Of a stretch of DNA of 64,000 nucleotides, positions 1 through 64,000 are shown piece by piece. The stretch is from Salinimonas marina (GTDB lineage: Bacteria > Pseudomonadota > Gammaproteobacteria > Enterobacterales > Alteromonadaceae). Made by a program: the position numbers and the translations under genes. The notes beneath the pieces are model-generated. The model saw nothing but the letters and a program-made list of their open reading frames with translations. It was not told the origin of the DNA and made no database searches. The number at the start of each line of letters is the position of its first letter. Position 1 is the first letter of the stretch. The stretch is taken from NCBI RefSeq assembly GCF_015644725.1, contig NZ_CP064795.1:2974501-3038500 (forward strand), given 5' to 3'.

Positions 1-114
1 CACCAGATGGGTGACGCCGCAAGCCGCAGTTTGCCGGGCCATCTCTAAAGCCATTTCCATCGTCCTGGCACCATCGTCTATGCCCGGAATTATATGACTA
101 TGAACATCTATCAA
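1..114 (-). CDS. YwqE/CpsB-type PHP-domain tyrosine phosphatase, N-terminal part only
   Basis: Only the first 38 codons are inside the window; the gene runs off the left edge. The reading begins (M/L)IDVHSHIIPGIDDGA, the metal-binding N-terminus of PHP-domain phosphatases that dephosphorylate bacterial tyrosine kinases (CpsB, YwqE). I chose a TTG start at 112-114 because AAAGGGA lies 6 bases upstream and the homology begins exactly there. It starts 18 bases after the stop of the Wzc-like kinase upstream, so the two form a kinase/phosphatase pair in one EPS operon. Family assignment rests on the short motif; start codon choice is moderately sure. Confidence 0.8.
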   Translation of the reverse strand, partial: MIDVHSHIIPGIDDGARTMEMALEMARQTAACGVTHLV

Positions 115-132
115 AATGGATCCCTTTTGTTG

Positions 133-2352
133 CTATGAATCGGCATTGTAACCGTATTGATCGTAGAAGCCACCATAGCGCTCTGAAACATCGGAACGAC
201 GAAGATCGACCTGGTTAAGCACCACCCCGTCCACACGGTGACCCACCTGCAGGAAGCGACCTAAACCATTTTGAATCATTTTTTCGCTGGTGCTGTCTGC
301 ACGTACCACATAAATCACCGAGTCGCAGGCTTTAGAGACCACCATGGCATCACTTACTGCCTGCGTGGGGGCGGTGTCGACCACCACATAGGTATAGTGC
401 TTTTTAAGATAGGTGATAAGCGCATTAAAGCCTTCACCGGCCAGCAACTCCTGGGGATTAGATGGAATACTGCCGGCACAGATAAGATCGATACCCGACT
501 GTTCATCGTGCACCAGACACTCGTCCAGCGAATGTGTCTTCATTGTCAGGTTCGACAAACCCGGCTGATAATTAGGCACATTGAAGCGCTTGCCTATTGA
601 GGGCCGGCGTAAGTCGGCATCAATAAGAATGGTTTTATCCAGCTGCCCCAGGGCAAATGCCAGGTTGGTCGAGACCGTGGACTTCCCTTCTTTGGGCACA
701 CTGGAGGTCACCAGAATAGCCTGATTCTGCTTTTCAAGATTCATCAGTGACAAGCTGGTTCGCAAGGTACGAACCGCCTCTGAGAACTGATGATATTTGC
801 TGTCGAAAAAGGCCCTTAACGGCATATTTTCCTTGCGCTTCTTGGCAATGATTGGGATCAGGCCCAGCATCCGCTGGCCCAGTTTTTTCTCCACATCTTC
901 TACCGAGCGTACGCCACTGTTTAATGCTTCCAGAACAAAGGCCAGGAATACCCCAAAACCGAAACTTACGACAAACGCGGCGCCGATAAGCAGCGAACGA
1001 TTCGGTGCTGAAGGATTATTAGGCGGTACTGCCGGGTCTAAAATACGGGCATTGGCTGACTTAAACCCGCCCATTTCACTGGTTTCTTTTAAGCGGGTAA
1101 ACATGCTGTTGTAAAGCTGCTGATTAATATCAACTTCACGTTGCAATGCGCGCCGCTGATTTTCCAGACTCGACAACTTACGATATTCCGATTTTGCCCG
1201 TGACACCTCTTCCTGGAGGTTGGCCACCCGTTCCTGCGAAGCGCGGTACTCGGTGGTAATACTGGAAATCAGATCGCGTATCTGGGTTTGCAGGGTCTGA
1301 CGCACCGAAGTGAGCTCGGCATTGGCTGCCACCATTTTCGGGTGTTTGGGCCCGAACACTTTGCTTAGTTCAGATACCCGGCTTTGCGCCTCGGCTTCCT
1401 GGCGGCGCACGCTTTGGATGCTGGCGTGATTTAAAACCTCGGGCAAACGGGCCAGAGCGCTGTAATCGGCACCATTGCGCTGTGTTTGCTCATAGATCGC
1501 GCGGTTTTGCTTCAGAGTGGTCTGGGCTTTTAGCAACTGGTCGCTGTATTCTTCCAATTCTTCAGCGGCAAGACCTACCACCCCGTTACTTAAATTAACC
1601 AGCTGGTTGTCTTCATAAAAGTCCGTCAGCTTGCGTTCGGCTTTTTCCAGCTTGTCTTTCAGGCCTTCCATGCTTTCGTTTAAAAACGAGGTGGCTTTGG
1701 TGGTCATGTCGACCTTGGCCTGCAGATAGTTTTCTACATACACATCGCCCATGGAATTGGCAATGCGGGCCGCCAGCTGAGCTGAATCGCTCACGGCGGT
1801 GACTTCAATAACCTGGGTATTGTTCACCAGCTTTACTGAAATCGAATTTTTAAGTTTGTTGATGGCCGCCTGCCGGCGTTTTTCCGCTTTCTGAGTTTCG
1901 GTTAACTCGACCTTCTTTTGCTCAGGCAAAAACGGCAATTTTGATTTTATCCATTTTTTGGCATCTTTCAGGATCGTAAAACCACCTGAGGATTGCGGCA
2001 TAAAAGTAGGATCGTTCGACAGGTCCAGTTCATCCACCGCCCGCGACACCACCTGGCGGGACTGAATGATCTCATACTGCGTCTGCATATAGTCTTTACG
2101 CGAGGTATCAGACTTATACACTTCTTCAATTGACATAATATTGGCTGGCTGTGACTCAATCAGCAAACTGGCAGTGGCTGAATAGATAGGCGTCATTTTC
2201 ATAACGATCAGCGCCACCAAAATGGTGAAAAGCACCGCAAGTACGATGATACGACCAGCATACCGTTTAAATACCTGCCAATAATGTGCAAAATCGATGG
2301 TTTCATCATCGAGGATATTGGCCTGCAGCTGGTCCCTCACTTTATTAGTCAT
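133..2352 (-). CDS. Wzc-like polysaccharide co-polymerase with BY-kinase domain (VpsO-like)
   Basis: This 739-residue inner-membrane protein sets EPS chain length and drives export. A Wzz domain with a first membrane segment at about residues 30-52 is followed by a long periplasmic coiled-coil region and a second membrane segment near 455-475. The C-terminal bacterial tyrosine kinase domain has Walker A (PKEGKST, about 552-559), Walker A' (ILIDADLRRP) and Walker B (YVVVDTAP). The tail carries a tyrosine cluster (ERYGGFYDQYGY), the usual autophosphorylation site. It lies between the export protein upstream and the YwqE-type phosphatase downstream. A second homologous module lies at 39.0-43.0 kb. 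The gene is intact, at the normal family length. Confidence 0.93.
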   Translation of the reverse strand: MTNKVRDQLQANILDDETIDFAHYWQVFKRYAGRIIVLAVLFTILVALIVMKMTPIYSATASLLIESQPANIMSIEEVYKSDTSRKDYMQTQYEIIQSRQVVSRAVDELDLSNDPTFMPQSSGGFTILKDAKKWIKSKLPFLPEQKKVELTETQKAEKRRQAAINKLKNSISVKLVNNTQVIEVTAVSDSAQLAARIANSMGDVYVENYLQAKVDMTTKATSFLNESMEGLKDKLEKAERKLTDFYEDNQLVNLSNGVVGLAAEELEEYSDQLLKAQTTLKQNRAIYEQTQRNGADYSALARLPEVLNHASIQSVRRQEAEAQSRVSELSKVFGPKHPKMVAANAELTSVRQTLQTQIRDLISSITTEYRASQERVANLQEEVSRAKSEYRKLSSLENQRRALQREVDINQQLYNSMFTRLKETSEMGGFKSANARILDPAVPPNNPSAPNRSLLIGAAFVVSFGFGVFLAFVLEALNSGVRSVEDVEKKLGQRMLGLIPIIAKKRKENMPLRAFFDSKYHQFSEAVRTLRTSLSLMNLEKQNQAILVTSSVPKEGKSTVSTNLAFALGQLDKTILIDADLRRPSIGKRFNVPNYQPGLSNLTMKTHSLDECLVHDEQSGIDLICAGSIPSNPQELLAGEGFNALITYLKKHYTYVVVDTAPTQAVSDAMVVSKACDSVIYVVRADSTSEKMIQNGLGRFLQVGHRVDGVVLNQVDLRRSDVSERYGGFYDQYGYNADS

Positions 2353-2392
2353 AGCTTTTCCTTCGAAATAGGGCTTAACTCATACAACTTCG

Positions 2393-2938
2393 TTAGAAGA
2401 AGCGCTGAGGAACAGTAATAATATCGCCGGGCTGAATCATCTGTCCGACATCGACTTCCAGTGAGGTTTGGCGCCCCTCTTTTTCACGAATAATCTGAAT
2501 ATCCGAGCGGGATGCCCGTTCGGTGTACCCCCCTGCCAACGCTGCGGCTTTGTTGACCGTCAGCCCTGGCTGATAGGGGTAACCTCCGGGATTTTTCACT
2601 TCGCCATCAATAAAAAACGGACGGTATTCGATGATGGACACAGCCACCGAGGGGTTCACCAGATAATCGCCCTGTAAGCCTCTGTAGATGGTTTTTTCCA
2701 CCTCTGAGAGGGTCAGGCCCACCAGCTTTAGTTCCCCCAAAAAGGGATAATTAATTTTTCCGACATCAGGCAAACGGGTTTCCATCGACAAATCGCTCTG
2801 ACCAAATACCTCGATTAAAATCTTATCACCCACCCCCAGCCGGTATTGGCTCATGCTTGGATTGCCTTGCTGAGCCAATGCTCCGCAGGCCCATAGCGCC
2901 ATCATTATCCCTAGCAAATACCGTACGTTTTTTCTCAT
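2393..2938 (-). CDS. Polysaccharide export protein (short Wza/VpsN-like, poly_export + SLBB)
   Basis: A 181-residue exported protein with an N-terminal signal peptide ending near ALAQ. The poly_export domain (YRLGVGDKILIEVFGQSDLS) is followed by an SLBB-type segment (IDGEVKNPGGYPYQPGLTV). It is about half the length of E. coli Wza and lacks the C-terminal helix that spans the outer membrane, so it probably works with the beta-barrel encoded just upstream. Its ATG overlaps the barrel's stop codon (TAATG), which suggests translational coupling. It resembles the product at 40216-40746 closely. Confidence 0.9.
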   Translation of the reverse strand: MRKNVRYLLGIMMALWACGALAQQGNPSMSQYRLGVGDKILIEVFGQSDLSMETRLPDVGKINYPFLGELKLVGLTLSEVEKTIYRGLQGDYLVNPSVAVSIIEYRPFFIDGEVKNPGGYPYQPGLTVNKAAALAGGYTERASRSDIQIIREKEGRQTSLEVDVGQMIQPGDIITVPQRFF

Positions 2939-4161
2939 TACAAGGTTACCTTAGCCGTGATCCCCACTACGTCCCGGTCAAAGACAATGGTGTCACGGTT
3001 ACTGTTGCGTTCATTTATCTGATAAAACACCCCGACCGTCATCCAGCGGCGGAACTGATAGTCCAGCGCCAGGCTCAGGCGGGTGGTGTCATCTTCACGT
3101 AAATCGGCAGCCTGACCAATGTAGTCATCGGCTATATAAGCCACTTTGGCCGTCGAGGTCAGACGGTCTACCCACGAATGCTCCCAACTGAGATTGTATG
3201 AGCGGCTACGAATATAATCCGCCAGGCCATTGGTTTCACGAGTATCGGCAGTGGTGGCCACCTTTACTTTTGAATAGGACAGCGGCTGGTACGTCATACC
3301 CACTTCCCAGGCCACCCCGGAAAAGTCTTCGCGCTGGGCAGAATCAAATTCTTTTTGCTTATAACCCAGTTTGGCGTAGCTTCGTGTATACCGATTAGAC
3401 TCCCAGGTTACCCCGGCGAGTAGTTTGTTTTCGGTGGAATCCAGCGGATTTTGCGGATTCGCGGCTTCATCGTAAGTAATTTCCTGACGACTGGCATCCA
3501 GTACCAAATCGGTACTGGGGGCTATTTTATAATAGAACGCCGCTCCATACCGGAAATAATCACGGTCACGAAATCGCAAAAACTCACTGTCGCGAAAATC
3601 CAACACTTGTGGGCGGTCGTCGTAGTTCACGACTTCGTAGCCGGCACTAACATCGATACGACCACTGGAGGTCCGGGCACCGTAGGTATAGGTGCCATCG
3701 ACACTGCCATTTTTAAAGGTATCAGGCTCACTCAGCTGGCGCCCGAAACCATTAGAATAGACCCGGCCCCGATCGTCATGTCCGTCTTCAAAGTTTGCAC
3801 GCGCTGCGAACCGGTTACGGTCATTGATGACAAAGTCCCCATCAGCATGCAAAAAGTGATCGGTGTAGTTGTCCTGTTCACTGGAAAAATATTCACCACG
3901 TTCAAGGCGATAACCCAATTCTATTTCGTTACCTGCAACTTCTGTTACCGCCTTTAGCTCAGGGGATACGATGCCGAGCCAGCTACTGATCTTTGGTGTG
4001 CTGGCATCTGCATAGGTAACATTATCAATGTGAAGAAATTCCGTATTCAGCACAGGGATCAGGTCCGCACTCCCCATTTCGTATCGTCCAGCCTGCTGGG
4101 CCTGGGCCACACCAGAAGCTACCAGGGATAGGGCTACGACACTGGAAGTCCTTTTAATCAT
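2938..4161 (-). CDS. Outer-membrane beta-barrel EPS protein (VpsM-like)
   Basis: A 407-residue protein with a signal peptide (cleavage near GVAQAQQ). The rest is alternating amphipathic strands rich in Tyr, Arg and Asp with no hydrophobic helices, ending in KVTL, as expected of an outer-membrane barrel. It is the first gene of the operon barrel - export protein - Wzc - phosphatase, which matches the vpsM-N-O order known in Vibrio cholerae EPS loci. It probably forms or helps form the outer-membrane exit for the polymer. The barrel at 39002-40203 is a paralogue. Specific function is inferred from context. Confidence 0.8.
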   Translation of the reverse strand: MIKRTSSVVALSLVASGVAQAQQAGRYEMGSADLIPVLNTEFLHIDNVTYADASTPKISSWLGIVSPELKAVTEVAGNEIELGYRLERGEYFSSEQDNYTDHFLHADGDFVINDRNRFAARANFEDGHDDRGRVYSNGFGRQLSEPDTFKNGSVDGTYTYGARTSSGRIDVSAGYEVVNYDDRPQVLDFRDSEFLRFRDRDYFRYGAAFYYKIAPSTDLVLDASRQEITYDEAANPQNPLDSTENKLLAGVTWESNRYTRSYAKLGYKQKEFDSAQREDFSGVAWEVGMTYQPLSYSKVKVATTADTRETNGLADYIRSRSYNLSWEHSWVDRLTSTAKVAYIADDYIGQAADLREDDTTRLSLALDYQFRRWMTVGVFYQINERNSNRDTIVFDRDVVGITAKVTL

Positions 4162-4704
4162 GATCTCTCCGCGAATTTAAAATATTTAGAACCACAGAAC
4201 AGGCAGGCCATAGTTTGGCTGGATTTATCCTCTACTCGGAACCACCATAGGTTCCGGGCAGGTATTAGTATCACCGGCGAACGGTTTGGCTTATGATTTG
4301 CCTGATTCTGCACGAGTAACTGGTATCGGTCAGCGGCATGCTAAAACTATGCCAGGTGATAGTTGTGTAGTTATTACCCATAATTTCCTATTCGCGGCTT
4401 CTCCTCCTCTAAAAGCGCTAGAAAAAAGGATGGCAGGCAAGTTTAGCTAATACCAAATTAGTACCATCCTGGTTTACTGCGGGGACGGAATAAACTTTTT
4501 ATGCCTTAAGAATCATTTCCTAAGTATTTACCGGTTTAGGTATTCAGTCTGGCAGTATGGATTATAAAAATCTCACATAAAAATTCTGGCTTATATTGTG
4601 CATAGTTAAACCCAAGATAACCGTTTTTCCTTTTTTTATCTAATTGCGTGAATTCAGTAGAGCCTTTGATTTTCCTGATTTACCACTTAGCTGGAGTGAA
4701 TGAG
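4162..4704. promoter_or_regulatory. Divergent regulatory region between two EPS transcription units
   Basis: About 540 gene-free, AT-rich bases separate the barrel operon (minus) from the priming transferase (plus), so both promoters must lie here. Two dyads are visible: CGGAACC-accata-GGTTCCG at 4237-4256, about 80 bases upstream of the barrel start, and CTAAT-n5-ATTAG at 4447-4461, overlapped by TACCA repeated 11 bases apart (one helical turn). Neither is followed by a T-run, so they look more like operators than terminators. No strong sigma-70 promoter could be assigned with confidence. Control by a c-di-GMP-responsive activator, as in vps loci, is speculation. Confidence 0.45.
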
Positions 4705-6162
4705 ATGAAATTTAATTTACTGCAAAGTCAGGCGCTAAATAGCAACAGTCCGAAGCGGGACGAGACCAGAAGTGGTATCACCGGACATTATCAAAGCAGC
4801 TTTTCCACCTTATACCGGCTGATAGATTTGGGTCTGATCACCCTGTGTTTTTACGCCGCGCTGTTTTATTACGAACTGACCATTACCACCACCGGCATGA
4901 TTCTGCTGTTCATCAATGTGGTGTCGTTCCAGATGGCGGCAGAAGCGTTGGATCTATACCGTTCATGGCGCAGCAGCCCGACCAGCTCAATGCTGAAAAA
5001 TACAGTGCTGACCTGGTTATTAAGTTTCTTTGTGACCATGACCCTGGGCTTCATGTTCTCGCACAGCGTTACCCTATCACCGTCGATGGTGATGTTCTGG
5101 TTTGTGGCTTCGTTTGTCAGCCTGACGTTGTGGCGTGCGATTATGCGTCAGTTTTTGTTCAAAGTTCGTCGTAGCGGTATGAACACCCGTTCTGCCATCA
5201 TTGTTGGCGCCACTGATGTAGGCTATAACATGGCGGCGCAAATGATGGAAAATGAGCATCTGGGCATTCAGTTTAAAGGCATGTATGACGATCGCCCGGC
5301 AGACCGGTTAAGAAGCGATCAGGAGCATGATATTCAGGGCAGCATTGATGAAGCGATTGATATGGCTCGTTTGCACCAGGTAGATTATATCTATATTGCC
5401 TTACCCACCGCGGCTGAAAATCGTATCAAAACCATTCTGGAAAAATGCAGCGACACCACCGCCAATGTTTACCTGATTCCAAACTTCTTCATGTATACCT
5501 TGCTTAATTCACGCTGGCAGTCAGTAGGCAATGTACAGGCGCTGAGTATTTACGATACGCCGTTCCAGGGCTCCAGTGATGTATTAAAACGTATCGAAGA
5601 TGTGGTAGTGAGCAGTATTATTCTGGCCTTTTTGGCGATTCCGATGCTGTGTATTGCCGCCGCTGTAAAACTAACCTCACCGGGTCCGGCTATCTTTAAA
5701 CAGAAACGGTATGGTTTGGATGGTAAAGAAATCAAGGTTTACAAGTTCCGCTCTATGTCGACACAGGATAATGGCCATGAGGTTAAACAGGCGACCAAAA
5801 ATGATCCCCGGGTCACGCGGCTGGGTGCGTTTTTACGCCGGACTTCATTAGATGAGCTGCCTCAGTTTATTAATGTGTTGCAGGGCAGAATGTCTATTGT
5901 GGGGCCGCGGCCGCATGCGGTAGCGCACAATGAACAATACCGTAAGCTGATTACGGGCTATATGTTGCGGCATAAAATCCGTCCCGGCATCACGGGCTGG
6001 GCTCAGGTCAATGGTCTGCGAGGTGAAACCGAAACCGTGAATAAAATGGCGAAGCGGGTCGAATATGACCTGGATTACATGCATCGCTGGTCAGTATGGT
6101 TTGATCTGAAAATCATCATCAAAACCGTATTTGGCGCTTTTTCGGACAACAACGCGTACTAG
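4705..6162 (+). CDS. Undecaprenyl-phosphate sugar phosphotransferase (WcaJ-like priming transferase)
   Basis: This membrane enzyme starts EPS repeat-unit synthesis by moving a sugar-1-phosphate (probably glucose-1-P) to undecaprenyl phosphate. The 485-residue protein has four N-terminal membrane helices, a CoA/NAD-binding-like fold (SAIIVGATDVGYNMA), a further membrane segment and the C-terminal bacterial sugar-transferase domain (FKQKRYGLDGKEIKVYKFRSM, RRTSLDELPQF, GPRPHAVAHNEQYR). The frame is open 19 codons further upstream, but the ATG at 4705 has GGAG 8 bases before it and starts the conserved region. A paralogue with the same architecture is at 60503-61900. Confidence 0.92.
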   Translation: MKFNLLQSQALNSNSPKRDETRSGITGHYQSSFSTLYRLIDLGLITLCFYAALFYYELTITTTGMILLFINVVSFQMAAEALDLYRSWRSSPTSSMLKNTVLTWLLSFFVTMTLGFMFSHSVTLSPSMVMFWFVASFVSLTLWRAIMRQFLFKVRRSGMNTRSAIIVGATDVGYNMAAQMMENEHLGIQFKGMYDDRPADRLRSDQEHDIQGSIDEAIDMARLHQVDYIYIALPTAAENRIKTILEKCSDTTANVYLIPNFFMYTLLNSRWQSVGNVQALSIYDTPFQGSSDVLKRIEDVVVSSIILAFLAIPMLCIAAAVKLTSPGPAIFKQKRYGLDGKEIKVYKFRSMSTQDNGHEVKQATKNDPRVTRLGAFLRRTSLDELPQFINVLQGRMSIVGPRPHAVAHNEQYRKLITGYMLRHKIRPGITGWAQVNGLRGETETVNKMAKRVEYDLDYMHRWSVWFDLKIIIKTVFGAFSDNNAY

Positions 6163-6182
6163 CGCAATGATACTCGTACGAC

Positions 6183-6210
6183 AAAAAGCCCGCATCTACG
6201 CGGGCTTTTT
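6183..6210. terminator. Bidirectional intrinsic terminator
   Basis: A perfect stem GCCCGC-atctac-GCGGGC is flanked by five A's on the left and five T's on the right. It can therefore stop transcription both from the priming transferase (plus) and from the convergent oxyR (minus). Confidence 0.9.
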
Positions 6211-6237
6211 ATTGATACCTGGCCTGGCGTTGCTTGA

Positions 6238-7146
6238 TTAGCGTAACGTGGGCTCAGGCAGCAGCGGCGCCAGAATCTCAGCAATACGGCGGAACAAGCG
6301 CATCCGGGTTGTGCCAGAGCGCCACACCAGCCCGATTTCCCGGTAAGCCTGTGCTTCTGCCGGCATTGCCGTGAGATTGGTCGATTGCAAAATCTTTTGA
6401 TTTAAGGCGAGCTCTGGTAAGAAGGTATAACCCAGTTTACTGTTGGCTAACTGAACCAGCGTATACAGGCTGCTGGCGGCCAGACTGCTAACCTGGTCCT
6501 TGTGCTGCAGGTTGCAGGCACTCACCGCATGACCGGTCATACAGTGTTCCTGTTGCAGTAAAAAGATGCTTTTCTTAGGCAGCGAGGTCAGGTCCAGAGG
6601 CTCAGGTAATTCGCTGGCTAGATCATGATGAGCGACCAGATGGAAAGGATCGTGGCCCAGAATCATCTGTTTGCACCCCGGGGTCTCCATGGGCAAAGCC
6701 AGCACCAGCAAATCCAGCTCACCATCGGCAAGTTGACGCAGTAAATTATCGGTGGTGTCTTCTTGTAACTCCAGGCTGATTTCTGGTAAGAACGAAGAAA
6801 ATGCCCCTATCAACCCTTCGAACAAAAATGGGGCAATTGTGGGGATAACCCCCAGTTTAAGCTTGCCTCGCTGCCAGTCACCCGCGTTTTGGGCATACTC
6901 GACCAGCTCACCGGCCTCTTGTAATATCAGCTTACTGCGCTCTACCACATCCAGTCCCAGTGAGGTGAACACAAAGGTTTTGTGCTCACGCTCCAGTAGC
7001 TGGCTGCCAAAGTGCTCTTCCAGATTCTGGATAGCCGTGCTTAAGGTGGACTGACTGACATTACAACGGTTGGCCGCGCGGTGAAAGTGTTGTTCTTGAT
7101 GCAAAGTGACCAGGTAATGCAGATGTTTAAGATTCGGCCATTTCAT
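6238..7146 (-). CDS. oxyR: LysR-type peroxide sensor OxyR
   Basis: A 302-residue LysR-family regulator. The N-terminal helix-turn-helix (FHRAANRCNVSQSTLSTAIQ) is followed by a substrate-binding fold starting near residue 95. The region HCMTGHAVSAC places Cys202 and Cys211 with exactly eight residues between them, the same spacing as the redox pair Cys199/Cys208 of E. coli OxyR, so this is a peroxide-sensing OxyR and not a generic LysR protein. In the family, disulfide formation activates catalase and peroxiredoxin genes. It is divergent from a universal stress protein gene; no katG or ahpC is nearby. Confidence 0.92.
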   Translation of the reverse strand: MKWPNLKHLHYLVTLHQEQHFHRAANRCNVSQSTLSTAIQNLEEHFGSQLLEREHKTFVFTSLGLDVVERSKLILQEAGELVEYAQNAGDWQRGKLKLGVIPTIAPFLFEGLIGAFSSFLPEISLELQEDTTDNLLRQLADGELDLLVLALPMETPGCKQMILGHDPFHLVAHHDLASELPEPLDLTSLPKKSIFLLQQEHCMTGHAVSACNLQHKDQVSSLAASSLYTLVQLANSKLGYTFLPELALNQKILQSTNLTAMPAEAQAYREIGLVWRSGTTRMRLFRRIAEILAPLLPEPTLR

Positions 7147-7160
7147 ATAATAATCTTATT

Positions 7161-7183
7161 GATTAAAACAGTGTGTTTTAATC
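7161..7183. promoter_or_regulatory. Perfect 10-bp dyad upstream of oxyR
   Basis: GATTAAAACA-gtg-TGTTTTAATC is a perfect inverted repeat lying 15-37 bases upstream of the oxyR start. Its size and position fit an operator for a dimeric regulator, possibly OxyR autoregulation. It does not match the classical ATAG-n7-CTAT OxyR pattern, so the binder is unknown. Confidence 0.5.
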
Positions 7184-7411
7184 TAGCATAAGAATCATAC
7201 ACAAAAAACACAAGCTCCTTTTGTGAGCTGCGAACTGTACTGGGTACATGTGGTCAATATAAAAGGAGGCAATTGTCATAAAAACTTCATCGTTTTGTCG
7301 ACAGACTTTCATCTCATTCTTCTATAATTACGGTAAGAAAATTTATTTTTTAGCGATATAGCAGGGCGTTAGTACCCTGACAACAATGAAAGAAACCACC
7401 GTGAGGCAGCA

Positions 7412-8416
7412 ATGACCGGAAACAGTAAGAACATTCTTTGTATTCTCAGCGAAGCACATCATTTTGACAAAATTGTGTCCCATGCTATGCAGGTTGCGCA
7501 ATACCATGAAGCGCAGCTTACCATTTTGCTTAAACTTGATGCCTTGCCACCCAATGCCAATATGGTAATGCAGTCATTTGCCTATCTTGAAACGCACAAC
7601 TCTATGGAAAGCTCGGCAAAAGCCTGGATGGACAAACAGGTTGCCCTGTGGTCCAAAGAGTACCCGGTAACCGGTACCGTAGCAGTGGGCCAGTCCTCGA
7701 CTGAGACCATTCAGTACATTATGGCCAATGAAATTGATCTAGTGATTAAATTATCGGATGCCGATGATCAGGAGCGGTTATGTGGCAGCGATGATATGGA
7801 ATTGCTGCGCAAATGCCCCTGCCCGGTTTGGGTGGTACCTCGTGGTGATAAAGAGCAGTACGATACCATCGTGGCTGCGCTGGATCTTAACTACCATTAC
7901 CCGACCCACGAAGTGTCGATACGTCGCGCCCTGAACAAAGATATTTTGCGGTACGCTGCCCATGTGGCGCTGATGGAGTCAGCACAACTTCGCATTGTGC
8001 ATGTATTTGATGCTGTACCAGATAATATCCTGCGCGGAGGGTTCATTTCGGTGGATGAAAACGCCATGGAAAATGATCTGAACAATATTTATAAGGAACG
8101 AGAAGAAGAGCTGGAACGACTTATTACTGAAATCAAAGCTGAACTGAAAGCCCAGTTTAAAAAAGGCACGATGAAAAAGCTGCGCCGTCAGAAGCATCTT
8201 GTACATGGCTATCCACGTCGGGAAATTGCGGCTACGGCGACTGCGGTGGGCGCCAAAGCCGTGGTTATGGGAACGGTAGCACGCCTGGGCGTGCCTGGGT
8301 TTATCATGGGCGGGACTGCCGAAGAAACCTTGCAACAACTTACCTGTCCGGTTATCGGTATTAAACCAGAAGGCTTTGTTTCGCCGGTTACCCCACCCGA
8401 TGCCAAGGCGGAATAG
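7412..8416 (+). CDS. Tandem universal stress protein (UspE-like)
   Basis: A cytoplasmic 334-residue protein made of two Usp domains (about residues 8-145 and 155-315). The second half keeps the nucleotide-binding signature of the family (VVMGTVARLGVPGFIMGGTAE, followed by CPV); the first half is degenerate, as usual in UspE. A charged helical insert (about 220-260) separates strands in the second domain. GAGG stands 5 bases before the ATG. The gene is divergent from oxyR, which hints at stress-linked control, but this is inference. A CAGGG-n8-CCCTG hairpin lies in its leader. Confidence 0.85.
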   Translation: MTGNSKNILCILSEAHHFDKIVSHAMQVAQYHEAQLTILLKLDALPPNANMVMQSFAYLETHNSMESSAKAWMDKQVALWSKEYPVTGTVAVGQSSTETIQYIMANEIDLVIKLSDADDQERLCGSDDMELLRKCPCPVWVVPRGDKEQYDTIVAALDLNYHYPTHEVSIRRALNKDILRYAAHVALMESAQLRIVHVFDAVPDNILRGGFISVDENAMENDLNNIYKEREEELERLITEIKAELKAQFKKGTMKKLRRQKHLVHGYPRREIAATATAVGAKAVVMGTVARLGVPGFIMGGTAEETLQQLTCPVIGIKPEGFVSPVTPPDAKAE

Positions 8417-9065
8417 TTAGTTTTTCAGTCATACGATGTGTTACTGAATATTTGTCAATTTGTGCCTCCGGTGGGGTATTACTAAAACACCGGGGGCGCA
8501 CCGTCTTTACATCTTTTTTCCTGCCATATTCTATAACTGCTACTGCCTTAACGGTGCGGCGCACACTTTCAAGCCCAATGTTGGGCCAACGCCTTATAGC
8601 AAGGTTTTCTTGCCCACCCCACTACCGGGCTTGACCAGTTAGCTGATTACTTAGATAAAAACCAGGCCGATGCCCAGCTTCAGGCTGTGGGCTTTGGGTG
8701 TTAGCGAATACTCTCCTGACTCTTCAGCGTGACCTGTGCAAGCAGGCGCAGCAACTGCAGCACTCAACCAGTCCAGCCAGATTTTGCTGCCGTGCGGCAG
8801 GCCTGATTCGTATAACGGCCTGCCGAGCAAGCGCAGAAACCAAGCCTGGAAATCAAGCACATTTCAGAGCTACCTGGTGCCTGGCTAAGGCTGAGCGCGC
8901 AGGCTAAAAATACGCGGTGGCAGCAGCTTTCATCAGCAAACCCCATTATGGTTTGCCGGGGTCCCCCTAACGCATAGCCCTTCATTGCAAAGCTTATCAA
9001 CAGACACAAGCAAAAAAGCCCCTGCGGCATCAAGCGGCAGGGGCTTTGTTAATAGTCAGCTTGTT
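8417..9065. other. Gene-free gap with several hairpins
   Basis: No convincing coding region was found on either strand. The stretch holds a 10-bp stem with one G-U pair just after the usp gene (8464-8497, possibly its terminator, with a T-rich run about ten bases on). It also holds a perfect 9-bp stem CGGCAGGCC / GGCCTGCCG at 8795-8825, which competes with CTGCC-gtgc-GGCAG at 8787-8800, and a 7-bp stem GCAAACC / GGTTTGC at 8936-8956. This could be a decayed gene or a structured transcript; nothing here decides between them. Confidence 0.4.
9012..9047 (-). terminator. Intrinsic terminator of pit
   Basis: Read on the minus strand, an 8-bp stem GCCCCTGC / GCAGGGGC is followed by six T's. It lies about 20 bases beyond the stop codon of pit, which ends at 9066. 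Confidence 0.88.
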
Positions 9066-10336
9066 CTAAGCTACGTTGAAAATACCTTTCAACGAGTAGA
9101 AAAAGATAACCGACAGAATGGCGCCCGCAGGCAGGGTGATAACCCAGGACACCACAATGTTACGTACAATACCCAGGTTCAGCGCAGATACGCCACGTGC
9201 CAGACCAACACCCAGCACCGCCCTACCAGGGTTTGAGTGGTGGAAATTGGTAGACCGGTGCCAGAGGCGATAACCACGGTACATGCAGCGGCCAGTTCTG
9301 CAGCAAAACCACGACTTGGGGTCAGATGCGTAATCCCCTGACCTATGGTTTTAATTACCCGGTGCCCAAACAGAGCCAGACCGGCAACAATACCCAGACC
9401 ACCTAAAGGCAGAATCCACGGAGATAGCTGTGAACTGGCGTTAATTTCGCCCCCAGAGCTGACCACGCTCACTACCGCGGCTAATGGGCCAATAGCATTT
9501 GCCACATCGTTTGAGCCATGGGCAAAGGCCATACAGCAGGCGGTAACCACCATCAGGATGGCAAACACTTTCTCTACATTCGCGGCTTGTAAATCGGCAT
9601 CATCAGACACACTGTACTTCAGACGCTTAATCATAACTTTACCCAGCAGACCTAGCGCAATCGCGATGGTGATAGCCAGTAAATAACCATTAACGGCAGA
9701 CAATTCCATACCGACGTGCTTGAGCCCTTTTTTAATGGTCACCAGCGACATAACAAAGCCCGCCATCCCCATGTATATAGGTACATAGCGCTTAGCATTT
9801 ACTAAGGGTTGTTTGGTATCAAAGATAAGCTTTTGGGCGCTCATGAAAATCAGATAGGCGATTAAGCCTGATAGCGCCGGAGTAACTACCCAGCTGCCTA
9901 CAATACCACCCACTTTGCCCCAGGATACGGCATCCATGCTCACGCCGGTGGCGGTAAAGCCCACAATCGCGCCTACAATAGAGTGCGTGGTTGAAACCGG
10001 CCAGCCCAACCAGGAGGCCAGTGCCAGCCAAACACCGGCAGCAAATAGTGAGGCTATCATGCCCAGCACCAGGTAATCCGGCTTATCGATAAAGAAGCTG
10101 GAATCAATAATCCCTTTACGGATGGTCGCAGTTACTTCGCCCCCCGCCAGATAGGCGCCGGCAAATTCAAAGATCATCGCAATAAAAATTGCCTGCTTGA
10201 TCGTTAGTGCTTTAGACCCTACCGAGGTCCCCATCGCATTCGCAACATCATTCGCGCCAATGCCCCAGGCCATAATAAAGCCCACGACTGCGGCCAGAAT
10301 GATGAGTGTAGTACCGTAATTTTGCAATAATTCCAC
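9066..10336 (-). CDS. pit: PiT-family phosphate transporter (one frameshift)
   Basis: A low-affinity inorganic phosphate transporter of the inner membrane with about ten membrane helices. Both PiT signature repeats are present: GANDVANAMGTSVGS near the N-terminus and HGSNDVANAIGP in the second half. The frame breaks after PISTTQTLVG at a GGG run (9221-9223, complement) and continues one base off as AVLGVGLARGVSALNLG to the stop at 9066. Restoring one G gives 423 residues, the usual Pit length, so the break is probably a base-calling error. A PhoB box lies far upstream (10589-10606) and a terminator follows. It sits downstream of phoU in the same direction. Confidence 0.9.
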
Positions 10337-10573
10337 AGGTATCTGCTCCTGAGTTACTTGCTGAACTGGCCGGACAAAGTCTGGCTTGTTAAGGATGTAG
10401 AGCGCCCGCTTAGGACATTAGTGCTCGGTGACAATGTAAATTCTTTATCTCGCATAGGTCAATAATTGTACTGATCTTGTTAGGCTGCGCGCATGATAAC
10501 TTAATCACTGCGGTTGCCATAGTCCAAATTGCCGGATTTTATGTTTTTCAAATAAACCCGGAGCGAGTCGCTG

Positions 10574-10606
10574 ATTGTAATGATTAATGTTTCAGTTTTA
10601 TGAAAG
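10574..10606 (-). promoter_or_regulatory. Candidate PhoB box and -10 element upstream of pit
   Basis: On the minus strand 10606-10589 reads CTTTCATAAAACTGAAAC, matching 15 of 18 positions of the E. coli Pho box CTGTCATAAAACTGTCAC. After 9 bases comes TACAAT (10579-10574), a good -10 hexamer, so the box takes the place of the -35 element as in PhoB-activated promoters. The box starts 22 bases after the phoU stop and the leader to pit would be about 230 bases. PhoB binding is inferred from the match. Confidence 0.7.
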
Positions 10607-10628
10607 TAGGTCACAAACTTCCAAAAAG

Positions 10629-11345
10629 TTACGATAAATTTGTCAATTTCTTCGCCATACTTTCGAGTGAGGAGTGTCGGGCGTCTTCGCCACTGGCCAG
10701 CCCCACCACATATTCGCAGATGTTTTTACACCGATCGCCGACTCGTTCCAATGACCGCAGTGCCCATAGGATTTCCAGCCAGTCCTGCATCGAATCGGTA
10801 TTTTTTTCCATTTCTCCGACAATGTAGCTCAGTAATTTTTTGTATTCACTGTCAATGACATCATCCTGTTCGTAGACTTCCAGCGCCGACTGTTCATCCT
10901 GGCGGGCAAAGGCATCAAAGGTCCCGCGCATCATTTTCGCCACCTGTTCACATATGAGCAGCATGGTACTTTTGACGGTTTCTGAAGCCGGCAGACGCTG
11001 TTTGGTGACCAGACGGGCGATACGCTCAATTTCATCCCCCATGCGCTCAATATCGGTAATCGCTTTGGAGATGGTCATGACCAGCCGCAGATCAGAGGCG
11101 GTGGGGTGGCGCTTGGCAATAATGCGCAAACACTCCTGATCAATCTGCATTTCCATAGAATTGATATTCAAATCATTCAGAATGACCTGCTCAGCCAGGC
11201 CGGGCTGATTAAAGCGCACGGCTCTAATGGTATTCACGAGCTGCTGCTCAACCTCCCCGCCCATGGTCAGCACCGAATTTCGCAAATTCTCCAGCTCGGT
11301 ATTAAATTTCCCCGAAATATGTGTATTAAACGAAACTTGCTGCAT
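10629..11345 (-). CDS. phoU: Phosphate signalling protein PhoU
   Basis: A 238-residue cytoplasmic, all-helical protein with two PhoU repeats, each carrying the acidic metal-binding motif (DIERMGDEIERI near residue 95 and RSLERVGDRCKNI near 205). PhoU links the Pst transporter to the PhoR/PhoB system and represses the Pho regulon when phosphate is plentiful. It is the last gene of pstC-pstA-pstB-phoU, 21 bases after pstB, in the canonical position. Confidence 0.95.
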   Translation of the reverse strand: MQQVSFNTHISGKFNTELENLRNSVLTMGGEVEQQLVNTIRAVRFNQPGLAEQVILNDLNINSMEMQIDQECLRIIAKRHPTASDLRLVMTISKAITDIERMGDEIERIARLVTKQRLPASETVKSTMLLICEQVAKMMRGTFDAFARQDEQSALEVYEQDDVIDSEYKKLLSYIVGEMEKNTDSMQDWLEILWALRSLERVGDRCKNICEYVVGLASGEDARHSSLESMAKKLTNLS

Positions 11346-11366
11346 GGCCCTGCCCTATGTGAAATA

Positions 11367-12173
11367 TCAGCCGTAGCGGCCGGTTATGTAGTCTTCAGTT
11401 TGCTTTTTGCGTGGGGTGGTGAACAAGGTATCGCTGTCGGCGTATTCTATCAGCCGTCCCTCGTGCAAAAACGCCGTATAATCCGACACCCGCGCTGCCT
11501 GCTGCATATTATGGGTTACAATGATAATGGTGCAGCGCTTTTTCAGGTGCGCCATTAATTCTTCAATGTGCAAGGTGGTCAATGGGTCCAGCGCCGACGT
11601 GGGTTCATCCAGCAACAAAATATCCGGTTTCAATGCCAGCGCCCGGGCAATAACCAAGCGCTGTTGCTGCCCACCAGACAACACATTAGCGGGTTCAAAC
11701 AGCCGATCTTTTACTTCTTTCCACAACGCCGCATCCCGTAACGCCTGCTCCACCGCATCGTCAAGTTCACGGCGTAAGGTGATGCCCTGTAATCGCAGCC
11801 CGTAACAGACATTATCAAAAATGCTCATGGGAAACGGGTTTGGTCGCTGAAACACCATGCCTACCCGGGTGCGAAGCTGCGCCACATTTTCCCGCCGATG
11901 ATTTATATCCCGGCCATCGATAATTACCTGGCCCTGGTACTGGCAATGGGAGTACAAATCGTTCATGCGGTTGAAACAGCTGATTAATGTCGATTTGCCG
12001 CAGCCACTTTGGCCGACCAGCGCGGTAATGCGCTGTGCCGGGATCCGCATGGTGATTTCGCTAAGCACCTGCTTGGAAGCAAACTGCAAGCTCAATTGCT
12101 TTACGTTGATGGCGGTTTGCGCCTCAGACAGCGCCTCTAGATCCAGTGACTCGCGCTCAAACAGTGTCAGCAT
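11367..12173 (-). CDS. pstB: Phosphate ABC transporter ATPase PstB
   Basis: A 268-residue ATPase with Walker A (GQSGCGKST, about 54-62), Q-loop region ([12 protein letters not shown]), ABC signature (LSGGQQQR), Walker B (ILLLDEP) and H-loop ([10 protein letters not shown]). The [18 protein letters not shown] stretch is typical of PstB. It powers high-affinity phosphate uptake with PstC and PstA. Its ATG follows the pstA stop codon directly (TAAATG), so the two are probably translationally coupled. Confidence 0.96.
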
Positions 12174-13751
12174 TTATCCCCCTTTTTGATACCGCTGGCG
12201 CAGGCGGTTACGTAACACCACCGCAATAATATTCAGCACAAATACCACCACTAATAACAACAGACACGCGGCAAACATCATTGAGGCACCGCTGGTATCG
12301 ACCTGACTGTGAAAGGCACCATCATAGATCAATACGCCCAAATGCATAAATTGTCGTTCAAGATGCAAAAACGGAAACTCCCCGTCAATGGGCAGGTTAG
12401 GCGCAAATTTCACCGCCCCTACCAGCATCAGCGGCGCGACCTCTCCGGCGGCCCGGGCGATGGCCAGAATCACACCGGTCATGATGCCCGGTGAGGCCAT
12501 GGGCAGGACCGTATGAATCATGGTCTCTGCTTTGGTCGCCCCCAACGCATAGCTACCGGCTTTAATGTCTGCGGGTACATTTCGCAGTCCTTCTTCGGTG
12601 GCAACAATCACCACCGGCAAGGTCAGTATCGCCATCGTCAGGGCGGCCCAGAACACGCCGGGAGTGCCTAACGTGGGGGCCGGCAACGCGTCGGCAAAAA
12701 ACCAGCTGTCCAATTGTCCGCCAACCCCGTAAATAAAAAAACCGAGCCCGAATACCCCATACACAATCGAAGGCACGCCAGCCATATTAGTAACGGCAAT
12801 TCTGATGGTGGTGGTCAGGGCATTTTGGGGCGCATATTCATGTAAATAGACCGCCGCTAATACCCCAAAGGGCGTCACAATCAACGTCATTAAAAAAACC
12901 ATCAGCACCGTACCAAACAGGGCTGGGAAAATACCTCCCGCGGTGTTTGCCTGCTTAGGCGCTTCGGTTAAAAATCGCCAGACCTTATCCAGTGCCACCA
13001 ACAACTTTGTCCCGGCATGCAACTGCCCCGGATAAATCAGTTGTTCAATCTGACTCAAAGGAATTTGAATTTGGCTGTTGTCGGCCAGAACTACGGTTAT
13101 CGTGTATTTGTCCCGGGCTGTTTCCAGTTGCCTGATTTTACCCTGCCAGTGCTCAAAGGCGCGTCGTTTAGCATCAAGGGTACGTTGTGAAGCCGTACTG
13201 CCGGCGGCCGCCATATCCCGGATTTGCCGATGCAGCTCAGCCAGATGCCCATCGCGGATTTGTTTTATTTGTTGGGATAAGGATTCAACCTGCTGCTGAT
13301 AGTCAGCCAGACGGGTAAGCGGCTGAGCCTCAGTACCGGCCTTTTTAATTACCTCGGGCCGCCCCAGTATAGTACGGCCATCTTGCAGCAATACCCGGGC
13401 AGCGTTTTTGGCCAGCCGCGCCTGGTTAAGCTCTGCGGTGGTAATCAGTACGCGTTCGCCATAAGGGTTCTGTTGATGCGAGTACACCACCCAGTGCCGG
13501 GTTTCATCATTTTGCTGAAAAGGGCCATGGTACTCACCATAGGCTGGGGTCGGTGTGGCCGAGCCAGGCGTGATGAGTTCCAGCCGATATAAATCTTCCG
13601 GCCAGAAATAGCCGCCGCCCCGGGCAAAAATCAGCAATACAATACTGATCATCCCTAACAGCAATGTTGCGGTAAAAAAGGCACTGATACTGAGCACCAG
13701 CGTTTGCTGTTGCGGCGCATTAAGCCCGCGACGGAATAAGCCTTTACCCAT
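12174..13751 (-). CDS. pstA: Phosphate ABC transporter permease PstA, long form
   Basis: A 525-residue inner-membrane permease, far longer than the roughly 300 residues of E. coli PstA. One N-terminal membrane helix (about 20-45) is followed by a periplasmic insert of some 200 residues with a coiled-coil stretch, then the six-helix permease domain. The EAA loop that contacts PstB is clear (LGATKAETMIHTVLPMASPGI). Long PstA proteins of this kind are known from marine gammaproteobacteria. It overlaps pstC by 8 bases. Confidence 0.92.
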   Translation of the reverse strand: MGKGLFRRGLNAPQQQTLVLSISAFFTATLLLGMISIVLLIFARGGGYFWPEDLYRLELITPGSATPTPAYGEYHGPFQQNDETRHWVVYSHQQNPYGERVLITTAELNQARLAKNAARVLLQDGRTILGRPEVIKKAGTEAQPLTRLADYQQQVESLSQQIKQIRDGHLAELHRQIRDMAAAGSTASQRTLDAKRRAFEHWQGKIRQLETARDKYTITVVLADNSQIQIPLSQIEQLIYPGQLHAGTKLLVALDKVWRFLTEAPKQANTAGGIFPALFGTVLMVFLMTLIVTPFGVLAAVYLHEYAPQNALTTTIRIAVTNMAGVPSIVYGVFGLGFFIYGVGGQLDSWFFADALPAPTLGTPGVFWAALTMAILTLPVVIVATEEGLRNVPADIKAGSYALGATKAETMIHTVLPMASPGIMTGVILAIARAAGEVAPLMLVGAVKFAPNLPIDGEFPFLHLERQFMHLGVLIYDGAFHSQVDTSGASMMFAACLLLLVVVFVLNIIAVVLRNRLRQRYQKGG

Positions 13752-15906
13752 GACGCGGTGCCTTGCGTAATCGCTGTCGTAGCAGTTCAGCTAGCGTATT
13801 GATAACAAATGTGAACCCAAATAATAGACAGGCAGTGAAAAACAAAATCTGGTAATGCGCGCTACTTACTTCGGACTCGGGCAACTCAATGGCCAGATTT
13901 GCCGTGAGCGCGCGTAATCCTTCGAACAGACTCCATGAGGCGATGGGAGTATTGCCGGTAACCATCAGCACAATCATTGTCTCACCAAAAGCGCGGCCAA
14001 ACCCTAGCATAATGGCGGCAAAAATGCCGGGCGAGGCTACATGCAGTACCACCTTATACAAGGTTTGCAAAGACGTCGCCCCCAATGCAAACGAGGCGTG
14101 CTTCAGCCCCTCAGGTACACTATAAATCGCGTCTTCGGCCAGTGAGTAGATACTGGGGGCAACCGCTAATCCCAGGGCAATGGCCACCACCACCGAGGTC
14201 TTGCCTAACGGACTGGGCGCGTCCAGCAAGCTTGTCATCTGGCCATCGATGCTTGCAAATACACTCAATAACCAGGGGGTTAGCTGTATGGCGACCCCGG
14301 CAAAGGCAAGTATCACCAGCACCGCCAAAACTAATTCGGTGCCCTGAGCCCAGCGGTTTACATACAACGCGACCCAAGGCTTGAGCAGCACTATTGCCAT
14401 CAGGACCACCGGCAGGGTGACCACAAAGAACACCAGCGCCAATAAAATGTGGGTGGCCAGTGGTGCCAGCCAGATAGCGGCAATAAAACCAATTAATACC
14501 GAGGGTATCGCTTCGAGCATTTCTACTGCCGGCTTGAGCCACTGCCGCACTGCACCAGTGGCAAAAAACCCGGTGTAGATGGCCGCACTTAACGCGGTGG
14601 GAATGGCAATAATCAGCGCCAATAATGAGGCTTTAATACTGCCCCTCAATAATGGCGTCAGACTGAATTTTTGTTCCTGATAATCGGTGGCCGTAGCACT
14701 TTGCCAGGTGTGCCGGGCGGTTAAATACCCCTCATATAGCTGCGGCTCAAATAACGCCGACCAGGTGGTGACACCGGACAGGTTTTGAGTCTGATAAACC
14801 TCTATTTGCTGATGATTATAGGCATACAGATATTCGCCATACCAGCGTAATCCGGTCACCTTTTTCTGGCTCCTAGAGTTGCCCACCACCTCGCCAGTAA
14901 TACGATTTAGGATTAGCAAGCGCTTACTTGTGGTAGCCAGCAGCAAAGCATTGGCAGACGGATGTACGGCCACCGCTGCCGGCTGTTCAGACTGAGCCAG
15001 GTGCAAGGTATAGGTAGGCTGATAAATCATCTGTCCCTGACGGTTTTGCAGCACCCACCGGGTTACCGAACCGGTACGATCAGCCATGATGACGGTGCGA
15101 TCTTTTGGCAGACTTTGCCACCAGGTAATGTCGCTATGCACATTGGTCCGGGCCTGCAATTGTCCCTGATAATTTTGCATTACCAAGGTATCCCCGGAGT
15201 GAATCATTTGCTGGCCGGTATCCGGTAACGGTAAAATACGGTAACCCGTGCCCAGCGAGAATGTATAGGTCTGTTCGGGCTGATGTCGATTAATCCAGTG
15301 CACATGCGTGCCTTTTTCATGATGCAGTTGCAGCACCAACCAGTCCCGTCCCAATGACACCTGCCATCGTCGGGTTTGTCGCCACTGCGCTGTTGGAAGC
15401 GCCACTGAGTCTGGCTGGTTTGCAGAGATGGATAAGGCAGCTGGCATCGGGACCGAATGCAAGCCCCGCCACTGTAATATGCCCGCCGGGGTGACACTAA
15501 TCTGGTAAGCCTGATTCTGGTACGACACCACCCGGGTTTGGTTACGACACGACCACCGCAATGGTGGTCCGGTTTGCCACTGAGCCGCCGTGCCGGCAGA
15601 GGCGTTGGTCTGAGCGCTGCCAGAAAGTGTGGCGTGCTGCACCGCACAGTCTGATGAATGCAGTAAGACCGGTTGTCGCTCAAGAATATCGGCGGGGGCC
15701 ACTAACTGGGTATCTGCGGGCAACTTATACTGGGCCTGTAGCTGTAACCCGGGGGTATACAATAAGGGGACTGCCTGGCTGACCAGGTGCGCAATTAAAA
15801 CAATTAATGTCAACAAAACCAATGCCCCGAAGGCAGTTACCACCACTTTCATACGCCGGTCTTTGCGTTGGCGTTGTCGGGTTTTTCGGGTCATGGTCGG
15901 ATTCAT
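13744..15906 (-). CDS. pstC: Phosphate ABC transporter permease PstC, with large periplasmic domain
   Basis: A 720-residue permease, more than twice the size of E. coli PstC. After one membrane helix (about 20-45) comes a domain of some 370 residues rich in short beta strands and aromatic repeats, suggesting a beta-propeller-like periplasmic fold. The permease domain follows from about residue 425, with the EAA loop LGATSLQTLYKVVLHVASPGI. The operon has no pstS in the window. Whether the extra domain replaces or assists a binding protein is open. No Pho box was recognised upstream. Confidence 0.9.
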   Translation of the reverse strand: MNPTMTRKTRQRQRKDRRMKVVVTAFGALVLLTLIVLIAHLVSQAVPLLYTPGLQLQAQYKLPADTQLVAPADILERQPVLLHSSDCAVQHATLSGSAQTNASAGTAAQWQTGPPLRWSCRNQTRVVSYQNQAYQISVTPAGILQWRGLHSVPMPAALSISANQPDSVALPTAQWRQTRRWQVSLGRDWLVLQLHHEKGTHVHWINRHQPEQTYTFSLGTGYRILPLPDTGQQMIHSGDTLVMQNYQGQLQARTNVHSDITWWQSLPKDRTVIMADRTGSVTRWVLQNRQGQMIYQPTYTLHLAQSEQPAAVAVHPSANALLLATTSKRLLILNRITGEVVGNSRSQKKVTGLRWYGEYLYAYNHQQIEVYQTQNLSGVTTWSALFEPQLYEGYLTARHTWQSATATDYQEQKFSLTPLLRGSIKASLLALIIAIPTALSAAIYTGFFATGAVRQWLKPAVEMLEAIPSVLIGFIAAIWLAPLATHILLALVFFVVTLPVVLMAIVLLKPWVALYVNRWAQGTELVLAVLVILAFAGVAIQLTPWLLSVFASIDGQMTSLLDAPSPLGKTSVVVAIALGLAVAPSIYSLAEDAIYSVPEGLKHASFALGATSLQTLYKVVLHVASPGIFAAIMLGFGRAFGETMIVLMVTGNTPIASWSLFEGLRALTANLAIELPESEVSSAHYQILFFTACLLFGFTFVINTLAELLRQRLRKAPRHG

Positions 15907-16062
15907 ACAAGCCTGAGAACAGATTACGCGTAAATTGCGCTGGTTAGGCGCTAATGATGTGGTATTTTAATAACTATTATCAAGTGAAATCTGGCAGATA
16001 GCGAGACGCCACCCTTCACCTGGTCTGTTAAACTTCAGTCATAACCAACCACCGGAGCACTT

Positions 16063-16569
16063 ATGCAACCAGTAGTTATCACGATAATGGGCAAAGACAA
16101 AACCGGCATTGTAGATACGCTTGCCAAGGTCGTGTATCAACATGGCGGAAACTGGCAGAGCAGTAGTTTTGCTCACATGGCCGGTATGTTTACCGGCTTT
16201 GTAGAAGTTCAGGTGCCGCAGGACCGACACGAAGAATTGGTGGCCGCCCTGAACGGCTTGCCCGATCTTGAAGTACAGGCAGTATCTTTGACCGGCACCA
16301 CCGGAAGTTTTAACGAAACGCTTACCGTAGAGGTGATGGGTAATGATAAGCCCGGCATTGTGCAGGAACTCACCGCCACACTGAACCAGTTTAATCTGAA
16401 TATTGTATCTTTTGATTCTGGTGTTGAAAGCGCGGCTAACTGGGGCTCACTGATGTTTAAAGCCCGTGCCCGCCTGGCGGTCCCTGAGGCATTTAATCGC
16501 GATGCGCTGCAAAGTGCCCTGGAAAACCTGGCCAATGATTTGGTGGTGGACATCAGTACCCAGGAATAA
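16063..16569 (+). CDS. Tandem ACT-domain protein, GcvR-like
   Basis: A 168-residue cytoplasmic protein with two ACT domains (about 1-80 and 88-165), each opening with the ligand-binding turn (MGKDKTGIVDTLAKVV; MGNDKPGIVQELTATL). This is the layout of GcvR, which in E. coli controls GcvA at the glycine-cleavage promoter in response to glycine. No gcv gene or gcvA is nearby, so the target is unknown. It is transcribed divergently from pstC and lies 84 bases ahead of ppk1. Confidence 0.8.
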   Translation: MQPVVITIMGKDKTGIVDTLAKVVYQHGGNWQSSSFAHMAGMFTGFVEVQVPQDRHEELVAALNGLPDLEVQAVSLTGTTGSFNETLTVEVMGNDKPGIVQELTATLNQFNLNIVSFDSGVESAANWGSLMFKARARLAVPEAFNRDALQSALENLANDLVVDISTQE

Positions 16570-16653
16570 ATCCGGGACCGCGCAATCGTCACTGGCGTGG
16601 CATTTTCCAATGCCGCGCTATTTCCTTTTTGGCCAACTGTGAACAAGACCCCT

Positions 16654-18723
16654 ATGGAACCTAACTCGCTGTATTACCCCAAAGAGTTAAGCTGGCTTGC
16701 GTTTAACGAACGTGTTTTACAGGAAGCGGCGGACAAAAACACGCCGGTGGTGGAACGTATCCGCTTTTTGGGCATTTATTCCAATAACCTTGATGAGTTT
16801 TATCGGGTGCGCGCCGCGGATGTGAAGCGCCTTATTACCATTGCGCAAAACGATGGCAATGAGGAAGAAGCCCGCAGTAAAATAGAGCTGATGGAGCAGA
16901 TACAGAAAAAAGTGGTGTCGTTGTCTAATAAGTTCGACGAGATCCACCGGGATGCGGTGCGAGCTCTGGCTCGCTACAATATTTTTATTCTGCGCAAAAA
17001 CGAGCTCACTGACTATCAGGTCACCTGGGCCCGCAATTTTTTTGTCAATAAAATCCTGCGGCATATTGCCCCGGTACTGATTGATAAAAAAACCGATTTA
17101 CTGAGCCGGCTCAATGGCTCTGCGGTGTACTTATATGTGGCCATTCGGCGTAAAGACCGCAATACCCGTTATGCGGCGTTACAGGTGCCTTCCCAGGAAA
17201 TGTCGCGGTTTGTACAAATCCCACCGCAAAAAAGCCGTAAGAAAAAACACATTGTGCTGCTGGATGACATCATTCAGCTGTGCCTGGAGGAAATTTTTAG
17301 GGGGTTTGTTAAATACGACTCCCTGGAAGCTTTCTCGTTTAAAATGACCCGGGATGCCGAGTACTCCATCAATGATGAAATTGATGAAAGTTATGTCGAA
17401 AAAATGTCTGAAAGCATGAAGCAACGCCTGATTGCGGAACCAGTGCGGGTTATTTACGACAACAGTATGCCGCTGGATATGGTGCATGACCTGCGTAAGC
17501 GCCTGAAAATCACCTCGTTAGACACCATGCATGCGGCCGGTCATTTCCGCAACTTCAAAGACTTTATCAGCTTCCCCAATGTTGGCCGGGACTACCTTGA
17601 ACATAATCCTCTGCCGGCACTGGATACCAAAGAGTTTTCTCAGTACAACACCGTATTCGATGCCATCACCGCCCATGATATTTTGCTGTACTACCCCTAT
17701 CACCGGTTTTTGCATTTTACCGAGTTTGTGCGCCAGGCCGCCTTCGATCCCAATGTAAAAAGTATCCGCATTAATATTTACCGGGTTGCGAGTAACTCCC
17801 GCATTGTTAATTCTCTGATAGACGCAGTGGACAATGGTAAAAAAGTCACCGTGGTGGTGGAAATCCGGGCCCGGTTTGATGAAGAAGCCAATATTGAATG
17901 GTCAAAACGCATGACCGATGCCGGCATTCGGGTGGTGCTGGGCGTACCGTCGCTGAAAATTCACAGCAAGTTGTGTTTGGTGACTCGCGAAGAACGGGGG
18001 TCACTGGTGCATTATGCCCATTTCGGAACCGGTAATTTCAACGAAAAAACCGCCAAAATCTATACCGATTACAGCTTGTTTACCCGCAATCAGGAGCTGG
18101 CCGAAGAAGCCGTGGCGGTATTTGACCTGATTCAGTATCCGTACCGCCGTTACAAATTCCAACATCTGCAAATCTCGCCGTTAAACGCCAGAACCAAAAT
18201 TCAGTCGTTAATTCGTAAAGAGATTCAGCATTTAAAAGAAGGCCATAAGGCGGGCATCACCTTTAAAATAAACAATCTGGTGGATAAAGAGCTGATCGAT
18301 GATCTGTACCGGGCCGGTCAGGCGGGCATTAAAATTCGCGGGATTATTCGCGGTATGTGTTCGTTGGTGCCCGGCCTACCGGGCATCAGCGACAATATTG
18401 AGATTATCTCAATTGTCGATCGCTTTTTGGAACATCCCCGGGTTATGATCTTTGAAGGGGGCGGCGATCGCAAAGTCTTTATCTCGTCGGCCGACTGGAT
18501 GACCCGTAATATGGATAACCGTATAGAGGTGGGTTGCCCTATTTACGACAAGCGCTTGCAACAACGCATTGTCGAGATGACCGAGATGCATTTCTGCGAT
18601 ACGCTCAAGGCCCGGATCATCGACAAAGATCAGACCAATCGATATGTGCCTCGTGGTAATCGTAAAAAACTGCGCTCACAAATTGAAATTTACGACTATC
18701 TGAAGCAGCTAGAGAACGAATAA
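16654..18723 (+). CDS. ppk1: Polyphosphate kinase PPK1
   Basis: Makes long-chain polyphosphate from ATP, at the inner face of the membrane. With the ATG at 16654 the protein has 689 residues, the usual PPK1 length. It starts just before the conserved YYPKELSWLAFNERVLQEA; an in-frame ATG 19 codons upstream adds no conserved sequence. The catalytic histidines are His437 (KIHSKLCLV) and His456 (YAHFGTGNFNEKTAKIYTDYS), with the same 19-residue spacing as His435/His454 of the E. coli enzyme. It is followed after 5 bases by ppx, a synthesis/breakdown pair, and lies close to pst, phoU and pit. Confidence 0.95.
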   Translation: MEPNSLYYPKELSWLAFNERVLQEAADKNTPVVERIRFLGIYSNNLDEFYRVRAADVKRLITIAQNDGNEEEARSKIELMEQIQKKVVSLSNKFDEIHRDAVRALARYNIFILRKNELTDYQVTWARNFFVNKILRHIAPVLIDKKTDLLSRLNGSAVYLYVAIRRKDRNTRYAALQVPSQEMSRFVQIPPQKSRKKKHIVLLDDIIQLCLEEIFRGFVKYDSLEAFSFKMTRDAEYSINDEIDESYVEKMSESMKQRLIAEPVRVIYDNSMPLDMVHDLRKRLKITSLDTMHAAGHFRNFKDFISFPNVGRDYLEHNPLPALDTKEFSQYNTVFDAITAHDILLYYPYHRFLHFTEFVRQAAFDPNVKSIRINIYRVASNSRIVNSLIDAVDNGKKVTVVVEIRARFDEEANIEWSKRMTDAGIRVVLGVPSLKIHSKLCLVTREERGSLVHYAHFGTGNFNEKTAKIYTDYSLFTRNQELAEEAVAVFDLIQYPYRRYKFQHLQISPLNARTKIQSLIRKEIQHLKEGHKAGITFKINNLVDKELIDDLYRAGQAGIKIRGIIRGMCSLVPGLPGISDNIEIISIVDRFLEHPRVMIFEGGGDRKVFISSADWMTRNMDNRIEVGCPIYDKRLQQRIVEMTEMHFCDTLKARIIDKDQTNRYVPRGNRKKLRSQIEIYDYLKQLENE

Positions 18724-18728
18724 TCCCG

Positions 18729-20258
18729 ATGACACAACAAGAATCCGCGTTAGGCAGTGTAGCACGCCGGGAGATCACCAAGGTGGCCGCCCTGGATATT
18801 GGCTCAAATAGCTTTCACCTGGTCGTGGCCCGTATTAATTCAGGATCAGTGCAGATCCTGCATCGGGTAAAACAAAAAGTCCGCATGGCTGCGGGACTGG
18901 ACGAGCATAACATGCTCAGCGACGAAGCGATTGCCAGGGGGCTGGACACCTTACGCATTGTGGCCCAGAGTCTGGCCGGGTTTGCGCCTGATTCGGTGCG
19001 CATTGTGGCCACCCACACCCTGCGCAAAGCAAAAAATGCCGGTGCCTTTATTGAAGCCGCCCGCGACGTGTTGCCCTACCCCATCGAAGTGATTCCGGGC
19101 CACGAAGAAGCCCGGTTGATTTATTCGGGTGTGGCGCACACCAACCATACGGAAGGCCGCCGACTGGTGGTCGATATTGGTGGCGGCTCCACCGAATTTA
19201 TCATCGGTGATGGTTTTACCCCGCTAGTGTGTAGCAGTCAGCAAATGGGCTGTGTCAGTTACACCGAACGATTTTTTGCTAATGGTGAGCTCACCAGTAA
19301 AGCTTTTGACAAAGCCATTACCACCGTAGGCCAGGAGCTTGAAGTTATAGTACAGCGGTATCGTAAGCTGGGCTGGGCCCAATGTCTGGGGACGTCGGGC
19401 ACCATCAAGACCTTATTTAATCTGGCTCAGCGTGACCGCAGTAATGGTCATGCGGTGCCGATCACCCTGAAATGTCTGAAGAACCTGAAAAAACAGTTTA
19501 TCAGCGCCGGGCATATCGATAACTTATCTATGCCTGAAATCAGTGATGACCGGCGCCATGTGGTTGCGGGCGGGCTGGCTATTCTGATTGGCATCTTCCG
19601 CTCCCTGAAAATAGATGGCCTGGTATATTCACCGGCAGCATTGCGTGAAGGCGTGCTATACCAGATGGAAGACGAGTTACATGATGCGGATATTCGCAGT
19701 CGCACCGCCTCCAGTTTGGCTACCCGCTACGATATTGATACCACTCAGGCAAACCTGGTGCTCAATACCTGCCGATATTTGTACGATCAGTGCATCAAAC
19801 CCTGGAAACTAAAAAACCCGGATTTTCGCAATATGCTGGGCTGGGCCGCCAGCTTGCATGAGGTGGGTTTACAGATTAATTCCAAGGCTGTGCAGCGCCA
19901 TTCAGCCTATATTCTGGCGAATGTGGAGATGCCAGGCTTTACTCAGGAACAGCAGGATCTGCTGGCCTCGCTGGTACGCTTTCATCGCAAAAAAATAAAA
20001 CTGCACGAAATCCCGGCGTTTTATCTGTATGACAAAAACAGTGTGTGCCGGCTTATTGGATTACTGCGCTTATCGGTATTGCTGAACATCAAACGTCAGG
20101 AAGGCTTTTTGCCTGAATTTATCGCCCAGGCTAAAAAAACCAAACTGATGCTTACTTTTCCTGAAGGCTGGCTGGAACACCGACCAATTTTGCACGCTGA
20201 CCTGAAACAGGAACAACGTTACTGGAAAGCGATGGACATGCAACTGGTGATTGCTTAG
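18729..20258 (+). CDS. ppx: Exopolyphosphatase, Ppx/GppA family
   Basis: A 509-residue enzyme that removes terminal phosphates from polyphosphate (or the pentaphosphate of pppGpp). The actin-like ATPase fold shows both phosphate-binding motifs (AALDIGSNSFHLVVARI near residue 20 and VVDIGGGSTEFIIGD near 147). A C-terminal HD-like helical region follows from about 310. Context (5 bases after ppk1) favours polyphosphatase over GppA activity. Its last 107 bases overlap the 3' end of the convergent GGDEF gene. Confidence 0.92.
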   Translation: MTQQESALGSVARREITKVAALDIGSNSFHLVVARINSGSVQILHRVKQKVRMAAGLDEHNMLSDEAIARGLDTLRIVAQSLAGFAPDSVRIVATHTLRKAKNAGAFIEAARDVLPYPIEVIPGHEEARLIYSGVAHTNHTEGRRLVVDIGGGSTEFIIGDGFTPLVCSSQQMGCVSYTERFFANGELTSKAFDKAITTVGQELEVIVQRYRKLGWAQCLGTSGTIKTLFNLAQRDRSNGHAVPITLKCLKNLKKQFISAGHIDNLSMPEISDDRRHVVAGGLAILIGIFRSLKIDGLVYSPAALREGVLYQMEDELHDADIRSRTASSLATRYDIDTTQANLVLNTCRYLYDQCIKPWKLKNPDFRNMLGWAASLHEVGLQINSKAVQRHSAYILANVEMPGFTQEQQDLLASLVRFHRKKIKLHEIPAFYLYDKNSVCRLIGLLRLSVLLNIKRQEGFLPEFIAQAKKTKLMLTFPEGWLEHRPILHADLKQEQRYWKAMDMQLVIA

Positions 20259-21420
20259 TTACAGGCTGAGAGATGACCACCTGGTTGCGCCCCTGGTTTT
20301 TGGCCTGATACAACGCCTGATCAGCCTCTCCGATGATTTCAAAAACATCGGCTTTGGCTGGCAGCGCCAGCAATCCGAATGAGGCAGTCAGGCTAATCGC
20401 ATCGTCATCGTGCTGCAGCGGTTGAGCGGCCACGTGTTGACACAAAACTTCTGCGCGCGCGCTGGCCTGAGCAAGATTGCAATCTACCAATAACATCAAA
20501 AATTCCTCGCCCCCCATTCTAATCAGTATATCGCCGCGAAATAACTGGCTACGTAATAATTGACTAAAATGGCGCAATGCTTTGTCGCCCGCCAGGTGGC
20601 CGTAACTATCATTAACCTGCTTGAAGTGGTCGATGTCACACACCAGCATGCACACCGCCTGCCCCTGTAATTCCGCGCGCTTAATCAGTGCCGGGGCGAC
20701 ATCATAAAAATAATTGCGGTTTTTGCAGCCGGTAAGCGGATCCCGATAGATTTGTTTACGCAGCCGGATGACCAGAGAATGCATTACCGACACCACAAAT
20801 CCGAGCATGAAGACAATCATCACAATCACGTTCAGTCCGAAGCTGATAAAACTTTGCTGCTCAGGTGCCGCTGACAGTGCGAACATGTAAAGGGGCCCGC
20901 CCAATATGTGCCCTACGACGGCGCCACTTAAAATATAAAACAACAGTTTGTCACCAACACTGCGTTGGTCCATCAGCACCATCATTTTGAGGGCCGCCAT
21001 GCCAACCGGAATCAAGATACTTACCAACAACAGCATCTGACATAAAAACATGTTATCGCCGGCATGGTGCAAGCCTATCGTCAGCGCTTCGAGACTCACC
21101 AGGTGCAGCAATATGCACAAACGATGGGCGGTAGGCAGTGGCTGACCAAAGCGCTTTAATACGGTCATGTAGACCATGTAAGCGGCAAGCGTGGCACAAA
21201 AATTCAGCCCCAGTGCATACAGAAGAACGGAATCGATATACTGCAAATTAGAAAAGCCGTAGCTCAGCCATACAAAAAATAAAAACAACCGGGCATAGAG
21301 GCCTGAGCTGGCTTTGTGCTTATGGGAAGGGGCGGGCAAGGCGTAGGTGAACATCATCCCTACCGCAGCTATCACACCCAGTATCGCAATTTGCAATAAA
21401 AGTATTTCGTTTATATGCAC
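20152..21420 (-). CDS. Membrane diguanylate cyclase (GGDEF)
   Basis: A 422-residue protein with about seven hydrophobic segments in residues 5-205, followed by a GGDEF domain with an intact GGEEF active site (about 303-307) and the conserved DPLTGCKNR entry motif. It should make cyclic-di-GMP, the usual activator of EPS genes. The RxxD inhibitory site expected just before GGEEF is absent (FRGD instead), so product inhibition may be lost. A 37-residue tail beyond the normal domain end (NQGRNQVVI) overlaps ppx in antisense. The membrane sensor part matches no domain I can name. Confidence 0.88.
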   Translation of the reverse strand: MHINEILLLQIAILGVIAAVGMMFTYALPAPSHKHKASSGLYARLFLFFVWLSYGFSNLQYIDSVLLYALGLNFCATLAAYMVYMTVLKRFGQPLPTAHRLCILLHLVSLEALTIGLHHAGDNMFLCQMLLLVSILIPVGMAALKMMVLMDQRSVGDKLLFYILSGAVVGHILGGPLYMFALSAAPEQQSFISFGLNVIVMIVFMLGFVVSVMHSLVIRLRKQIYRDPLTGCKNRNYFYDVAPALIKRAELQGQAVCMLVCDIDHFKQVNDSYGHLAGDKALRHFSQLLRSQLFRGDILIRMGGEEFLMLLVDCNLAQASARAEVLCQHVAAQPLQHDDDAISLTASFGLLALPAKADVFEIIGEADQALYQAKNQGRNQVVISQPVTKQSPVACPSLSSNVVPVSGQRAKLVGVPASLQEK

Positions 21421-21604
21421 TTATCACCACAGTCAGGCAGCTTCCAGGCCTGGAAAGTTTGCAAAAAAGGGCAGCCGGGGAAGCTTTAAACCCTATATAG
21501 ATAAGCTAACAATAGTATACTTTCCTGCTAAATTCGGTACATGAAAATGTTTACTAAGGTATAGTCTGGTAGACCTAATTAGCGGGGCGGGTCAGGAAAA
21601 AGCA

Positions 21605-21634
21605 AAGGCCGCAAACAAGAACATGTGCGGCCTT
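21605..21634 (-). terminator. Intrinsic terminator of the tkt-epd-pgk-fba operon
   Basis: On the minus strand AAGGCCGCA / TGCGGCCTT forms a 9-bp stem with a 12-base loop. It is followed by a T-rich tract (TTTGCTTTTT when the stem's last T's are counted), 25 bases after the fba stop. Confidence 0.85.
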
Positions 21635-21658
21635 AAAGGTAAGGCTGTAGGAAAGAAA

Positions 21659-22558
21659 TTAAGCTTTGGATGCCTGATAAATAGACTCAATAGCATCGTT
21701 CATTGCAGTATCAAAATCCTGGTGACTTTGTGCCGCATTAATGCCTTCGGTCAGTGCCCGTGAAAAGCTGGCGATCATACCGGTGTTACGAGACAGTTTC
21801 TGGTTGGCCTCTTCACGGCTATAGCCACCTGAAAGGGCAACCACTTTTAAGACTTTAGGATGCTTTACCAGCTCGGCATAAAAGTTGTCCTGCTCAGGAA
21901 GGGTAAGTTTCAGCATTACCTGCTGATTGTCATCCAGACTATCAAGTTCATTCTTGATGGCGGTTTTAAGCAAAGCTTCGGCTTCGGCTTTTTCGGTGCT
22001 GTGGATATCTACCTCAGGCTCGATAATGGGAACCAGACCTGCAGCCAGAATCTGACGACCAATTTCAAATTGCTGCTGAACCACCGCGTTGACCCCGGCT
22101 TCATTGGCCCGCTTGACCACCGAGCGCATCTTGGTGCCAAAGACATTCTGCCGGTTGGCTTTTTCCAGTAACGAATCCAGACCGGGGATAGGTTTCATGG
22201 TTTGCACCCCATCAGCCTCATCGTTTAGGCCTTTGTCCACTTTTAAAAATGGCACCACCTGCTTGTCTTCCCACAGGTACTGGGCGCTGGGTTTCCCCTC
22301 AATGCTGCGATCCAGGGTATCTTCAAATAAAATTGCGCCTAATACCCGCTCACCATTAAATGGTTCACAGGTGATAATGCGAGTACGCATATTGTGAACC
22401 TGTGTAAACATTTCATCATCGTTGCTGTATTGCGACTCTTCCACGCCATACAAACGCAATGCCTTTGGGGTACTGCCACCGCTTTGGTCCAGCGCAGCAA
22501 TAAAACCATCAGCTGTTTTAATCTTATCCAACATCGCTTTTTGAGCTGGTGATGCCAT
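21659..22558 (-). CDS. fba: Fructose-bisphosphate aldolase, class I
   Basis: Cleaves fructose-1,6-bisphosphate by a Schiff-base mechanism. The 299-residue protein begins [10 protein letters not shown] and shows the class I bacterial pattern ([55 protein letters not shown] with the likely Schiff-base lysine, [12 protein letters not shown]). The ATG at 22558 is preferred over a GTG nine bases upstream because GGAG is 9 bases before it. E. coli has the class II fbaA in this operon position, so the class I enzyme here is a noticeable replacement. Confidence 0.93.
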
Positions 22559-22684
22559 GAGCAACACTCCTTTTTGTTACTGCCGGTTACGGCAGGTGTA
22601 GGGTTTATAATTATTACCCGGCGCACGTCACTGTGCACCGGGGTACGGGTAATTAAGGTTACCACTGGTTAGATTGCAGCTGGC

Positions 22685-23860
22685 TTATTGGTTTTTTTGT
22701 TCCAGCACTGCAACCGCCGGTAAGGTTTTGCCTTCAAGGAATTCAAGAAATGCGCCACCACCGGTGGAGATATACGATACTTTATCGGCGATACCATATT
22801 TATCTACCGCTGCTAATGTATCACCCCCACCGGCAATTGAGAATGCATCACTTTGGGCAATCGCTTCGGCTATCCCCTTGGTGCCTTCACCAAACTGGTC
22901 AAATTCAAACACGCCTACCGGACCATTCCAGACAATTGTACCCGCTTTTTTCAAAATCGCTTTTAACGCCTCAGTAGACTCAGGACCAATATCAAAAATC
23001 ATGTCATCGGCCTCAATCTGATCCACGGCTTTTAGAGTGGCTTCGGTGGACTCTGAAAATTCCTTACCCACCACCACATCAGTTGGCACCGGGATATCGC
23101 CGCCATTGGCCTGCGCGTCGCGAATAAGCGCTTTGGCGTCATCCACCAAATCCAGTTCCACTAGCGAGTTACCCACTGCATGGCCCTGCGCCGCCACGAA
23201 GGTATTGGCAATACCACCACCAACAATCAGCTGATCGACTTTTTCTGCCAGCGATTTTAAAACCGTCAGTTTGGTCGACACTTTTGAGCCGCCCACAATT
23301 GCCACCATTGGCCGGGCCGGGTTATCCAGGGCCTTGCCCAGGGCATCCAGCTCAGCCGCCAGCAGGGGGCCGGCACACGCCTTTGGCGCAAACTTAGCTA
23401 CCCCATGGGTCGAGGCCTGCGCGCGGTGGGCGGTGCCAAAGGCATCCATCACAAAAATATCGCACAAAGCGGCATATTGTTTGGCCAGGGTTTCATCGTC
23501 TTTTTTCTCACCCTGGTTAAACCGGACATTTTCCAGAATCACCAGCTCGCCGGGCTCTACGTCGACGCCATCAAGATAATCTTTAACCAGATGCACCTTC
23601 ACCGACAACGCTTCGTTCAGATAATCGGCCACCGGTTGTAATGAATACTCATCTTCAGGCTGACCTTCTGTGGGACGTCCCAGATGCGACATCACCATCA
23701 CCGCCGCGCCTTGTTCCAAAGCGGCCTTAAGCGTAGGAATCGATGCTTTGATACGGGCATCGGAGGTTACCTTGCCGTTTTTCACCGGTACGTTCAGATC
23801 CTGGCGGATCAGTACCCGCTGGCCGTCCAGCGAGAAGTCCTGCATAGTTGGAATTGTCAT
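22685..23860 (-). CDS. pgk: Phosphoglycerate kinase
   Basis: A 391-residue cytoplasmic enzyme of glycolysis and gluconeogenesis that interconverts 1,3-bisphosphoglycerate and 3-phosphoglycerate with ADP/ATP. It shows the N-terminal substrate motifs ([27 protein letters not shown]), the hinge ([15 protein letters not shown]) and the C-terminal nucleotide site ([27 protein letters not shown]). A GGAG ribosome site precedes the ATG. It lies between epd and fba in the usual operon. Confidence 0.97.
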
Positions 23861-23921
23861 AGGGTCTCCCTAAAATTGAAAATGACTGCAGTGCACCGCC
23901 GGTGCTGTGCAGTCCGTGGTT

Positions 23922-24940
23922 TTATTCTGCCAGCCCGGCATGATACATCGCCTGCGCCGTGTCTATCATACGATTGGCAAAGCCCCATTCGTTGTCGCAC
24001 CAGACTAAGGTTTTGACCAGCTGATTATGACTGACCCGGGTCTGGGTACCATCAACAATACTGGAATGGGGATCATGGTTAAAATCAACCGACACCAGCG
24101 GCTCTTCGGTATAGTCCACAATGCCTGATAACCGCCCTTCCCGAGCTTGTTTCAGGGCCTTATTGACCCTCTCAATGCACACTTTTTCTGCCAGGGTTAC
24201 CGACAAATCCATCGCCGTGACATTAATCGTTGGCACCCGCACGGCAATCGCTTCAAACTTGCCGGCAAATTTGGGCAGTATGCGCTCAATACCACGAGCC
24301 AGTCGGGTATCAACTGGTATGATTGACTGACTGGCAGCGCGGGTACGCCGTAAATCATCATGGTAGGCGTCAATTACCATCTGATCGTGCATTGAAGAGT
24401 GGATGGTGGTGATGGTGCCGCTATGTACTCCAAAGGCGGCATCTAGCACCTGAATCACCGGCACAATGCAGTTAGTGGTACATGATCCGTTGGACACCAG
24501 TCGGTGTTCGGGGTGAGGGTTTCTTCGTTACAGCCAAAAATAATTGTATTGTCCAGATCATGACTACCTGGCTGGGAATACAATACCTTGCCGGCGCCGG
24601 CATCCAAATGCGCCTGACCCGCCGCACGATCCTGATGTACCCCGGTACACTCAAGCACAATATCAACCCCAAGCTCGGCCCAGGGCAACGCCAAAATATC
24701 GGTTTCTGCCGTCAGCCGGATGTTGTCTTTGGCCACTTCCAGGTGATGATCTTTAAGGTCTACCTCAAAAGGAAACCGCCCGTGGGCGGTATCGTATTTC
24801 AATAAATGGGCAATACCCTGTGGTTTGGCAATTTCGTTAATGGCTACCACGCGAATATGCTGATTGCGCCCTGTTTCATACAGGGCGCGAAGCACATTAC
24901 GGCCAATCCGACCAAAACCGTTAATGGCAACTCTGACCAT
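23922..24940 (-). CDS. epd: Erythrose-4-phosphate dehydrogenase (one frameshift)
   Basis: Oxidises erythrose-4-phosphate toward pyridoxal-phosphate synthesis. NAD-binding N-terminus [14 protein letters not shown], catalytic cysteine in SCTTNC, and the Epd-like stretch [21 protein letters not shown] separate it from ordinary GAPDH, as does its place between tkt and pgk. The frame breaks after NEETLTP at a run of four C's on the coding strand (24510-24513). One more C restores [16 protein letters not shown] and a total of 339 residues, the length of E. coli Epd. Probably a base-calling error and not a dead gene. Confidence 0.92.
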
Positions 24941-24962
24941 ATCTATCGCCTGTGATGGTTAG

Positions 24963-26957
24963 TTACAACAGTGATTTTGCCGCCTCAACAACCGCTTCGG
25001 TGGTAATGTTGAAATGCTTAAACAAGTCACCAGCCGGTCCTGATTCACCAAAGGTATCCATTCCCACTACTGCGCCGGTAAAGCCAACATATTTGTACCA
25101 ACTATCTTTCGACAAGGCTTCCACCGCCACCCGACGGGTTACCGATAATGGCAGAACACTTTCGCGATAGTCGGCAGATTGACGGTCAAACACATCGGTA
25201 CTTGGCATAGAGACCACTCGCGCCTTGGTGCCTTGTTGTGCCAGCTGCTCAGCCGCTTCTACCGCCAGCTGTACTTCAGAGCCGGTACCAATAAGAATAA
25301 TATCCGGGGTGCCGTCACAGTCTTTTAAGATGTAACCACCTTTTTCAATGGCAGCGACCTGCTCTTTGCTGCGTTGCTGCTGCGCCACGCCCTGACGGGT
25401 GAAGATCAGCGAGGTGGGGCCGTCGGTACGCATAATCGCCTGTTTCCAGGCCACCGCGGATTCCACCTGGTCACAGGGACGCCAGTTATCCAGATTCGGA
25501 GTGGAACGCAGAGCCACCAGCTGCTCTACCGGTTGGTGGGTGGGGCCGTCTTCGCCCAGGCCAATAGAGTCATGGGTGTACACGAAAATAGAAGGGGCTT
25601 TCATCAGCGCCGCCATGCGTACCGCATTGCGGGCATATTCCATAAACATCAGGAAGGTGGCGCCGTAGGCTTTCAGGCCACCGTGCAACACCATGCCGTT
25701 CATAATGCCCGACATACCAAATTCTCGTACACCGTAATAAACATAGTTGCCGCTGGCATCATCATTAATGACCCCTTTGCTGCCTTCCCACAAGGTCAGG
25801 TTAGAGCCAGCCAAATCGGCTGATCCACCAATCATTTCAGGCAGCAACGGCCCATAGGCATTCAGCGTGTTTTGCGAGGCTTTACGGGTTGCCAGGGTTT
25901 CGGGATTGGCCTGCAGTTTGGCAATGTATTCATCGGCTTTTTCAACAAAGTTGTCTGGCAGCTCACCGTTTACGCGGCGTGAAAACTCAGCAGCTTCTTG
26001 CGGATAAGCTTCCTGATACCGGGCAAATTTGTCTTCCCAGTTTTTTTGCGCATGCTGGCCTTTTTCTCTGGCGCTCCATTCTGCCGCTACATCAGCCGGG
26101 ATTTCAAACGGCGCCGCCGTCCAGCCCAGCTCTTCGCGGGTTGCTTCAATTTCATCATCACCCAGCGCCGCACCATGACAAGATTCTGAGCCCTGTTTGT
26201 TTGGTGAACCAAAGCCAATGATGGTTTTACAAATGATCAAGGTTGGTGCGCTGGTATTGCTTCGGGCTTCTTCAATGGCTTTGCGAACCTGATCAGAGTC
26301 ATGTCCATCGACATGCTCAATAACCTGCCAGCCATAGGCTTTAAAGCGTGCCGGGGTGTCGTCGGTAAACCAGCCTTCTACTTCACCATCAATTGAAATG
26401 CCGTTGTCGTCGTAAAAGGCAATCAGTTTGCCCAGACCCAGCGTTCCGGCCAGCGAACACACTTCGTGGGAGATACCTTCCATCAGACAGCCGTCACCTA
26501 AAAAGGCATAGGTGTAGTGGTCTACAATATCCAGGTCGGGCTTGTTGAACTGCGCTGCCATCACTTTTTCTGCAAGCGCCATACCTACCGCATTACTGAG
26601 GCCCTGACCCAAAGGGCCGGTGGTGGTTTCGACACCCGGCGCATAGCCATATTCAGGGTGGCCCGGGGTTTTTGAATGCAACTGGCGAAAGTTTTTGAGC
26701 TCTTCAATCGGCAGGTCGTAACCGGTAAGGTGCAATAGTGAATAAAGCAACATAGAACCGTGGCCATTAGACAGCACAAAGCGATCGCGGTTAGCCCAGT
26801 CAGGGTTAGTGGGGTTATGCGATAAAAAGTCACACCATAGCACCTGAGCAATGTCGGCCATTCCCATGGGCGCCCCCGGGTGACCCGATTTGGCTTTTTG
26901 AACTGCATCCATGCTTAAAGCACGGACCGCATTGGCAAGTTCACGACGAGTGGGCAT
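24963..26957 (-). CDS. tkt: Transketolase
   Basis: A 664-residue thiamine-diphosphate enzyme of the pentose phosphate pathway that moves two-carbon ketol units. Visible motifs: substrate-site [13 protein letters not shown], the diphosphate/metal site [32 protein letters not shown], and the pyrimidine-binding half with [20 protein letters not shown]. It opens the tkt-epd-pgk-fba operon, with GGAG upstream of its ATG and 22 bases to epd. Intact and full length. Confidence 0.97.
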
Positions 26958-27283
26958 GTTGTCTCCTGGTTATTTGTTCCTACAGGCAAAGTGATACGCC
27001 AGCATTGTTATTTAGCTCAGCGCAGGGTTTTGACTGTTATACGTGAAAATAGCAACTATTCTTACCTATGCGCCCCGCCACTGCAATGGGTTTTACGGTA
27101 ATGGCAGACGCCGGCGTAAAAAAATGCCACCATTTGGGTATCCTTGTTAAGTGGTGGTCAATCTAACATTGTCAACCATACGTTCCAAATGGACTTTTAG
27201 ACGTCCAGATGTAAAGACTGGTATTTTGAGGTATATCTAGTACAATTACGCCTTTAATGAGGGCAAAACCTAACGGAGAATTT
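26958..27283 (+). promoter_or_regulatory. metK leader with tandem MetJ boxes
   Basis: The tkt and metK genes diverge from this 326-base region. On the plus strand three 8-base units follow without a gap: AGACGTCC (27199-27206), AGATGTAA (27207-27214) and AGACTGGT (27215-27222), against the MetJ consensus AGACGTCT. GGACTTTT (27191-27198) may be a weaker fourth. A likely -10 TACAAT is at 27241-27246, so MetJ bound here would cover the -35 region. This is the classic arrangement for repression of methionine/SAM genes by MetJ with SAM. No SAM riboswitch was recognised. The tkt promoter was not resolved. Confidence 0.78.
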
Positions 27284-28429
27284 ATGGCTACGCAGTTATT
27301 CACATCCGAGTCAGTATCAGAAGGTCATCCAGATAAGATTGCAGACCAGATTTCTGATGCGGTGTTAGACGCTATTTTGGAACAGGATCCGAAAGCTCGG
27401 GTGGCATGCGAAACCTATGTTAAAACCGGTATGGTACTGGTTGGCGGTGAGATCACTACCTCAGCCTGGGTCGACATTGAAGAGCTGACCCGACAAACCG
27501 TTAAAGAAATCGGCTATACCCATTCAGATATGGGCTTTGATGCGGACTCGTGCGCGGTGTTAAATGCTATTGGTAAGCAGTCACCAGATATCAATCAGGG
27601 TGTGGATCGCACCAGTCCCGAAGAACAGGGCGCGGGTGACCAGGGTCTGATGTTTGGCTATGCCAGTGACGAAACCGAGGTACTGATGCCGGCCCCCATT
27701 ACCTATGCCCATCGTCTGGTGCAAAAACAGGCCGAAGTGCGTAAATCGGGCAAGCTGGACTTTTTACGACCCGATGCCAAAAGCCAGGTAACCTTTGTAT
27801 ACGAAAACGATAAACCGGTGGGTGTCGATGCGGTGGTTCTGTCTACCCAGCATTGCGACAGTGTCAGCACCGAGCAAGTCCGCGAGGCGGTGATGGAAGA
27901 AATCATCAAGCCGGTGTTGCCTGAACAGTGGCTCACCAACCGCACCAAGTTTCATATAAATCCCACCGGCCGCTTTGTTATCGGTGGTCCGGTAGGCGAC
28001 TGCGGTCTTACTGGCCGTAAAATAATTGTCGATACCTATGGTGGCATGGCCCGTCATGGCGGCGGTGCGTTTTCGGGTAAAGATCCCTCAAAAGTTGACC
28101 GCTCTGCAGCCTATGCGGGTCGCTATGTGGCAAAAAATATTGTGGCCGCCGGGCTGGCACGTCGTTGTGAAATTCAGATCTCTTATGCTATCGGTGTCGC
28201 CGAACCTACGTCTATCAGTATTGAAACCTTTGGCACTGCCACGGTGGATGAGAAAACCCTGGTGGCGCTGGTACGCGAGCATTTCGACCTGCGTCCTTAT
28301 GGTCTGATTAAGATGCTGGATCTTGAACGCCCCATTTATCATGCTACCGCCGCCTATGGTCACTTTGGCCGCGAACAATTTCCGTGGGAACGCACCGATA
28401 AAGCCGAAGCACTCAAAGCTTCGGTGTAA
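27284..28429 (+). CDS. metK: S-adenosylmethionine synthetase
   Basis: Makes SAM from methionine and ATP; 381 residues, cytoplasmic tetramer in the family. Motifs: [20 protein letters not shown] at the N-terminus, [12 protein letters not shown], the phosphate loop [19 protein letters not shown] and [16 protein letters not shown]. The ATG at 27284 has GGAG 5 bases upstream; the frame is open 9 codons further but those are not conserved. MetJ boxes lie upstream and a terminator follows. Confidence 0.97.
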
Positions 28430-28468
28430 TCTCTGATACCAGGCTTAACTGCCTATCGCTGACTTGTG

Positions 28469-28510
28469 CGCCGCTAATGGGGCTTCACCTCATTAGCGGC
28501 GTTGTTGTTT
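28469..28510 (+). terminator. Intrinsic terminator of metK
   Basis: An 11-bp perfect stem CGCCGCTAATG / CATTAGCGGCG with an 11-base loop is followed by a T-rich tail (TTGTTGTTT), about 40 bases beyond the metK stop. Confidence 0.88.
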
Positions 28511-28680
28511 TCATCCAGCGCTCAAAAAAAGAACAATTTGCGAGCAAAGGGCGTAAACTTAATATAGGATTACTGAGGAGTGAACCATACCCACGCGCCC
28601 TGTGGCCCAACCTTTACACTTTACGTCATAAAAAAATAACAGCTGCACCTTGGATCTACTCAACTATGGATGCTGAACAC

Positions 28681-29181
28681 ATGAAAAGGTTACTTTTTAT
28701 TGGTGTATTACTGGCGATAAGCAGTGCCACAGCCCTGGCCACCGAGATGGAGTCAGTGGGTGCCGGGTCAGCCACAAACTCTGCATTTTCTTTCTCTCAT
28801 TATGGATTGTGGTCGAGCCGTTCTCAGGCTGCGCCGGCCTGGTCGTTTGATATTGAGTACGACAAACCATTTTTCGCACACCCTGCCGGCGCCACATTTT
28901 TGCCAGATAACTCGGTGCCTGAAACACTGACCTTTAGTGCCAGTCGCGCCCTGCCTTACTTTCGCTCACAGCGTTTATTTGCTGCTATTCAGGCCAGCAA
29001 TAGCAATAAAGTAAGGTTACCGGCTGAGCTGTATCAGTTATCCAATGCCGGGATGGCGGCAAGTTTTGGCTGGCAGCTGGGCGACTATGAACGATTTAAT
29101 ATGGCGGTGGAATACGAGTACCGCGAAGTTGCTGAACAGGATATCAATAGCCTGCTGTTGGGTGTGCAGTATTACTTTTAG
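28681..29181 (+). CDS. Small exported, probably outer-membrane protein of unknown function
   Basis: With the ATG at 28681 the product is 166 residues: a clear signal peptide (MKRLLFIGVLLAISSATALA) followed by alternating polar and aromatic strands. It ends in LLLGVQYYF, a C-terminal aromatic residue of the type recognised by the outer-membrane assembly machine. An open frame extends 68 codons upstream through the metK terminator, but that part is not plausible protein. ATG 28666 is an alternative start; neither has a strong ribosome site. No family recognised. Confidence 0.6.
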   Translation: MKRLLFIGVLLAISSATALATEMESVGAGSATNSAFSFSHYGLWSSRSQAAPAWSFDIEYDKPFFAHPAGATFLPDNSVPETLTFSASRALPYFRSQRLFAAIQASNSNKVRLPAELYQLSNAGMAASFGWQLGDYERFNMAVEYEYREVAEQDINSLLLGVQYYF

Positions 29182-29885
29182 TGCTGCCCCAGTAAGTGCC
29201 GGACGATATGCCGTGTATGCACCTGAGTGGTATCCACCAACGTATGTCGGGTAATATGCGAGTTAATCAGCAGTCCTATTTCGGTACAGCCTAGAATAAA
29301 CCCCTGAACCCCGTGCTCAGTCATGTCTTTCATAATGGCCAGAAACTGTTGCTGAGCAGCATCGGTCACCGTGCCCTGGCAAAGCTCCTCATAAATTATC
29401 TGATGTATCGTGTGCTGAGCTGCCGTATCCGGGGTGGTCACTTGTAGCCCGTGTTGTTGCAGGCCATCGCGGTAGAAAGGATCGTGCATGGTAAAACGCG
29501 TTCCCAGTAAGCCGACATGTTGAAGCTGGTCGGCACGACAATGCTGCGCCGTGGCACTGATAATATTTAATAACGGAATGGATATCGCCGCGGCCACGTC
29601 GGGAGCGACTTTGTGCATGGTATTGGTAGCGATGGCAATGGCGGTGGCCCCGGCATTTTCCAGCAGCCGGGCGCTGTCTATCATCATCCGGCTTAGCTCG
29701 TCCCATTGCTGATTGTGCTGCAGTTCGCTGATCTGATGAAAATCGACACTGTGCACAATAATATCAGCACTATGTAACCCACCCAGGCGGTCATGAATTT
29801 GTTGATTCAGCAGTGAGTAATACAGGGCGGTAGACTGCCAGCTCATGCCGCCGATAATACCAACCCGCTGTTGTGTTTTTTGCAT
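29178..29885 (-). CDS. Aspartate/glutamate racemase, YgeA type
   Basis: A 235-residue cytoplasmic racemase-fold protein (RVGIIGGMSWQSTALYY at the N-terminus). The two acid/base positions are Thr87 (ATNTMHK) and Cys200 (LGCTEIGLL). Classical Asp/Glu racemases have a cysteine at both. The Thr/Cys pair matches E. coli YgeA (Thr83/Cys197), which is known as an L-aspartate/glutamate-specific racemase, so the same one-directional preference is likely. Its 3' end overlaps the convergent upstream gene by 4 bases and it lies 10 bases after the exonuclease gene. Confidence 0.85.
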   Translation of the reverse strand: MQKTQQRVGIIGGMSWQSTALYYSLLNQQIHDRLGGLHSADIIVHSVDFHQISELQHNQQWDELSRMMIDSARLLENAGATAIAIATNTMHKVAPDVAAAISIPLLNIISATAQHCRADQLQHVGLLGTRFTMHDPFYRDGLQQHGLQVTTPDTAAQHTIHQIIYEELCQGTVTDAAQQQFLAIMKDMTEHGVQGFILGCTEIGLLINSHITRHTLVDTTQVHTRHIVRHLLGQH

Positions 29886-29895
29886 AGCGCTACTC

Positions 29896-30405
29896 TCAAG
29901 CCTGCCTGGTCTTACTTTGCGCCTGGGAATGCAAAATTGTCAATTGAATTAGTTCAGCATCTACACTGGCGCGATGCCGGCGGCCATTAAAGCGGTGCTG
30001 CAGTGACTGTTTAGTGAGGTGCCAGTTTTCCATCTGTTGTTCATTGAGCAAATAATCCAGCGCCGTTACTTTAAAACTCATGGTGAGGCGGGCAGCGTCA
30101 AATAATTTTATCAGCCAGGGATAGTCCACCACCCAACCATCGGTAAACACAGTTTCTCCATCTAAAAATTCGTTCAGTTCGCGACAAACCTGATACACGG
30201 GATAGCCGTGTTCGTACAGATCCTGCTGGCTAATGCCATGTAGCTGCTCGGCCTGGGCATCCCAGTGTGACCATTCTTCCAACGGGTAGATAAGACGGCA
30301 AAATCGGGCGCCGTCACTGCGCTTTGCTCCCACTTCAATAGGGTAGCTGCGCGAACCGAATCCAGAGGCTTCCACATCAATCACCGAAGGTGGCTGTTTA
30401 TTCAT
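29896..30405 (-). CDS. DnaQ-like 3'-5' exonuclease (DEDDh)
   Basis: A 169-residue protein starting with the ExoI motif VIDVEASGFG. It continues with a WSHWDAQAEQLHGIS segment typical of DnaQ-fold proteins and ends with HRASVDAELI, where the histidine and the aspartate five residues on fit the DEDDh ExoIII site. It has no other domain. The substrate (DNA, RNA or small oligonucleotides) cannot be read from the sequence. It appears to be cotranscribed with the racemase downstream. Confidence 0.8.
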   Translation of the reverse strand: MNKQPPSVIDVEASGFGSRSYPIEVGAKRSDGARFCRLIYPLEEWSHWDAQAEQLHGISQQDLYEHGYPVYQVCRELNEFLDGETVFTDGWVVDYPWLIKLFDAARLTMSFKVTALDYLLNEQQMENWHLTKQSLQHRFNGRRHRASVDAELIQLTILHSQAQSKTRQA

Positions 30406-30679
30406 ACTTCAATAACGCTCCTGTTTTGCTTCTGTTATCAGTACCTCTTTGAAGGTGCGGGCGCACGCATGATACCAAATACGCTTTATACCCCAACAGT
30501 GGCTTTTTCGTTCGGTTTGTTTAACGTGCAATCACGCCTGACTACATCGAGCTGGTGTCTATAACCAAAGCGCAATAGTCATACCTGTAGATAATAAAAA
30601 ACCGCCATTTGTCTAATTGCTAAACCATAGAAAAGCTCTAGGCTTTAGGTTTAAATGAACTAATTTTAATGATGCCCTG

Positions 30680-31867
30680 ATGATTACCCGAGCCCGTTTA
30701 GTAAGCATTGTTTTACTAGTATTTTTGCTGATGAGTGGAACGGCCGCGGTGGCGAAGCCGGAGACCGACCCCTTGCTTATCGCCATTGATGCCGACTTCA
30801 GCACCGTAGCGGTGGAAGGTGGCGATGCTATCGCGAAAGGCGTTGCGCTGGCAGTGGCACAGGTTAATCGCGAAGGGGGGTTACTGGGTCGTCACTTGCA
30901 GGTTGTACACAAAGACCATCGTGGAAACCCGGCCCGGGGGGTGGCGAACATTCGTAGCCTAGCGCAACTGGATAACCTGTTGGCGGTGGTCGGTGGTATT
31001 CATACCCCGGTAGCTATCGCCGAGCTGCCGGCTATTCATCAGCACAACCTGTTGTATCTGGGCGCCTGGGCCGCGGGCACTGCGGTAGTAGAAAATAACT
31101 TTGACCCTGGCAATGTTTTTCGGGTATCAATACGCGACAGCGAAGCCGCCACCGTATTAGTCAAACATGCCAAAGCACGGGGTTTCAAGCGGGTCGCGCT
31201 GGCACTGGAACGCACCGGTTGGGGTCGCTCCAATCTTGATTCAATAACGCAGGCCGCCCAACGCCACAATATCAGTATTGAAAAAGTCACCTGGATTAAC
31301 TGGCAGCAGAAAAGCTTTGAGGAGGCAGCCGCCAGCATCGAATCTGCCAGGGTTGATGCGGTAATTATGGTCGCTAATGCGCCGGAAGGCGCGGTGATCA
31401 CCAACGCTATTTATCAAACATTCGGTGCCAGTTTACCCATAATTGCCCATTGGGGGATCGCCAGTGGTAATTTTGTAACGTCAGTGGCAACCGATATTTT
31501 ACAGCAGATGGATATCGGCGTAATCCAAACCTTTAGCTTTCTTTACCAGAACAACCCGGCAGCTGCTAGACTCTATAAAGACTACCAGTCGGCTTATGGG
31601 AAAACAGCGCCTGACGGCATTCCGGCCGTAGTCGGGCTGGCCCATGCTTATGATTTAGTACAGTTGCTGGCTCTGGCGGTTAAACAAGCCAACAGTGTCA
31701 AGGTAGCCGATATTCGTCAGGCCATGGAAAATCTGCCTGAAACTCAGGGAGTGGTTAAGTTGTACAACCCCGCGTTTACCAGTACCCGGCACGATGCCTT
31801 GTGGGCTGAGGACTATTTTATGGCACGATTTAACGATAACGGAAATCTAATTCCTATGATGAGGTAA
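30680..31867 (+). CDS. Periplasmic binding protein, LivJ-like (ligand sensor partner)
   Basis: A 395-residue periplasmic protein with a signal peptide (cleavage near GTAAVA). Its Peripla_BP_6 fold has typical elements (DFSTVAVEGGDAIAKGVALAVAQVNREGGLLGR; AVVGGIHTPVA; a C-terminal GIPAVVGLAHAYDLVQ). No permease or ATPase follows. Instead its stop is 2 bases before the ATG of a hybrid sensor kinase, whose ribosome site (GAGG) lies within its last codons. This coupling suggests it brings a ligand to the kinase, as TorT does for TorS and LuxP for LuxQ. Ligand unknown; an amino acid or small amide is typical of the fold. Confidence 0.85.
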   Translation: MITRARLVSIVLLVFLLMSGTAAVAKPETDPLLIAIDADFSTVAVEGGDAIAKGVALAVAQVNREGGLLGRHLQVVHKDHRGNPARGVANIRSLAQLDNLLAVVGGIHTPVAIAELPAIHQHNLLYLGAWAAGTAVVENNFDPGNVFRVSIRDSEAATVLVKHAKARGFKRVALALERTGWGRSNLDSITQAAQRHNISIEKVTWINWQQKSFEEAAASIESARVDAVIMVANAPEGAVITNAIYQTFGASLPIIAHWGIASGNFVTSVATDILQQMDIGVIQTFSFLYQNNPAAARLYKDYQSAYGKTAPDGIPAVVGLAHAYDLVQLLALAVKQANSVKVADIRQAMENLPETQGVVKLYNPAFTSTRHDALWAEDYFMARFNDNGNLIPMMR

Positions 31868-31869
31868 AG

Positions 31870-34722
31870 ATGTCTGCAAGACCTTCGCTGGCTAGCTCGT
31901 TACAAAGGATTTTGTTACCCAAGCTGCTGGCCGCGCTCTTTGCTATCAGTCTGCTTATCTGCTTTGCGGTGGTTTACTTTGCCCAACAGCAGGTCTCCAA
32001 AAATCAACAACAGCATATTGAAAATTTACGGACCGATATCGATTTCAGTATCCGGGATACGCTGCTCTTGCTGGAAAGTATTGCCGGCAATGATTTGTTG
32101 GTGAACAGCTTTATCGATTTACAACAACGGGATAATTACCTGCCGCTGTTTTTTCGTACCCTGAGACTATCGCGGGCCACCAATGTCAGCCTGGCGTTGT
32201 TTGATTTTGCCGGGGAACCGATAATCAGCAAAAACTGGCAAAAGACGGTGCCGCCCGATTTAACAAGCTTGTGGAAACCGCCCACCCTGGAAGCCGGCCA
32301 ACAGTTTTGGCAGGTTTATCAAAGTGGCCTGGTAATGTCCGTCCCCGTGCATATTGGTGCCTCAGTGGAAGGCGCCCTGGTGCTGTATGCGCAGGATATT
32401 GGCCAGCTCATCAATAAGCGCCAAAATAGCGCAACACAACTTATCGTCGGGCCCGACCAACAGGTATTGTACAGTTCCCGTCCTGAGGTTATCGCCCCGG
32501 CTACTGTGTTTGCTGCCAGCGACTATCAGCGCTGGACCCGGCACGCCAGCCAGTGGCAAAACCTTACCTTATACAGTCTGTCGCCCATTACCCAGGCCTA
32601 TGGGTCGGTGCTATGGCTGATCCCCGTGTTATTGCTGAGCATCATTGCCACCGTGCTGGTCAGTGTGTATGGCGTGAACCGGGCCGCGAGTCTCACCGCC
32701 ACCACGCTGGATACCCTGCATGCGTCTATTTTGACCAGCATGCAACAAAAGTCGGCCGCCCGTTCCTTCTCTCCTGACAATGAGCCGGCGGAATTATCAC
32801 AAATACGCGCAGCCTTTGACAATCTTACCGCCAACCTGATGACGATAACCTTGTCTAACCGCCAGTTTGCCAATGTCATTGATTCGTTAGAAGAATTATT
32901 GGTGGTGCTGGACACCAGCAATAAGCTGGTTATTAGCAATCATCGTTTCGAGCGAGTGGCGCAGCAATTTAAGCTGGATGGCACTGAGCTACGGCGTATC
33001 AGCGATTATTTGTCACACAACGCCTCTCCCCTGGATGCCACCTATACCAATGCCGCCGGTGCCAGAAAAATCACGGTTAAGTGGACTTTGCTGCCCTTCG
33101 TGGATGCACAAAAAGAAGTCATCGGCACTATATTAGTGGGCAACGATGTGAGCCAGCAACGCGACTTGGAAAGTCGCAACCGGTTAATGACCCATGCCAT
33201 GGAAAGCGCCACCGTCTCCATTGCAATTGCTGACACTACCCGCACGAAAATGCCCATCGTTTATGTGAATGATTTCTTTAGTAAGCTTAGCGGCTACAGT
33301 TCTGCCGAAGCCTTAGGACAGCCCGCCGACCTTTTAGTCGGGCCCGGTACCGACCAGGTTGTGTTAGGCCGGATGCTTGAAAACGTAAAGGCTGGTCAAC
33401 CGCTGGACGAAACCGTGCTGCTGTACAAAAAAAATCGCCAGACCTTTTACGGACGGTTGGTGATGACCCCGGTCCGGCTCGACACCATTGTTACCCATTA
33501 TGTGGTGTTTTTTCAGGATGTGACTGAGCAGGAAAAGGCCCGTGAGTATCTGGAAGACGCTAAACATAAAGCAGAAGAGTCGGCGCGTATGAAATCCAGC
33601 TTTCTGGCCAGCATGAGTCATGAAGTGCGAACGCCGCTGCATGGCATCTCCGGCACGCTGCAATTGCTGGATGCCTCAAAACTCGACAACAAACAGCGGC
33701 GTTATTTGACGCTGGCGCTGCAAAGCATGTGTAACCTGCAACATATTGTCGATGACATTCTCGACTTTTCTAAAATTGAGGCTGGCCAGCTTAATATTGA
33801 GCATGTGCCGTTTAACCTGACCCTGCTGCTTGAAACTATCTTCGAGCAATATTATACCAATTGCCAGAATAAAGGCGTGGAACTGAATGTTCAGCTGGAT
33901 TTAAAAAATACCCAATATGTGATGGGCGACGCGGTTCGGTTGCGGCAAATTCTAGGCAACCTCCTTAGCAACGCCGTAAAATTCACCTCCGAAGGCGCAG
34001 TATCCGTTGTTATCGAGCTTTTTGACCAGGGTCATCAGTGGCAACTGTACGGCCGGGTTAGTGATACCGGTATCGGCATTGCGGATGATAATATCGGTAA
34101 TATTTTTGAAGTCTTTACGCAGGAAGATGACTCTACCACGCGACGGTTTGGTGGCACCGGCTTAGGCCTGGCGATAACCCGCCAGTTATGTCAGTTGTGT
34201 GGAGGTGACATCACGGTAGACAGTAAAAAAGGCCAGGGCAGCGCCTTTAGCTTCACCATGCAGCTGGCCAAAGCCGCCCGTGAGTATACCGCGGGGAACA
34301 AAAGTATTGATCCTCAATCACTCACCGACCTGCCCGAAGCACGTATTCTGCTGGTCGAAGACAATGAAATAAATCAGCTGATTGCGCGCGAAAATTTAAA
34401 CGGCCACAAAGTGATGACCGCGGCCAATGGTAAAGAAGCCATTGCGGCCCTCAGTCAAATGAAGATCCAGTTTGATTTGGTATTGATGGACTGTCATATG
34501 CCCGAAATGGACGGTTTTGAAGCGACCCGCCGGATCCGGGCCGGCGAAGCCGGCGCACGCTATACCGGCGTTCCCATCGTGGCCCTGACCGCCAATGCCA
34601 TGAAGGGCGACCGGGAAGCGTGTGTGGCCGCCGGTATGTCCGACTATATTTCAAAGCCTTTCACCGCCAGCGATTTGCAGCGGGTGATTAAAGACTGGGC
34701 CGGTGCCGACACCGTGGTGTGA
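31870..34722 (+). CDS. Hybrid sensor histidine kinase with receiver domain
   Basis: A 950-residue inner-membrane kinase. One membrane helix (about 15-40), a periplasmic region of some 200 residues, a second helix (about 240-265), PAS-like regions (about 335-430 and 440-560), a HisKA domain with phospho-acceptor His584 (SMSHEVRTPLHG), a HATPase domain (N box LGNLLSNAVKF, G boxes DTGIGIA and GGTGLGLAI) and a receiver domain with Asp874 (LVLMDCHMPEMDG). No HPt domain or DNA-binding partner is adjacent, so phosphate must go to a partner encoded elsewhere. It is paired with the binding protein upstream. Confidence 0.92.
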   Translation: MSARPSLASSLQRILLPKLLAALFAISLLICFAVVYFAQQQVSKNQQQHIENLRTDIDFSIRDTLLLLESIAGNDLLVNSFIDLQQRDNYLPLFFRTLRLSRATNVSLALFDFAGEPIISKNWQKTVPPDLTSLWKPPTLEAGQQFWQVYQSGLVMSVPVHIGASVEGALVLYAQDIGQLINKRQNSATQLIVGPDQQVLYSSRPEVIAPATVFAASDYQRWTRHASQWQNLTLYSLSPITQAYGSVLWLIPVLLLSIIATVLVSVYGVNRAASLTATTLDTLHASILTSMQQKSAARSFSPDNEPAELSQIRAAFDNLTANLMTITLSNRQFANVIDSLEELLVVLDTSNKLVISNHRFERVAQQFKLDGTELRRISDYLSHNASPLDATYTNAAGARKITVKWTLLPFVDAQKEVIGTILVGNDVSQQRDLESRNRLMTHAMESATVSIAIADTTRTKMPIVYVNDFFSKLSGYSSAEALGQPADLLVGPGTDQVVLGRMLENVKAGQPLDETVLLYKKNRQTFYGRLVMTPVRLDTIVTHYVVFFQDVTEQEKAREYLEDAKHKAEESARMKSSFLASMSHEVRTPLHGISGTLQLLDASKLDNKQRRYLTLALQSMCNLQHIVDDILDFSKIEAGQLNIEHVPFNLTLLLETIFEQYYTNCQNKGVELNVQLDLKNTQYVMGDAVRLRQILGNLLSNAVKFTSEGAVSVVIELFDQGHQWQLYGRVSDTGIGIADDNIGNIFEVFTQEDDSTTRRFGGTGLGLAITRQLCQLCGGDITVDSKKGQGSAFSFTMQLAKAAREYTAGNKSIDPQSLTDLPEARILLVEDNEINQLIARENLNGHKVMTAANGKEAIAALSQMKIQFDLVLMDCHMPEMDGFEATRRIRAGEAGARYTGVPIVALTANAMKGDREACVAAGMSDYISKPFTASDLQRVIKDWAGADTVV

Positions 34723-34729
34723 GTGGTTT

Positions 34730-36047
34730 TTAGCGTACAAAACTCATTAAGAGCCGACCTACTTCATCATTCCCCAGAAGGGTAGAAAACTTTTCGGATC
34801 CCGGGCCATAGCTGTAAACAGGAATATTCTGAGAAGTATGATAATTGGTTGCCCAACCGGTTTTTGTGCGGTCGTTGATAAGTGACTTCAGATAGTGCGT
34901 TGTTGCTTTTGAATCCCTGCTTTGCACCAGCCTGAACATGTCATCAAGCTGTTTTGCGCTCAGCTCAAATTGAATAAACTCTTCCAGACTCAGTGCAATA
35001 GCAGCACTGCCATATGCCAGTTCCTGGGGCGATATCTTCATCAGGTGGGCGACCATGGATTTGATTGACCCTGAGATTTTAGCCAGCTCGGTGGTATTCC
35101 ATGCTTCTGGCGTTGGCAGGCTCAAGCCGCCGGTTTCGTGATCGCCGGTGATCACCACCAGTGTGTCAGGATGCTGTTTGGCAAACTGTATCGCAGTGCG
35201 GCTGGCCTGTTCAAAATCTTCCATCTCTTTAAGCATACAGGCTATATCGTTTTCATGGGCACACCAGTCAACCAGCCCCCCTCGATCAGCAGGAAAAAAG
35301 GCGCGGGTGCTTTTGACAGTAATGCCAGCGCGGTGGCGGTCATAGTGGTTAACCGTTGCTGTTCGGGTGCTGGCAGATCGATAGCGTAAGGCAATTGTTG
35401 CTCGCTGAGTAACGCCACCAGCGGTAAGGTTGTGTTTGCCGACAATTCGTTAAGATGCCCTATCACTGTCACCCCATCGGCTGTTAATTCGCCCACCAGG
35501 TTACGATCTGCGCGTTCAAAGTAGGCTCTGCCGCCCCCATTAACAGGTCAAATTTAAATTTATTAGCGATAGTCGCATCGATATATTCATCGGCGATGGC
35601 GGCGTAATTGTTACGACTACTATTATGGGCCAGAAAACTGGCAGGGGTGGCGTGGTTAATTTGAGTAGTGGTGATCAGGCCAGTGTTCCAACCCTGCTGT
35701 TTGGCTTTTTCCACCACGGTTGACAAAGGCTGTCCCTGAGCATCAACCCCGATAAATCCTTTGCTGGTTTTCCGGCCCGTAGCATACGCCGTGGCCGCCG
35801 CGGCAGAGTCGGTGATGGCAGCGGAGTCCACGGGAGAGGTAGAGACCTCGCCTCTGGTAAGCGCGTCCCACATCAAGCTGGTGTCGTTATTATGTCTGGC
35901 TTTGAAATGCCGTAGTGCCGTTGCTTGTTGCTGCCCCATACCATCACCAATCAACAAGATGATTCGCTTAGGTTGCATGGCCGCGTTAGCGCCGGCTGAC
36001 AGTGCTAACTGTATCAATATCAAACATAAACATCCGTGTAATTGCAT
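34730..36047 (-). CDS. Alkaline phosphatase (two frameshifts)
   Basis: A secreted metal-dependent phosphomonoesterase of the PhoA family. Signal peptide ending near GANAA, then metal-site ILLIGDGMG, nucleophile serine in AITDSAAAATAYATG, VDWCAHEND and the metal-ligand stretch VVITGDHETGG. Two single-base losses split it: a G5 run where G6 is expected (35534-35538, in LMGGGRAYFERA) and a G6 run where G7 is expected (35276-35281, in EGGLVDWCAHEND). With both repaired the protein has 439 residues with all metal ligands. It lies 59 bases after gmm on the same strand and may share its transcript. Confidence 0.87.
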
Positions 36048-36106
36048 TGTCGTACTCTTAATTGTTTAGTATGAAAGAGACCACAGCCATTCCATTGCTG
36101 TATGGC

Positions 36107-36577
36107 TTACATCGTTGTGGATGACTTTACCTCAGAAAAATAACATTTAGTATGGGGATGAACCCGCTGATGCTGTAGCAATTGGTACGGCGAAAACCAG
36201 GCGTAGTCGCCATGCTGCGCAGCCGGAAGCGTATTTAGGGTTAACTGGGCCTTAATTTTAAAGGCCAAAACCACATAGTGCGTGCTTACTTCATTAAAAA
36301 TACTGTCAGCATAAAAATGTTCATAAGGTCCTATAAAACAGGCTTTCTCGTAAGCGAGCGACAAGCCTAATTCTTCGCGACACAACCGAACGAAAGCATC
36401 TTTTATTGCCTCGTTCTTTTGTATCCGGCCACCGGGCACAAACCAGTAGCCTTGCGCCGGTCGGTTTGTGCGTTCGCCCAATAACACCTCGCCTTGCGGG
36501 TTTTCTACCACCAGGTCAATAGCGACAAGCGGCGTTGAAGCTACCACAGTTTCGAATGTGGGGGCCGGTAGGAACAT
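36107..36577 (-). CDS. gmm: GDP-mannose mannosyl hydrolase (Nudix)
   Basis: A 156-residue Nudix enzyme that hydrolyses GDP-mannose to GDP and mannose. It follows the E. coli Gmm/WcaH pattern from MFLPAPTFETVVASTPLVAIDLVVEN through RTNRPAQGYWFVPGGRIQK and a modified Nudix box (VRLCREELGL, one glutamate missing, as in this subfamily) to THYVVLAF. I placed the start at 36577; upstream codons in the same frame lie inside fcl. It begins 2 bases after the fcl stop in the gmd-fcl-gmm operon, where it probably balances GDP-mannose supply. Confidence 0.93.
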   Translation of the reverse strand: MFLPAPTFETVVASTPLVAIDLVVENPQGEVLLGERTNRPAQGYWFVPGGRIQKNEAIKDAFVRLCREELGLSLAYEKACFIGPYEHFYADSIFNEVSTHYVVLAFKIKAQLTLNTLPAAQHGDYAWFSPYQLLQHQRVHPHTKCYFSEVKSSTTM

Positions 36578-36579
36578 GT

Positions 36580-37539
36580 TTAACCCCGAACGCTGTGTTG
36601 ATTTTCTAAAAACCAGCGATAGCTGCGCTGCAGGCCCTCTTCCAAAGATACCGACGCCGACCACCCTAGCTGATTGAGGCGGGTTACGTCCATTAGCTTA
36701 CGCGGGGTGCCATCTGGCTTGCTGGTATCCCACTCAATACGGCCCTCAAACCCTACTACCCTGGCAACCGTTTCCACCAGCTCTTTGATAGTACAATCTA
36801 TACCTGTACCTACATTAATGTGGCTTAACATAGGTGAGGTATGGTTCTGATACGTATCCGCATCAAGTTCCATTACGTGGATACTGGCAGCTGCCATATC
36901 ATCAACGTACAAAAATTCCCGCATGGGTTTGCCACTTCCCCACGCCACAACGATTTCATCATTCGCCACGCGGGCTTCATGAAAGCGTCGAAGCAAGGCG
37001 GGGATCACATGGGAATTTTCAGGATGAAAATTGTCATTGGGGCCATACAGGTTGGTCGGCATGACCGAACGGTAATCACGATTGTATTGCCGGTTATAGC
37101 TTTCGCACAATTTTATACCGGCGATTTTGGCGATGGCATAAGGCTCATTAGTGGCTTCAAGGGGGCCGGATAACAATTCATTTTCGGTCATCGGCTGCGT
37201 CGCGTGTTTGGGGTAAATACACGACGAGCCTAAAAACAGCAGCTTTTGGACACCATGTTGATGAGCTGAATGAATGATGTTCGACTCTATCATCAGGTTT
37301 TCGTAGATGAATTCAGCCGGGTAAGTATGGTTGGCGTGAATGCCCCCTACTTTGGCCGCTGCCAGGTACACTTCATCAATTTTCTGGTCAGCAAAAAATG
37401 TCGCCACTTCTTGCTGGCATACCAAATTCAGCTCGCTGCGTTCACGAACCACAACATCTACATCGCTTCGCTGTTCGAGATTTCGTATTATGGCCGAGCC
37501 CACCATGCCATTATGACCAGCTACATATACCGTCTTCAC
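36580..37539 (-). CDS. fcl: GDP-L-fucose synthase
   Basis: Second enzyme of GDP-fucose synthesis: epimerises and reduces GDP-4-keto-6-deoxymannose using NADPH. 319 residues, extended SDR fold with [14 protein letters not shown] (cofactor loop), catalytic SSCIYP and the YxxxK pair in [10 protein letters not shown], and [12 protein letters not shown]. It starts with GTG at 37539; AAGGAG overlaps the gmd stop codon just upstream, so the two genes are coupled. Confidence 0.95.
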
Positions 37540-37542
37540 ACC

Positions 37543-38653
37543 TTACTCCTTGGTGACCGATACTGCATAACCATGCTTTTTCAGCAACGCATGGCGTTTG
37601 GCTTTATCAAGATCATCCGCGACCATTTCGGCGCACATCTCTTCCACGGTTATCTCAGGCTCCCAGCCCAGTTGTTCTTTGGCTTTAGTGGGATCGCCTA
37701 AGAGGGTTTCTACTTCCGCCGGACGGAAATAACGCGGGTCAACCTTAACGATAACATCACCGACCTGAACGCCCGGGGCCATGTCACTGGTTATTTCCAC
37801 CACAGTGGCAACTTCGTCTACCCCGGTGCCGGAAAATTCAACCATAATGCCCGCTTCCTTGGCCGACATTTTGACAAACTCACGAACAGAAATTTGTTTG
37901 CCGGTGGCGATAACAAAGTCTTCAGGCTGGTCCTGTTGCAGCATCATCCATTGCATACGCACATAGTCTTTTGCATGTCCCAGTCACGTAAGGCATCCAT
38001 GTTTCCAAGATACAGACAATTTTCTAACCCTTGTGCAATATTCGATATGCCTCGGGTAATTTTACGCGTTACAAAGGTTTCGCCCCGACGAGGAGATTCG
38101 TGGTTGAACAAAATACCATTGCAGGCATACATACCATATGACTCACGGTAGTTAACCGCGATCCAATAGGCGTACAACTTGGCTACCCGTAAGGTGAGCG
38201 GGGGTGGAACGGGGTGGTTTCTTTTTGCGGTGTTTCTTGCACCTCACCGTACAACTCAGAGGTAGAAGCCTGGTAAAAGCGGGTTTTCTTTTCCAGCCCT
38301 AAAAAGCGAATGGCTTCAAGCAGTCGCAGTGTCCCCAACGCATCCACATCCGCGGTGTACTCGGGCGCTTCGAATGAAACGGCTACGTGGGACTGGGCCC
38401 CCAAATTATAAACTTCATCAGGCTGCACTTCAGACATAATCCGGGTCAGATTAGACGTATCGGTTAAATCGCCATAATGTAAAATAAATCTGGGATTATC
38501 GTGGGGATCTTCATAAATGTGATCGATCCGTTGTGTGTTAAATGACGAAGAGCGACGCTTAATACCGTGAACTTCATATCCTTTTTCTAACAAAAACTCC
38601 GCGAGGTAGGAGCCATCCTGGCCGGTAACACCGGTAATAAGTGCTTTTTTCAT
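37543..38653 (-). CDS. gmd: GDP-mannose 4,6-dehydratase (two frameshifts)
   Basis: First step from GDP-mannose to GDP-fucose. It has the cofactor motif [27 protein letters not shown], catalytic-site STSELYG and the Gmd-specific [20 protein letters not shown]. Two single-base losses split it: after FHPRSPY at a GGG run (38186-38188, complement) and after MDALRDW at a GGG run (37979-37981, complement). One G at each point restores SPY(G/A)VAKLYAYW and [13 protein letters not shown] and gives 370 residues, close to E. coli Gmd (373). I place the start at 38653 (MKKALITG), not at the further upstream in-frame ATG. Confidence 0.92.
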
Positions 38654-39001
38654 ATAATTTCTCAATGCGGAAACGAATTCTGATGTGTACGAAAGGGACA
38701 TCGTATATTCCAGATGTCACTTATGAAAGACTGGAGATTATTTATAACTAAAATCGGCTTTTATAGCCAGATAAATTACCACCCGATAAGCCTCGAAATT
38801 CATAGAAATTAAATTATACCCCTTCTATGGCAGGCGCTCCCAGTCATAGATGCAGGAAATTAAGCAATTGACCCAACCTGTGGTAAATATGATGCGAAAC
38901 TAAAGATTCCGTTACATTATATATCACTATATAATAGAGCGGCCTCGTAATAGTCGTAATTATTACGAGGCCCTCCGACTATCTAAATGGAATTTGTTAG
39001 T
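38654..39001. promoter_or_regulatory. Divergent promoter region of gmd and the second export module, with leader hairpin
   Basis: On the plus strand TATAAT (38930-38935) is a perfect -10; with a 17-base spacer the -35 would be the weak TTCCGT. Transcription should start near 38941, where a perfect 12-bp inverted repeat GGCCTCGTAATA-n8-TATTACGAGGCC (38941-38972) begins. The message would therefore carry a stable stem-loop at its very 5' end, about 30 bases before the barrel start. No T-run follows, so it is not a normal terminator. The rest of this 350-base stretch shows no gene; the gmd promoter was not resolved. Confidence 0.6.
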
Positions 39002-40203
39002 ATGCCAATTTGTACCAGGCGCCCGGCTTTGGGAGTGAAGACTCCTTGCCCTATAAAAATTGCTGTAGTGGCAACGTTTGTATCTACCACGGCGGTTGCT
39101 CAAACGCACCCCGATACCTCTTTTGGCGTAGCCTTCAATACCGCCTACAATGACAATATTCAGCGTCAGTCTGACGAGCAGGCAGTAAGCGATGTGTTTG
39201 CAGCTGCCAGCCCTTATGCGCGTTTAGCAGGGGCTATGGCATAAGTCGGTTTATGGTCTCTTACGATGGCCATTATCGTGCGTACAAAGAGTATTCGAAG
39301 CTGGATTTCGTACTACATGACTTTGCCGCAGGGGCACGCTTTGATCACACCGCCCGCTTTACTACCTCGTTTAACGTACATTATGCAGACCAGATTGAGT
39401 TACCCGGCGATACCAATGCCATCGCGGTCGCCCGTGATAAATATATTGAATTAAGCAACAAACGGCTTAATGTTGCCGGTATTTATGGCACCGACAAAAG
39501 CATCGGCCAGCTAAAGGTGGAAGTAGCCACCGGTGAATATGATTTTAACCTTGCTGAGCAAGCTTATCGGGACAACACCTACAACCAGGCCACCACCACC
39601 TTCTTTTATCGTTTAGCGCCTAAAACCCGGGCATTTGTTGAAGCCGGCTATGCGGACTATGACCACCAACAGTTGGCTCAGCGCCCAGTGCAGAGTAATG
39701 AGGTCAGAACATTACGCGGCGGCCTGGAATGGAAAGTGACCGGTAAAACCACCGGCTCGTTTCAGCTGGGTTACCAGGAACGTGACTATGATGCGGCGGT
39801 GTTTTCGGATTTAAGCGGGTTAAGCTATAAGCTGGATATGGAGTGGCTGCCCAATACCTATACCAAGGTAGTTATTGGCAGTAAAAGGGTCACCCAGGAG
39901 TCTGCGATTGAAAACCGGGGCGGATATATCAACACCGATTATTTCACCCGGGTTTCTCATGACTTTTCCCACGCGATAAGTGGCAAGCTTGGTTACACGT
40001 TTGGGTTGGCGGATCTTAACTATGGCGAGGTGCAGGATTTTACCCGTCATCAAGTTGAGCTATCTGGTAGCTGGTCATGGCACCCTGCATTTAGTACTGA
40101 GCTATCCTACTTATATAACACACGTCAGTCGGACTCTGATGTGTATGAATATAAAAATAACGAAATAAGCTTCGTGTTTCGCTTTGATTACGAGCGAATT
40201 TAA
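39002..40203 (+). CDS. Outer-membrane beta-barrel EPS protein, second VpsM-like copy (one frameshift)
   Basis: Paralogue of the barrel at 2938-4161: signal peptide ending near TAVAQ, then amphipathic strands to SFVFRFDYERI. The frame breaks at a GGGG run (39230-39233) after SPYARLAG; a fifth G restores LAGGYGISRFMVSYDGHYRAY and a total of 400 residues, against 407 in the first copy. Start: ATG 39002 has GGAA 9 bases upstream, while ATG 38987 has no ribosome site, so 39002 is preferred. It leads the second barrel - export - Wzc module. It is likely functional if the shift is a sequencing error. Confidence 0.8.
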
Positions 40204-40215
40204 TAGGGAAATAAT

Positions 40216-40746
40216 ATGAAATTTACTCAAACATTGTGGGCAGGAGTGGCCTTAGTTTTGGCTGTCACCTCGACATGGGTGCAGGCGGATGAGTATAAAC
40301 TCAGTTCAGATGACAAAATTGCGGTGACGGTATTTGAAGAACCCGAGTTAAGTATAAAAGAAATTAAAATTGCGTCTGATGGCAATGTTTCCTTTCCGCT
40401 GATTGGCGAGGTTCAGGTAACCGGGTTGACCACCTCTGAAGTAGAGCAAAAACTGAAAAGTCTGCTAGCCCCCGATTATCTAAAACATCCTGAAGTCACC
40501 GTGGCCATTGTGGAATACCGTCCGTTTTATATTAACGGCGAAGTTAAAAATCCGGGCAGCTATCCTTACCGGAAGAATTTAACTCTGGAAAAAGCAGTAG
40601 CCCTGGCGGGCGGCTTTACTGAGCGCGCGAAAAAAAGCCAGGTGAACATTGCCAACAAAGAAAAGGGACGTCAGATAACCTCCCGCACCCTGGAAGAAAC
40701 CATTAAGCCTGGCGACGTTATCACCGTTGACGAAAGCTTCTTTTAA
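40216..40746 (+). CDS. Polysaccharide export protein, second VpsN-like copy
   Basis: A 176-residue periplasmic protein: signal peptide (cleavage near VQADE), poly_export domain (YKLSSDDKIAVTVFEEPELS) and an SLBB-like part (INGEVKNPGSYPYRKNLTL). It matches the protein at 2393-2938 in length and along most of its sequence, including ending in FF. It lies 12 bases after the second barrel and 35 bases before the second Wzc-like gene. Confidence 0.9.
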   Translation: MKFTQTLWAGVALVLAVTSTWVQADEYKLSSDDKIAVTVFEEPELSIKEIKIASDGNVSFPLIGEVQVTGLTTSEVEQKLKSLLAPDYLKHPEVTVAIVEYRPFYINGEVKNPGSYPYRKNLTLEKAVALAGGFTERAKKSQVNIANKEKGRQITSRTLEETIKPGDVITVDESFF

Positions 40747-40781
40747 CCTGCAGCCAGTCACCCGGACGTAAGAGATTACTC

Positions 40782-42976
40782 ATGGAAAATAATACGCAAC
40801 ACGGGACGGAACATTCCCTGGATCTAACCACGTACATAAAAACGCTAAAAAGAAACAAATGGACCATTGTGGCATTAACCCTTTTGGTTATGCTTGGGGG
40901 TGGGTATGTGGCGTTTTCTTCGACCCCGATTTATCAGGCCTCGGCGCAAATTCTGGCCGACCCTCAGCCACCCAATGCAGGTCGTGACGAACAGTACGTG
41001 GCCACCGCCATGGTATTTTTGTTTTACGAAACACAGTACGAAATTATTCAATCACGAAAGATTGCCGAAACGGTAGTCGACAAACTGAATCTGGTGGAAC
41101 AGTACAAGCAAGAACAGCAACGGTTAAGCGCCGCTGCCCCCTCTCCGTTGGCCGGTGCGGTGGCCCAGATCAAACAACTTGTTTTTCCACAAGAGCAGCC
41201 CAAAGATAAAAAACAGCTTAGTGATAGCGCCATTAAAACCCTGCTGGCAAAGAATATCCGCGCAAACTTATCGGTGTCGGGTGGCAAACAAAGCCAGATT
41301 ATTGATATCAGCTTTACCGATAAATCACCTGAACGTGCAGCGAATATCATTAATGCGGTGGCCGAAGCCTATATTCAGTTTGGCCTGACTTCGCGTCTTG
41401 AAGAGGTAAAAGACACCGAAAGCTGGTTGAGCGACCAGGCAAGTCAATTGCGCCAGACATTACAAGCGTCTGAAAACCGTTTAGCCCAGTACCGTCAGGA
41501 AAATGGCCTGGTTGACACCATGCAACAAGAACGGCTGGCCAATGCTCAGCTACAAACATTGAATAATGAGCTTATCAAAGCGCAAACCGCGTTACATGCG
41601 GCTCAGGAAGCCTGGTTACAGATTAAAGATATTCCGGCAGGCTCTGCCGACCTCTACTCCGTAAGTGCGGTGTTGCAGAATCCCACCACCAACTCTATGG
41701 TACAGGAAACCGCTAAATTCCATCAAAAAGCGAATGAATTATCTGAACGCTACGGCGAAAAGCACCCTAAGATGATTGCCGCGCGCAGCGAACTTAAAAC
41801 CGCCCAGCAAAATTTGGATGCTGCAGTATCTAAAGTGGTGGAAAATATCGGTAAGAACTACCGGCTGGCACGTCTTCAGGTAAGCAATATCCAAAATATG
41901 CTGGCCCAGCAGCGTGATGGTATTCAGTCGCTACAACAACAAAACTTTGAGTTGATTGCCCTGGAACGTGAAGTTGAAAACAACCGCAGAATTTATGAAA
42001 ACTTTCAGATTAGCCTGATGGAAACCACTGGTCGCAGCCAGTTCAGTTCATCCAATGTGCAGATTATTGATACTGCGACTATTCCAGGCAGCCCCATCAA
42101 GCCCAATAAAAAGCTGATCATAGTGATGTCAGCCATTCTGGGTGCTTTTTTGGGGTCATTGTGGCGTTCGCTAAAGACATGCTAAACAACACATTCCGCA
42201 CCACTGAACAGGCCGAAGAGCAGCTGGGGCTAACCTGTCTTGGCCTGGAACCCTTGCTGCCCAAAAATAAAAATGAAGCGCCGCCTGCCGAAAAATATTT
42301 GCGCGATACGCGCTCGGTGTTTGCTGAAAGCATTAATACGATAAGAACCGGACTGGTGTTTTCGAATATCGACAACCCACCACAAACATTGTTGGTAACT
42401 TCGGCTAACAGCGAAGAAGGTAAGTCGACCCTGGCCATCAACCTGGCCAGTGCCTACAGCCAGATTGGCAGAACCCTGATACTGGAAGTGGATTTACGCA
42501 AGCCGAGTCTGGCGAACTATCTGGGGTTGAAAGAACAGGTGGGGCTGAGCGATTTGCTCACCGGCCATTCCACTATCAGCGAGGTACTGGCCAAGCCTTA
42601 CGCGCCAAACCTGTTTGCCATTAAGGCCGGGATGGCCGCGCACAATCCGCTTGAAACCATTTCATCAGAAAAGTTTTCGCAATTGCTGACACAGCTTAAG
42701 CAGCATTTTGATCACATTCTTTTAGACTGTGCCCCGGTATTGCCGGTGAGTGATGCCGGCGCGCTTGGCTCGAAGGTAGACGGGGTAATTTTTGCAGTAC
42801 GGGCAGAAAAGACCAGTATCCGTGCTGCCAAAGAAGCCGTCACTCGTTTAAAACGGTTAAATGTGAATGTGGTGGGAAGCGTACTGACTCTGGCTGAGCC
42901 ACAAAAAATGAGCGCCTATGGCGATCACTACTACGTGGCGGAATACTATGGTAGCAAAACGCCAGAGCCTGCGTAA
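40782..42976 (+). CDS. Wzc-like co-polymerase with BY-kinase domain, second copy (one frameshift)
   Basis: Inner-membrane chain-length and export protein paralogous to 133-2352. Wzz domain with a first membrane helix near residues 28-48, coiled coil, second helix (KLIIVMSAILGAFLG) and cytoplasmic kinase domain with Walker A (EEGKST) and Walker B (HILLDCAP). Walker A' reads LILEVDLRKP, with Glu-Val where the first copy has Asp-Ala. The tail holds a tyrosine cluster (YGDHYYVAEYYGS). The break is at GGGG (42152-42155); a fifth G restores LGVIVAFAKDM and 731 residues. Without repair, membrane and kinase parts would be separate proteins, as in Gram-positive CpsC/CpsD, but the split occurs inside the second helix, so an error is likelier. 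Confidence 0.87.
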
Positions 42977-43018
42977 TATTACTGTTTAATTGCGGGCTCT
43001 GTTCGGGCCCGCCTATCA

Positions 43019-44080
43019 ATGAAAGATACCTCTATGCCTGCTCTTTCGCTGCCAGTGTGGCGTGTTATATGGTTATTGACCACCACCTGCTTTATTCTGT
43101 TGCTTACTCTGAGTCCCTATGATTTTTCATCGCAGGCGCAAACATTTTCCTGGGACTACCGCCCCACCGACGTTCGGGACAATCTATTATTGCTAGCGCC
43201 GATAGGGTTGTGTCTGGCATTTGGTTTCGGACCGGTAAAGTGGTGGGGCTGGATTGTGTACCTGGTTTGCGGATTGGGAATAAGCTCAGGTATAGAATAT
43301 GCCCAGTTGTATTTGCCTACCCGCACCAGCCAGTACTGGGATGTCATTGCCAATACTCTTAGTTTGCCATTAGGCGCGGCTATCGGGGCGGGGTTAAGAG
43401 CAGGGGTTCAACAACTGCCGACCAAACTGCGTTTTGTTATGATTGCGCCTGCTATGCTGTTACCCGTGCCTTATTTGCTTAGCTCGCTGGCGGCCATCAA
43501 CAATATCGCAATAATGTTCAGTCTGGCATTTGTTTATACCAGCACACTCGTAATTAGTTTTGCCCTGCTTGTGCAATATCACACTCTAGCTAAGACCAGT
43601 GTGGCTACGGTGATGTATTTTGCCTTATTACTTGCTGGCTGGATAATTCAGGCACCAGAGATCTATTTTGTTACATTGCTTTCCGCCGCCTTATTAATTC
43701 CCGTGCTCACCTGGTTAATAAAACGGTCAGCAGTGGCCCGGGTTTTACTGATTCTGGTTCTTCTTATAAGTCTATTTAATTCTTTGTACCTGATTATTAT
43801 TCAGTTTTACCAGGTTGCTCATTCGCCGATAGTGACTGGCGCCACCACCCTGGCGATCACCCTGATGATAATGGCAGGCATGTATGCTGCATTGGGGTTA
43901 ACGCAGCTGACCGGCGCTCGTGCCCAATTAACGGTCTGGCTTTATACGCTTACTGCAATCGCAGGCATGATGCTGGTAGTTACCAATTACGCAAGTATCA
44001 CGCTTATTCTACCGGCCTTAGCCATCAGTCTTCTACACGTGGCGAATACATCATCTTCAAAAAGGCTGCAGTATGGATGA
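43019..44080 (+). CDS. VanZ-like multi-pass membrane protein
   Basis: A 353-residue protein with about ten hydrophobic segments. The first third is VanZ-like (RPTDVRDNLLLLAPIG; GISSGIEYAQLYLPTRTSQYWDVIANTLSLPLG). VanZ-like proteins are common in EPS and exosortase-linked loci, but their role is not established. A GCGGGC / GCCCGC hairpin (42992-43012) lies between the kinase gene and this start and may occlude initiation at 43019; ATG 43034 is an alternative. Its end overlaps the next gene by 8 bases. Confidence 0.75.
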   Translation: MKDTSMPALSLPVWRVIWLLTTTCFILLLTLSPYDFSSQAQTFSWDYRPTDVRDNLLLLAPIGLCLAFGFGPVKWWGWIVYLVCGLGISSGIEYAQLYLPTRTSQYWDVIANTLSLPLGAAIGAGLRAGVQQLPTKLRFVMIAPAMLLPVPYLLSSLAAINNIAIMFSLAFVYTSTLVISFALLVQYHTLAKTSVATVMYFALLLAGWIIQAPEIYFVTLLSAALLIPVLTWLIKRSAVARVLLILVLLISLFNSLYLIIIQFYQVAHSPIVTGATTLAITLMIMAGMYAALGLTQLTGARAQLTVWLYTLTAIAGMMLVVTNYASITLILPALAISLLHVANTSSSKRLQYG

Positions 44081-45146
44081 GGTGGGTCAACAACTGGCCG
44101 GGCTGCTAGCCAAAGACTCTGGTTCACGCTTAGCTGCGCCACCCGATGAACATTTGCAAACAGCCGCGGTGCAGCACGGCGTGGCCCTATTGCTGCAGCA
44201 TCAACAAGCCGTGCCTGGTACATCTAAGGACAATCTGTGGGTAACCTATTATCGCGAACAGGTGTTATCAAGCCAGGTGCAATACAAGGCTGTGCTTACC
44301 CTATGCTCGCAGCTAAAACAACACGGCATCCGGTTTATCGTATTAAAAGGCTGGGCCCTGTCTGCCACCCTTTACAACAGAATGTATCTGCGCCCCAAAA
44401 CAGACATAGATCTGCTTATTCACCCCCAGGATAAAGCCCGTAGCCTGGCCTTATTTCAGACGAATGGGTTTCACAACCCTCGTGGCTGGCAGCCCGCCTA
44501 TATTATTGACCAGATCAGTATGTGCAAGCCGTTACTTGGTGCTATTCGACTTAATGTAGATGTACACTTTGAGCTTACTAATGACAAAGGTTTACAACCG
44601 CTATTTGAGGTTGAATCGCTGATTGAAAAAGGGGACTACATTAGCGGGTTAGGTGCTCATATCATTTGCAGACCGATGGCATTTATTCATTGCGTTATAC
44701 ATTTATTGCATCATCAGGCCAGTGGTGACTTTATCAAACTGATTTGGTATTACGATATGCATTTATTAATCAATGCCATGAGCACCACCGAAACAAAACA
44801 GTTGTACACCGAAATAGAAAAAATGCAAATAAGCAGACTGGTTGCCAAAGTAACTGCGACCCTGGTGAACTTGTTTCCCAGTCAGGCGGCTGACGCACTA
44901 TTGGAAGCAGCTCGGCAGCTACCCGCCAGGTCCGAGTTTGATTATCTGCTGGCTGAACCCTCACTCAATGCCGCAACCTTCAGACAACTACGATACACGC
45001 GGGGTTGGGCTGCAAAACTAGGGGTGGCGAAAGAGGGATTGTTTCCGCCGAGGGCAGAAATAGAAAAAAAATATGGCCAGTCAGACTGGCCATTAGTGAT
45101 GCTGTACATCAGAAGAATTATCACCGGGATCAAAAAGCGGCTTTAA
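44073..45146 (+). CDS. Nucleotidyltransferase-family protein of EPS loci
   Basis: A 357-residue soluble protein with the nucleotidyltransferase-like core FIVLKGWALSATLYNRMYLRPKTDIDLLIH, where the Asp-x-Asp metal pair is visible, as in the NTP_transf_5 family. Such genes often occur in EPS loci and near PqqD/HprK-like genes of peptide or PEP-CTERM regions. Their substrate is unknown. The gene overlaps the VanZ-like gene by 8 bases and ends 1 base from the convergent glycosyltransferase. Confidence 0.72.
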   Translation: MDEVGQQLAGLLAKDSGSRLAAPPDEHLQTAAVQHGVALLLQHQQAVPGTSKDNLWVTYYREQVLSSQVQYKAVLTLCSQLKQHGIRFIVLKGWALSATLYNRMYLRPKTDIDLLIHPQDKARSLALFQTNGFHNPRGWQPAYIIDQISMCKPLLGAIRLNVDVHFELTNDKGLQPLFEVESLIEKGDYISGLGAHIICRPMAFIHCVIHLLHHQASGDFIKLIWYYDMHLLINAMSTTETKQLYTEIEKMQISRLVAKVTATLVNLFPSQAADALLEAARQLPARSEFDYLLAEPSLNAATFRQLRYTRGWAAKLGVAKEGLFPPRAEIEKKYGQSDWPLVMLYIRRIITGIKKRL

Positions 45147-45147
45147 G

Positions 45148-46472
45148 CTAGGGCAGCTTATTTAACACTTCATCCTTATCGTCTTCCAGTAAGGCTAACG
45201 GATCCAGTTTCGATTTCTTGGTATCGGTTTTTATAGGCTGGTTTATACCGAGTTTCAAGCGAAGCTCAGTTATAAATCTGCTTAACACTGTATCTTGTTG
45301 TAAATGTTTTTCGGCATACAATCGCGCCACTTGATTGTGGCCCGTGCGTTCAACGGCCAGTTCCTCGTTGATGGCGGCGGTTAAGGCATGGCTACTTTCC
45401 GGCTCTATCAGGTTATAGATGCCATTAAACTTTTCACACAGCTTACCCAGTTCGGTTTCGGGTTCAGCTGTAATAATCGCATCACCGCCAGCCGCAAGTA
45501 TGTTGGTTAGCTTTGAAGGTAACACCACATCTGCCGCGCCCCTTTTTTGCACCACCAGATGAATATCCGCTGTAGCCAGCATGGCCGGAACATCTTCCCA
45601 CTCCTGAAGCGGCAGAAAAAACACATTGGTCAACTGATACTGTTGGGCCAGTGACTTAAGCGTTTCAACATAGGCTCCGGCGCCGACCATGACAAATTTA
45701 ACATCTGTCTGTTGTGTAAATGTTCTGGCTGACTCCAGAATGATTTCGAGGCCCTGTTTGTGGCCCATATTACCGGCATAGAGAACCAGTTTGTCCTGCT
45801 CAGAAAAACCATGATTTTTACGAAATATCTGGCCCGGGGTGTCTGGGGTAACAAAGTCGGTATTGGTCCAGTTTGGGAAAAATAAAAGCTTTTCCTCACC
45901 CACACCTTTGTGCCGGGCCAGTTCAAGCATGCTATAGGATATACTCGAGACCATATCAAAGCGCTTCAGGTACCAGCGTTCGACTTTTTTCAAAGAGCGG
46001 GTAAAGAAGTTATTGTTAGCCAGGCCTAAGCCTAGCATTGCATCCAGCTCATAATCCTGAATATGCATCACCGCCTTGGTACCGGTCAGCTTGCAAAACA
46101 GCAGAGTTAGCGGCGCGCAAAAAAACGTGGGCTGAACTAAAAAAACCACATCGTATTTTTGTTTACATAAAGAAAACAGCCTGACACCAGAACTGATAGC
46201 AAAAGAAAAAAGGTGTAATAGGCGCTTGGCGGTAGTGACAGTTTTTGGGATGTACAAAGGGCAACGATGTATTGTTGCTCCGTCTATTTGCTCTGTACGA
46301 TACCTGGCACTGGAATACCCTTCACCTGCTTGCCATTCAGGGTAATACGGGGGGCACACAGTACCGATACATCCACACCTTTTTGCACCAGAGTTTGCGC
46401 CATGTCACCATTGTATTTACCAATGCCGGTCCGTTCCGGGTAATGGTTCAGCGAGTACATTAGAATCTTCAT
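45148..46472 (-). CDS. WcaI-like glycosyltransferase, GT4 (one frameshift)
   Basis: A cytoplasmic GT-B transferase for the EPS repeat unit, resembling colanic-acid WcaI (KILMYSLNHYPERTGIGKYNGDMAQ; APPYYPEWQAGEGYSSARYRTEQ). The donor-site part contains VLYAGNMGHKQGLEIILE and FLPLQEWEDVPAMLATADIHLV. The frame breaks in a C6 run on the coding strand (46349-46354); a seventh C restores LCAPPYYPEWQAGEGY and 441 residues. Last gene of the ten-gene EPS operon; its start overlaps the acetyltransferase by about 56 bases. Base composition is like the chromosome, unlike the AT-rich genes upstream of it. Confidence 0.85.
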
Positions 46473-47013
46473 CATCCATCCTTGGCTTTATCGGTTTAGC
46501 TGGATAACCTACACAAATCATATTTGCAGGCATATCTTCAAATACTGAGCTTCGTGCCCCTACTACTGCACCTTCATTTACGACCACTCCTGGAGCAACA
46601 AATACGTCTGTTGCAATCCAGGCTTTGTCTTTCACAACAATTTTTTCTGCATGTATATCAAACGCTTCAGATTTGTAATCATGAGAGCCTGTACATAGAT
46701 ACGACCTTTGAGATACAACCGCGTTAGAGCCTATTTCTATAGGACCTAAATTGTATAAAACAACATCATCACCAACCCAAGAAAAATCACCTATAGTAAG
46801 ATTCCAAGGGTAAGTAATTGTAGCAGAGGGTCGAATAATTACATTTTTCCCTATTTTAGCTCCAAATAGACGAAGCAGGAACCGACGCCAGCTATATGCA
46901 AATTGCGGGGAAGGTCGAAACAGAAAGGTCTGGACAAACCACCATATCTGAACAAACAAAGCTGTTCGACACCTAAATCCTTCTGGTAATTTAAAATTAT
47001 CTAGCCTTTGCAT
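46417..47013 (-). CDS. WcaF-like hexapeptide-repeat acetyltransferase
   Basis: A 198-residue left-handed beta-helix acetyltransferase resembling colanic-acid WcaF. Hexapeptide repeats run through GAKIGKNVIIRPSATITYP and IGSNAVVSQRSYLCTGSHDY, with the likely catalytic histidine in TGSHD, and the domain closes with CVGYPAKPIKPR. It probably adds O-acetyl groups to a repeat-unit sugar. The C-terminal 20 residues overlap the start of the next gene and do not look conserved, so the true stop may differ. It overlaps the preceding glycosyltransferase by 17 bases. Confidence 0.83.
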   Translation of the reverse strand: MQRLDNFKLPEGFRCRTALFVQIWWFVQTFLFRPSPQFAYSWRRFLLRLFGAKIGKNVIIRPSATITYPWNLTIGDFSWVGDDVVLYNLGPIEIGSNAVVSQRSYLCTGSHDYKSEAFDIHAEKIVVKDKAWIATDVFVAPGVVVNEGAVVGARSSVFEDMPANMICVGYPAKPIKPRMDDEDSNVLAEPLPGTDRHW

Positions 47014-48106
47014 TACTCATCTCTATAGATTCAATCAAAATTTGGAACGCATGATCAGCAGCTAATTTTTCAATCGCAAAACGACTTTTAATACGTGCCG
47101 GCCATTGATTTTTTTCGTAAGATGAATAAAAATCTCTATAAGTAATTAAAAATTCATCAAAACATCCATAATTTACGACATAACCTGAAAACCTTTTGAT
47201 TACACTTTGCATAACGCCCTTAGGTGTACCAATTAGTAAGCACCCCTCGCGAGCGGCTTCATAAAGCACTAGTGGCTCAGCTTCGTTTTTATAATTTGAA
47301 GGAAAATAAAAGACATCGATTTTTTCGAAAAACGATATCTTATCTTCGCCATAAATAGCACCTTCATATGAAATCCAATCAATAAGAGATATTGAATCTA
47401 GAGTAGCCTTTTTTGTTACTTCATCTACAAAGCCACCAGCAAGATAAAGCTCGACCTCGTAGCCAAGTTCTCTCAGCCTCTTAACATGATTGACAACTAC
47501 ATCAACTCCTTTTTCGAGACAAAGGTTCGCTAAATGGCCAAACCTTATTGGACCAATTTTTTTTGCCGAACAAGAAAGTTCCAATTTATCAAAAAAGGCT
47601 AAATTGGAAACCACGATAAAATTCTCACTATCAACACCGTACATATCCACGATCTTAGACTTCATCTCATCACCTAGTACGACATGAATTACATCTTCTC
47701 CAGCAACCTTGAGAACTAATCTAAAAATATTGCTTTCTCGGTTTAGATATGCAAATGAATGATGATGAAGGTAAACTTTAAATCTAAAGGCTCTTAAAAA
47801 AAACATAAATAAAATATCATAAAGCTGCCCTATACCACCGTTTAAAGAACGATAGCAAACTTTACTTTGTTCTAGTGAAGATATTGTATAATATAAAAGC
47901 TGTAAAAAAGAGATAATAAAACGAAAAGCTTTGAGGATGGCCCAGAATTTAGAGCCATAAAAACGGGAAAAAAGGGACGGGCTTGTATTAATGCAACGAA
48001 AATTGGAAAATTTCTCACAAAAACGCGCTTGAACCTTTTGATTAATACTAGACATACCGTGTAGTGGTTCAGGTAAATCGCACAATAAAATGACCACTAG
48101 TGACAA
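46997..48106 (-). CDS. Glycosyltransferase, GT4-like
   Basis: A 369-residue GT-B glycosyltransferase. The C-terminal domain has RFGHLANLCLEKGVDVVV (entry to the nucleotide-sugar fold) and the E-x7-E-like stretch NEAEPLVLYEAAREGC. The N-terminus is poorly conserved, as usual for acceptor domains. The gene is AT-rich and overlaps both neighbours (17 and 10 bases) in the EPS operon. Donor sugar cannot be predicted. Confidence 0.8.
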   Translation of the reverse strand: MSLVVILLCDLPEPLHGMSSINQKVQARFCEKFSNFRCINTSPSLFSRFYGSKFWAILKAFRFIISFLQLLYYTISSLEQSKVCYRSLNGGIGQLYDILFMFFLRAFRFKVYLHHHSFAYLNRESNIFRLVLKVAGEDVIHVVLGDEMKSKIVDMYGVDSENFIVVSNLAFFDKLELSCSAKKIGPIRFGHLANLCLEKGVDVVVNHVKRLRELGYEVELYLAGGFVDEVTKKATLDSISLIDWISYEGAIYGEDKISFFEKIDVFYFPSNYKNEAEPLVLYEAAREGCLLIGTPKGVMQSVIKRFSGYVVNYGCFDEFLITYRDFYSSYEKNQWPARIKSRFAIEKLAADHAFQILIESIEMSNAKAR

Positions 48107-49209
48107 TCCTCGTTAATGTTTTTTAATAGTTCTTTTAATTGAATCGCATAGTCAGACCACGTTGGTATATCGTGACAGTCTCGAGAAAATCTACCAGAAA
48201 TAATTTTTTGCAAAGATGTCTCGAAGCCGTTGGAACTAAGAGGATCGTAAACAACTCCACCGCCGTAACGTGAGATAATATCAGAAGCTCCAGCGAATTT
48301 AGAGACTATGACTGGCACTCCCATTTGTATAGATTCCATGGCAACCATACCAAAACCGTCCTCGATAGAAGGTAAAACGGATATATCAGATGACGAAATA
48401 AAATCCAAAACAACGCTATGTGAAAGACTACCATGATAAGTAAAATCGACGCCGATTGATGACAGAACATCCATATACTGCTTATCCGCCAGGCCTATAA
48501 AGTGAAGATCTAAGTCTAAATTTAACGAAAGTTTCTGTATGGACTTTAGTAAATAATAGTGACCTTTACGAGGGAAAACTTGACCCACAACAACTATTTT
48601 AAGCTTACTTCCAGTAGGAATGGCTACTGAACTAGTATTAGAAAAAGATACGCCATAAGGTATTAAAAATATTTTATTTTTATCGAAGCCATGTTTTATA
48701 TAACTCTCTTTTACACACATGGAGGGTGCTAAAATATAGTCAACATTTTGAATTTCTCGTAACTTGTTGCGATAAACTGTTTCGGACCAGAAAAAATCAA
48801 TTCCATGAAAAAGCTTATCTTCATTAAGCAATTTAAGCATTTCAGTAGGATGAATATTTACAGCTTCACCAACAACGTGCCCATGCAGAGCCAGGCGCTT
48901 TATAAGACTATTGGAATTTCCCTGCATCAATACTAAGTTAACTTTGCACGGAGAAATAAACCTAGTCGATAACGACCATAACATATCGAAAAAAAATATT
49001 TTTCTGTAACAATATTTAGCACCGAAGATTTTTATGAAGAATTGAAGAAAGTTTTCTCTCAGAAATAAATTGGTTTCTTTACCAGACCCATCCAAAAAAT
49101 TAGAATTTATTTTATGGGAGTAGATGAACTTTTTTAAATTATCATCTTCCGAAAAATACTCAATATAATACTTATAATGGAAAATGCCAGGAACGATAAT
49201 ATTAAACAT
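48097..49209 (-). CDS. Glycosyltransferase, GT4
   Basis: A 370-residue GT-B glycosyltransferase with the GT4 core VVVGQVFPRKGHYYLLKSIQKL and the donor-binding stretch LPSIEDGFGMVAMESIQMGVPVIVS (E-x7-E motif). AT-rich, overlapping wzy by 8 bases upstream and the next transferase by 10 bases downstream. Acts on the inner face of the membrane during repeat-unit assembly. Sugar and linkage unknown. Confidence 0.86.
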   Translation of the reverse strand: MFNIIVPGIFHYKYYIEYFSEDDNLKKFIYSHKINSNFLDGSGKETNLFLRENFLQFFIKIFGAKYCYRKIFFFDMLWSLSTRFISPCKVNLVLMQGNSNSLIKRLALHGHVVGEAVNIHPTEMLKLLNEDKLFHGIDFFWSETVYRNKLREIQNVDYILAPSMCVKESYIKHGFDKNKIFLIPYGVSFSNTSSVAIPTGSKLKIVVVGQVFPRKGHYYLLKSIQKLSLNLDLDLHFIGLADKQYMDVLSSIGVDFTYHGSLSHSVVLDFISSSDISVLPSIEDGFGMVAMESIQMGVPVIVSKFAGASDIISRYGGGVVYDPLSSNGFETSLQKIISGRFSRDCHDIPTWSDYAIQLKELLKNINEDCH

Positions 49210-50407
49210 CTTTTCTTTTACACCCCAAAACCGTGAGATAAATAAATGGAACTAAAACGAAGATAATACTTTTCATAAATTGGGGTGTATAACCTCTGGA
49301 AATATAATAGTAACCAAATAGCACTGCAACTAAACCAACACCGACATTTCTTATAGCAACATTATCAACACAAGTGAAAAACCTTGTAAAAAAGGAAACT
49401 ATAAACCCTAAAAATATAGTCATAGGAATAGCGAAATAATAACCACCCATCATTAAATACTCACCAAAAAAAGGGTAAGTTGTAGCTGAATTACGTCCTT
49501 GATGACTACGAAGCCCTTCAAGTACTAGATAAATTTGCTTACCAACATCTTTATCGGGATAAATAAATCGCGGAATGAAATCAATAACAACATCAAACAG
49601 AGGCTGCGCATAAACGAAATAGCTATTAGCGACTACAAAAGTATTTATAGATATGATGCCAAAAATAATATTTGAATCTGATAAGAAACCGTAAAGTACA
49701 TCCTCGAAACCGCTGTTACCTAGCTGCGCTATATCTAACCCAGAAAATTTAACCCTTGTTAACGTTATTATTGAAAAGAAGGCAAGTAAGACTGATGAAT
49801 ATAAGCCCAAATAAAAATATCTACCCCCGCCTTTCATAGTGAGGAACTGGTGCACTAATAACGGTAAAAATAGTATTATCAATTTATATCTAAAACCAAC
49901 AAAAGCACAATAAAATACAAATAAAACCAAACTTATTAGGAAAAGCTTTTTATGATCAAGGATAAGCAAATAAAATAAAGCAACAAGTAAAAGGTCAGAC
50001 ACCTGATAGGAAATAAGGAAGAATGAGCTACGCAAATCTTTATTTACATAGACGTAAGCGCAACACAAAACACCCAAAGCATAAAACTTGAAGTTAAGCT
50101 TTTTAACTGGATAAATATTATCGAAACAAACTACATCCTTATGAGACTTAGAGACACAAATTAATACATAACTTGTGTTTAGCAAAGCAATAAAACTAGC
50201 AAAAATTAATGAATTAAAAGGTATTTCACTACTCCAATTAATTCCTGCGAAGTATCCATTGTGGACATTAAGCCAATATAATGGGCCTAATACAGCATAA
50301 TATACCCCACTTAAAGAAGTAATAAAGGGAAAAACTCTATAAATCGGGCTTAACTTTAGAGATAAAAATAAGCTAATTAAGATAATTAACAAACTAGATG
50401 AAATCAT
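49202..50407 (-). CDS. Polysaccharide polymerase, Wzy-like
   Basis: A 401-residue integral membrane protein with ten or more hydrophobic segments and one larger hydrophilic loop (about 260-310, RFIYPDKDVGKQIYLVLEGL), the layout of Wzy polymerases. Sequence identity between Wzy families is always low, so the call rests on topology plus place: between an acetyltransferase and a glycosyltransferase, two genes after the flippase, in a Wzx/Wzy-type operon. It would join repeat units in the periplasm. Confidence 0.75.
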   Translation of the reverse strand: MISSSLLIILISLFLSLKLSPIYRVFPFITSLSGVYYAVLGPLYWLNVHNGYFAGINWSSEIPFNSLIFASFIALLNTSYVLICVSKSHKDVVCFDNIYPVKKLNFKFYALGVLCCAYVYVNKDLRSSFFLISYQVSDLLLVALFYLLILDHKKLFLISLVLFVFYCAFVGFRYKLIILFLPLLVHQFLTMKGGGRYFYLGLYSSVLLAFFSIITLTRVKFSGLDIAQLGNSGFEDVLYGFLSDSNIIFGIISINTFVVANSYFVYAQPLFDVVIDFIPRFIYPDKDVGKQIYLVLEGLRSHQGRNSATTYPFFGEYLMMGGYYFAIPMTIFLGFIVSFFTRFFTCVDNVAIRNVGVGLVAVLFGYYYISRGYTPQFMKSIIFVLVPFIYLTVLGCKRKDV

Positions 50408-50937
50408 TTTTTAAAACAGGCTATATAGCTTACATTTTCAGTAGGATTGTAATTCAATCCCTTAACTCTAGTGCCTATTAATTTAGCAGGGTTAGATGCC
50501 AAAATGCTATAAGGCGGATAGTTTTTAGTGACCACTGATGAAGCTGCAACGACTGTTCCTTCAGATATTTTCACACCGGGAAGAACCAGGCAATTCGTAG
50601 CCAACCACGCATAGTCACAAATTTCAATCTTATCCGATATATTTGGCCAGGCACTGTGGCTAATGTCATGACTTCCTGTAAGTAGATTCACTTTAGAATT
50701 AATGACAACCCTATCACCAATTATCACTTTATTATGAAGGGCAATATTAACTTCTTTGTCTATATAGCAGTAATCTCCTACTACAAGATTTTTAGCCTTA
50801 TTTATAGGCACCTTACAATTAACAATAGAACCGGCACCTATCTTAGCGCCTAGACTACGTAGCCAGAGTACTTTATACTTATAACAAAAGAAATTAGGTA
50901 TATTGAAAAGTATCTTTCCTATATTCTTAATAATCAC
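50404..50937 (-). CDS. Hexapeptide-repeat acyltransferase
   Basis: A 177-residue left-handed beta-helix acyltransferase: LGAKIGAGSIVNCKVPI, LTGSHDISHSAWPNISD with a likely catalytic histidine, ICDYAWLATNCLVLPGVKISEGTVVAASSVVTK and the closing NPAKLIGTR. Probably acetylates a sugar of the repeat unit. It is the second acetyltransferase of this operon. Overlaps wzx (ATGA) and wzy by 4 bases each. Confidence 0.84.
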   Translation of the reverse strand: MIIKNIGKILFNIPNFFCYKYKVLWLRSLGAKIGAGSIVNCKVPINKAKNLVVGDYCYIDKEVNIALHNKVIIGDRVVINSKVNLLTGSHDISHSAWPNISDKIEICDYAWLATNCLVLPGVKISEGTVVAASSVVTKNYPPYSILASNPAKLIGTRVKGLNYNPTENVSYIACFKK

Positions 50938-52193
50938 GTTGGCTCCTTCGAGGAAAATATCTCCAATTTTGTTCCATTTTTAAAAACACATATATAAATA
51001 ATAAAAATTTCAAAAACCGCAACCGAACAAACTGCTTTTTGGAGAGGAAGAGAAATAGATGATAAGTAAAAACCTAGAAGTGACGTAGCGTAAATAAGAA
51101 ATAATTTTATAGCAAAATCGTCGTGTTTATTACTTGCCATTAGTAGCACCCAATCTGTTTGCCATATACCATTTAAAACTGCTATAAACAATAAAGATGT
51201 GAATAGCTCTCTATCAAAGTAAAAATCCCTTCCGAGCCAGAGATAAACTGCTAGCTCTGCAAAAATCAGCAGTACTATAGAGCTTATACACAAAAGTAAA
51301 AAGGAAATGTTACGGCATTCATGAACTTTAATTTTTAGGTTTTTAACATCAGAATTTCCGTATAACACACTAAACCTCGGCCAATACGCCTTATTAATAA
51401 CTGCTAGTAGCTGAGTCATGAATCTAGTTAAAGTTCTGTACGCATTAAACAAAATTAAAAGTGCGTCTGAATATATTACCGACACAACATATGTAATGCC
51501 TTGTACTGATAGAATATTACTCAATGAAAAGGAACTGAAGAGAATAGATTTTCTATAAAACCTTTTAATAAATATAATATCAAAAGAACTTTTCTTGAAA
51601 ATAACTTTTCTATTAAACCTACTAGAATATGCCGCTAGAAATATAGTCAGTGCAAGGCGAGTAATAAAAAGTGAAATTGCCATTGGTAAAATTTCTTGCG
51701 TAAATATTAATAAAAAAACGCTGACCAACCACTCTATAAGTCTTATTGAGTTTATTAAGAAAAGAAATTCGTGGTAAACATCATTTATTTTAAACTTCAA
51801 CTCTATGAATGGATTGTAGAGCGAAATCGCACCCCAACAAATCAACGAAACCATCGCTGAATAATTATTTATTTCGCCCACTAGCAGAGTAACTAGCAAT
51901 AAAGCTGCAGCTATAACTATCAATACAAAACAGGTAAAAAAAATTGCTGTCGTATAAATCGCTCGCTTAACACTTCTTTTATAATTTTTATAATTTATAA
52001 AGATATCATTACACATTACATATGAAAACCCAATATCGCTAGCAGCTATGTATGCCGGAAATAGACTTACAACAATCCAATCAGCATAATCCTTCTCACC
52101 AAGATAGCTTAGGAGTAAAGGTATTGAAACTACAGGTATAATTGAGTTAATAATTTGCGCGTATAAACCAGCAACTATATTTTTCTTGATCAC
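50934..52193 (-). CDS. Polysaccharide flippase, Wzx-like
   Basis: A 419-residue membrane protein with about twelve hydrophobic segments and the MATE/PST-superfamily opening (NSIIPVVSIPLLLSYLGEKDYADWIVVSLFPAYIAASDIGFS). It would turn lipid-linked repeat units across the inner membrane. Very AT-rich. It overlaps the acyltransferase by 4 bases and starts 1 base after the pyruvyl transferase stop. Confidence 0.83.
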   Translation of the reverse strand: MIKKNIVAGLYAQIINSIIPVVSIPLLLSYLGEKDYADWIVVSLFPAYIAASDIGFSYVMCNDIFINYKNYKRSVKRAIYTTAIFFTCFVLIVIAAALLLVTLLVGEINNYSAMVSLICWGAISLYNPFIELKFKINDVYHEFLFLINSIRLIEWLVSVFLLIFTQEILPMAISLFITRLALTIFLAAYSSRFNRKVIFKKSSFDIIFIKRFYRKSILFSSFSLSNILSVQGITYVVSVIYSDALLILFNAYRTLTRFMTQLLAVINKAYWPRFSVLYGNSDVKNLKIKVHECRNISFLLLCISSIVLLIFAELAVYLWLGRDFYFDRELFTSLLFIAVLNGIWQTDWVLLMASNKHDDFAIKLFLIYATSLLGFYLSSISLPLQKAVCSVAVFEIFIIYICVFKNGTKLEIFSSKEPT

Positions 52194-52194
52194 A

Positions 52195-53058
52195 TTAGTA
52201 CCTGGAAAAATATTCTGAAATTGCCGCTTCGAAACGTTCTTTCATAATTTCTAGTTGCCCTTCTTCAACTAATACTAGCTCCTTATCATTGCTGAGTATG
52301 ATAGATTTTATTTTTTTCATATACTCTTCATTGATTGCTACACCTTTCCTTCTCGGCTCCAGAAACTTTTTAAATTTACCCCGCGTAGCTATATATCTTA
52401 AACTCGGCACTGCCGGCTTTTCTAAGTTTATTATGGAACTATTATCTATGTTTAATGAACGATAAAAATCCTGCCATTTCTTCATTTCTAAGTTTACATA
52501 CAAGGATAAAGGTAGAAACGGTTTTCTGTAAGCTGCAGCTACAATTGCACCATGTAAAGATTCTGTTATTACAAACTTTGCAGATTTAATATGAGCTATG
52601 TATGTATAAATATCGCTTGCTGGGTCTAAAAACTTAATATCTTCGTCTTCATAACCCTCGAAATCCCATAATTCACAAGTAGTATGATGTAAGGCAACCA
52701 CTATTTTTTCTTCATTTAGCTCTAATTTATTAAACTTTTCTAAATATGGTAAATAAAGCGCAGGATCGCCTATTACTTTATCCTCAGCTATCTCTAACTT
52801 CTCCGCAGTAAGGGGCCCACGAACCCCTATTATATCTACCGAGCCAACATCGATGTTCAACGCTTCACCATATCCATAACCGGATCCAAAAATAATTGAG
52901 TCGGTGATTTTACCGTGTACATTGTTTAGCAAAGTTCCTATGCCATAAAATTTCTTTCCATTATTTAGATAATGACTTCCTAATACATCTTTAAAGAAAG
53001 GTATATTAAGATCATCACCAAAGTTCCCTCTCCAATCTTTGTGATAAACATGCTTCAT
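52195..53058 (-). CDS. Polysaccharide pyruvyl transferase family protein
   Basis: A 287-residue cytoplasmic protein with the family features: N-terminal NFGDDLNIPFFKDVLG, GVRGPLTAEKL, DPALYLPYL and the C-terminal ESLHGAIVAAAYRKP. Members add a ketal pyruvate to a sugar from phosphoenolpyruvate, giving the polymer negative charge (compare WcaK in colanic acid). Overlaps the upstream glycosyltransferase by 4 bases. Confidence 0.86.
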   Translation of the reverse strand: MKHVYHKDWRGNFGDDLNIPFFKDVLGSHYLNNGKKFYGIGTLLNNVHGKITDSIIFGSGYGYGEALNIDVGSVDIIGVRGPLTAEKLEIAEDKVIGDPALYLPYLEKFNKLELNEEKIVVALHHTTCELWDFEGYEDEDIKFLDPASDIYTYIAHIKSAKFVITESLHGAIVAAAYRKPFLPLSLYVNLEMKKWQDFYRSLNIDNSSIINLEKPAVPSLRYIATRGKFKKFLEPRRKGVAINEEYMKKIKSIILSNDKELVLVEEGQLEIMKERFEAAISEYFSRY

Positions 53059-54185
53059 TCTTCTGATAAAACCCTTGTCAAAATTCTTTCCGCGGCCTTT
53101 CCAGGACTGTAGTATTCAATTTTATTTCGGACTGCTACACATAGTTCTTCATAGTCAACTTTGCTTGCTGTTATTAATTTCAATTTGGTTTCTAATTTTT
53201 CCATATTACAAGGATTTAAGCTTTGTTTTTCTTCTTTTATAACTAAATCTAGGTAGCACCCACAATAGGTGCTTATTATGGCTGGGCAATAGTTGTAATA
53301 AGCTTCATTCACCACTAAACCCCAAGGTTCAGATGTACTTGGTAAAATAAGGATAGTCGCATCGAGTAAGCATTCTGCAATTTCTTTCTGTTTCCTGGCC
53401 CCTTTAAAAACTATATTCTCGGAACTATACTGTTTTTCAAGGCTCGCTCTTTCATCACCTTCACCAACTACAACTAGTCGCCAATTATTTTCAAAGTAGG
53501 TGTTTGTCTTACACCAACTCATAAGACTAGCTAGATTTTTTTCTTTTGAAATCCTGCCTACATAAAGTAAATTTTTCCTATTGTACAATCCTTCTGATTT
53601 TCTTTTGATAACTTCCCTTTTGTCTAGACCAGTATCAAATTCTACAGCCGCGCTAATCGGATAAGTGATCTTATCTTTCGAAATATACTTAGAAATATAT
53701 CGTGCACTAGCCTCTCCATAAGCAAACACCCCATTAACAAATAAAAAAAATATTTTTTTTGCTATTTCTTTTATTAGAACTTCGGGCTTGTCTAACTCAG
53801 TTGAGTCACAGAAAACATAAATAGATTGCCTTTTTACAAAGGCCGCAAATAACATAAACCAATATTCTAACTTATGATATCCAGGCAGTATTACTATATT
53901 CGCATTTGACTTATATATTTTATTTACGAGCTTTATGACCTTTTTTAATTTTGGTACATCTTCGTAATAATCATCAAATAAGAGTTCGTAAGGATAATTT
54001 ATACCCTTAAACGAATCCTGCTCCATGCCTTTTCTAATAATTTCAGAACGCGCGATTTGTATTACAGAGACCTTCACATCAAAATTGGTAGCTTTCTTAA
54101 ATAAGTTTTCGAAAACCTTATTTTTGTACCCTGCCCATAATATATTATGATATACATCTATACGGATAGCTTTACCTTCTTTCAT
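53055..54185 (-). CDS. Glycosyltransferase, GT4
   Basis: A 376-residue GT-B transferase: YVGRISKEKNLASLMSW opens the nucleotide-sugar domain, and ATILILPSTSEPWGLVVNEAYYN contains the E-x7-E donor motif. AT-rich. Its ATG overlaps the stop of the HprK-like gene (ATGA), so the two are translated in a coupled way. Sugar specificity unknown. Confidence 0.86.
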   Translation of the reverse strand: MKEGKAIRIDVYHNILWAGYKNKVFENLFKKATNFDVKVSVIQIARSEIIRKGMEQDSFKGINYPYELLFDDYYEDVPKLKKVIKLVNKIYKSNANIVILPGYHKLEYWFMLFAAFVKRQSIYVFCDSTELDKPEVLIKEIAKKIFFLFVNGVFAYGEASARYISKYISKDKITYPISAAVEFDTGLDKREVIKRKSEGLYNRKNLLYVGRISKEKNLASLMSWCKTNTYFENNWRLVVVGEGDERASLEKQYSSENIVFKGARKQKEIAECLLDATILILPSTSEPWGLVVNEAYYNYCPAIISTYCGCYLDLVIKEEKQSLNPCNMEKLETKLKLITASKVDYEELCVAVRNKIEYYSPGKAAERILTRVLSEE

Positions 54186-55081
54186 TTTAGACTTTCTTCT
54201 ATTAGCGCTGCGCTTGAAGTTTTTTTAGTAAACATTGCTGTTAATATATTAATTATTGCCGTAACTCTTTCTTTTTCAATATTAAAACACTTTGGAATAT
54301 CGCCTATTATCGAATTACCTATCATATTTAGAATAAAATTACCCATGTCATTTGATTTTTCGTAACCTTCTCGCTCCAGAAAAAGTATCTCATGTAAAGG
54401 AGCTTTGTAAGTGTGATTATGAAAATTGTACTCAAGCTTGTTAAAACTATTGTGCACCTTTTTTATTTTTTTAATTTTACATCTTGTAGTTATTAGCTCT
54501 GAACTATCTGGCCACAATCTCAATTTATTCCAGCTTGGATATACAATAGTTTCTTCTAAACTTGAATATATAGCTGTCATATCATCAGTTAATATTTCAC
54601 CACCGATTTTCGCTAACTTGAGACAAGTAGTACTTTTTCCTATACCGCTCGGGCCAACTATCAACAAGGTTTTATTCTTAAGTGTTAAAGCATTCCCATG
54701 AATACAAATCACCCCTTTCATCTCCAGCCAAATAGCGAGGCCGATAGATTGAAAGTAATGATCCGGGCCGGTACCACTGACCCATTCGATATGGATTTCA
54801 TCATCGTAATAGGTAAAGGTGCCTTTGCCCTGGCATTCAACATACAGAGTCCAGTGACCATTGATTTTTTGTAATGCAAAGTGGGTTTTATAGCGCGCGC
54901 CCTGGTCGATAAATTCCCAGGCAGGTGCAATTGGCATCGTAAAGTCAGGGATAGTTTTTACTGACACGCCTAAGGTATAGGGCAGGTCTGTTTCAGGCTT
55001 TGTAGTGCCTATTTTATATGGCTGGACGCCATGCAGAGGGTGTTCGGCTTGCTTGAAGAAGTCCGTTTCAAACTGATCCAT
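54182..55081 (-). CDS. HprK-like P-loop kinase at the head of the EPS operon
   Basis: A 299-residue protein with an N-terminal region lacking a clear motif and an HPr-kinase-like ATPase core: MKGVICIHGNALTLKNKTLL, Walker A GPSGIGKST (143-151) and the acidic GGEILTDDMTA. HprK-like kinases occur in lasso-peptide clusters, where some phosphorylate the precursor, and in PqqD/PEP-CTERM and EPS loci. Here it is coupled to an EPS glycosyltransferase but lies just after the lasso precursor and a terminator, so either role is possible. Base composition changes abruptly near codon 121 (about 54720): host-like before, AT-rich after. This suggests a recombination joint inside the gene. Confidence 0.78.
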   Translation of the reverse strand: MDQFETDFFKQAEHPLHGVQPYKIGTTKPETDLPYTLGVSVKTIPDFTMPIAPAWEFIDQGARYKTHFALQKINGHWTLYVECQGKGTFTYYDDEIHIEWVSGTGPDHYFQSIGLAIWLEMKGVICIHGNALTLKNKTLLIVGPSGIGKSTTCLKLAKIGGEILTDDMTAIYSSLEETIVYPSWNKLRLWPDSSELITTRCKIKKIKKVHNSFNKLEYNFHNHTYKAPLHEILFLEREGYEKSNDMGNFILNMIGNSIIGDIPKCFNIEKERVTAIINILTAMFTKKTSSAALIEESLK

Positions 55082-55243
55082 GTACTTATCCGTGTACCTA
55101 TCCAGGTAATGTCTAGTGTGCTTAAACTGGCTTGCTTAAACTACTGATCCATTTTCTCAGATATTGAGTAGGATTGTAACGTTAATTATGCATCAAATTG
55201 CCACATCTTCAGCATTTTTGCCGAGTGATTTGTCAGCTCGATC

Positions 55244-55272
55244 AAAAAAGCCAGCAGGATGCTGGCTTTTTT
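55244..55272. terminator. Intrinsic terminator after the lasso precursor gene
   Basis: GCCAGC-aggat-GCTGGC with six A's on one side and six T's on the other. On the minus strand it lies 13 bases beyond the lasso precursor stop and separates it from the HprK-like gene. It should give a short, abundant precursor message and limited read-through into the EPS operon. Confidence 0.9.
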
Positions 55273-55285
55273 GGCACCGAAGCGA

Positions 55286-55441
55286 TTAACCCTGAAAAGG
55301 ATTTTGCTTGGTTTGTCCGCCTTGCTCGTCAGGAATGCTACCTGCAAATCCTTCGGTTAGCTCGGCTAATGTACCTACGCGTTCCAGCTGTGGTTTTTCA
55401 TAGCTGCGTTTTTGCTTAGTTACCGTGGTTGAATCGTCCAT
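55286..55441 (-). CDS. Lasso peptide precursor (A), microcin J25-like core
   Basis: A 51-residue ribosomal peptide. The leader (1-30) holds Y14, P17, L19, G23, L28 and T29, i.e. Y-x2-P-x-L-x3-G-x4-L-T. Counted from the cleavage point these are Tyr-17, Pro-14, Leu-12 and Thr-2, the positions known to be read by B1 proteins and the leader protease. The core should begin at Gly31 with GFAGSIPDEQ and end with NPFQG at residue 51. Gly1 can close a ring on Asp8 (or Glu9); Phe19 and Gln20 are possible plug residues. Microcin J25 is also 21 residues, starts G-G-A-G-H-V-P-E with a Gly1-Glu8 ring and ends F-Y-G. AAGGAAGG precedes the ATG and overlaps the stop of the PEP-CTERM gene 10 bases upstream. 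Confidence 0.9.
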   Translation of the reverse strand: MDDSTTVTKQKRSYEKPQLERVGTLAELTEGFAGSIPDEQGGQTKQNPFQG

Positions 55442-55451
55442 TTTTCCTTCC

Positions 55452-56096
55452 TTAAGCATTTTTTTTACGGCCGAAACCGATAAATGCCAATCCTAATGCA
55501 AAGATACTTGCTGTTGCTGGCGCTGAAACCGCAACCATGTCAGTATCGATAAGAAATTCCAGTGTACCAGACTGAGCAAATAACTCATCTGAAATTCCAT
55601 TAATCAGCAAACCACCAAAAAGTTCGTCTTCTACATTGTTGGTATAGCTGGCTACCGCAAAATCTACATCGTCCAGATAGCCTCGTCCCGGGCCAGAACC
55701 GTTGGCACTGGCATCACCCTCGGCAGTATCGAACACGACATTGCCGGCAAACGCGTCGATAAAAATCGACTGTATGCCAACACCCGTAAATTCAAAATCA
55801 AATGTCCACAGACCCAGAGGTAAACTTGCATCGGCGGGGGTTTCAGAGATGGTATTACCCTGCTGTACCAGTGACCAGTCAGAACCAAACACACCACCTA
55901 CAAATCCTTCCTGATAATCCGGGCCAGGATCGGTAGCAAGGGTTTGCCATAGTAGGGTTTCGGTAGAGGCATCACTGTAGGTGACCGTTACCGACATGTC
56001 TGTCATGTCGGCGCCGGTGACGGTTTCGATATAACTTGCTGAGGCTTGGCTGCTTGCCAGAAGTGCAAATGCACCAAAAATTGCAGACTTTTTCAT
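55452..56096 (-). CDS. PEP-CTERM-like exported protein upstream of the lasso precursor
   Basis: A 214-residue secreted protein: signal peptide (MKKSAIFGAFALLASSQASA), a beta-rich acidic body without cysteines, and a C-terminal sorting tail (VSAPATASIFALGLAFIGFGRKKNA). This tail has a proline-containing motif, one hydrophobic helix and a basic end, like PEP-CTERM domains handled by exosortase. No exosortase is in the window. The frame is open 24 codons upstream, but ATG 56096 has AAGGA and starts the signal peptide. The lasso precursor follows after 10 bases, so both are probably on one message. Function unknown. Confidence 0.8.
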   Translation of the reverse strand: MKKSAIFGAFALLASSQASASYIETVTGADMTDMSVTVTYSDASTETLLWQTLATDPGPDYQEGFVGGVFGSDWSLVQQGNTISETPADASLPLGLWTFDFEFTGVGIQSIFIDAFAGNVVFDTAEGDASANGSGPGRGYLDDVDFAVASYTNNVEDELFGGLLINGISDELFAQSGTLEFLIDTDMVAVSAPATASIFALGLAFIGFGRKKNA

Positions 56097-56373
56097 TCCA
56101 TTTTCCTTGTCCAAAGTGCGTGATCCGCGAGCATCTTTTATTTTACTGACTTGGCTTACAAAAATCATGCCTTTATTTTTTTATTATTGTAAATCATATC
56201 TTTAGAATTCTATAAATGAGTATCTAAGGTCATTTGAGCGCCCTCTCAGCATAAAATGTAAAGAAAGCTGACAATAATGGTCAACGCCCTTAGCATTGTG
56301 GTTGAGATGTAGTTCCTTCGTAATTTCAGGTGTAGAATGCTTTTAACTATCAGACTTCGCACGGACGCCAGCT
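56097..56373. promoter_or_regulatory. Divergent promoter region of PEP-CTERM/lasso precursor and lasso cyclase
   Basis: An AT-rich region from which the precursor message (minus) and the cyclase (plus) diverge. For the cyclase, CTGACA (56268-56273) with a 17-base spacer to TAGCAT (56291-56296) is a fair sigma-70 candidate. For the minus strand, TTTACA followed 18 bases later by CATGAT is a weak candidate. No dyad large enough to name an operator was seen. Confidence 0.4.
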
Positions 56374-58047
56374 TTGAGTTCTTTTTTATTTGTTGTAGGC
56401 TCACCTGAATCACGAAACGCTTTGACCCATGATGCTCGGCCATTTTCTTTCGATGCTCATCACATTTACCGGCATCCCGAATTTGAACTTCACCAGACAG
56501 ACACTTCCCCACTTTATCAGTACCAATCAGAGCTACAGCTAAACGATACCCGCCAGCCTGCCTTTTGTTATACCAATCAGTGTCTGTATATCGCCACCGA
56601 TTCTCTGGCATTGCGGCCGCTTTATCATACTGTGTACCAATCGGTATATTTGATTTCTGACTCAGCTCAGTTGCTGCACAATGTCACCGGCAGAACCACC
56701 GAATTTTCCGGCCCGGCATTGGCAGGCTGGTTGAGTGGTCAGCCTATGAATCATCTTTGTGCTCATCAACAAATAGCTGTTTTGGCTGCCGGCCATAGAC
56801 TCGAATTTGCAGACGATACGGTAAAAGTATCAAAGTACTGGGATATCGATCCCAGCTATAAACTCCGTTTTCCCGATGATGATACCTATGCTGCTTATTT
56901 CAAAGATTGCCTGGATACCGTTATTGCAGCCCAGATGGCTACGCACGAGGTTATCGCTACCCAAATGAGCGGTGGTATGGACTCCACCAGCATCACGGCG
57001 CTGGCGTCACTGCAGGCAAAAGCCCAGAATAAAAAATGTATTGCCTTGTCTCACTTTTACCCGGGTGATAGCGCTTCTGATGAAAGCGAGTTGATAAACG
57101 ATATGCGTCATCATCTATCGTTAACTAATGTGCTATCTCAGACCGTAGATACCCAGAATTATCGAGACTTTCTGAGTCTGTATCCTGCGCATTTCGATCA
57201 CCCGGGCATCGTGCTTTCGCCACGGTACAACGACGAACTGGCGATGCTGGCCAAACAAGATGTCACCCTATTGCTTACCGGTAATGGTGGGGATGAAACC
57301 TGCTGGGGGCACGCCAGCGCCTATACCCAAAGATTGCTGAACAAAGATTTTTCGGTCATTCCGGAGGTCTACCAAGCCTGTCGTGTTACTGGCATGCCGT
57401 TTTTAAAAGTGGCTCGCCATCTGTTTGTCCGTCCGATGATCCCTGGCCCGCTTATAACCTTAGCCAAAGCCCTTAAACGAAATAGTAAGCATTCACTACT
57501 GCCGCTATGGCTAACCCCAAAGGCACGTACTATGGCTGAAGAAAGTTTTACTATTAGCAATCCATTTGACGCAAAGCGCGCGCCCATGAACCATGCCCGG
57601 TATTTTGCGATGAAAAACAGTACCACTTTCAACTCGGTACGCTCTTATGATGAGGTATCGAAACAGCATAATATTAAGGTTTGCCACCCCTTCTTCGACC
57701 AAACATTAGTCGAGGCAAGCTTTGCCTTACCGGAAAAGCAGCTTATCAGAGGCGCTTATCCGAAATTCATTTTACGCAATGCGATGAACGGCCTGCTGCC
57801 TGATAGTGTTTGCTGGAAAACAACCAAAACCACCTTTGATATTCATTTTGCGAATTTAGTCAAAGAGAACCGGGATAGTTTACGTCAGTGTATCCAACAC
57901 CCTCTGCTGGCTGATATGGGGCTGCTGGACATTAACCAGGCTCTTCAGGCTTTTGATGATACGTTGAACAACAATAATTCTGGTATAAAGGTCGATTTAT
58001 TATTTTTGATACTTACCCAACGCTGGGTGGCAGAGCTGGTTAATTAG
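56374..58047 (+). CDS. Lasso cyclase (C), asparagine-synthetase-like
   Basis: A 557-residue protein related to AsnB. The N-terminal glutaminase-like half lacks the catalytic Cys2 needed to use glutamine. The C-terminal half has the ATP pyrophosphatase loop SGGMDS (199-204) and GNGGDE (303-308). In lasso systems this enzyme activates the ring Asp/Glu with ATP and joins it to the new N-terminus of the core. It begins with TTG at 56374, with only a weak ribosome site. It is divergent from the precursor and its end overlaps the convergent B2 gene by 8 bases. Free asparagine synthesis is unlikely without Cys2 and with B1, B2 and precursor adjacent. Confidence 0.9.
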   Translation: MSSFLFVVGSPESRNALTHDARPFSFDAHHIYRHPEFELHQTDTSPLYQYQSELQLNDTRQPAFCYTNQCLYIATDSLALRPLYHTVYQSVYLISDSAQLLHNVTGRTTEFSGPALAGWLSGQPMNHLCAHQQIAVLAAGHRLEFADDTVKVSKYWDIDPSYKLRFPDDDTYAAYFKDCLDTVIAAQMATHEVIATQMSGGMDSTSITALASLQAKAQNKKCIALSHFYPGDSASDESELINDMRHHLSLTNVLSQTVDTQNYRDFLSLYPAHFDHPGIVLSPRYNDELAMLAKQDVTLLLTGNGGDETCWGHASAYTQRLLNKDFSVIPEVYQACRVTGMPFLKVARHLFVRPMIPGPLITLAKALKRNSKHSLLPLWLTPKARTMAEESFTISNPFDAKRAPMNHARYFAMKNSTTFNSVRSYDEVSKQHNIKVCHPFFDQTLVEASFALPEKQLIRGAYPKFILRNAMNGLLPDSVCWKTTKTTFDIHFANLVKENRDSLRQCIQHPLLADMGLLDINQALQAFDDTLNNNNSGIKVDLLFLILTQRWVAELVN

Positions 58048-58516
58048 TCAGCCCTTTTGTCACCATATTGGTCAGTAGCGAATTAAATACACTCACGCTT
58101 TGTAGTTCGGCATAGCGGTTTACCACTTCTGCCGAATCATTCACCAGCCGCCCGTTACAGCTTAACCAACAATGCGCTTCTGCTTTACCATTACATACCC
58201 GCATACCAAAGTGCAGCTTGGTCGGGATTGAACGACGATGAAGCATATCGCGCGTCACCAGGCATCGGCGCAGGCAGTTCATCAAAATAACATGATTTCG
58301 GCCTGCCTGTTCGATGGTCGCGGTTAGTTTTGTGGGTAACCCTGCCGGCAATGTATTGGTGGGTTCGATTACATGCTCGGGCTCAATAAAAAGTTTTGCT
58401 TTCCATTGATTGTAGGGCTGTAACTTTATTCTTAAGTGCCATACAAGAAAGCGTATCCAGGCCTCACAAAACCAGGCTTTTTCACGATAATTCAATTTAA
58501 AAAACTGAGTCATCAT
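58040..58516 (-). CDS. Lasso leader peptidase (B2), transglutaminase-like
   Basis: A 158-residue cysteine protease of the transglutaminase-like fold. The catalytic triad is visible as Cys81 (NCLRRCLVTRDML), His115 (AEAHCWL) and Asp127 (RLVNDSAEV). It would cut the leader after residue 30, freeing the glycine amine for ring closure. The start overlaps the stop of the B1 gene (TGATG), so B1 and B2 are coupled. The length matches stand-alone B2 proteins of split B1/B2 systems. Confidence 0.9.
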   Translation of the reverse strand: MMTQFFKLNYREKAWFCEAWIRFLVWHLRIKLQPYNQWKAKLFIEPEHVIEPTNTLPAGLPTKLTATIEQAGRNHVILMNCLRRCLVTRDMLHRRSIPTKLHFGMRVCNGKAEAHCWLSCNGRLVNDSAEVVNRYAELQSVSVFNSLLTNMVTKGLTN

Positions 58517-58779
58517 CAGCAGGCCTCCACTAATCCTTCCGCTTTTAGCTTTTCCAGTAATTCAAGATAGTCTGCTTTTGCGGTTTGTTCTTCTACCTCA
58601 TATTGGTTGGCAATGTTTTGGGTGATTTCGCTGAGGCTTTTTGCTTCGCGCAACATGGCTATCATACTGGCCCCCACCCCATTTACGGTGTAGTAGTTGC
58701 CATGTTCAGGCTCCAGGATCACCATTTCATCGGCCACTTGCTGGGCTAACACATCATCCTTTATTTTATAACTTGTCAT
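58516..58779 (-). CDS. Lasso leader-recognition protein (B1), PqqD-like
   Basis: An 87-residue PqqD-fold RiPP recognition element: [29 protein letters not shown] is the typical beta-strand/helix start, followed by helices to the C-terminus. It should bind the Y-x2-P-x-L leader and hand the precursor to B2. Its ATG overlaps the stop of the exporter gene (ATGA) and its stop overlaps the B2 start. Confidence 0.9.
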
Positions 58780-60454
58780 TGGTCTTCCTTATGCGGCTTT
58801 TTGCAACCTGGCGTTGCGCAAATAATAGGTTTCGGGGCTATGCCAGCTAGTGTCGGATCATGAGAAATCACCATCACTGAGTACTGACGAAATACATCAT
58901 AAAATTCTTGTTTAAACTGTTGGCGGCCGGTCTCATCCAACATTGATGTTGGCTCGTCCAGCAACAGAATATCGGGCTGTTTTAACAAGGCGCGGGCCAG
59001 GGCTATACGTTGGCGTTGCCCCCGGATAAACGAATACCACCTTCACCCACCTGGGTGTTCAGCCCTAAGGGGAGTGAGGCGATAATGGTTGTGAGTCCGG
59101 CTTTGTTGGCAGCATCTATTACCTGAACATCGGTGGCGCCCTCGCACCCTAACGCGATGTTGTTATGCACGGTGCCGCTTTGCAGCACCACATCCTGGGG
59201 TACATAGCCTATGCGCTGGCGTACCTTGTGCACCCCTAACACCCGCGAATCCTGGCCACCAATCATAATCCGACCTTCATCAGGTTGGTAATACTGCAAT
59301 AACAGGTTCAGCATGGTGGATTTGCCCGCGCCGTTGTCCCCCACAATCAGCATCGCCCCGCCTGGCTTCAAGGTGAAATTGACGTTGGTCAGTACCGGGT
59401 GGTCAGGCTGGTACGAAAAACTCACATTTTCAAAACGCACTTCGTTGGTAGGCAAAGATACCGCGGTGTGACCGGGTTGCAGGCTGTGATAGTTTTCCGT
59501 CTCTGCTTCCCAGACCAACGATAGCCGCGAAGCGGCACCGCGCAGATGCTGCGTTTGTCCGTAGAGACCGGCAAAAGCACTGATGGGACGAATAAAAATC
59601 AAACCGTACAATAGCAAGGCCACCATATCGGCCAGCGCCAATGCCTCACTTTCTAGTTTAAAGATTGAAATGCCTAGTATCGCAATCACGGCGATGGCGG
59701 TTAAGGTTTGCACCAGCGGGCTTAACAATGACTGAAAACCAAATTGCCGGATTCGCAACTGCTTCAGGTCTGCCTGGGTTCGGGCATAGCGCTTGCTCTC
59801 CACCTGCTCCCGGGTGAATGATTTTACCAGGCTAATGGTACTGATATTTTCGTTTGCCACTGCCAGCGACTGCGCCTGGGTATTCGCGATAGCGTTTGCT
59901 AACGGGTGAATCTTTCGACCCAGCAATTTGCTGATAACAAATAAAAATGGAATCACACTGACAATAATCAGGCTAATCCACGGTTCGATGGCAAACATCA
60001 GCACTGCACAGCCAACAAAAATGAGCAAATTTGGAATGAGCGTGGTTACTACACTGGTAATGTAAAAACTAACAACCCCCAGGTCGTGAGTCAGCAGCGC
60101 CAGGATGTCGCCTTTATTGGTGTGATGAAAAAAACGCATCGGCAGGCTTTGAATATGCGTATACAGCCGGTTATTTAAATCGGCGGTCAGGGTGGCGCCC
60201 AGCGTATTCAGCTTTACGCCCGACACATAGCGCAGCGTTCCTTGGAACACAATCAGCAGAGCCCACAAACCGACACTGGCCAAACCTAATTGCGTGGTAC
60301 TTGCCAGCGTCTGCATTGCCGCAATATCGCTGGCAATTAATTTGGGCAACACCAGGCTCACGGCGGTTTCGATAATAAGCAGACCCAAAACCAGTAAAAA
60401 ACTGGCTTTGTATTGTCTGAATAACTTTAAACCGTAGCGTAGATTCGTTTTCAT
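58776..60454 (-). CDS. ABC exporter (D), lasso-peptide export/immunity (one frameshift)
   Basis: A half-transporter with six membrane helices (residues 1-310) and a nucleotide-binding domain: Walker [11 protein letters not shown]-loop GYVPQDVVL, signature LSGGQRQR (after repair), Walker B ILLLDEP and switch histidine in VMVISHDP. The frame breaks inside the signature at a G5 run on the coding strand (59019-59023); a sixth G restores [17 protein letters not shown] and gives 559 residues, close to McjD (580). By position it should export the mature peptide and protect the producer. It lies between a priming sugar transferase and B1, so an EPS role cannot be excluded. Confidence 0.87.
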
Positions 60455-60502
60455 GGTGCCCATTAACTGCCTGTTACACGCCCAGGCCTTATCAGCGATG
60501 TG

Positions 60503-61900
60503 TTAATACACATTCTTACCCACAAAGCCTTTGGCAAACGTGAATAACACAATTTTGAAGTCGAACCACAGCGACCAGTTGCGAATGTAATCCAGGTCGT
60601 ATTTAACCCGCATCTGCATTTTTTCGAGGGTGTCGGTTTCGCCCCGCCAGCCATTTACCTGGGCCCAGCCGGTAATTCCTGGCTTTATGCGGTGGCGCAA
60701 CATGTAGTACTTCACGGTTTTGCGATACATCTCGTTGTGGGCAACCGCATGCGGGCGAGGCCCCACCACCGACATTTTTCCCTGTAATACATTAAAAAAC
60801 TGCGGCAGCTCGTCCAATGAGGTTTTACGTATAAACGCCCCTACCTTTGTCACCCGGCTGTCGTTTTGAGTGGCCTGGGTAACCTGGTCACCATTTTCGG
60901 TCACCGTCATTGAGCGAAACTTCCAGACTCTGATTTTTTTGCCATCTACGCCATACCGGTTTTGCTTAAAAATTACCGGGCCTTTGGAGGTCAACTTAAT
61001 GGCAAGCGCGATGATGAGCATGGGCAGCGCAATGACGCTTAATATGGCCAGCGACAAAAAGATATCTTCCAGGCGTTTAACGGCTATGGTGGCGCCACGC
61101 ATGGGGGTGTCAAACACACTGATAGTTTGCATCTGGCCGACATTACAAAGCCGTGAATGCACCAGGTTATAAACAAAGAAATTAGGCACAAAGTGGACTT
61201 CCGCATTAGTATCACCCAATTGATGCAGCACTTGCTCTACGCGTTTATTGGCGGTCATCGGCAAGGTAATAAAAATCTGATCCAGCTTACCTTCATTAAC
61301 CGCTTTTATCGCCTGGTCAATTTTGCCGCCTAACGTCATGCCTGCCGGCACCGGCAGACGGCTTTCATCGCGATCATCATAAATGGCGGCAATCCGAAAA
61401 CCGGTTTCCGGGTTGCGGGCCAGCTCTTTAATCAACTCAAGGGCGGTGTCGTTCATGCCGATGATCCCCACCGAGCGGGTGTTGTAACCGCGGCGACGCA
61501 CATGGAACAAAAAATACCGCATGCCAATACGCCATAAACACAACGCAACAGGGCTTAACAGCATCCAGGTGGTTAAAATGGTACGCGAATAATCCGAAGA
61601 GGTTTTTGTCATAAACAAGAAGCCCAGTACGATAACCGCACTAATGGCCCAGCTAAAGACGGTATAAAACAGGATTTCTTTGGTGGTGCCGGCACGCCAT
61701 GAGCGATAAAGCCAAAACAGCTCGGCACACAGCAGATAGGCCGTACATCCAATCAGGCCAATAAGCTGATAATGCACGGATAAGGCAGTAGGATGTATCG
61801 ATGCGGCAAGCATCAATGACAATTGAATTAATAAAAAGTCTGCCAGTCGATAAACAACCGCAAACTGGTTAATGTTATTTCTAACAAAACCTGAGCTCAT
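60503..61900 (-). CDS. Undecaprenyl-phosphate sugar phosphotransferase, second WcaJ-like copy
   Basis: A 465-residue polyisoprenyl-phosphate hexose-1-phosphate transferase with the same layout as the one at 4705-6162: N-terminal helices, SVGIIGMNDTALELIKEL, and the catalytic FKQNRYGVDGKKIRVWKFRSM, RKTSLDELPQF, GPRPHAVAHNEMYR, WAQVNGWRGET. AAGGACG precedes the ATG. It is the first gene of a unit continuing into the lasso exporter, B1 and B2 (48 bases to the exporter start), an odd combination. It presumably primes one of the two EPS pathways in this window. Confidence 0.92.
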   Translation of the reverse strand: MSSGFVRNNINQFAVVYRLADFLLIQLSLMLAASIHPTALSVHYQLIGLIGCTAYLLCAELFWLYRSWRAGTTKEILFYTVFSWAISAVIVLGFLFMTKTSSDYSRTILTTWMLLSPVALCLWRIGMRYFLFHVRRRGYNTRSVGIIGMNDTALELIKELARNPETGFRIAAIYDDRDESRLPVPAGMTLGGKIDQAIKAVNEGKLDQIFITLPMTANKRVEQVLHQLGDTNAEVHFVPNFFVYNLVHSRLCNVGQMQTISVFDTPMRGATIAVKRLEDIFLSLAILSVIALPMLIIALAIKLTSKGPVIFKQNRYGVDGKKIRVWKFRSMTVTENGDQVTQATQNDSRVTKVGAFIRKTSLDELPQFFNVLQGKMSVVGPRPHAVAHNEMYRKTVKYYMLRHRIKPGITGWAQVNGWRGETDTLEKMQMRVKYDLDYIRNWSLWFDFKIVLFTFAKGFVGKNVY

Positions 61901-62458
61901 TGTAACGTCCTTGTAATTTTAAACGGTCGGTTCTATCAGCCTTGAATGACCGCAAAGGCTTGGTTGTACTTATAATTATTATTGCTGCAGAATGTAGCAG
62001 AATATGCGCCAACCTTTATATTATGCTGTATAAACTTTGGCGGCAGATTTATAATTTAGCTTAAAATCCTGTAGTTAGGAGCGGAAAAATACGCTAATGC
62101 CATTACAAACACCACGGCTTATTGATCTTTTTTTGCTACAGATACGTTCAACGCCGATACAGTGTAAAAATATCCGACAACCTTCCCTGTTATTTACCCG
62201 AATCCAACATTTTTGCATCATTCTGGGTGCCCTCGCCTCATCGTGCGAAAAGCCGGCGCTTACTTTTTGACGGCCCCGGGTTAAGCCTTTTGCCCAACGC
62301 TATGTAACAAAAAGCTTTTTAAGGGCTGCAGACAATACTTACACATTATTTAGTTATGTAAAATTATCAGACACCAGTTTTAGATTATACTTATTAATTG
62401 GAACAGTTCTCGCATAATAAAATGTAGTAGTCACTTATAAAATGTATTTGTTTTTATC
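61901..62458. promoter_or_regulatory. Divergent intergenic region
   Basis: About 560 AT-rich bases between the sugar transferase (minus) and the next gene (plus). Both promoters must be here, but I could not assign a confident -35/-10 pair. Short open frames exist without ribosome sites or recognisable products. No large dyad or repeat was seen. Confidence 0.3.
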
Positions 62459-63211
62459 ATGACCTCGTCTTCTGCTCAGTCTAAAACATCGCCCGCCTCG
62501 GCGCCTGCGGCCATGGGTTTTCGGATTTCATTGCGCACGATACGCGTTGGCTTATTGCTGGGGGCATTTATTCTGGCGGCTATGTGTGTGCGAACAGCCA
62601 CAACCTACTGGCACGCGCATACCCTTTCCACGCAGGTACAGGCGTGGTTTGTCGGCGACCAGCTGCCCGCACCTGGTGAGCTGGCACGCACCGAACAGCA
62701 ACTTAAACAGCTTGAAAAAACGCTGGCGGCGGATGCCGGCGTTAAGCTCTCACTGGCGCGCCTGTATATTGTGCGCGGCCAAAGTGAAACCGCCAGCCGC
62801 TATTATGATAGTGCACGCGCAGCCCTGGTCTCCGCCCGGCGGCTGCAGCCTTCTCATTATGAAGCCCTGGCATTACGCGTGTTTCTGGACGATGTGCAAA
62901 ATGGGTTAAATTCCGAAGCAATGGTGTTACTTGAGCAACTGTTGCGTCTTAGCCCTTATGAAAAAAAGGTACAGCAACTGATTGGGCCGGTGTTAGTGAA
63001 AAACTGGAATGCGTTATCGGGCACTCTGCAACAGCTGGCGGAGCCGCTTATCAGCAGTGCCTTACGCGAAGCCTCGACCAAGGCAATATTGTTTGATGCC
63101 ATGCGCCAGTACAATTTGGTCGCGCCGTTTAAATGTTGCTCACCCAATCGTGAAACCTCGGCCCAGTTGAGGGTACTGGAAGCGACCACCCCGCATGACA
63201 CCTTTCAATAA
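62459..63211 (+). CDS. Membrane-anchored TPR-like protein of an O-antigen ligase unit
   Basis: A 250-residue protein with one N-terminal membrane helix (about 30-45) followed by helical repeats (LSLARLYIVRGQSETASRYYDSARAAL; AEPLISSALREA) that resemble TPR units and should lie in the periplasm. No family recognised. No strong ribosome site was seen. Its end overlaps the start of the O-antigen ligase-like gene by 17 bases, so the two probably act together in polymer assembly or attachment. Confidence 0.65.
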   Translation: MTSSSAQSKTSPASAPAAMGFRISLRTIRVGLLLGAFILAAMCVRTATTYWHAHTLSTQVQAWFVGDQLPAPGELARTEQQLKQLEKTLAADAGVKLSLARLYIVRGQSETASRYYDSARAALVSARRLQPSHYEALALRVFLDDVQNGLNSEAMVLLEQLLRLSPYEKKVQQLIGPVLVKNWNALSGTLQQLAEPLISSALREASTKAILFDAMRQYNLVAPFKCCSPNRETSAQLRVLEATTPHDTFQ

Positions 63212-64000
63212 TACCTCTTCGGGCGTCGCCCGGTGGCTGATGCTGGCCACCTTGCTAGTGCTGCCCTGGTTGCACGGCGGCGAACGCTACTGGGAACAAC
63301 TGGTGATCGCGGGTGGCCTTTTTATCGCGGTGATCGTGATGTTGCTGGACAAACGCGCCCTGACAAGCCTGCCCGCCGGCACCTTATTAATTCTGACATT
63401 GTTTGGGGTGTGGCTGGTGCACACGCTGATTTACCTGGTGCCCATACCCATGGGTATGCTGGCCTGGATAAGCCCGGCCACGTATACCTGGCAGAACCAG
63501 GACCCTTCGCAACAGTTTGGCTATCTGAGCCTGTACCGGCAAGCCACCCTGGTTGAGCTGTTCAAATTTGCCGGTCTGGCCACTTTATTTTTATTAATTA
63601 GTCGGTTGTTTTTAACCACCGGACGCATTCGCTGGTTTTGCGGCGGCATTGTGACAATCGGTACGCTGACCACAGTGTATTCGCTGATAAACTTTGCGAC
63701 CGGGGGCGCCATTGACTGGGTTCCGGCTATTCCGCCGTGGGATTTTTCGTGGCACCAGGGCATACGCGGCACCTTCAGTTATAAAAATCAGTATGCCATG
63801 TACATGGTAATTTGTATCTTGCTCACCGCCGGCTTACTTATCGACAGTCTGCGGCGGGAAAGAAGGACACTTGTTACTCCGGCTATTGCCTATTTTGCAT
63901 TGTGTCTGGGTTTGCAACTCGCCACTTTACTTAATACCAGCTCCCGGGGGGCGCTGGTATCGCTGGTGGCAGGCTGTGGGTTTACCGCCTTCCTGTTTTT
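63195..64000 (+). CDS. O-antigen ligase/polymerase family membrane protein, N-terminal part
   Basis: An open frame from ATG 63195 to the window edge (268 codons), reading MTPFNNTSSGVARWLMLATLL and continuing through several hydrophobic helices. The stretch GIRGTFSYKNQYAMYM followed by LNTSSRGALVSLVAG is typical of the Wzy_C / O-antigen ligase family, where the arginine near SSRGA is conserved. It may polymerise or ligate the EPS whose synthesis starts with the nearby sugar transferase. The remainder lies outside the window. Confidence 0.82.
   Translation, partial: MTPFNNTSSGVARWLMLATLLVLPWLHGGERYWEQLVIAGGLFIAVIVMLLDKRALTSLPAGTLLILTLFGVWLVHTLIYLVPIPMGMLAWISPATYTWQNQDPSQQFGYLSLYRQATLVELFKFAGLATLFLLISRLFLTTGRIRWFCGGIVTIGTLTTVYSLINFATGGAIDWVPAIPPWDFSWHQGIRGTFSYKNQYAMYMVICILLTAGLLIDSLRRERRTLVTPAIAYFALCLGLQLATLLNTSSRGALVSLVAGCGFTAFLF

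Follow-up and report, generated by a model that had tools for sequence, protein, structure and literature searches.

A lasso peptide cassette with a near-invariant core and a PEP-CTERM-type neighbour in an EPS locus of Salinimonas marina

The window analysed here, i.e., a whole stretch of 64,000 nucleotides of Salinimonas marina (contig NZ_CP064795.1), encodes a predicted lasso peptide that, judged from its sequence and surroundings, is likely co-produced with the exosortase/PEP-CTERM/EPS matrix of the cell surface and serves there as a functional component (we put the probability of this reading at roughly 0.55). Its core is frozen, its neighbour is a PEP-CTERM-type surface protein (PEPc), a promoter motif of the PEP-CTERM type precedes the pair and the genes are placed in an EPS locus; a matrix component thus appears likelier than a fast-diverging antibiotic. 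To our knowledge, lasso peptides are usually seen as fast-diverging antibiotics, and for most of them we know of no established role in the producer. If our reading is true, this lasso peptide would serve its own producer in a way that can be tested, with ties to exosortase/PEP-CTERM/EPS through gene order, promoter motif and locus, and the exosortase field would gain a peptide partner.

The precursor and its processing genes

The precursor gene A (51 aa) occupies positions 55286..55441 (leader, 55352-55441; core, 55289-55351; stop codon, 55286-55288), as defined by its translated frame, a leader-model match and family alignments. It begins with an ATG at 55441, preceded by AAGGAAGG, and its translation is MDDSTTVTKQKRSYEKPQLERVGTLAELTE (leader) followed by GFAGSIPDEQGGQTKQNPFQG (core). 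A preliminary description of this DNA had proposed a lasso precursor with the full leader signature at this position, and both points are confirmed: Tyr-17, Pro-14, Leu-12, Gly-8, Leu-3 and Thr-2 are all found, the leader motif Y..P.L...G.....T-2 is present and the NCBIfam model lasso_leader_L3 (NF033521) matches at 28.2 bits (cut-off 19); the strand, absent from that description, is minus. As a single-sequence search with the precursor retrieved 18 homologues besides itself (E down to 1.5e-16), and a family profile search gave 409 proteins at E <= 10 (best 120 listed), the frame is not a product of chance. Single members of the family carry generic lasso leader protein names in the NCBI source names. 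Against PDB, the 19-row family profile matched lasso leader or precursor chains weakly: the TfuA leader at E 0.037, MS-271 at E 0.39 and two TbiA leaders at E 0.54 and 0.76. The remaining two of the six rows were unrelated proteins, the top one (E 0.016) being a plant LRR kinase and the other (E 0.28) a ribosomal protein.

The lasso cyclase C, of the asparagine-synthetase type (56374..58047, plus strand, TTG start), matches PF00733 at 126 (cut-off 21), and among NCBIfam models it scores highest with the lasso cyclase NF033535, which at 153 bits falls short of the cut-off of 525; its SGGMDSTS motif is invariant in 12/12 C proteins. The leader peptidase B2 (58040..58516, minus strand; NF033537, 51.1 vs 33; PF13471, 56.1 vs 26) contains NCLRRC and AHCW stretches. 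B1, a PqqD-type leader-binding protein (58516..58779, minus strand), matches PF05402 at 63.5 (cut-off 23.4) and stays under the cut-offs of the lasso-specific models (NF033530, 54.3 against 70; NF033536, likewise below). Given that the leader motif, B1 and B2 genes, an asparagine-synthetase-like cyclase and a core with Gly1 and an acidic residue at 7-9 are all present, there is little doubt that the A-containing cassette belongs to the lasso class.

The ABC exporter D (58776..60463, minus strand) has a broken frame in the window, where it falls into pieces of 486 aa (59003-60463) and 70 aa (58776-58988); in 11 other loci D is one frame of 550-574 aa. The break, located between 58988 and about 59020, coincides with a G5 run of the signature motif; either a sequencing slip or genuine decay may lie behind it. 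One-base homopolymer slips are a common sequencing error, and such a slip could explain this one. Otherwise, the cassette of the own strain would be decaying, with D a pseudogene and the peptide not exported, a reading to which we give somewhat less than even odds. Along with the broken D, it draws on a window copy of the HPr-kinase-like protein HprK that is shorter and more divergent (27-36% to others), on a GT at -12 of the PEPc promoter and on a PEPc sorting signal below its Pfam cut-off, whereas the frames of A, B1, B2 and C are intact and both promoter motifs can still be made out.

The cassette is rare, the precursor profile being found in 9 of 146 relatives (own genome counted) and B2 in 11 of them. 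The preliminary description had raised the question of whether the frame is lost in relatives that keep B1, B2 and C; all 9 precursor genomes also carry the B2, C, B1 and D genes (the own D frame being broken). The two genomes with B2 and no precursor (G003 and G006) have no B1, C or D beside B2 within 19.5 kb, and the B2 of G006 looks decayed, with NSLRRC replacing NCLRRC. Three Colwellia loci reached via the cyclase all contain the precursor, and a plasmid collection gave no precursor match. Order-wide sampling recovered the precursor in 2/394 and class-wide sampling in 4/369 (2 with the full core). With so few matches, we base the claim of breadth on source names (best 120 of 409), which include Alteromonas, Aestuariibacter, Ningiella, Glaciecola, Pseudocolwellia and Catenovulum and, further away, Congregibacter (Cellvibrionales) and Candidatus Thiodiazotropha (Chromatiales).

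The core and its likeness to microcin J25

Across 19 precursors from 15 loci (several genomes contributing more than one), the core has a mean identity of 0.91 (minimum 0.81), compared with 0.64 for the leader, 0.38 for PEPc, 0.34 for B2 (a set that includes both orphan B2, G003 and G006), 0.42 for C, 0.44 for B1, 0.43 for HprK, 0.45 for D (a set that may hold one weak paralogue row, L044) and 0.56 for WcaJ. Codon comparisons in the core (n = 3591) comprise 1500 equal, 1782 synonymous and 309 residue-changing cases; synonymous codons are freely swapped, and conservation thus acts on the residues rather than on the DNA. All of the best 120 of 409 cores follow the 21-residue pattern GF[AS]GS[IVL]PDE[QN]GG[QHNMK]TK[RQES]NP[FY][QSLAT]G, with Gly1, Asp8, Glu9 and Gly21 in 120/120 and Ser5 and Thr14 invariant as well, in a list that is biased in that its candidates must share words with the query. 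Owing to this bias, we put the weight on loci reached via the enzymes (B2 or cyclase), i.e., all except L042, L046, L047 and L048, which were reached via the precursor profile. The Gly1-Asp8 ring proposed in the preliminary description stands as one option, with Glu9, equally invariant in the listed family, as an alternative acceptor. For the window core less one water, the calculated masses are 2144.9995 ([M+H]+) and 1073.0034 ([M+2H]2+), and a phosphate would add 79.966. Identical cores are shared by the three precursor copies in each of G002, G044 and G055. The opposite pattern is seen in one example, a probable other lasso pair (L050), where the leaders are identical at 34 of 37 positions and the cores differ.

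The core had also been described as similar to that of microcin J25 (MccJ25). The likeness in length, in the ends and in 7 of 21 ungapped identities stands (a number reached by 0.2% of 20,000 shuffles with Gly1 fixed, in a comparison chosen after the fact); the middle of the core is unlike. A search of PDB with the core matched no chain and, given also the after-the-fact comparison, common ancestry of the two cores is therefore not established. Shared with the MccJ25 type are the 21 residues, Gly1, Pro7 followed by an acidic residue at 8, an aromatic residue at 19, Gly21, the leader Thr-2 and the ABC exporter. Unlike in the MccJ25 type, B1 and B2 are split rather than fused into one B, the loop EQGGQTKxNP differs and the core is frozen, and the cassette has an HprK, a PEP-CTERM neighbour, an EPS locus and a sigma-54-type promoter that are absent from that type.

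An MccJ25-like antibacterial peptide could retain such a core if its target were conserved, with the EPS locus as a convenient site and PEPc as a bystander or an immunity factor. The resemblance just described, the dedicated ABC exporter and the patchy distribution would all suit this explanation, but the dissimilar middle of the core and the empty PDB search do not, the L050 pair shows the reverse pattern, and the PEP-CTERM neighbour and the sigma-54-type motif are left unexplained. On sequence grounds, a core this constant, a neighbour of the PEP-CTERM type and a promoter of the sigma-54 type would point away from antibacterial activity, and we consider it unlikely.

PEPc, its promoter and the EPS locus

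PEPc (214 aa; 55452..56096, minus strand), a PEP-CTERM-type secreted surface protein, is encoded directly upstream of A, with 10 nt between its stop codon and the start of A in the window, and a PEPc gene directly precedes A in 16 of the 19 precursors. The A-linked PEPc proteins are small and secreted, have a PEP-CTERM-type sorting signal and share 38% mean identity. A signal peptide and a C-terminal PEP-CTERM signal are both present in the family, the window copy itself being sub-threshold (PF07589, 13.6, cut-off 20.7). PF07589 was found in 36 of the 76 database relatives of PEPc listed, 4 are named PEP-CTERM proteins by source, and the Colwellia copies carry VPEPST. Folding energy reveals a terminator-like hairpin 3' of A (55243..55273, minus strand; 14-bp stem, loop of 3): the 61-nt stretch of the hairpin region folds at -27.8 kcal/mol (z -5.3), and 0/200 shuffles were as stable. 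This hairpin is absent from the listing of the terminator consensus scan, and the sigma-70 and terminator consensus scans were at chance (14 vs 13.8 and 8 vs 8.5, respectively). It would likely close a PEPc-A transcription unit; with a gap of 10 nt and a strong hairpin after A, the pair thus looks like a single operon, which we consider likely.

PEPc was rejected as an obligate partner of A: orphan PEPc occurs in three relatives, and G002 has an extra copy. Orphan PEPc adjoins WcaJ in the three relatives, no lasso gene was found in the fetched stretches, and profile searches of the 146 relatives detected neither precursor nor B2 in these genomes. Among the tblastn matches listed (12/42 A2 rows; L072-L075, L040 and L043), there was no convincing degenerate precursor beside orphan PEPc. 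Because orphan PEPc is found beside WcaJ in lasso-free relatives, we suggest that PEPc belongs to the EPS side and that the lasso genes are an add-on. In L072, L073 and L074, a conserved 140-aa protein is located between orphan PEPc and WcaJ, in what looks like a natural cassette-free locus. The PEPc-A pair also occurs alone elsewhere in G002 (L047), and an S9-type peptidase next to this lone pair (L047:10551-12536) matches a lasso isopeptidase model weakly (48.3 bits vs cut-off 400).

A sigma-54-like -24/-12 element (AGGCATGATTTTTGTA; 56157..56172, minus strand) lies 60 nt before the PEPc start, with GT, not GC, at -12. Motif 1 of the PEP-CTERM regulon (GTCAGCTTTCTTTACA; 56257..56272, minus strand) lies 84 nt upstream of this element and is likely a PrsR-type activator site. 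Haft and colleagues (2006; PMC1569441) describe the proteobacterial PEP-CTERM promoter as having two parts, i.e., a 17-nt motif ending in TTTACA and, after a spacer of ~63 nt (32-92), a sigma-54 -24/-12. Motif 1 stands before a -24/-12-like site in 16/16 A-linked PEPc genes, with spacers of either 73 or 83-87 nt, classes that differ by about one helical turn; the strict GG-N10-GC form is seen in 14 of these 16 promoters, while the window and one of the L039 copies have GT. The promoter table also covers two PEPc genes that lack a precursor: L075 has motif 1, L072 does not. Scanning 1.08 Mb (both strands) with a motif-pair pattern, written after seeing the PEPc sites, gave 25 sites, where 20 Markov controls averaged 0.6 (range 0-2). 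Sixteen of them precede A-linked PEPc, 3 precede other PEP-CTERM-type genes (one being an array, L080, in the own genome) and 6 are elsewhere, three of these within a gene that three related strains share; a single site (56157-56272) falls in the window.

Of the 146 relatives, 99 have an exosortase and 102 a PrsR that scores above its cut-off, and all 9 precursor genomes are in both sets; in the own genome, PrsR is over the cut-off and the exosortase (G000:C1:976725) is unlinked to the cassette. Since so many relatives carry them, we take this co-presence as consistency, not proof. The whole resembles the PEP-CTERM/exosortase PrsK/PrsR/sigma-54 system of PMC1569441 in the signal peptide and sorting signal of PEPc, the promoter layout, the exosortase and PrsR. 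That source counts over 65% of PEP-CTERM genes as single-gene operons, whereas here the lasso precursor is the next gene. We consider it very probable that the PEPc-A pair is a member of the PEP-CTERM (PrsR/sigma-54) regulon. The L080 array of the own genome (G000:C1:1018000-1032000) consists of nine tandem genes whose PEP-CTERM-like tails score 15-25 bits against the PEPc profile, and one PEP-CTERM-type promoter motif pair lies at its head.

The EPS locus and the B1, B2 and C genes, as claimed in the preliminary description, are borne out by profile matches around A; PEPc, its promoter motifs and the break in D go beyond that description. The window cassette is placed between glycosyltransferase genes and a WcaJ-type undecaprenyl-phosphate glucose phosphotransferase (60503..61900, minus strand; TIGR03023, 549 vs 411). 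The EPS genes (40216..54185, taken as one unstranded block) comprise an export protein (40216), Wzz (40782), an AAA_31 ATPase (42161), VanZ (43019) and, further, glycosyltransferases and hexapeptide and pyruvyl transferases. Ten of the 15 precursor loci include WcaJ within the stretch fetched (absent: L039, L042, L044, L045 and L047). The close relatives L035-L037 share the order WcaJ-D-B1-B2-C-PEPc-A-HprK, and in a distant family (G273) verified EPS genes are flanked by PEPc-A-HprK-WcaJ on one side and by D-B1-B2 and C on the other. In Colwellia maritima (L004:4118-5520 and 11515-21014), WcaJ is split among three frames and B2 lies about 9.5 kb past the C end.

A hybrid histidine kinase follows the cassette within a few kb in L035-L037; its window orthologue (31870-34722; 961-1043 bits) is about 19.5 kb away, across the EPS genes, which may thus be a later insertion between cassette and kinase in the window lineage. 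Two minus-strand frames (35484-36047 and 34730-35236) look, by eye, like parts of one alkaline-phosphatase-type protein, possibly a second broken frame. The kinase bears on a further explanation, in which the peptide would be a secreted interspecies signal (a public pheromone) that reports surface growth and comes on together with the PEP-CTERM regulon. One would expect a shared ligand to have a frozen core and a freer leader, three identical-core copies occur in each of G002, G044 and G055, and the orthologous kinase flanks 4 of 15 loci (L035, by Pfam; L036, L037 and the window). However, the kinase was not seen in the other fetched stretches (with a weaker relative in L045) and may be a chromosomal landmark only, and no further receptor gene is maintained alongside the cassette; a signalling role therefore appears improbable to us.

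Proposed matrix role and tailoring

We return to the matrix reading, for which we postulate the following course. Leader binding would fall to B1 and cleavage after Glu-1 to B2; C would close the ring from Gly1 onto Asp8 or Glu9, and D would export the product. PrsR and sigma-54 would turn on PEPc and A along with other PEP-CTERM genes, and the unlinked exosortase (G000:C1:976725) would sort PEPc to the surface, where the peptide could bind PEPc, polysaccharide or another conserved matrix partner; we propose that it is this binding that keeps the core near-invariant. HprK, perhaps with the NTP_transf_5 protein, may modify the peptide or the glycan. Going by a cited title, PEP-CTERM/exosortase has reportedly already been connected with N-acyl amino acid synthases. 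In the literature searched (most subscription journals and bioRxiv preprints lie outside it), none of four core strings is printed; within the same scope, and in the text available there, lasso peptides and PEP-CTERM are not linked, and PEP-CTERM stands beside a lasso peptide only in a cited title. The available sections of PMC11006600 and PMC13352647 contain nothing on the present lasso family. In another system, a PEP-CTERM gene takes part in floc formation, and overexpressing it moves EPS from the soluble to the bound form (PMC9850573).

HprK (54182..55081, minus strand) is HPr-kinase-like, having a P-loop (GPSGIGKST) and TDDM, and its model matches are sub-threshold (TIGR00679, E 5e-7, cut-off 240; PF07475, 29.6, cut-off 33.3). 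The P-loop S, G, K and T and the DDM are invariant in 11/11, and a homologue is present in 11 of the 15 precursor loci, with none found in L042, L044, L045 and L047. The lasso HPr kinases described so far place a phosphate on a C-terminal Ser, to which, in pseudomycoidin, hexoses are attached by a nucleotidyltransferase (PMC8498205). The present cassette is similar to the paeninodin/pseudomycoidin clusters in having an HPr-kinase homologue beside A, split B1/B2 and, in the window and 5 of 14 other loci, an NTP_transf_5 nucleotidyltransferase; unlike theirs, its core ends in Gly. A C-terminal Ser as kinase substrate (paeninodin type) was ruled out, given Gly21 in 120/120 of the best 120 of 409 cores; the target of HprK would thus be another residue (Ser5 and Thr14 are invariant) or another molecule. 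The combination of an HprK-like kinase with a PqqD-like protein is also reminiscent of the HPr-rel-A systems (TIGR04352/TIGR04353), but both proteins are under the curated cut-offs (25.7 vs 200 and 21.1 vs 35).

The NTP_transf_5 protein of the EPS locus (44073..45146, plus strand; PF14907, 101.5 vs 31.2), which has homologues in 6 of 15 precursor loci with the window included, is a possible tailoring partner of HprK. At its most specific, the matrix reading would have a structural, species-independent lasso that is expressed along with its PEP-CTERM partner, phosphorylated by HprK and linked by the nucleotidyltransferase to the EPS of its own locus, thereby pinning glycan to that partner, a speculative picture to which we assign a low probability. 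The NTP_transf_5-type enzymes near the cassette fall into two subfamilies, as seen in L045 (4215-5333), L044 (1679-2821), L002/L003/L004 and the window (44073-45146).
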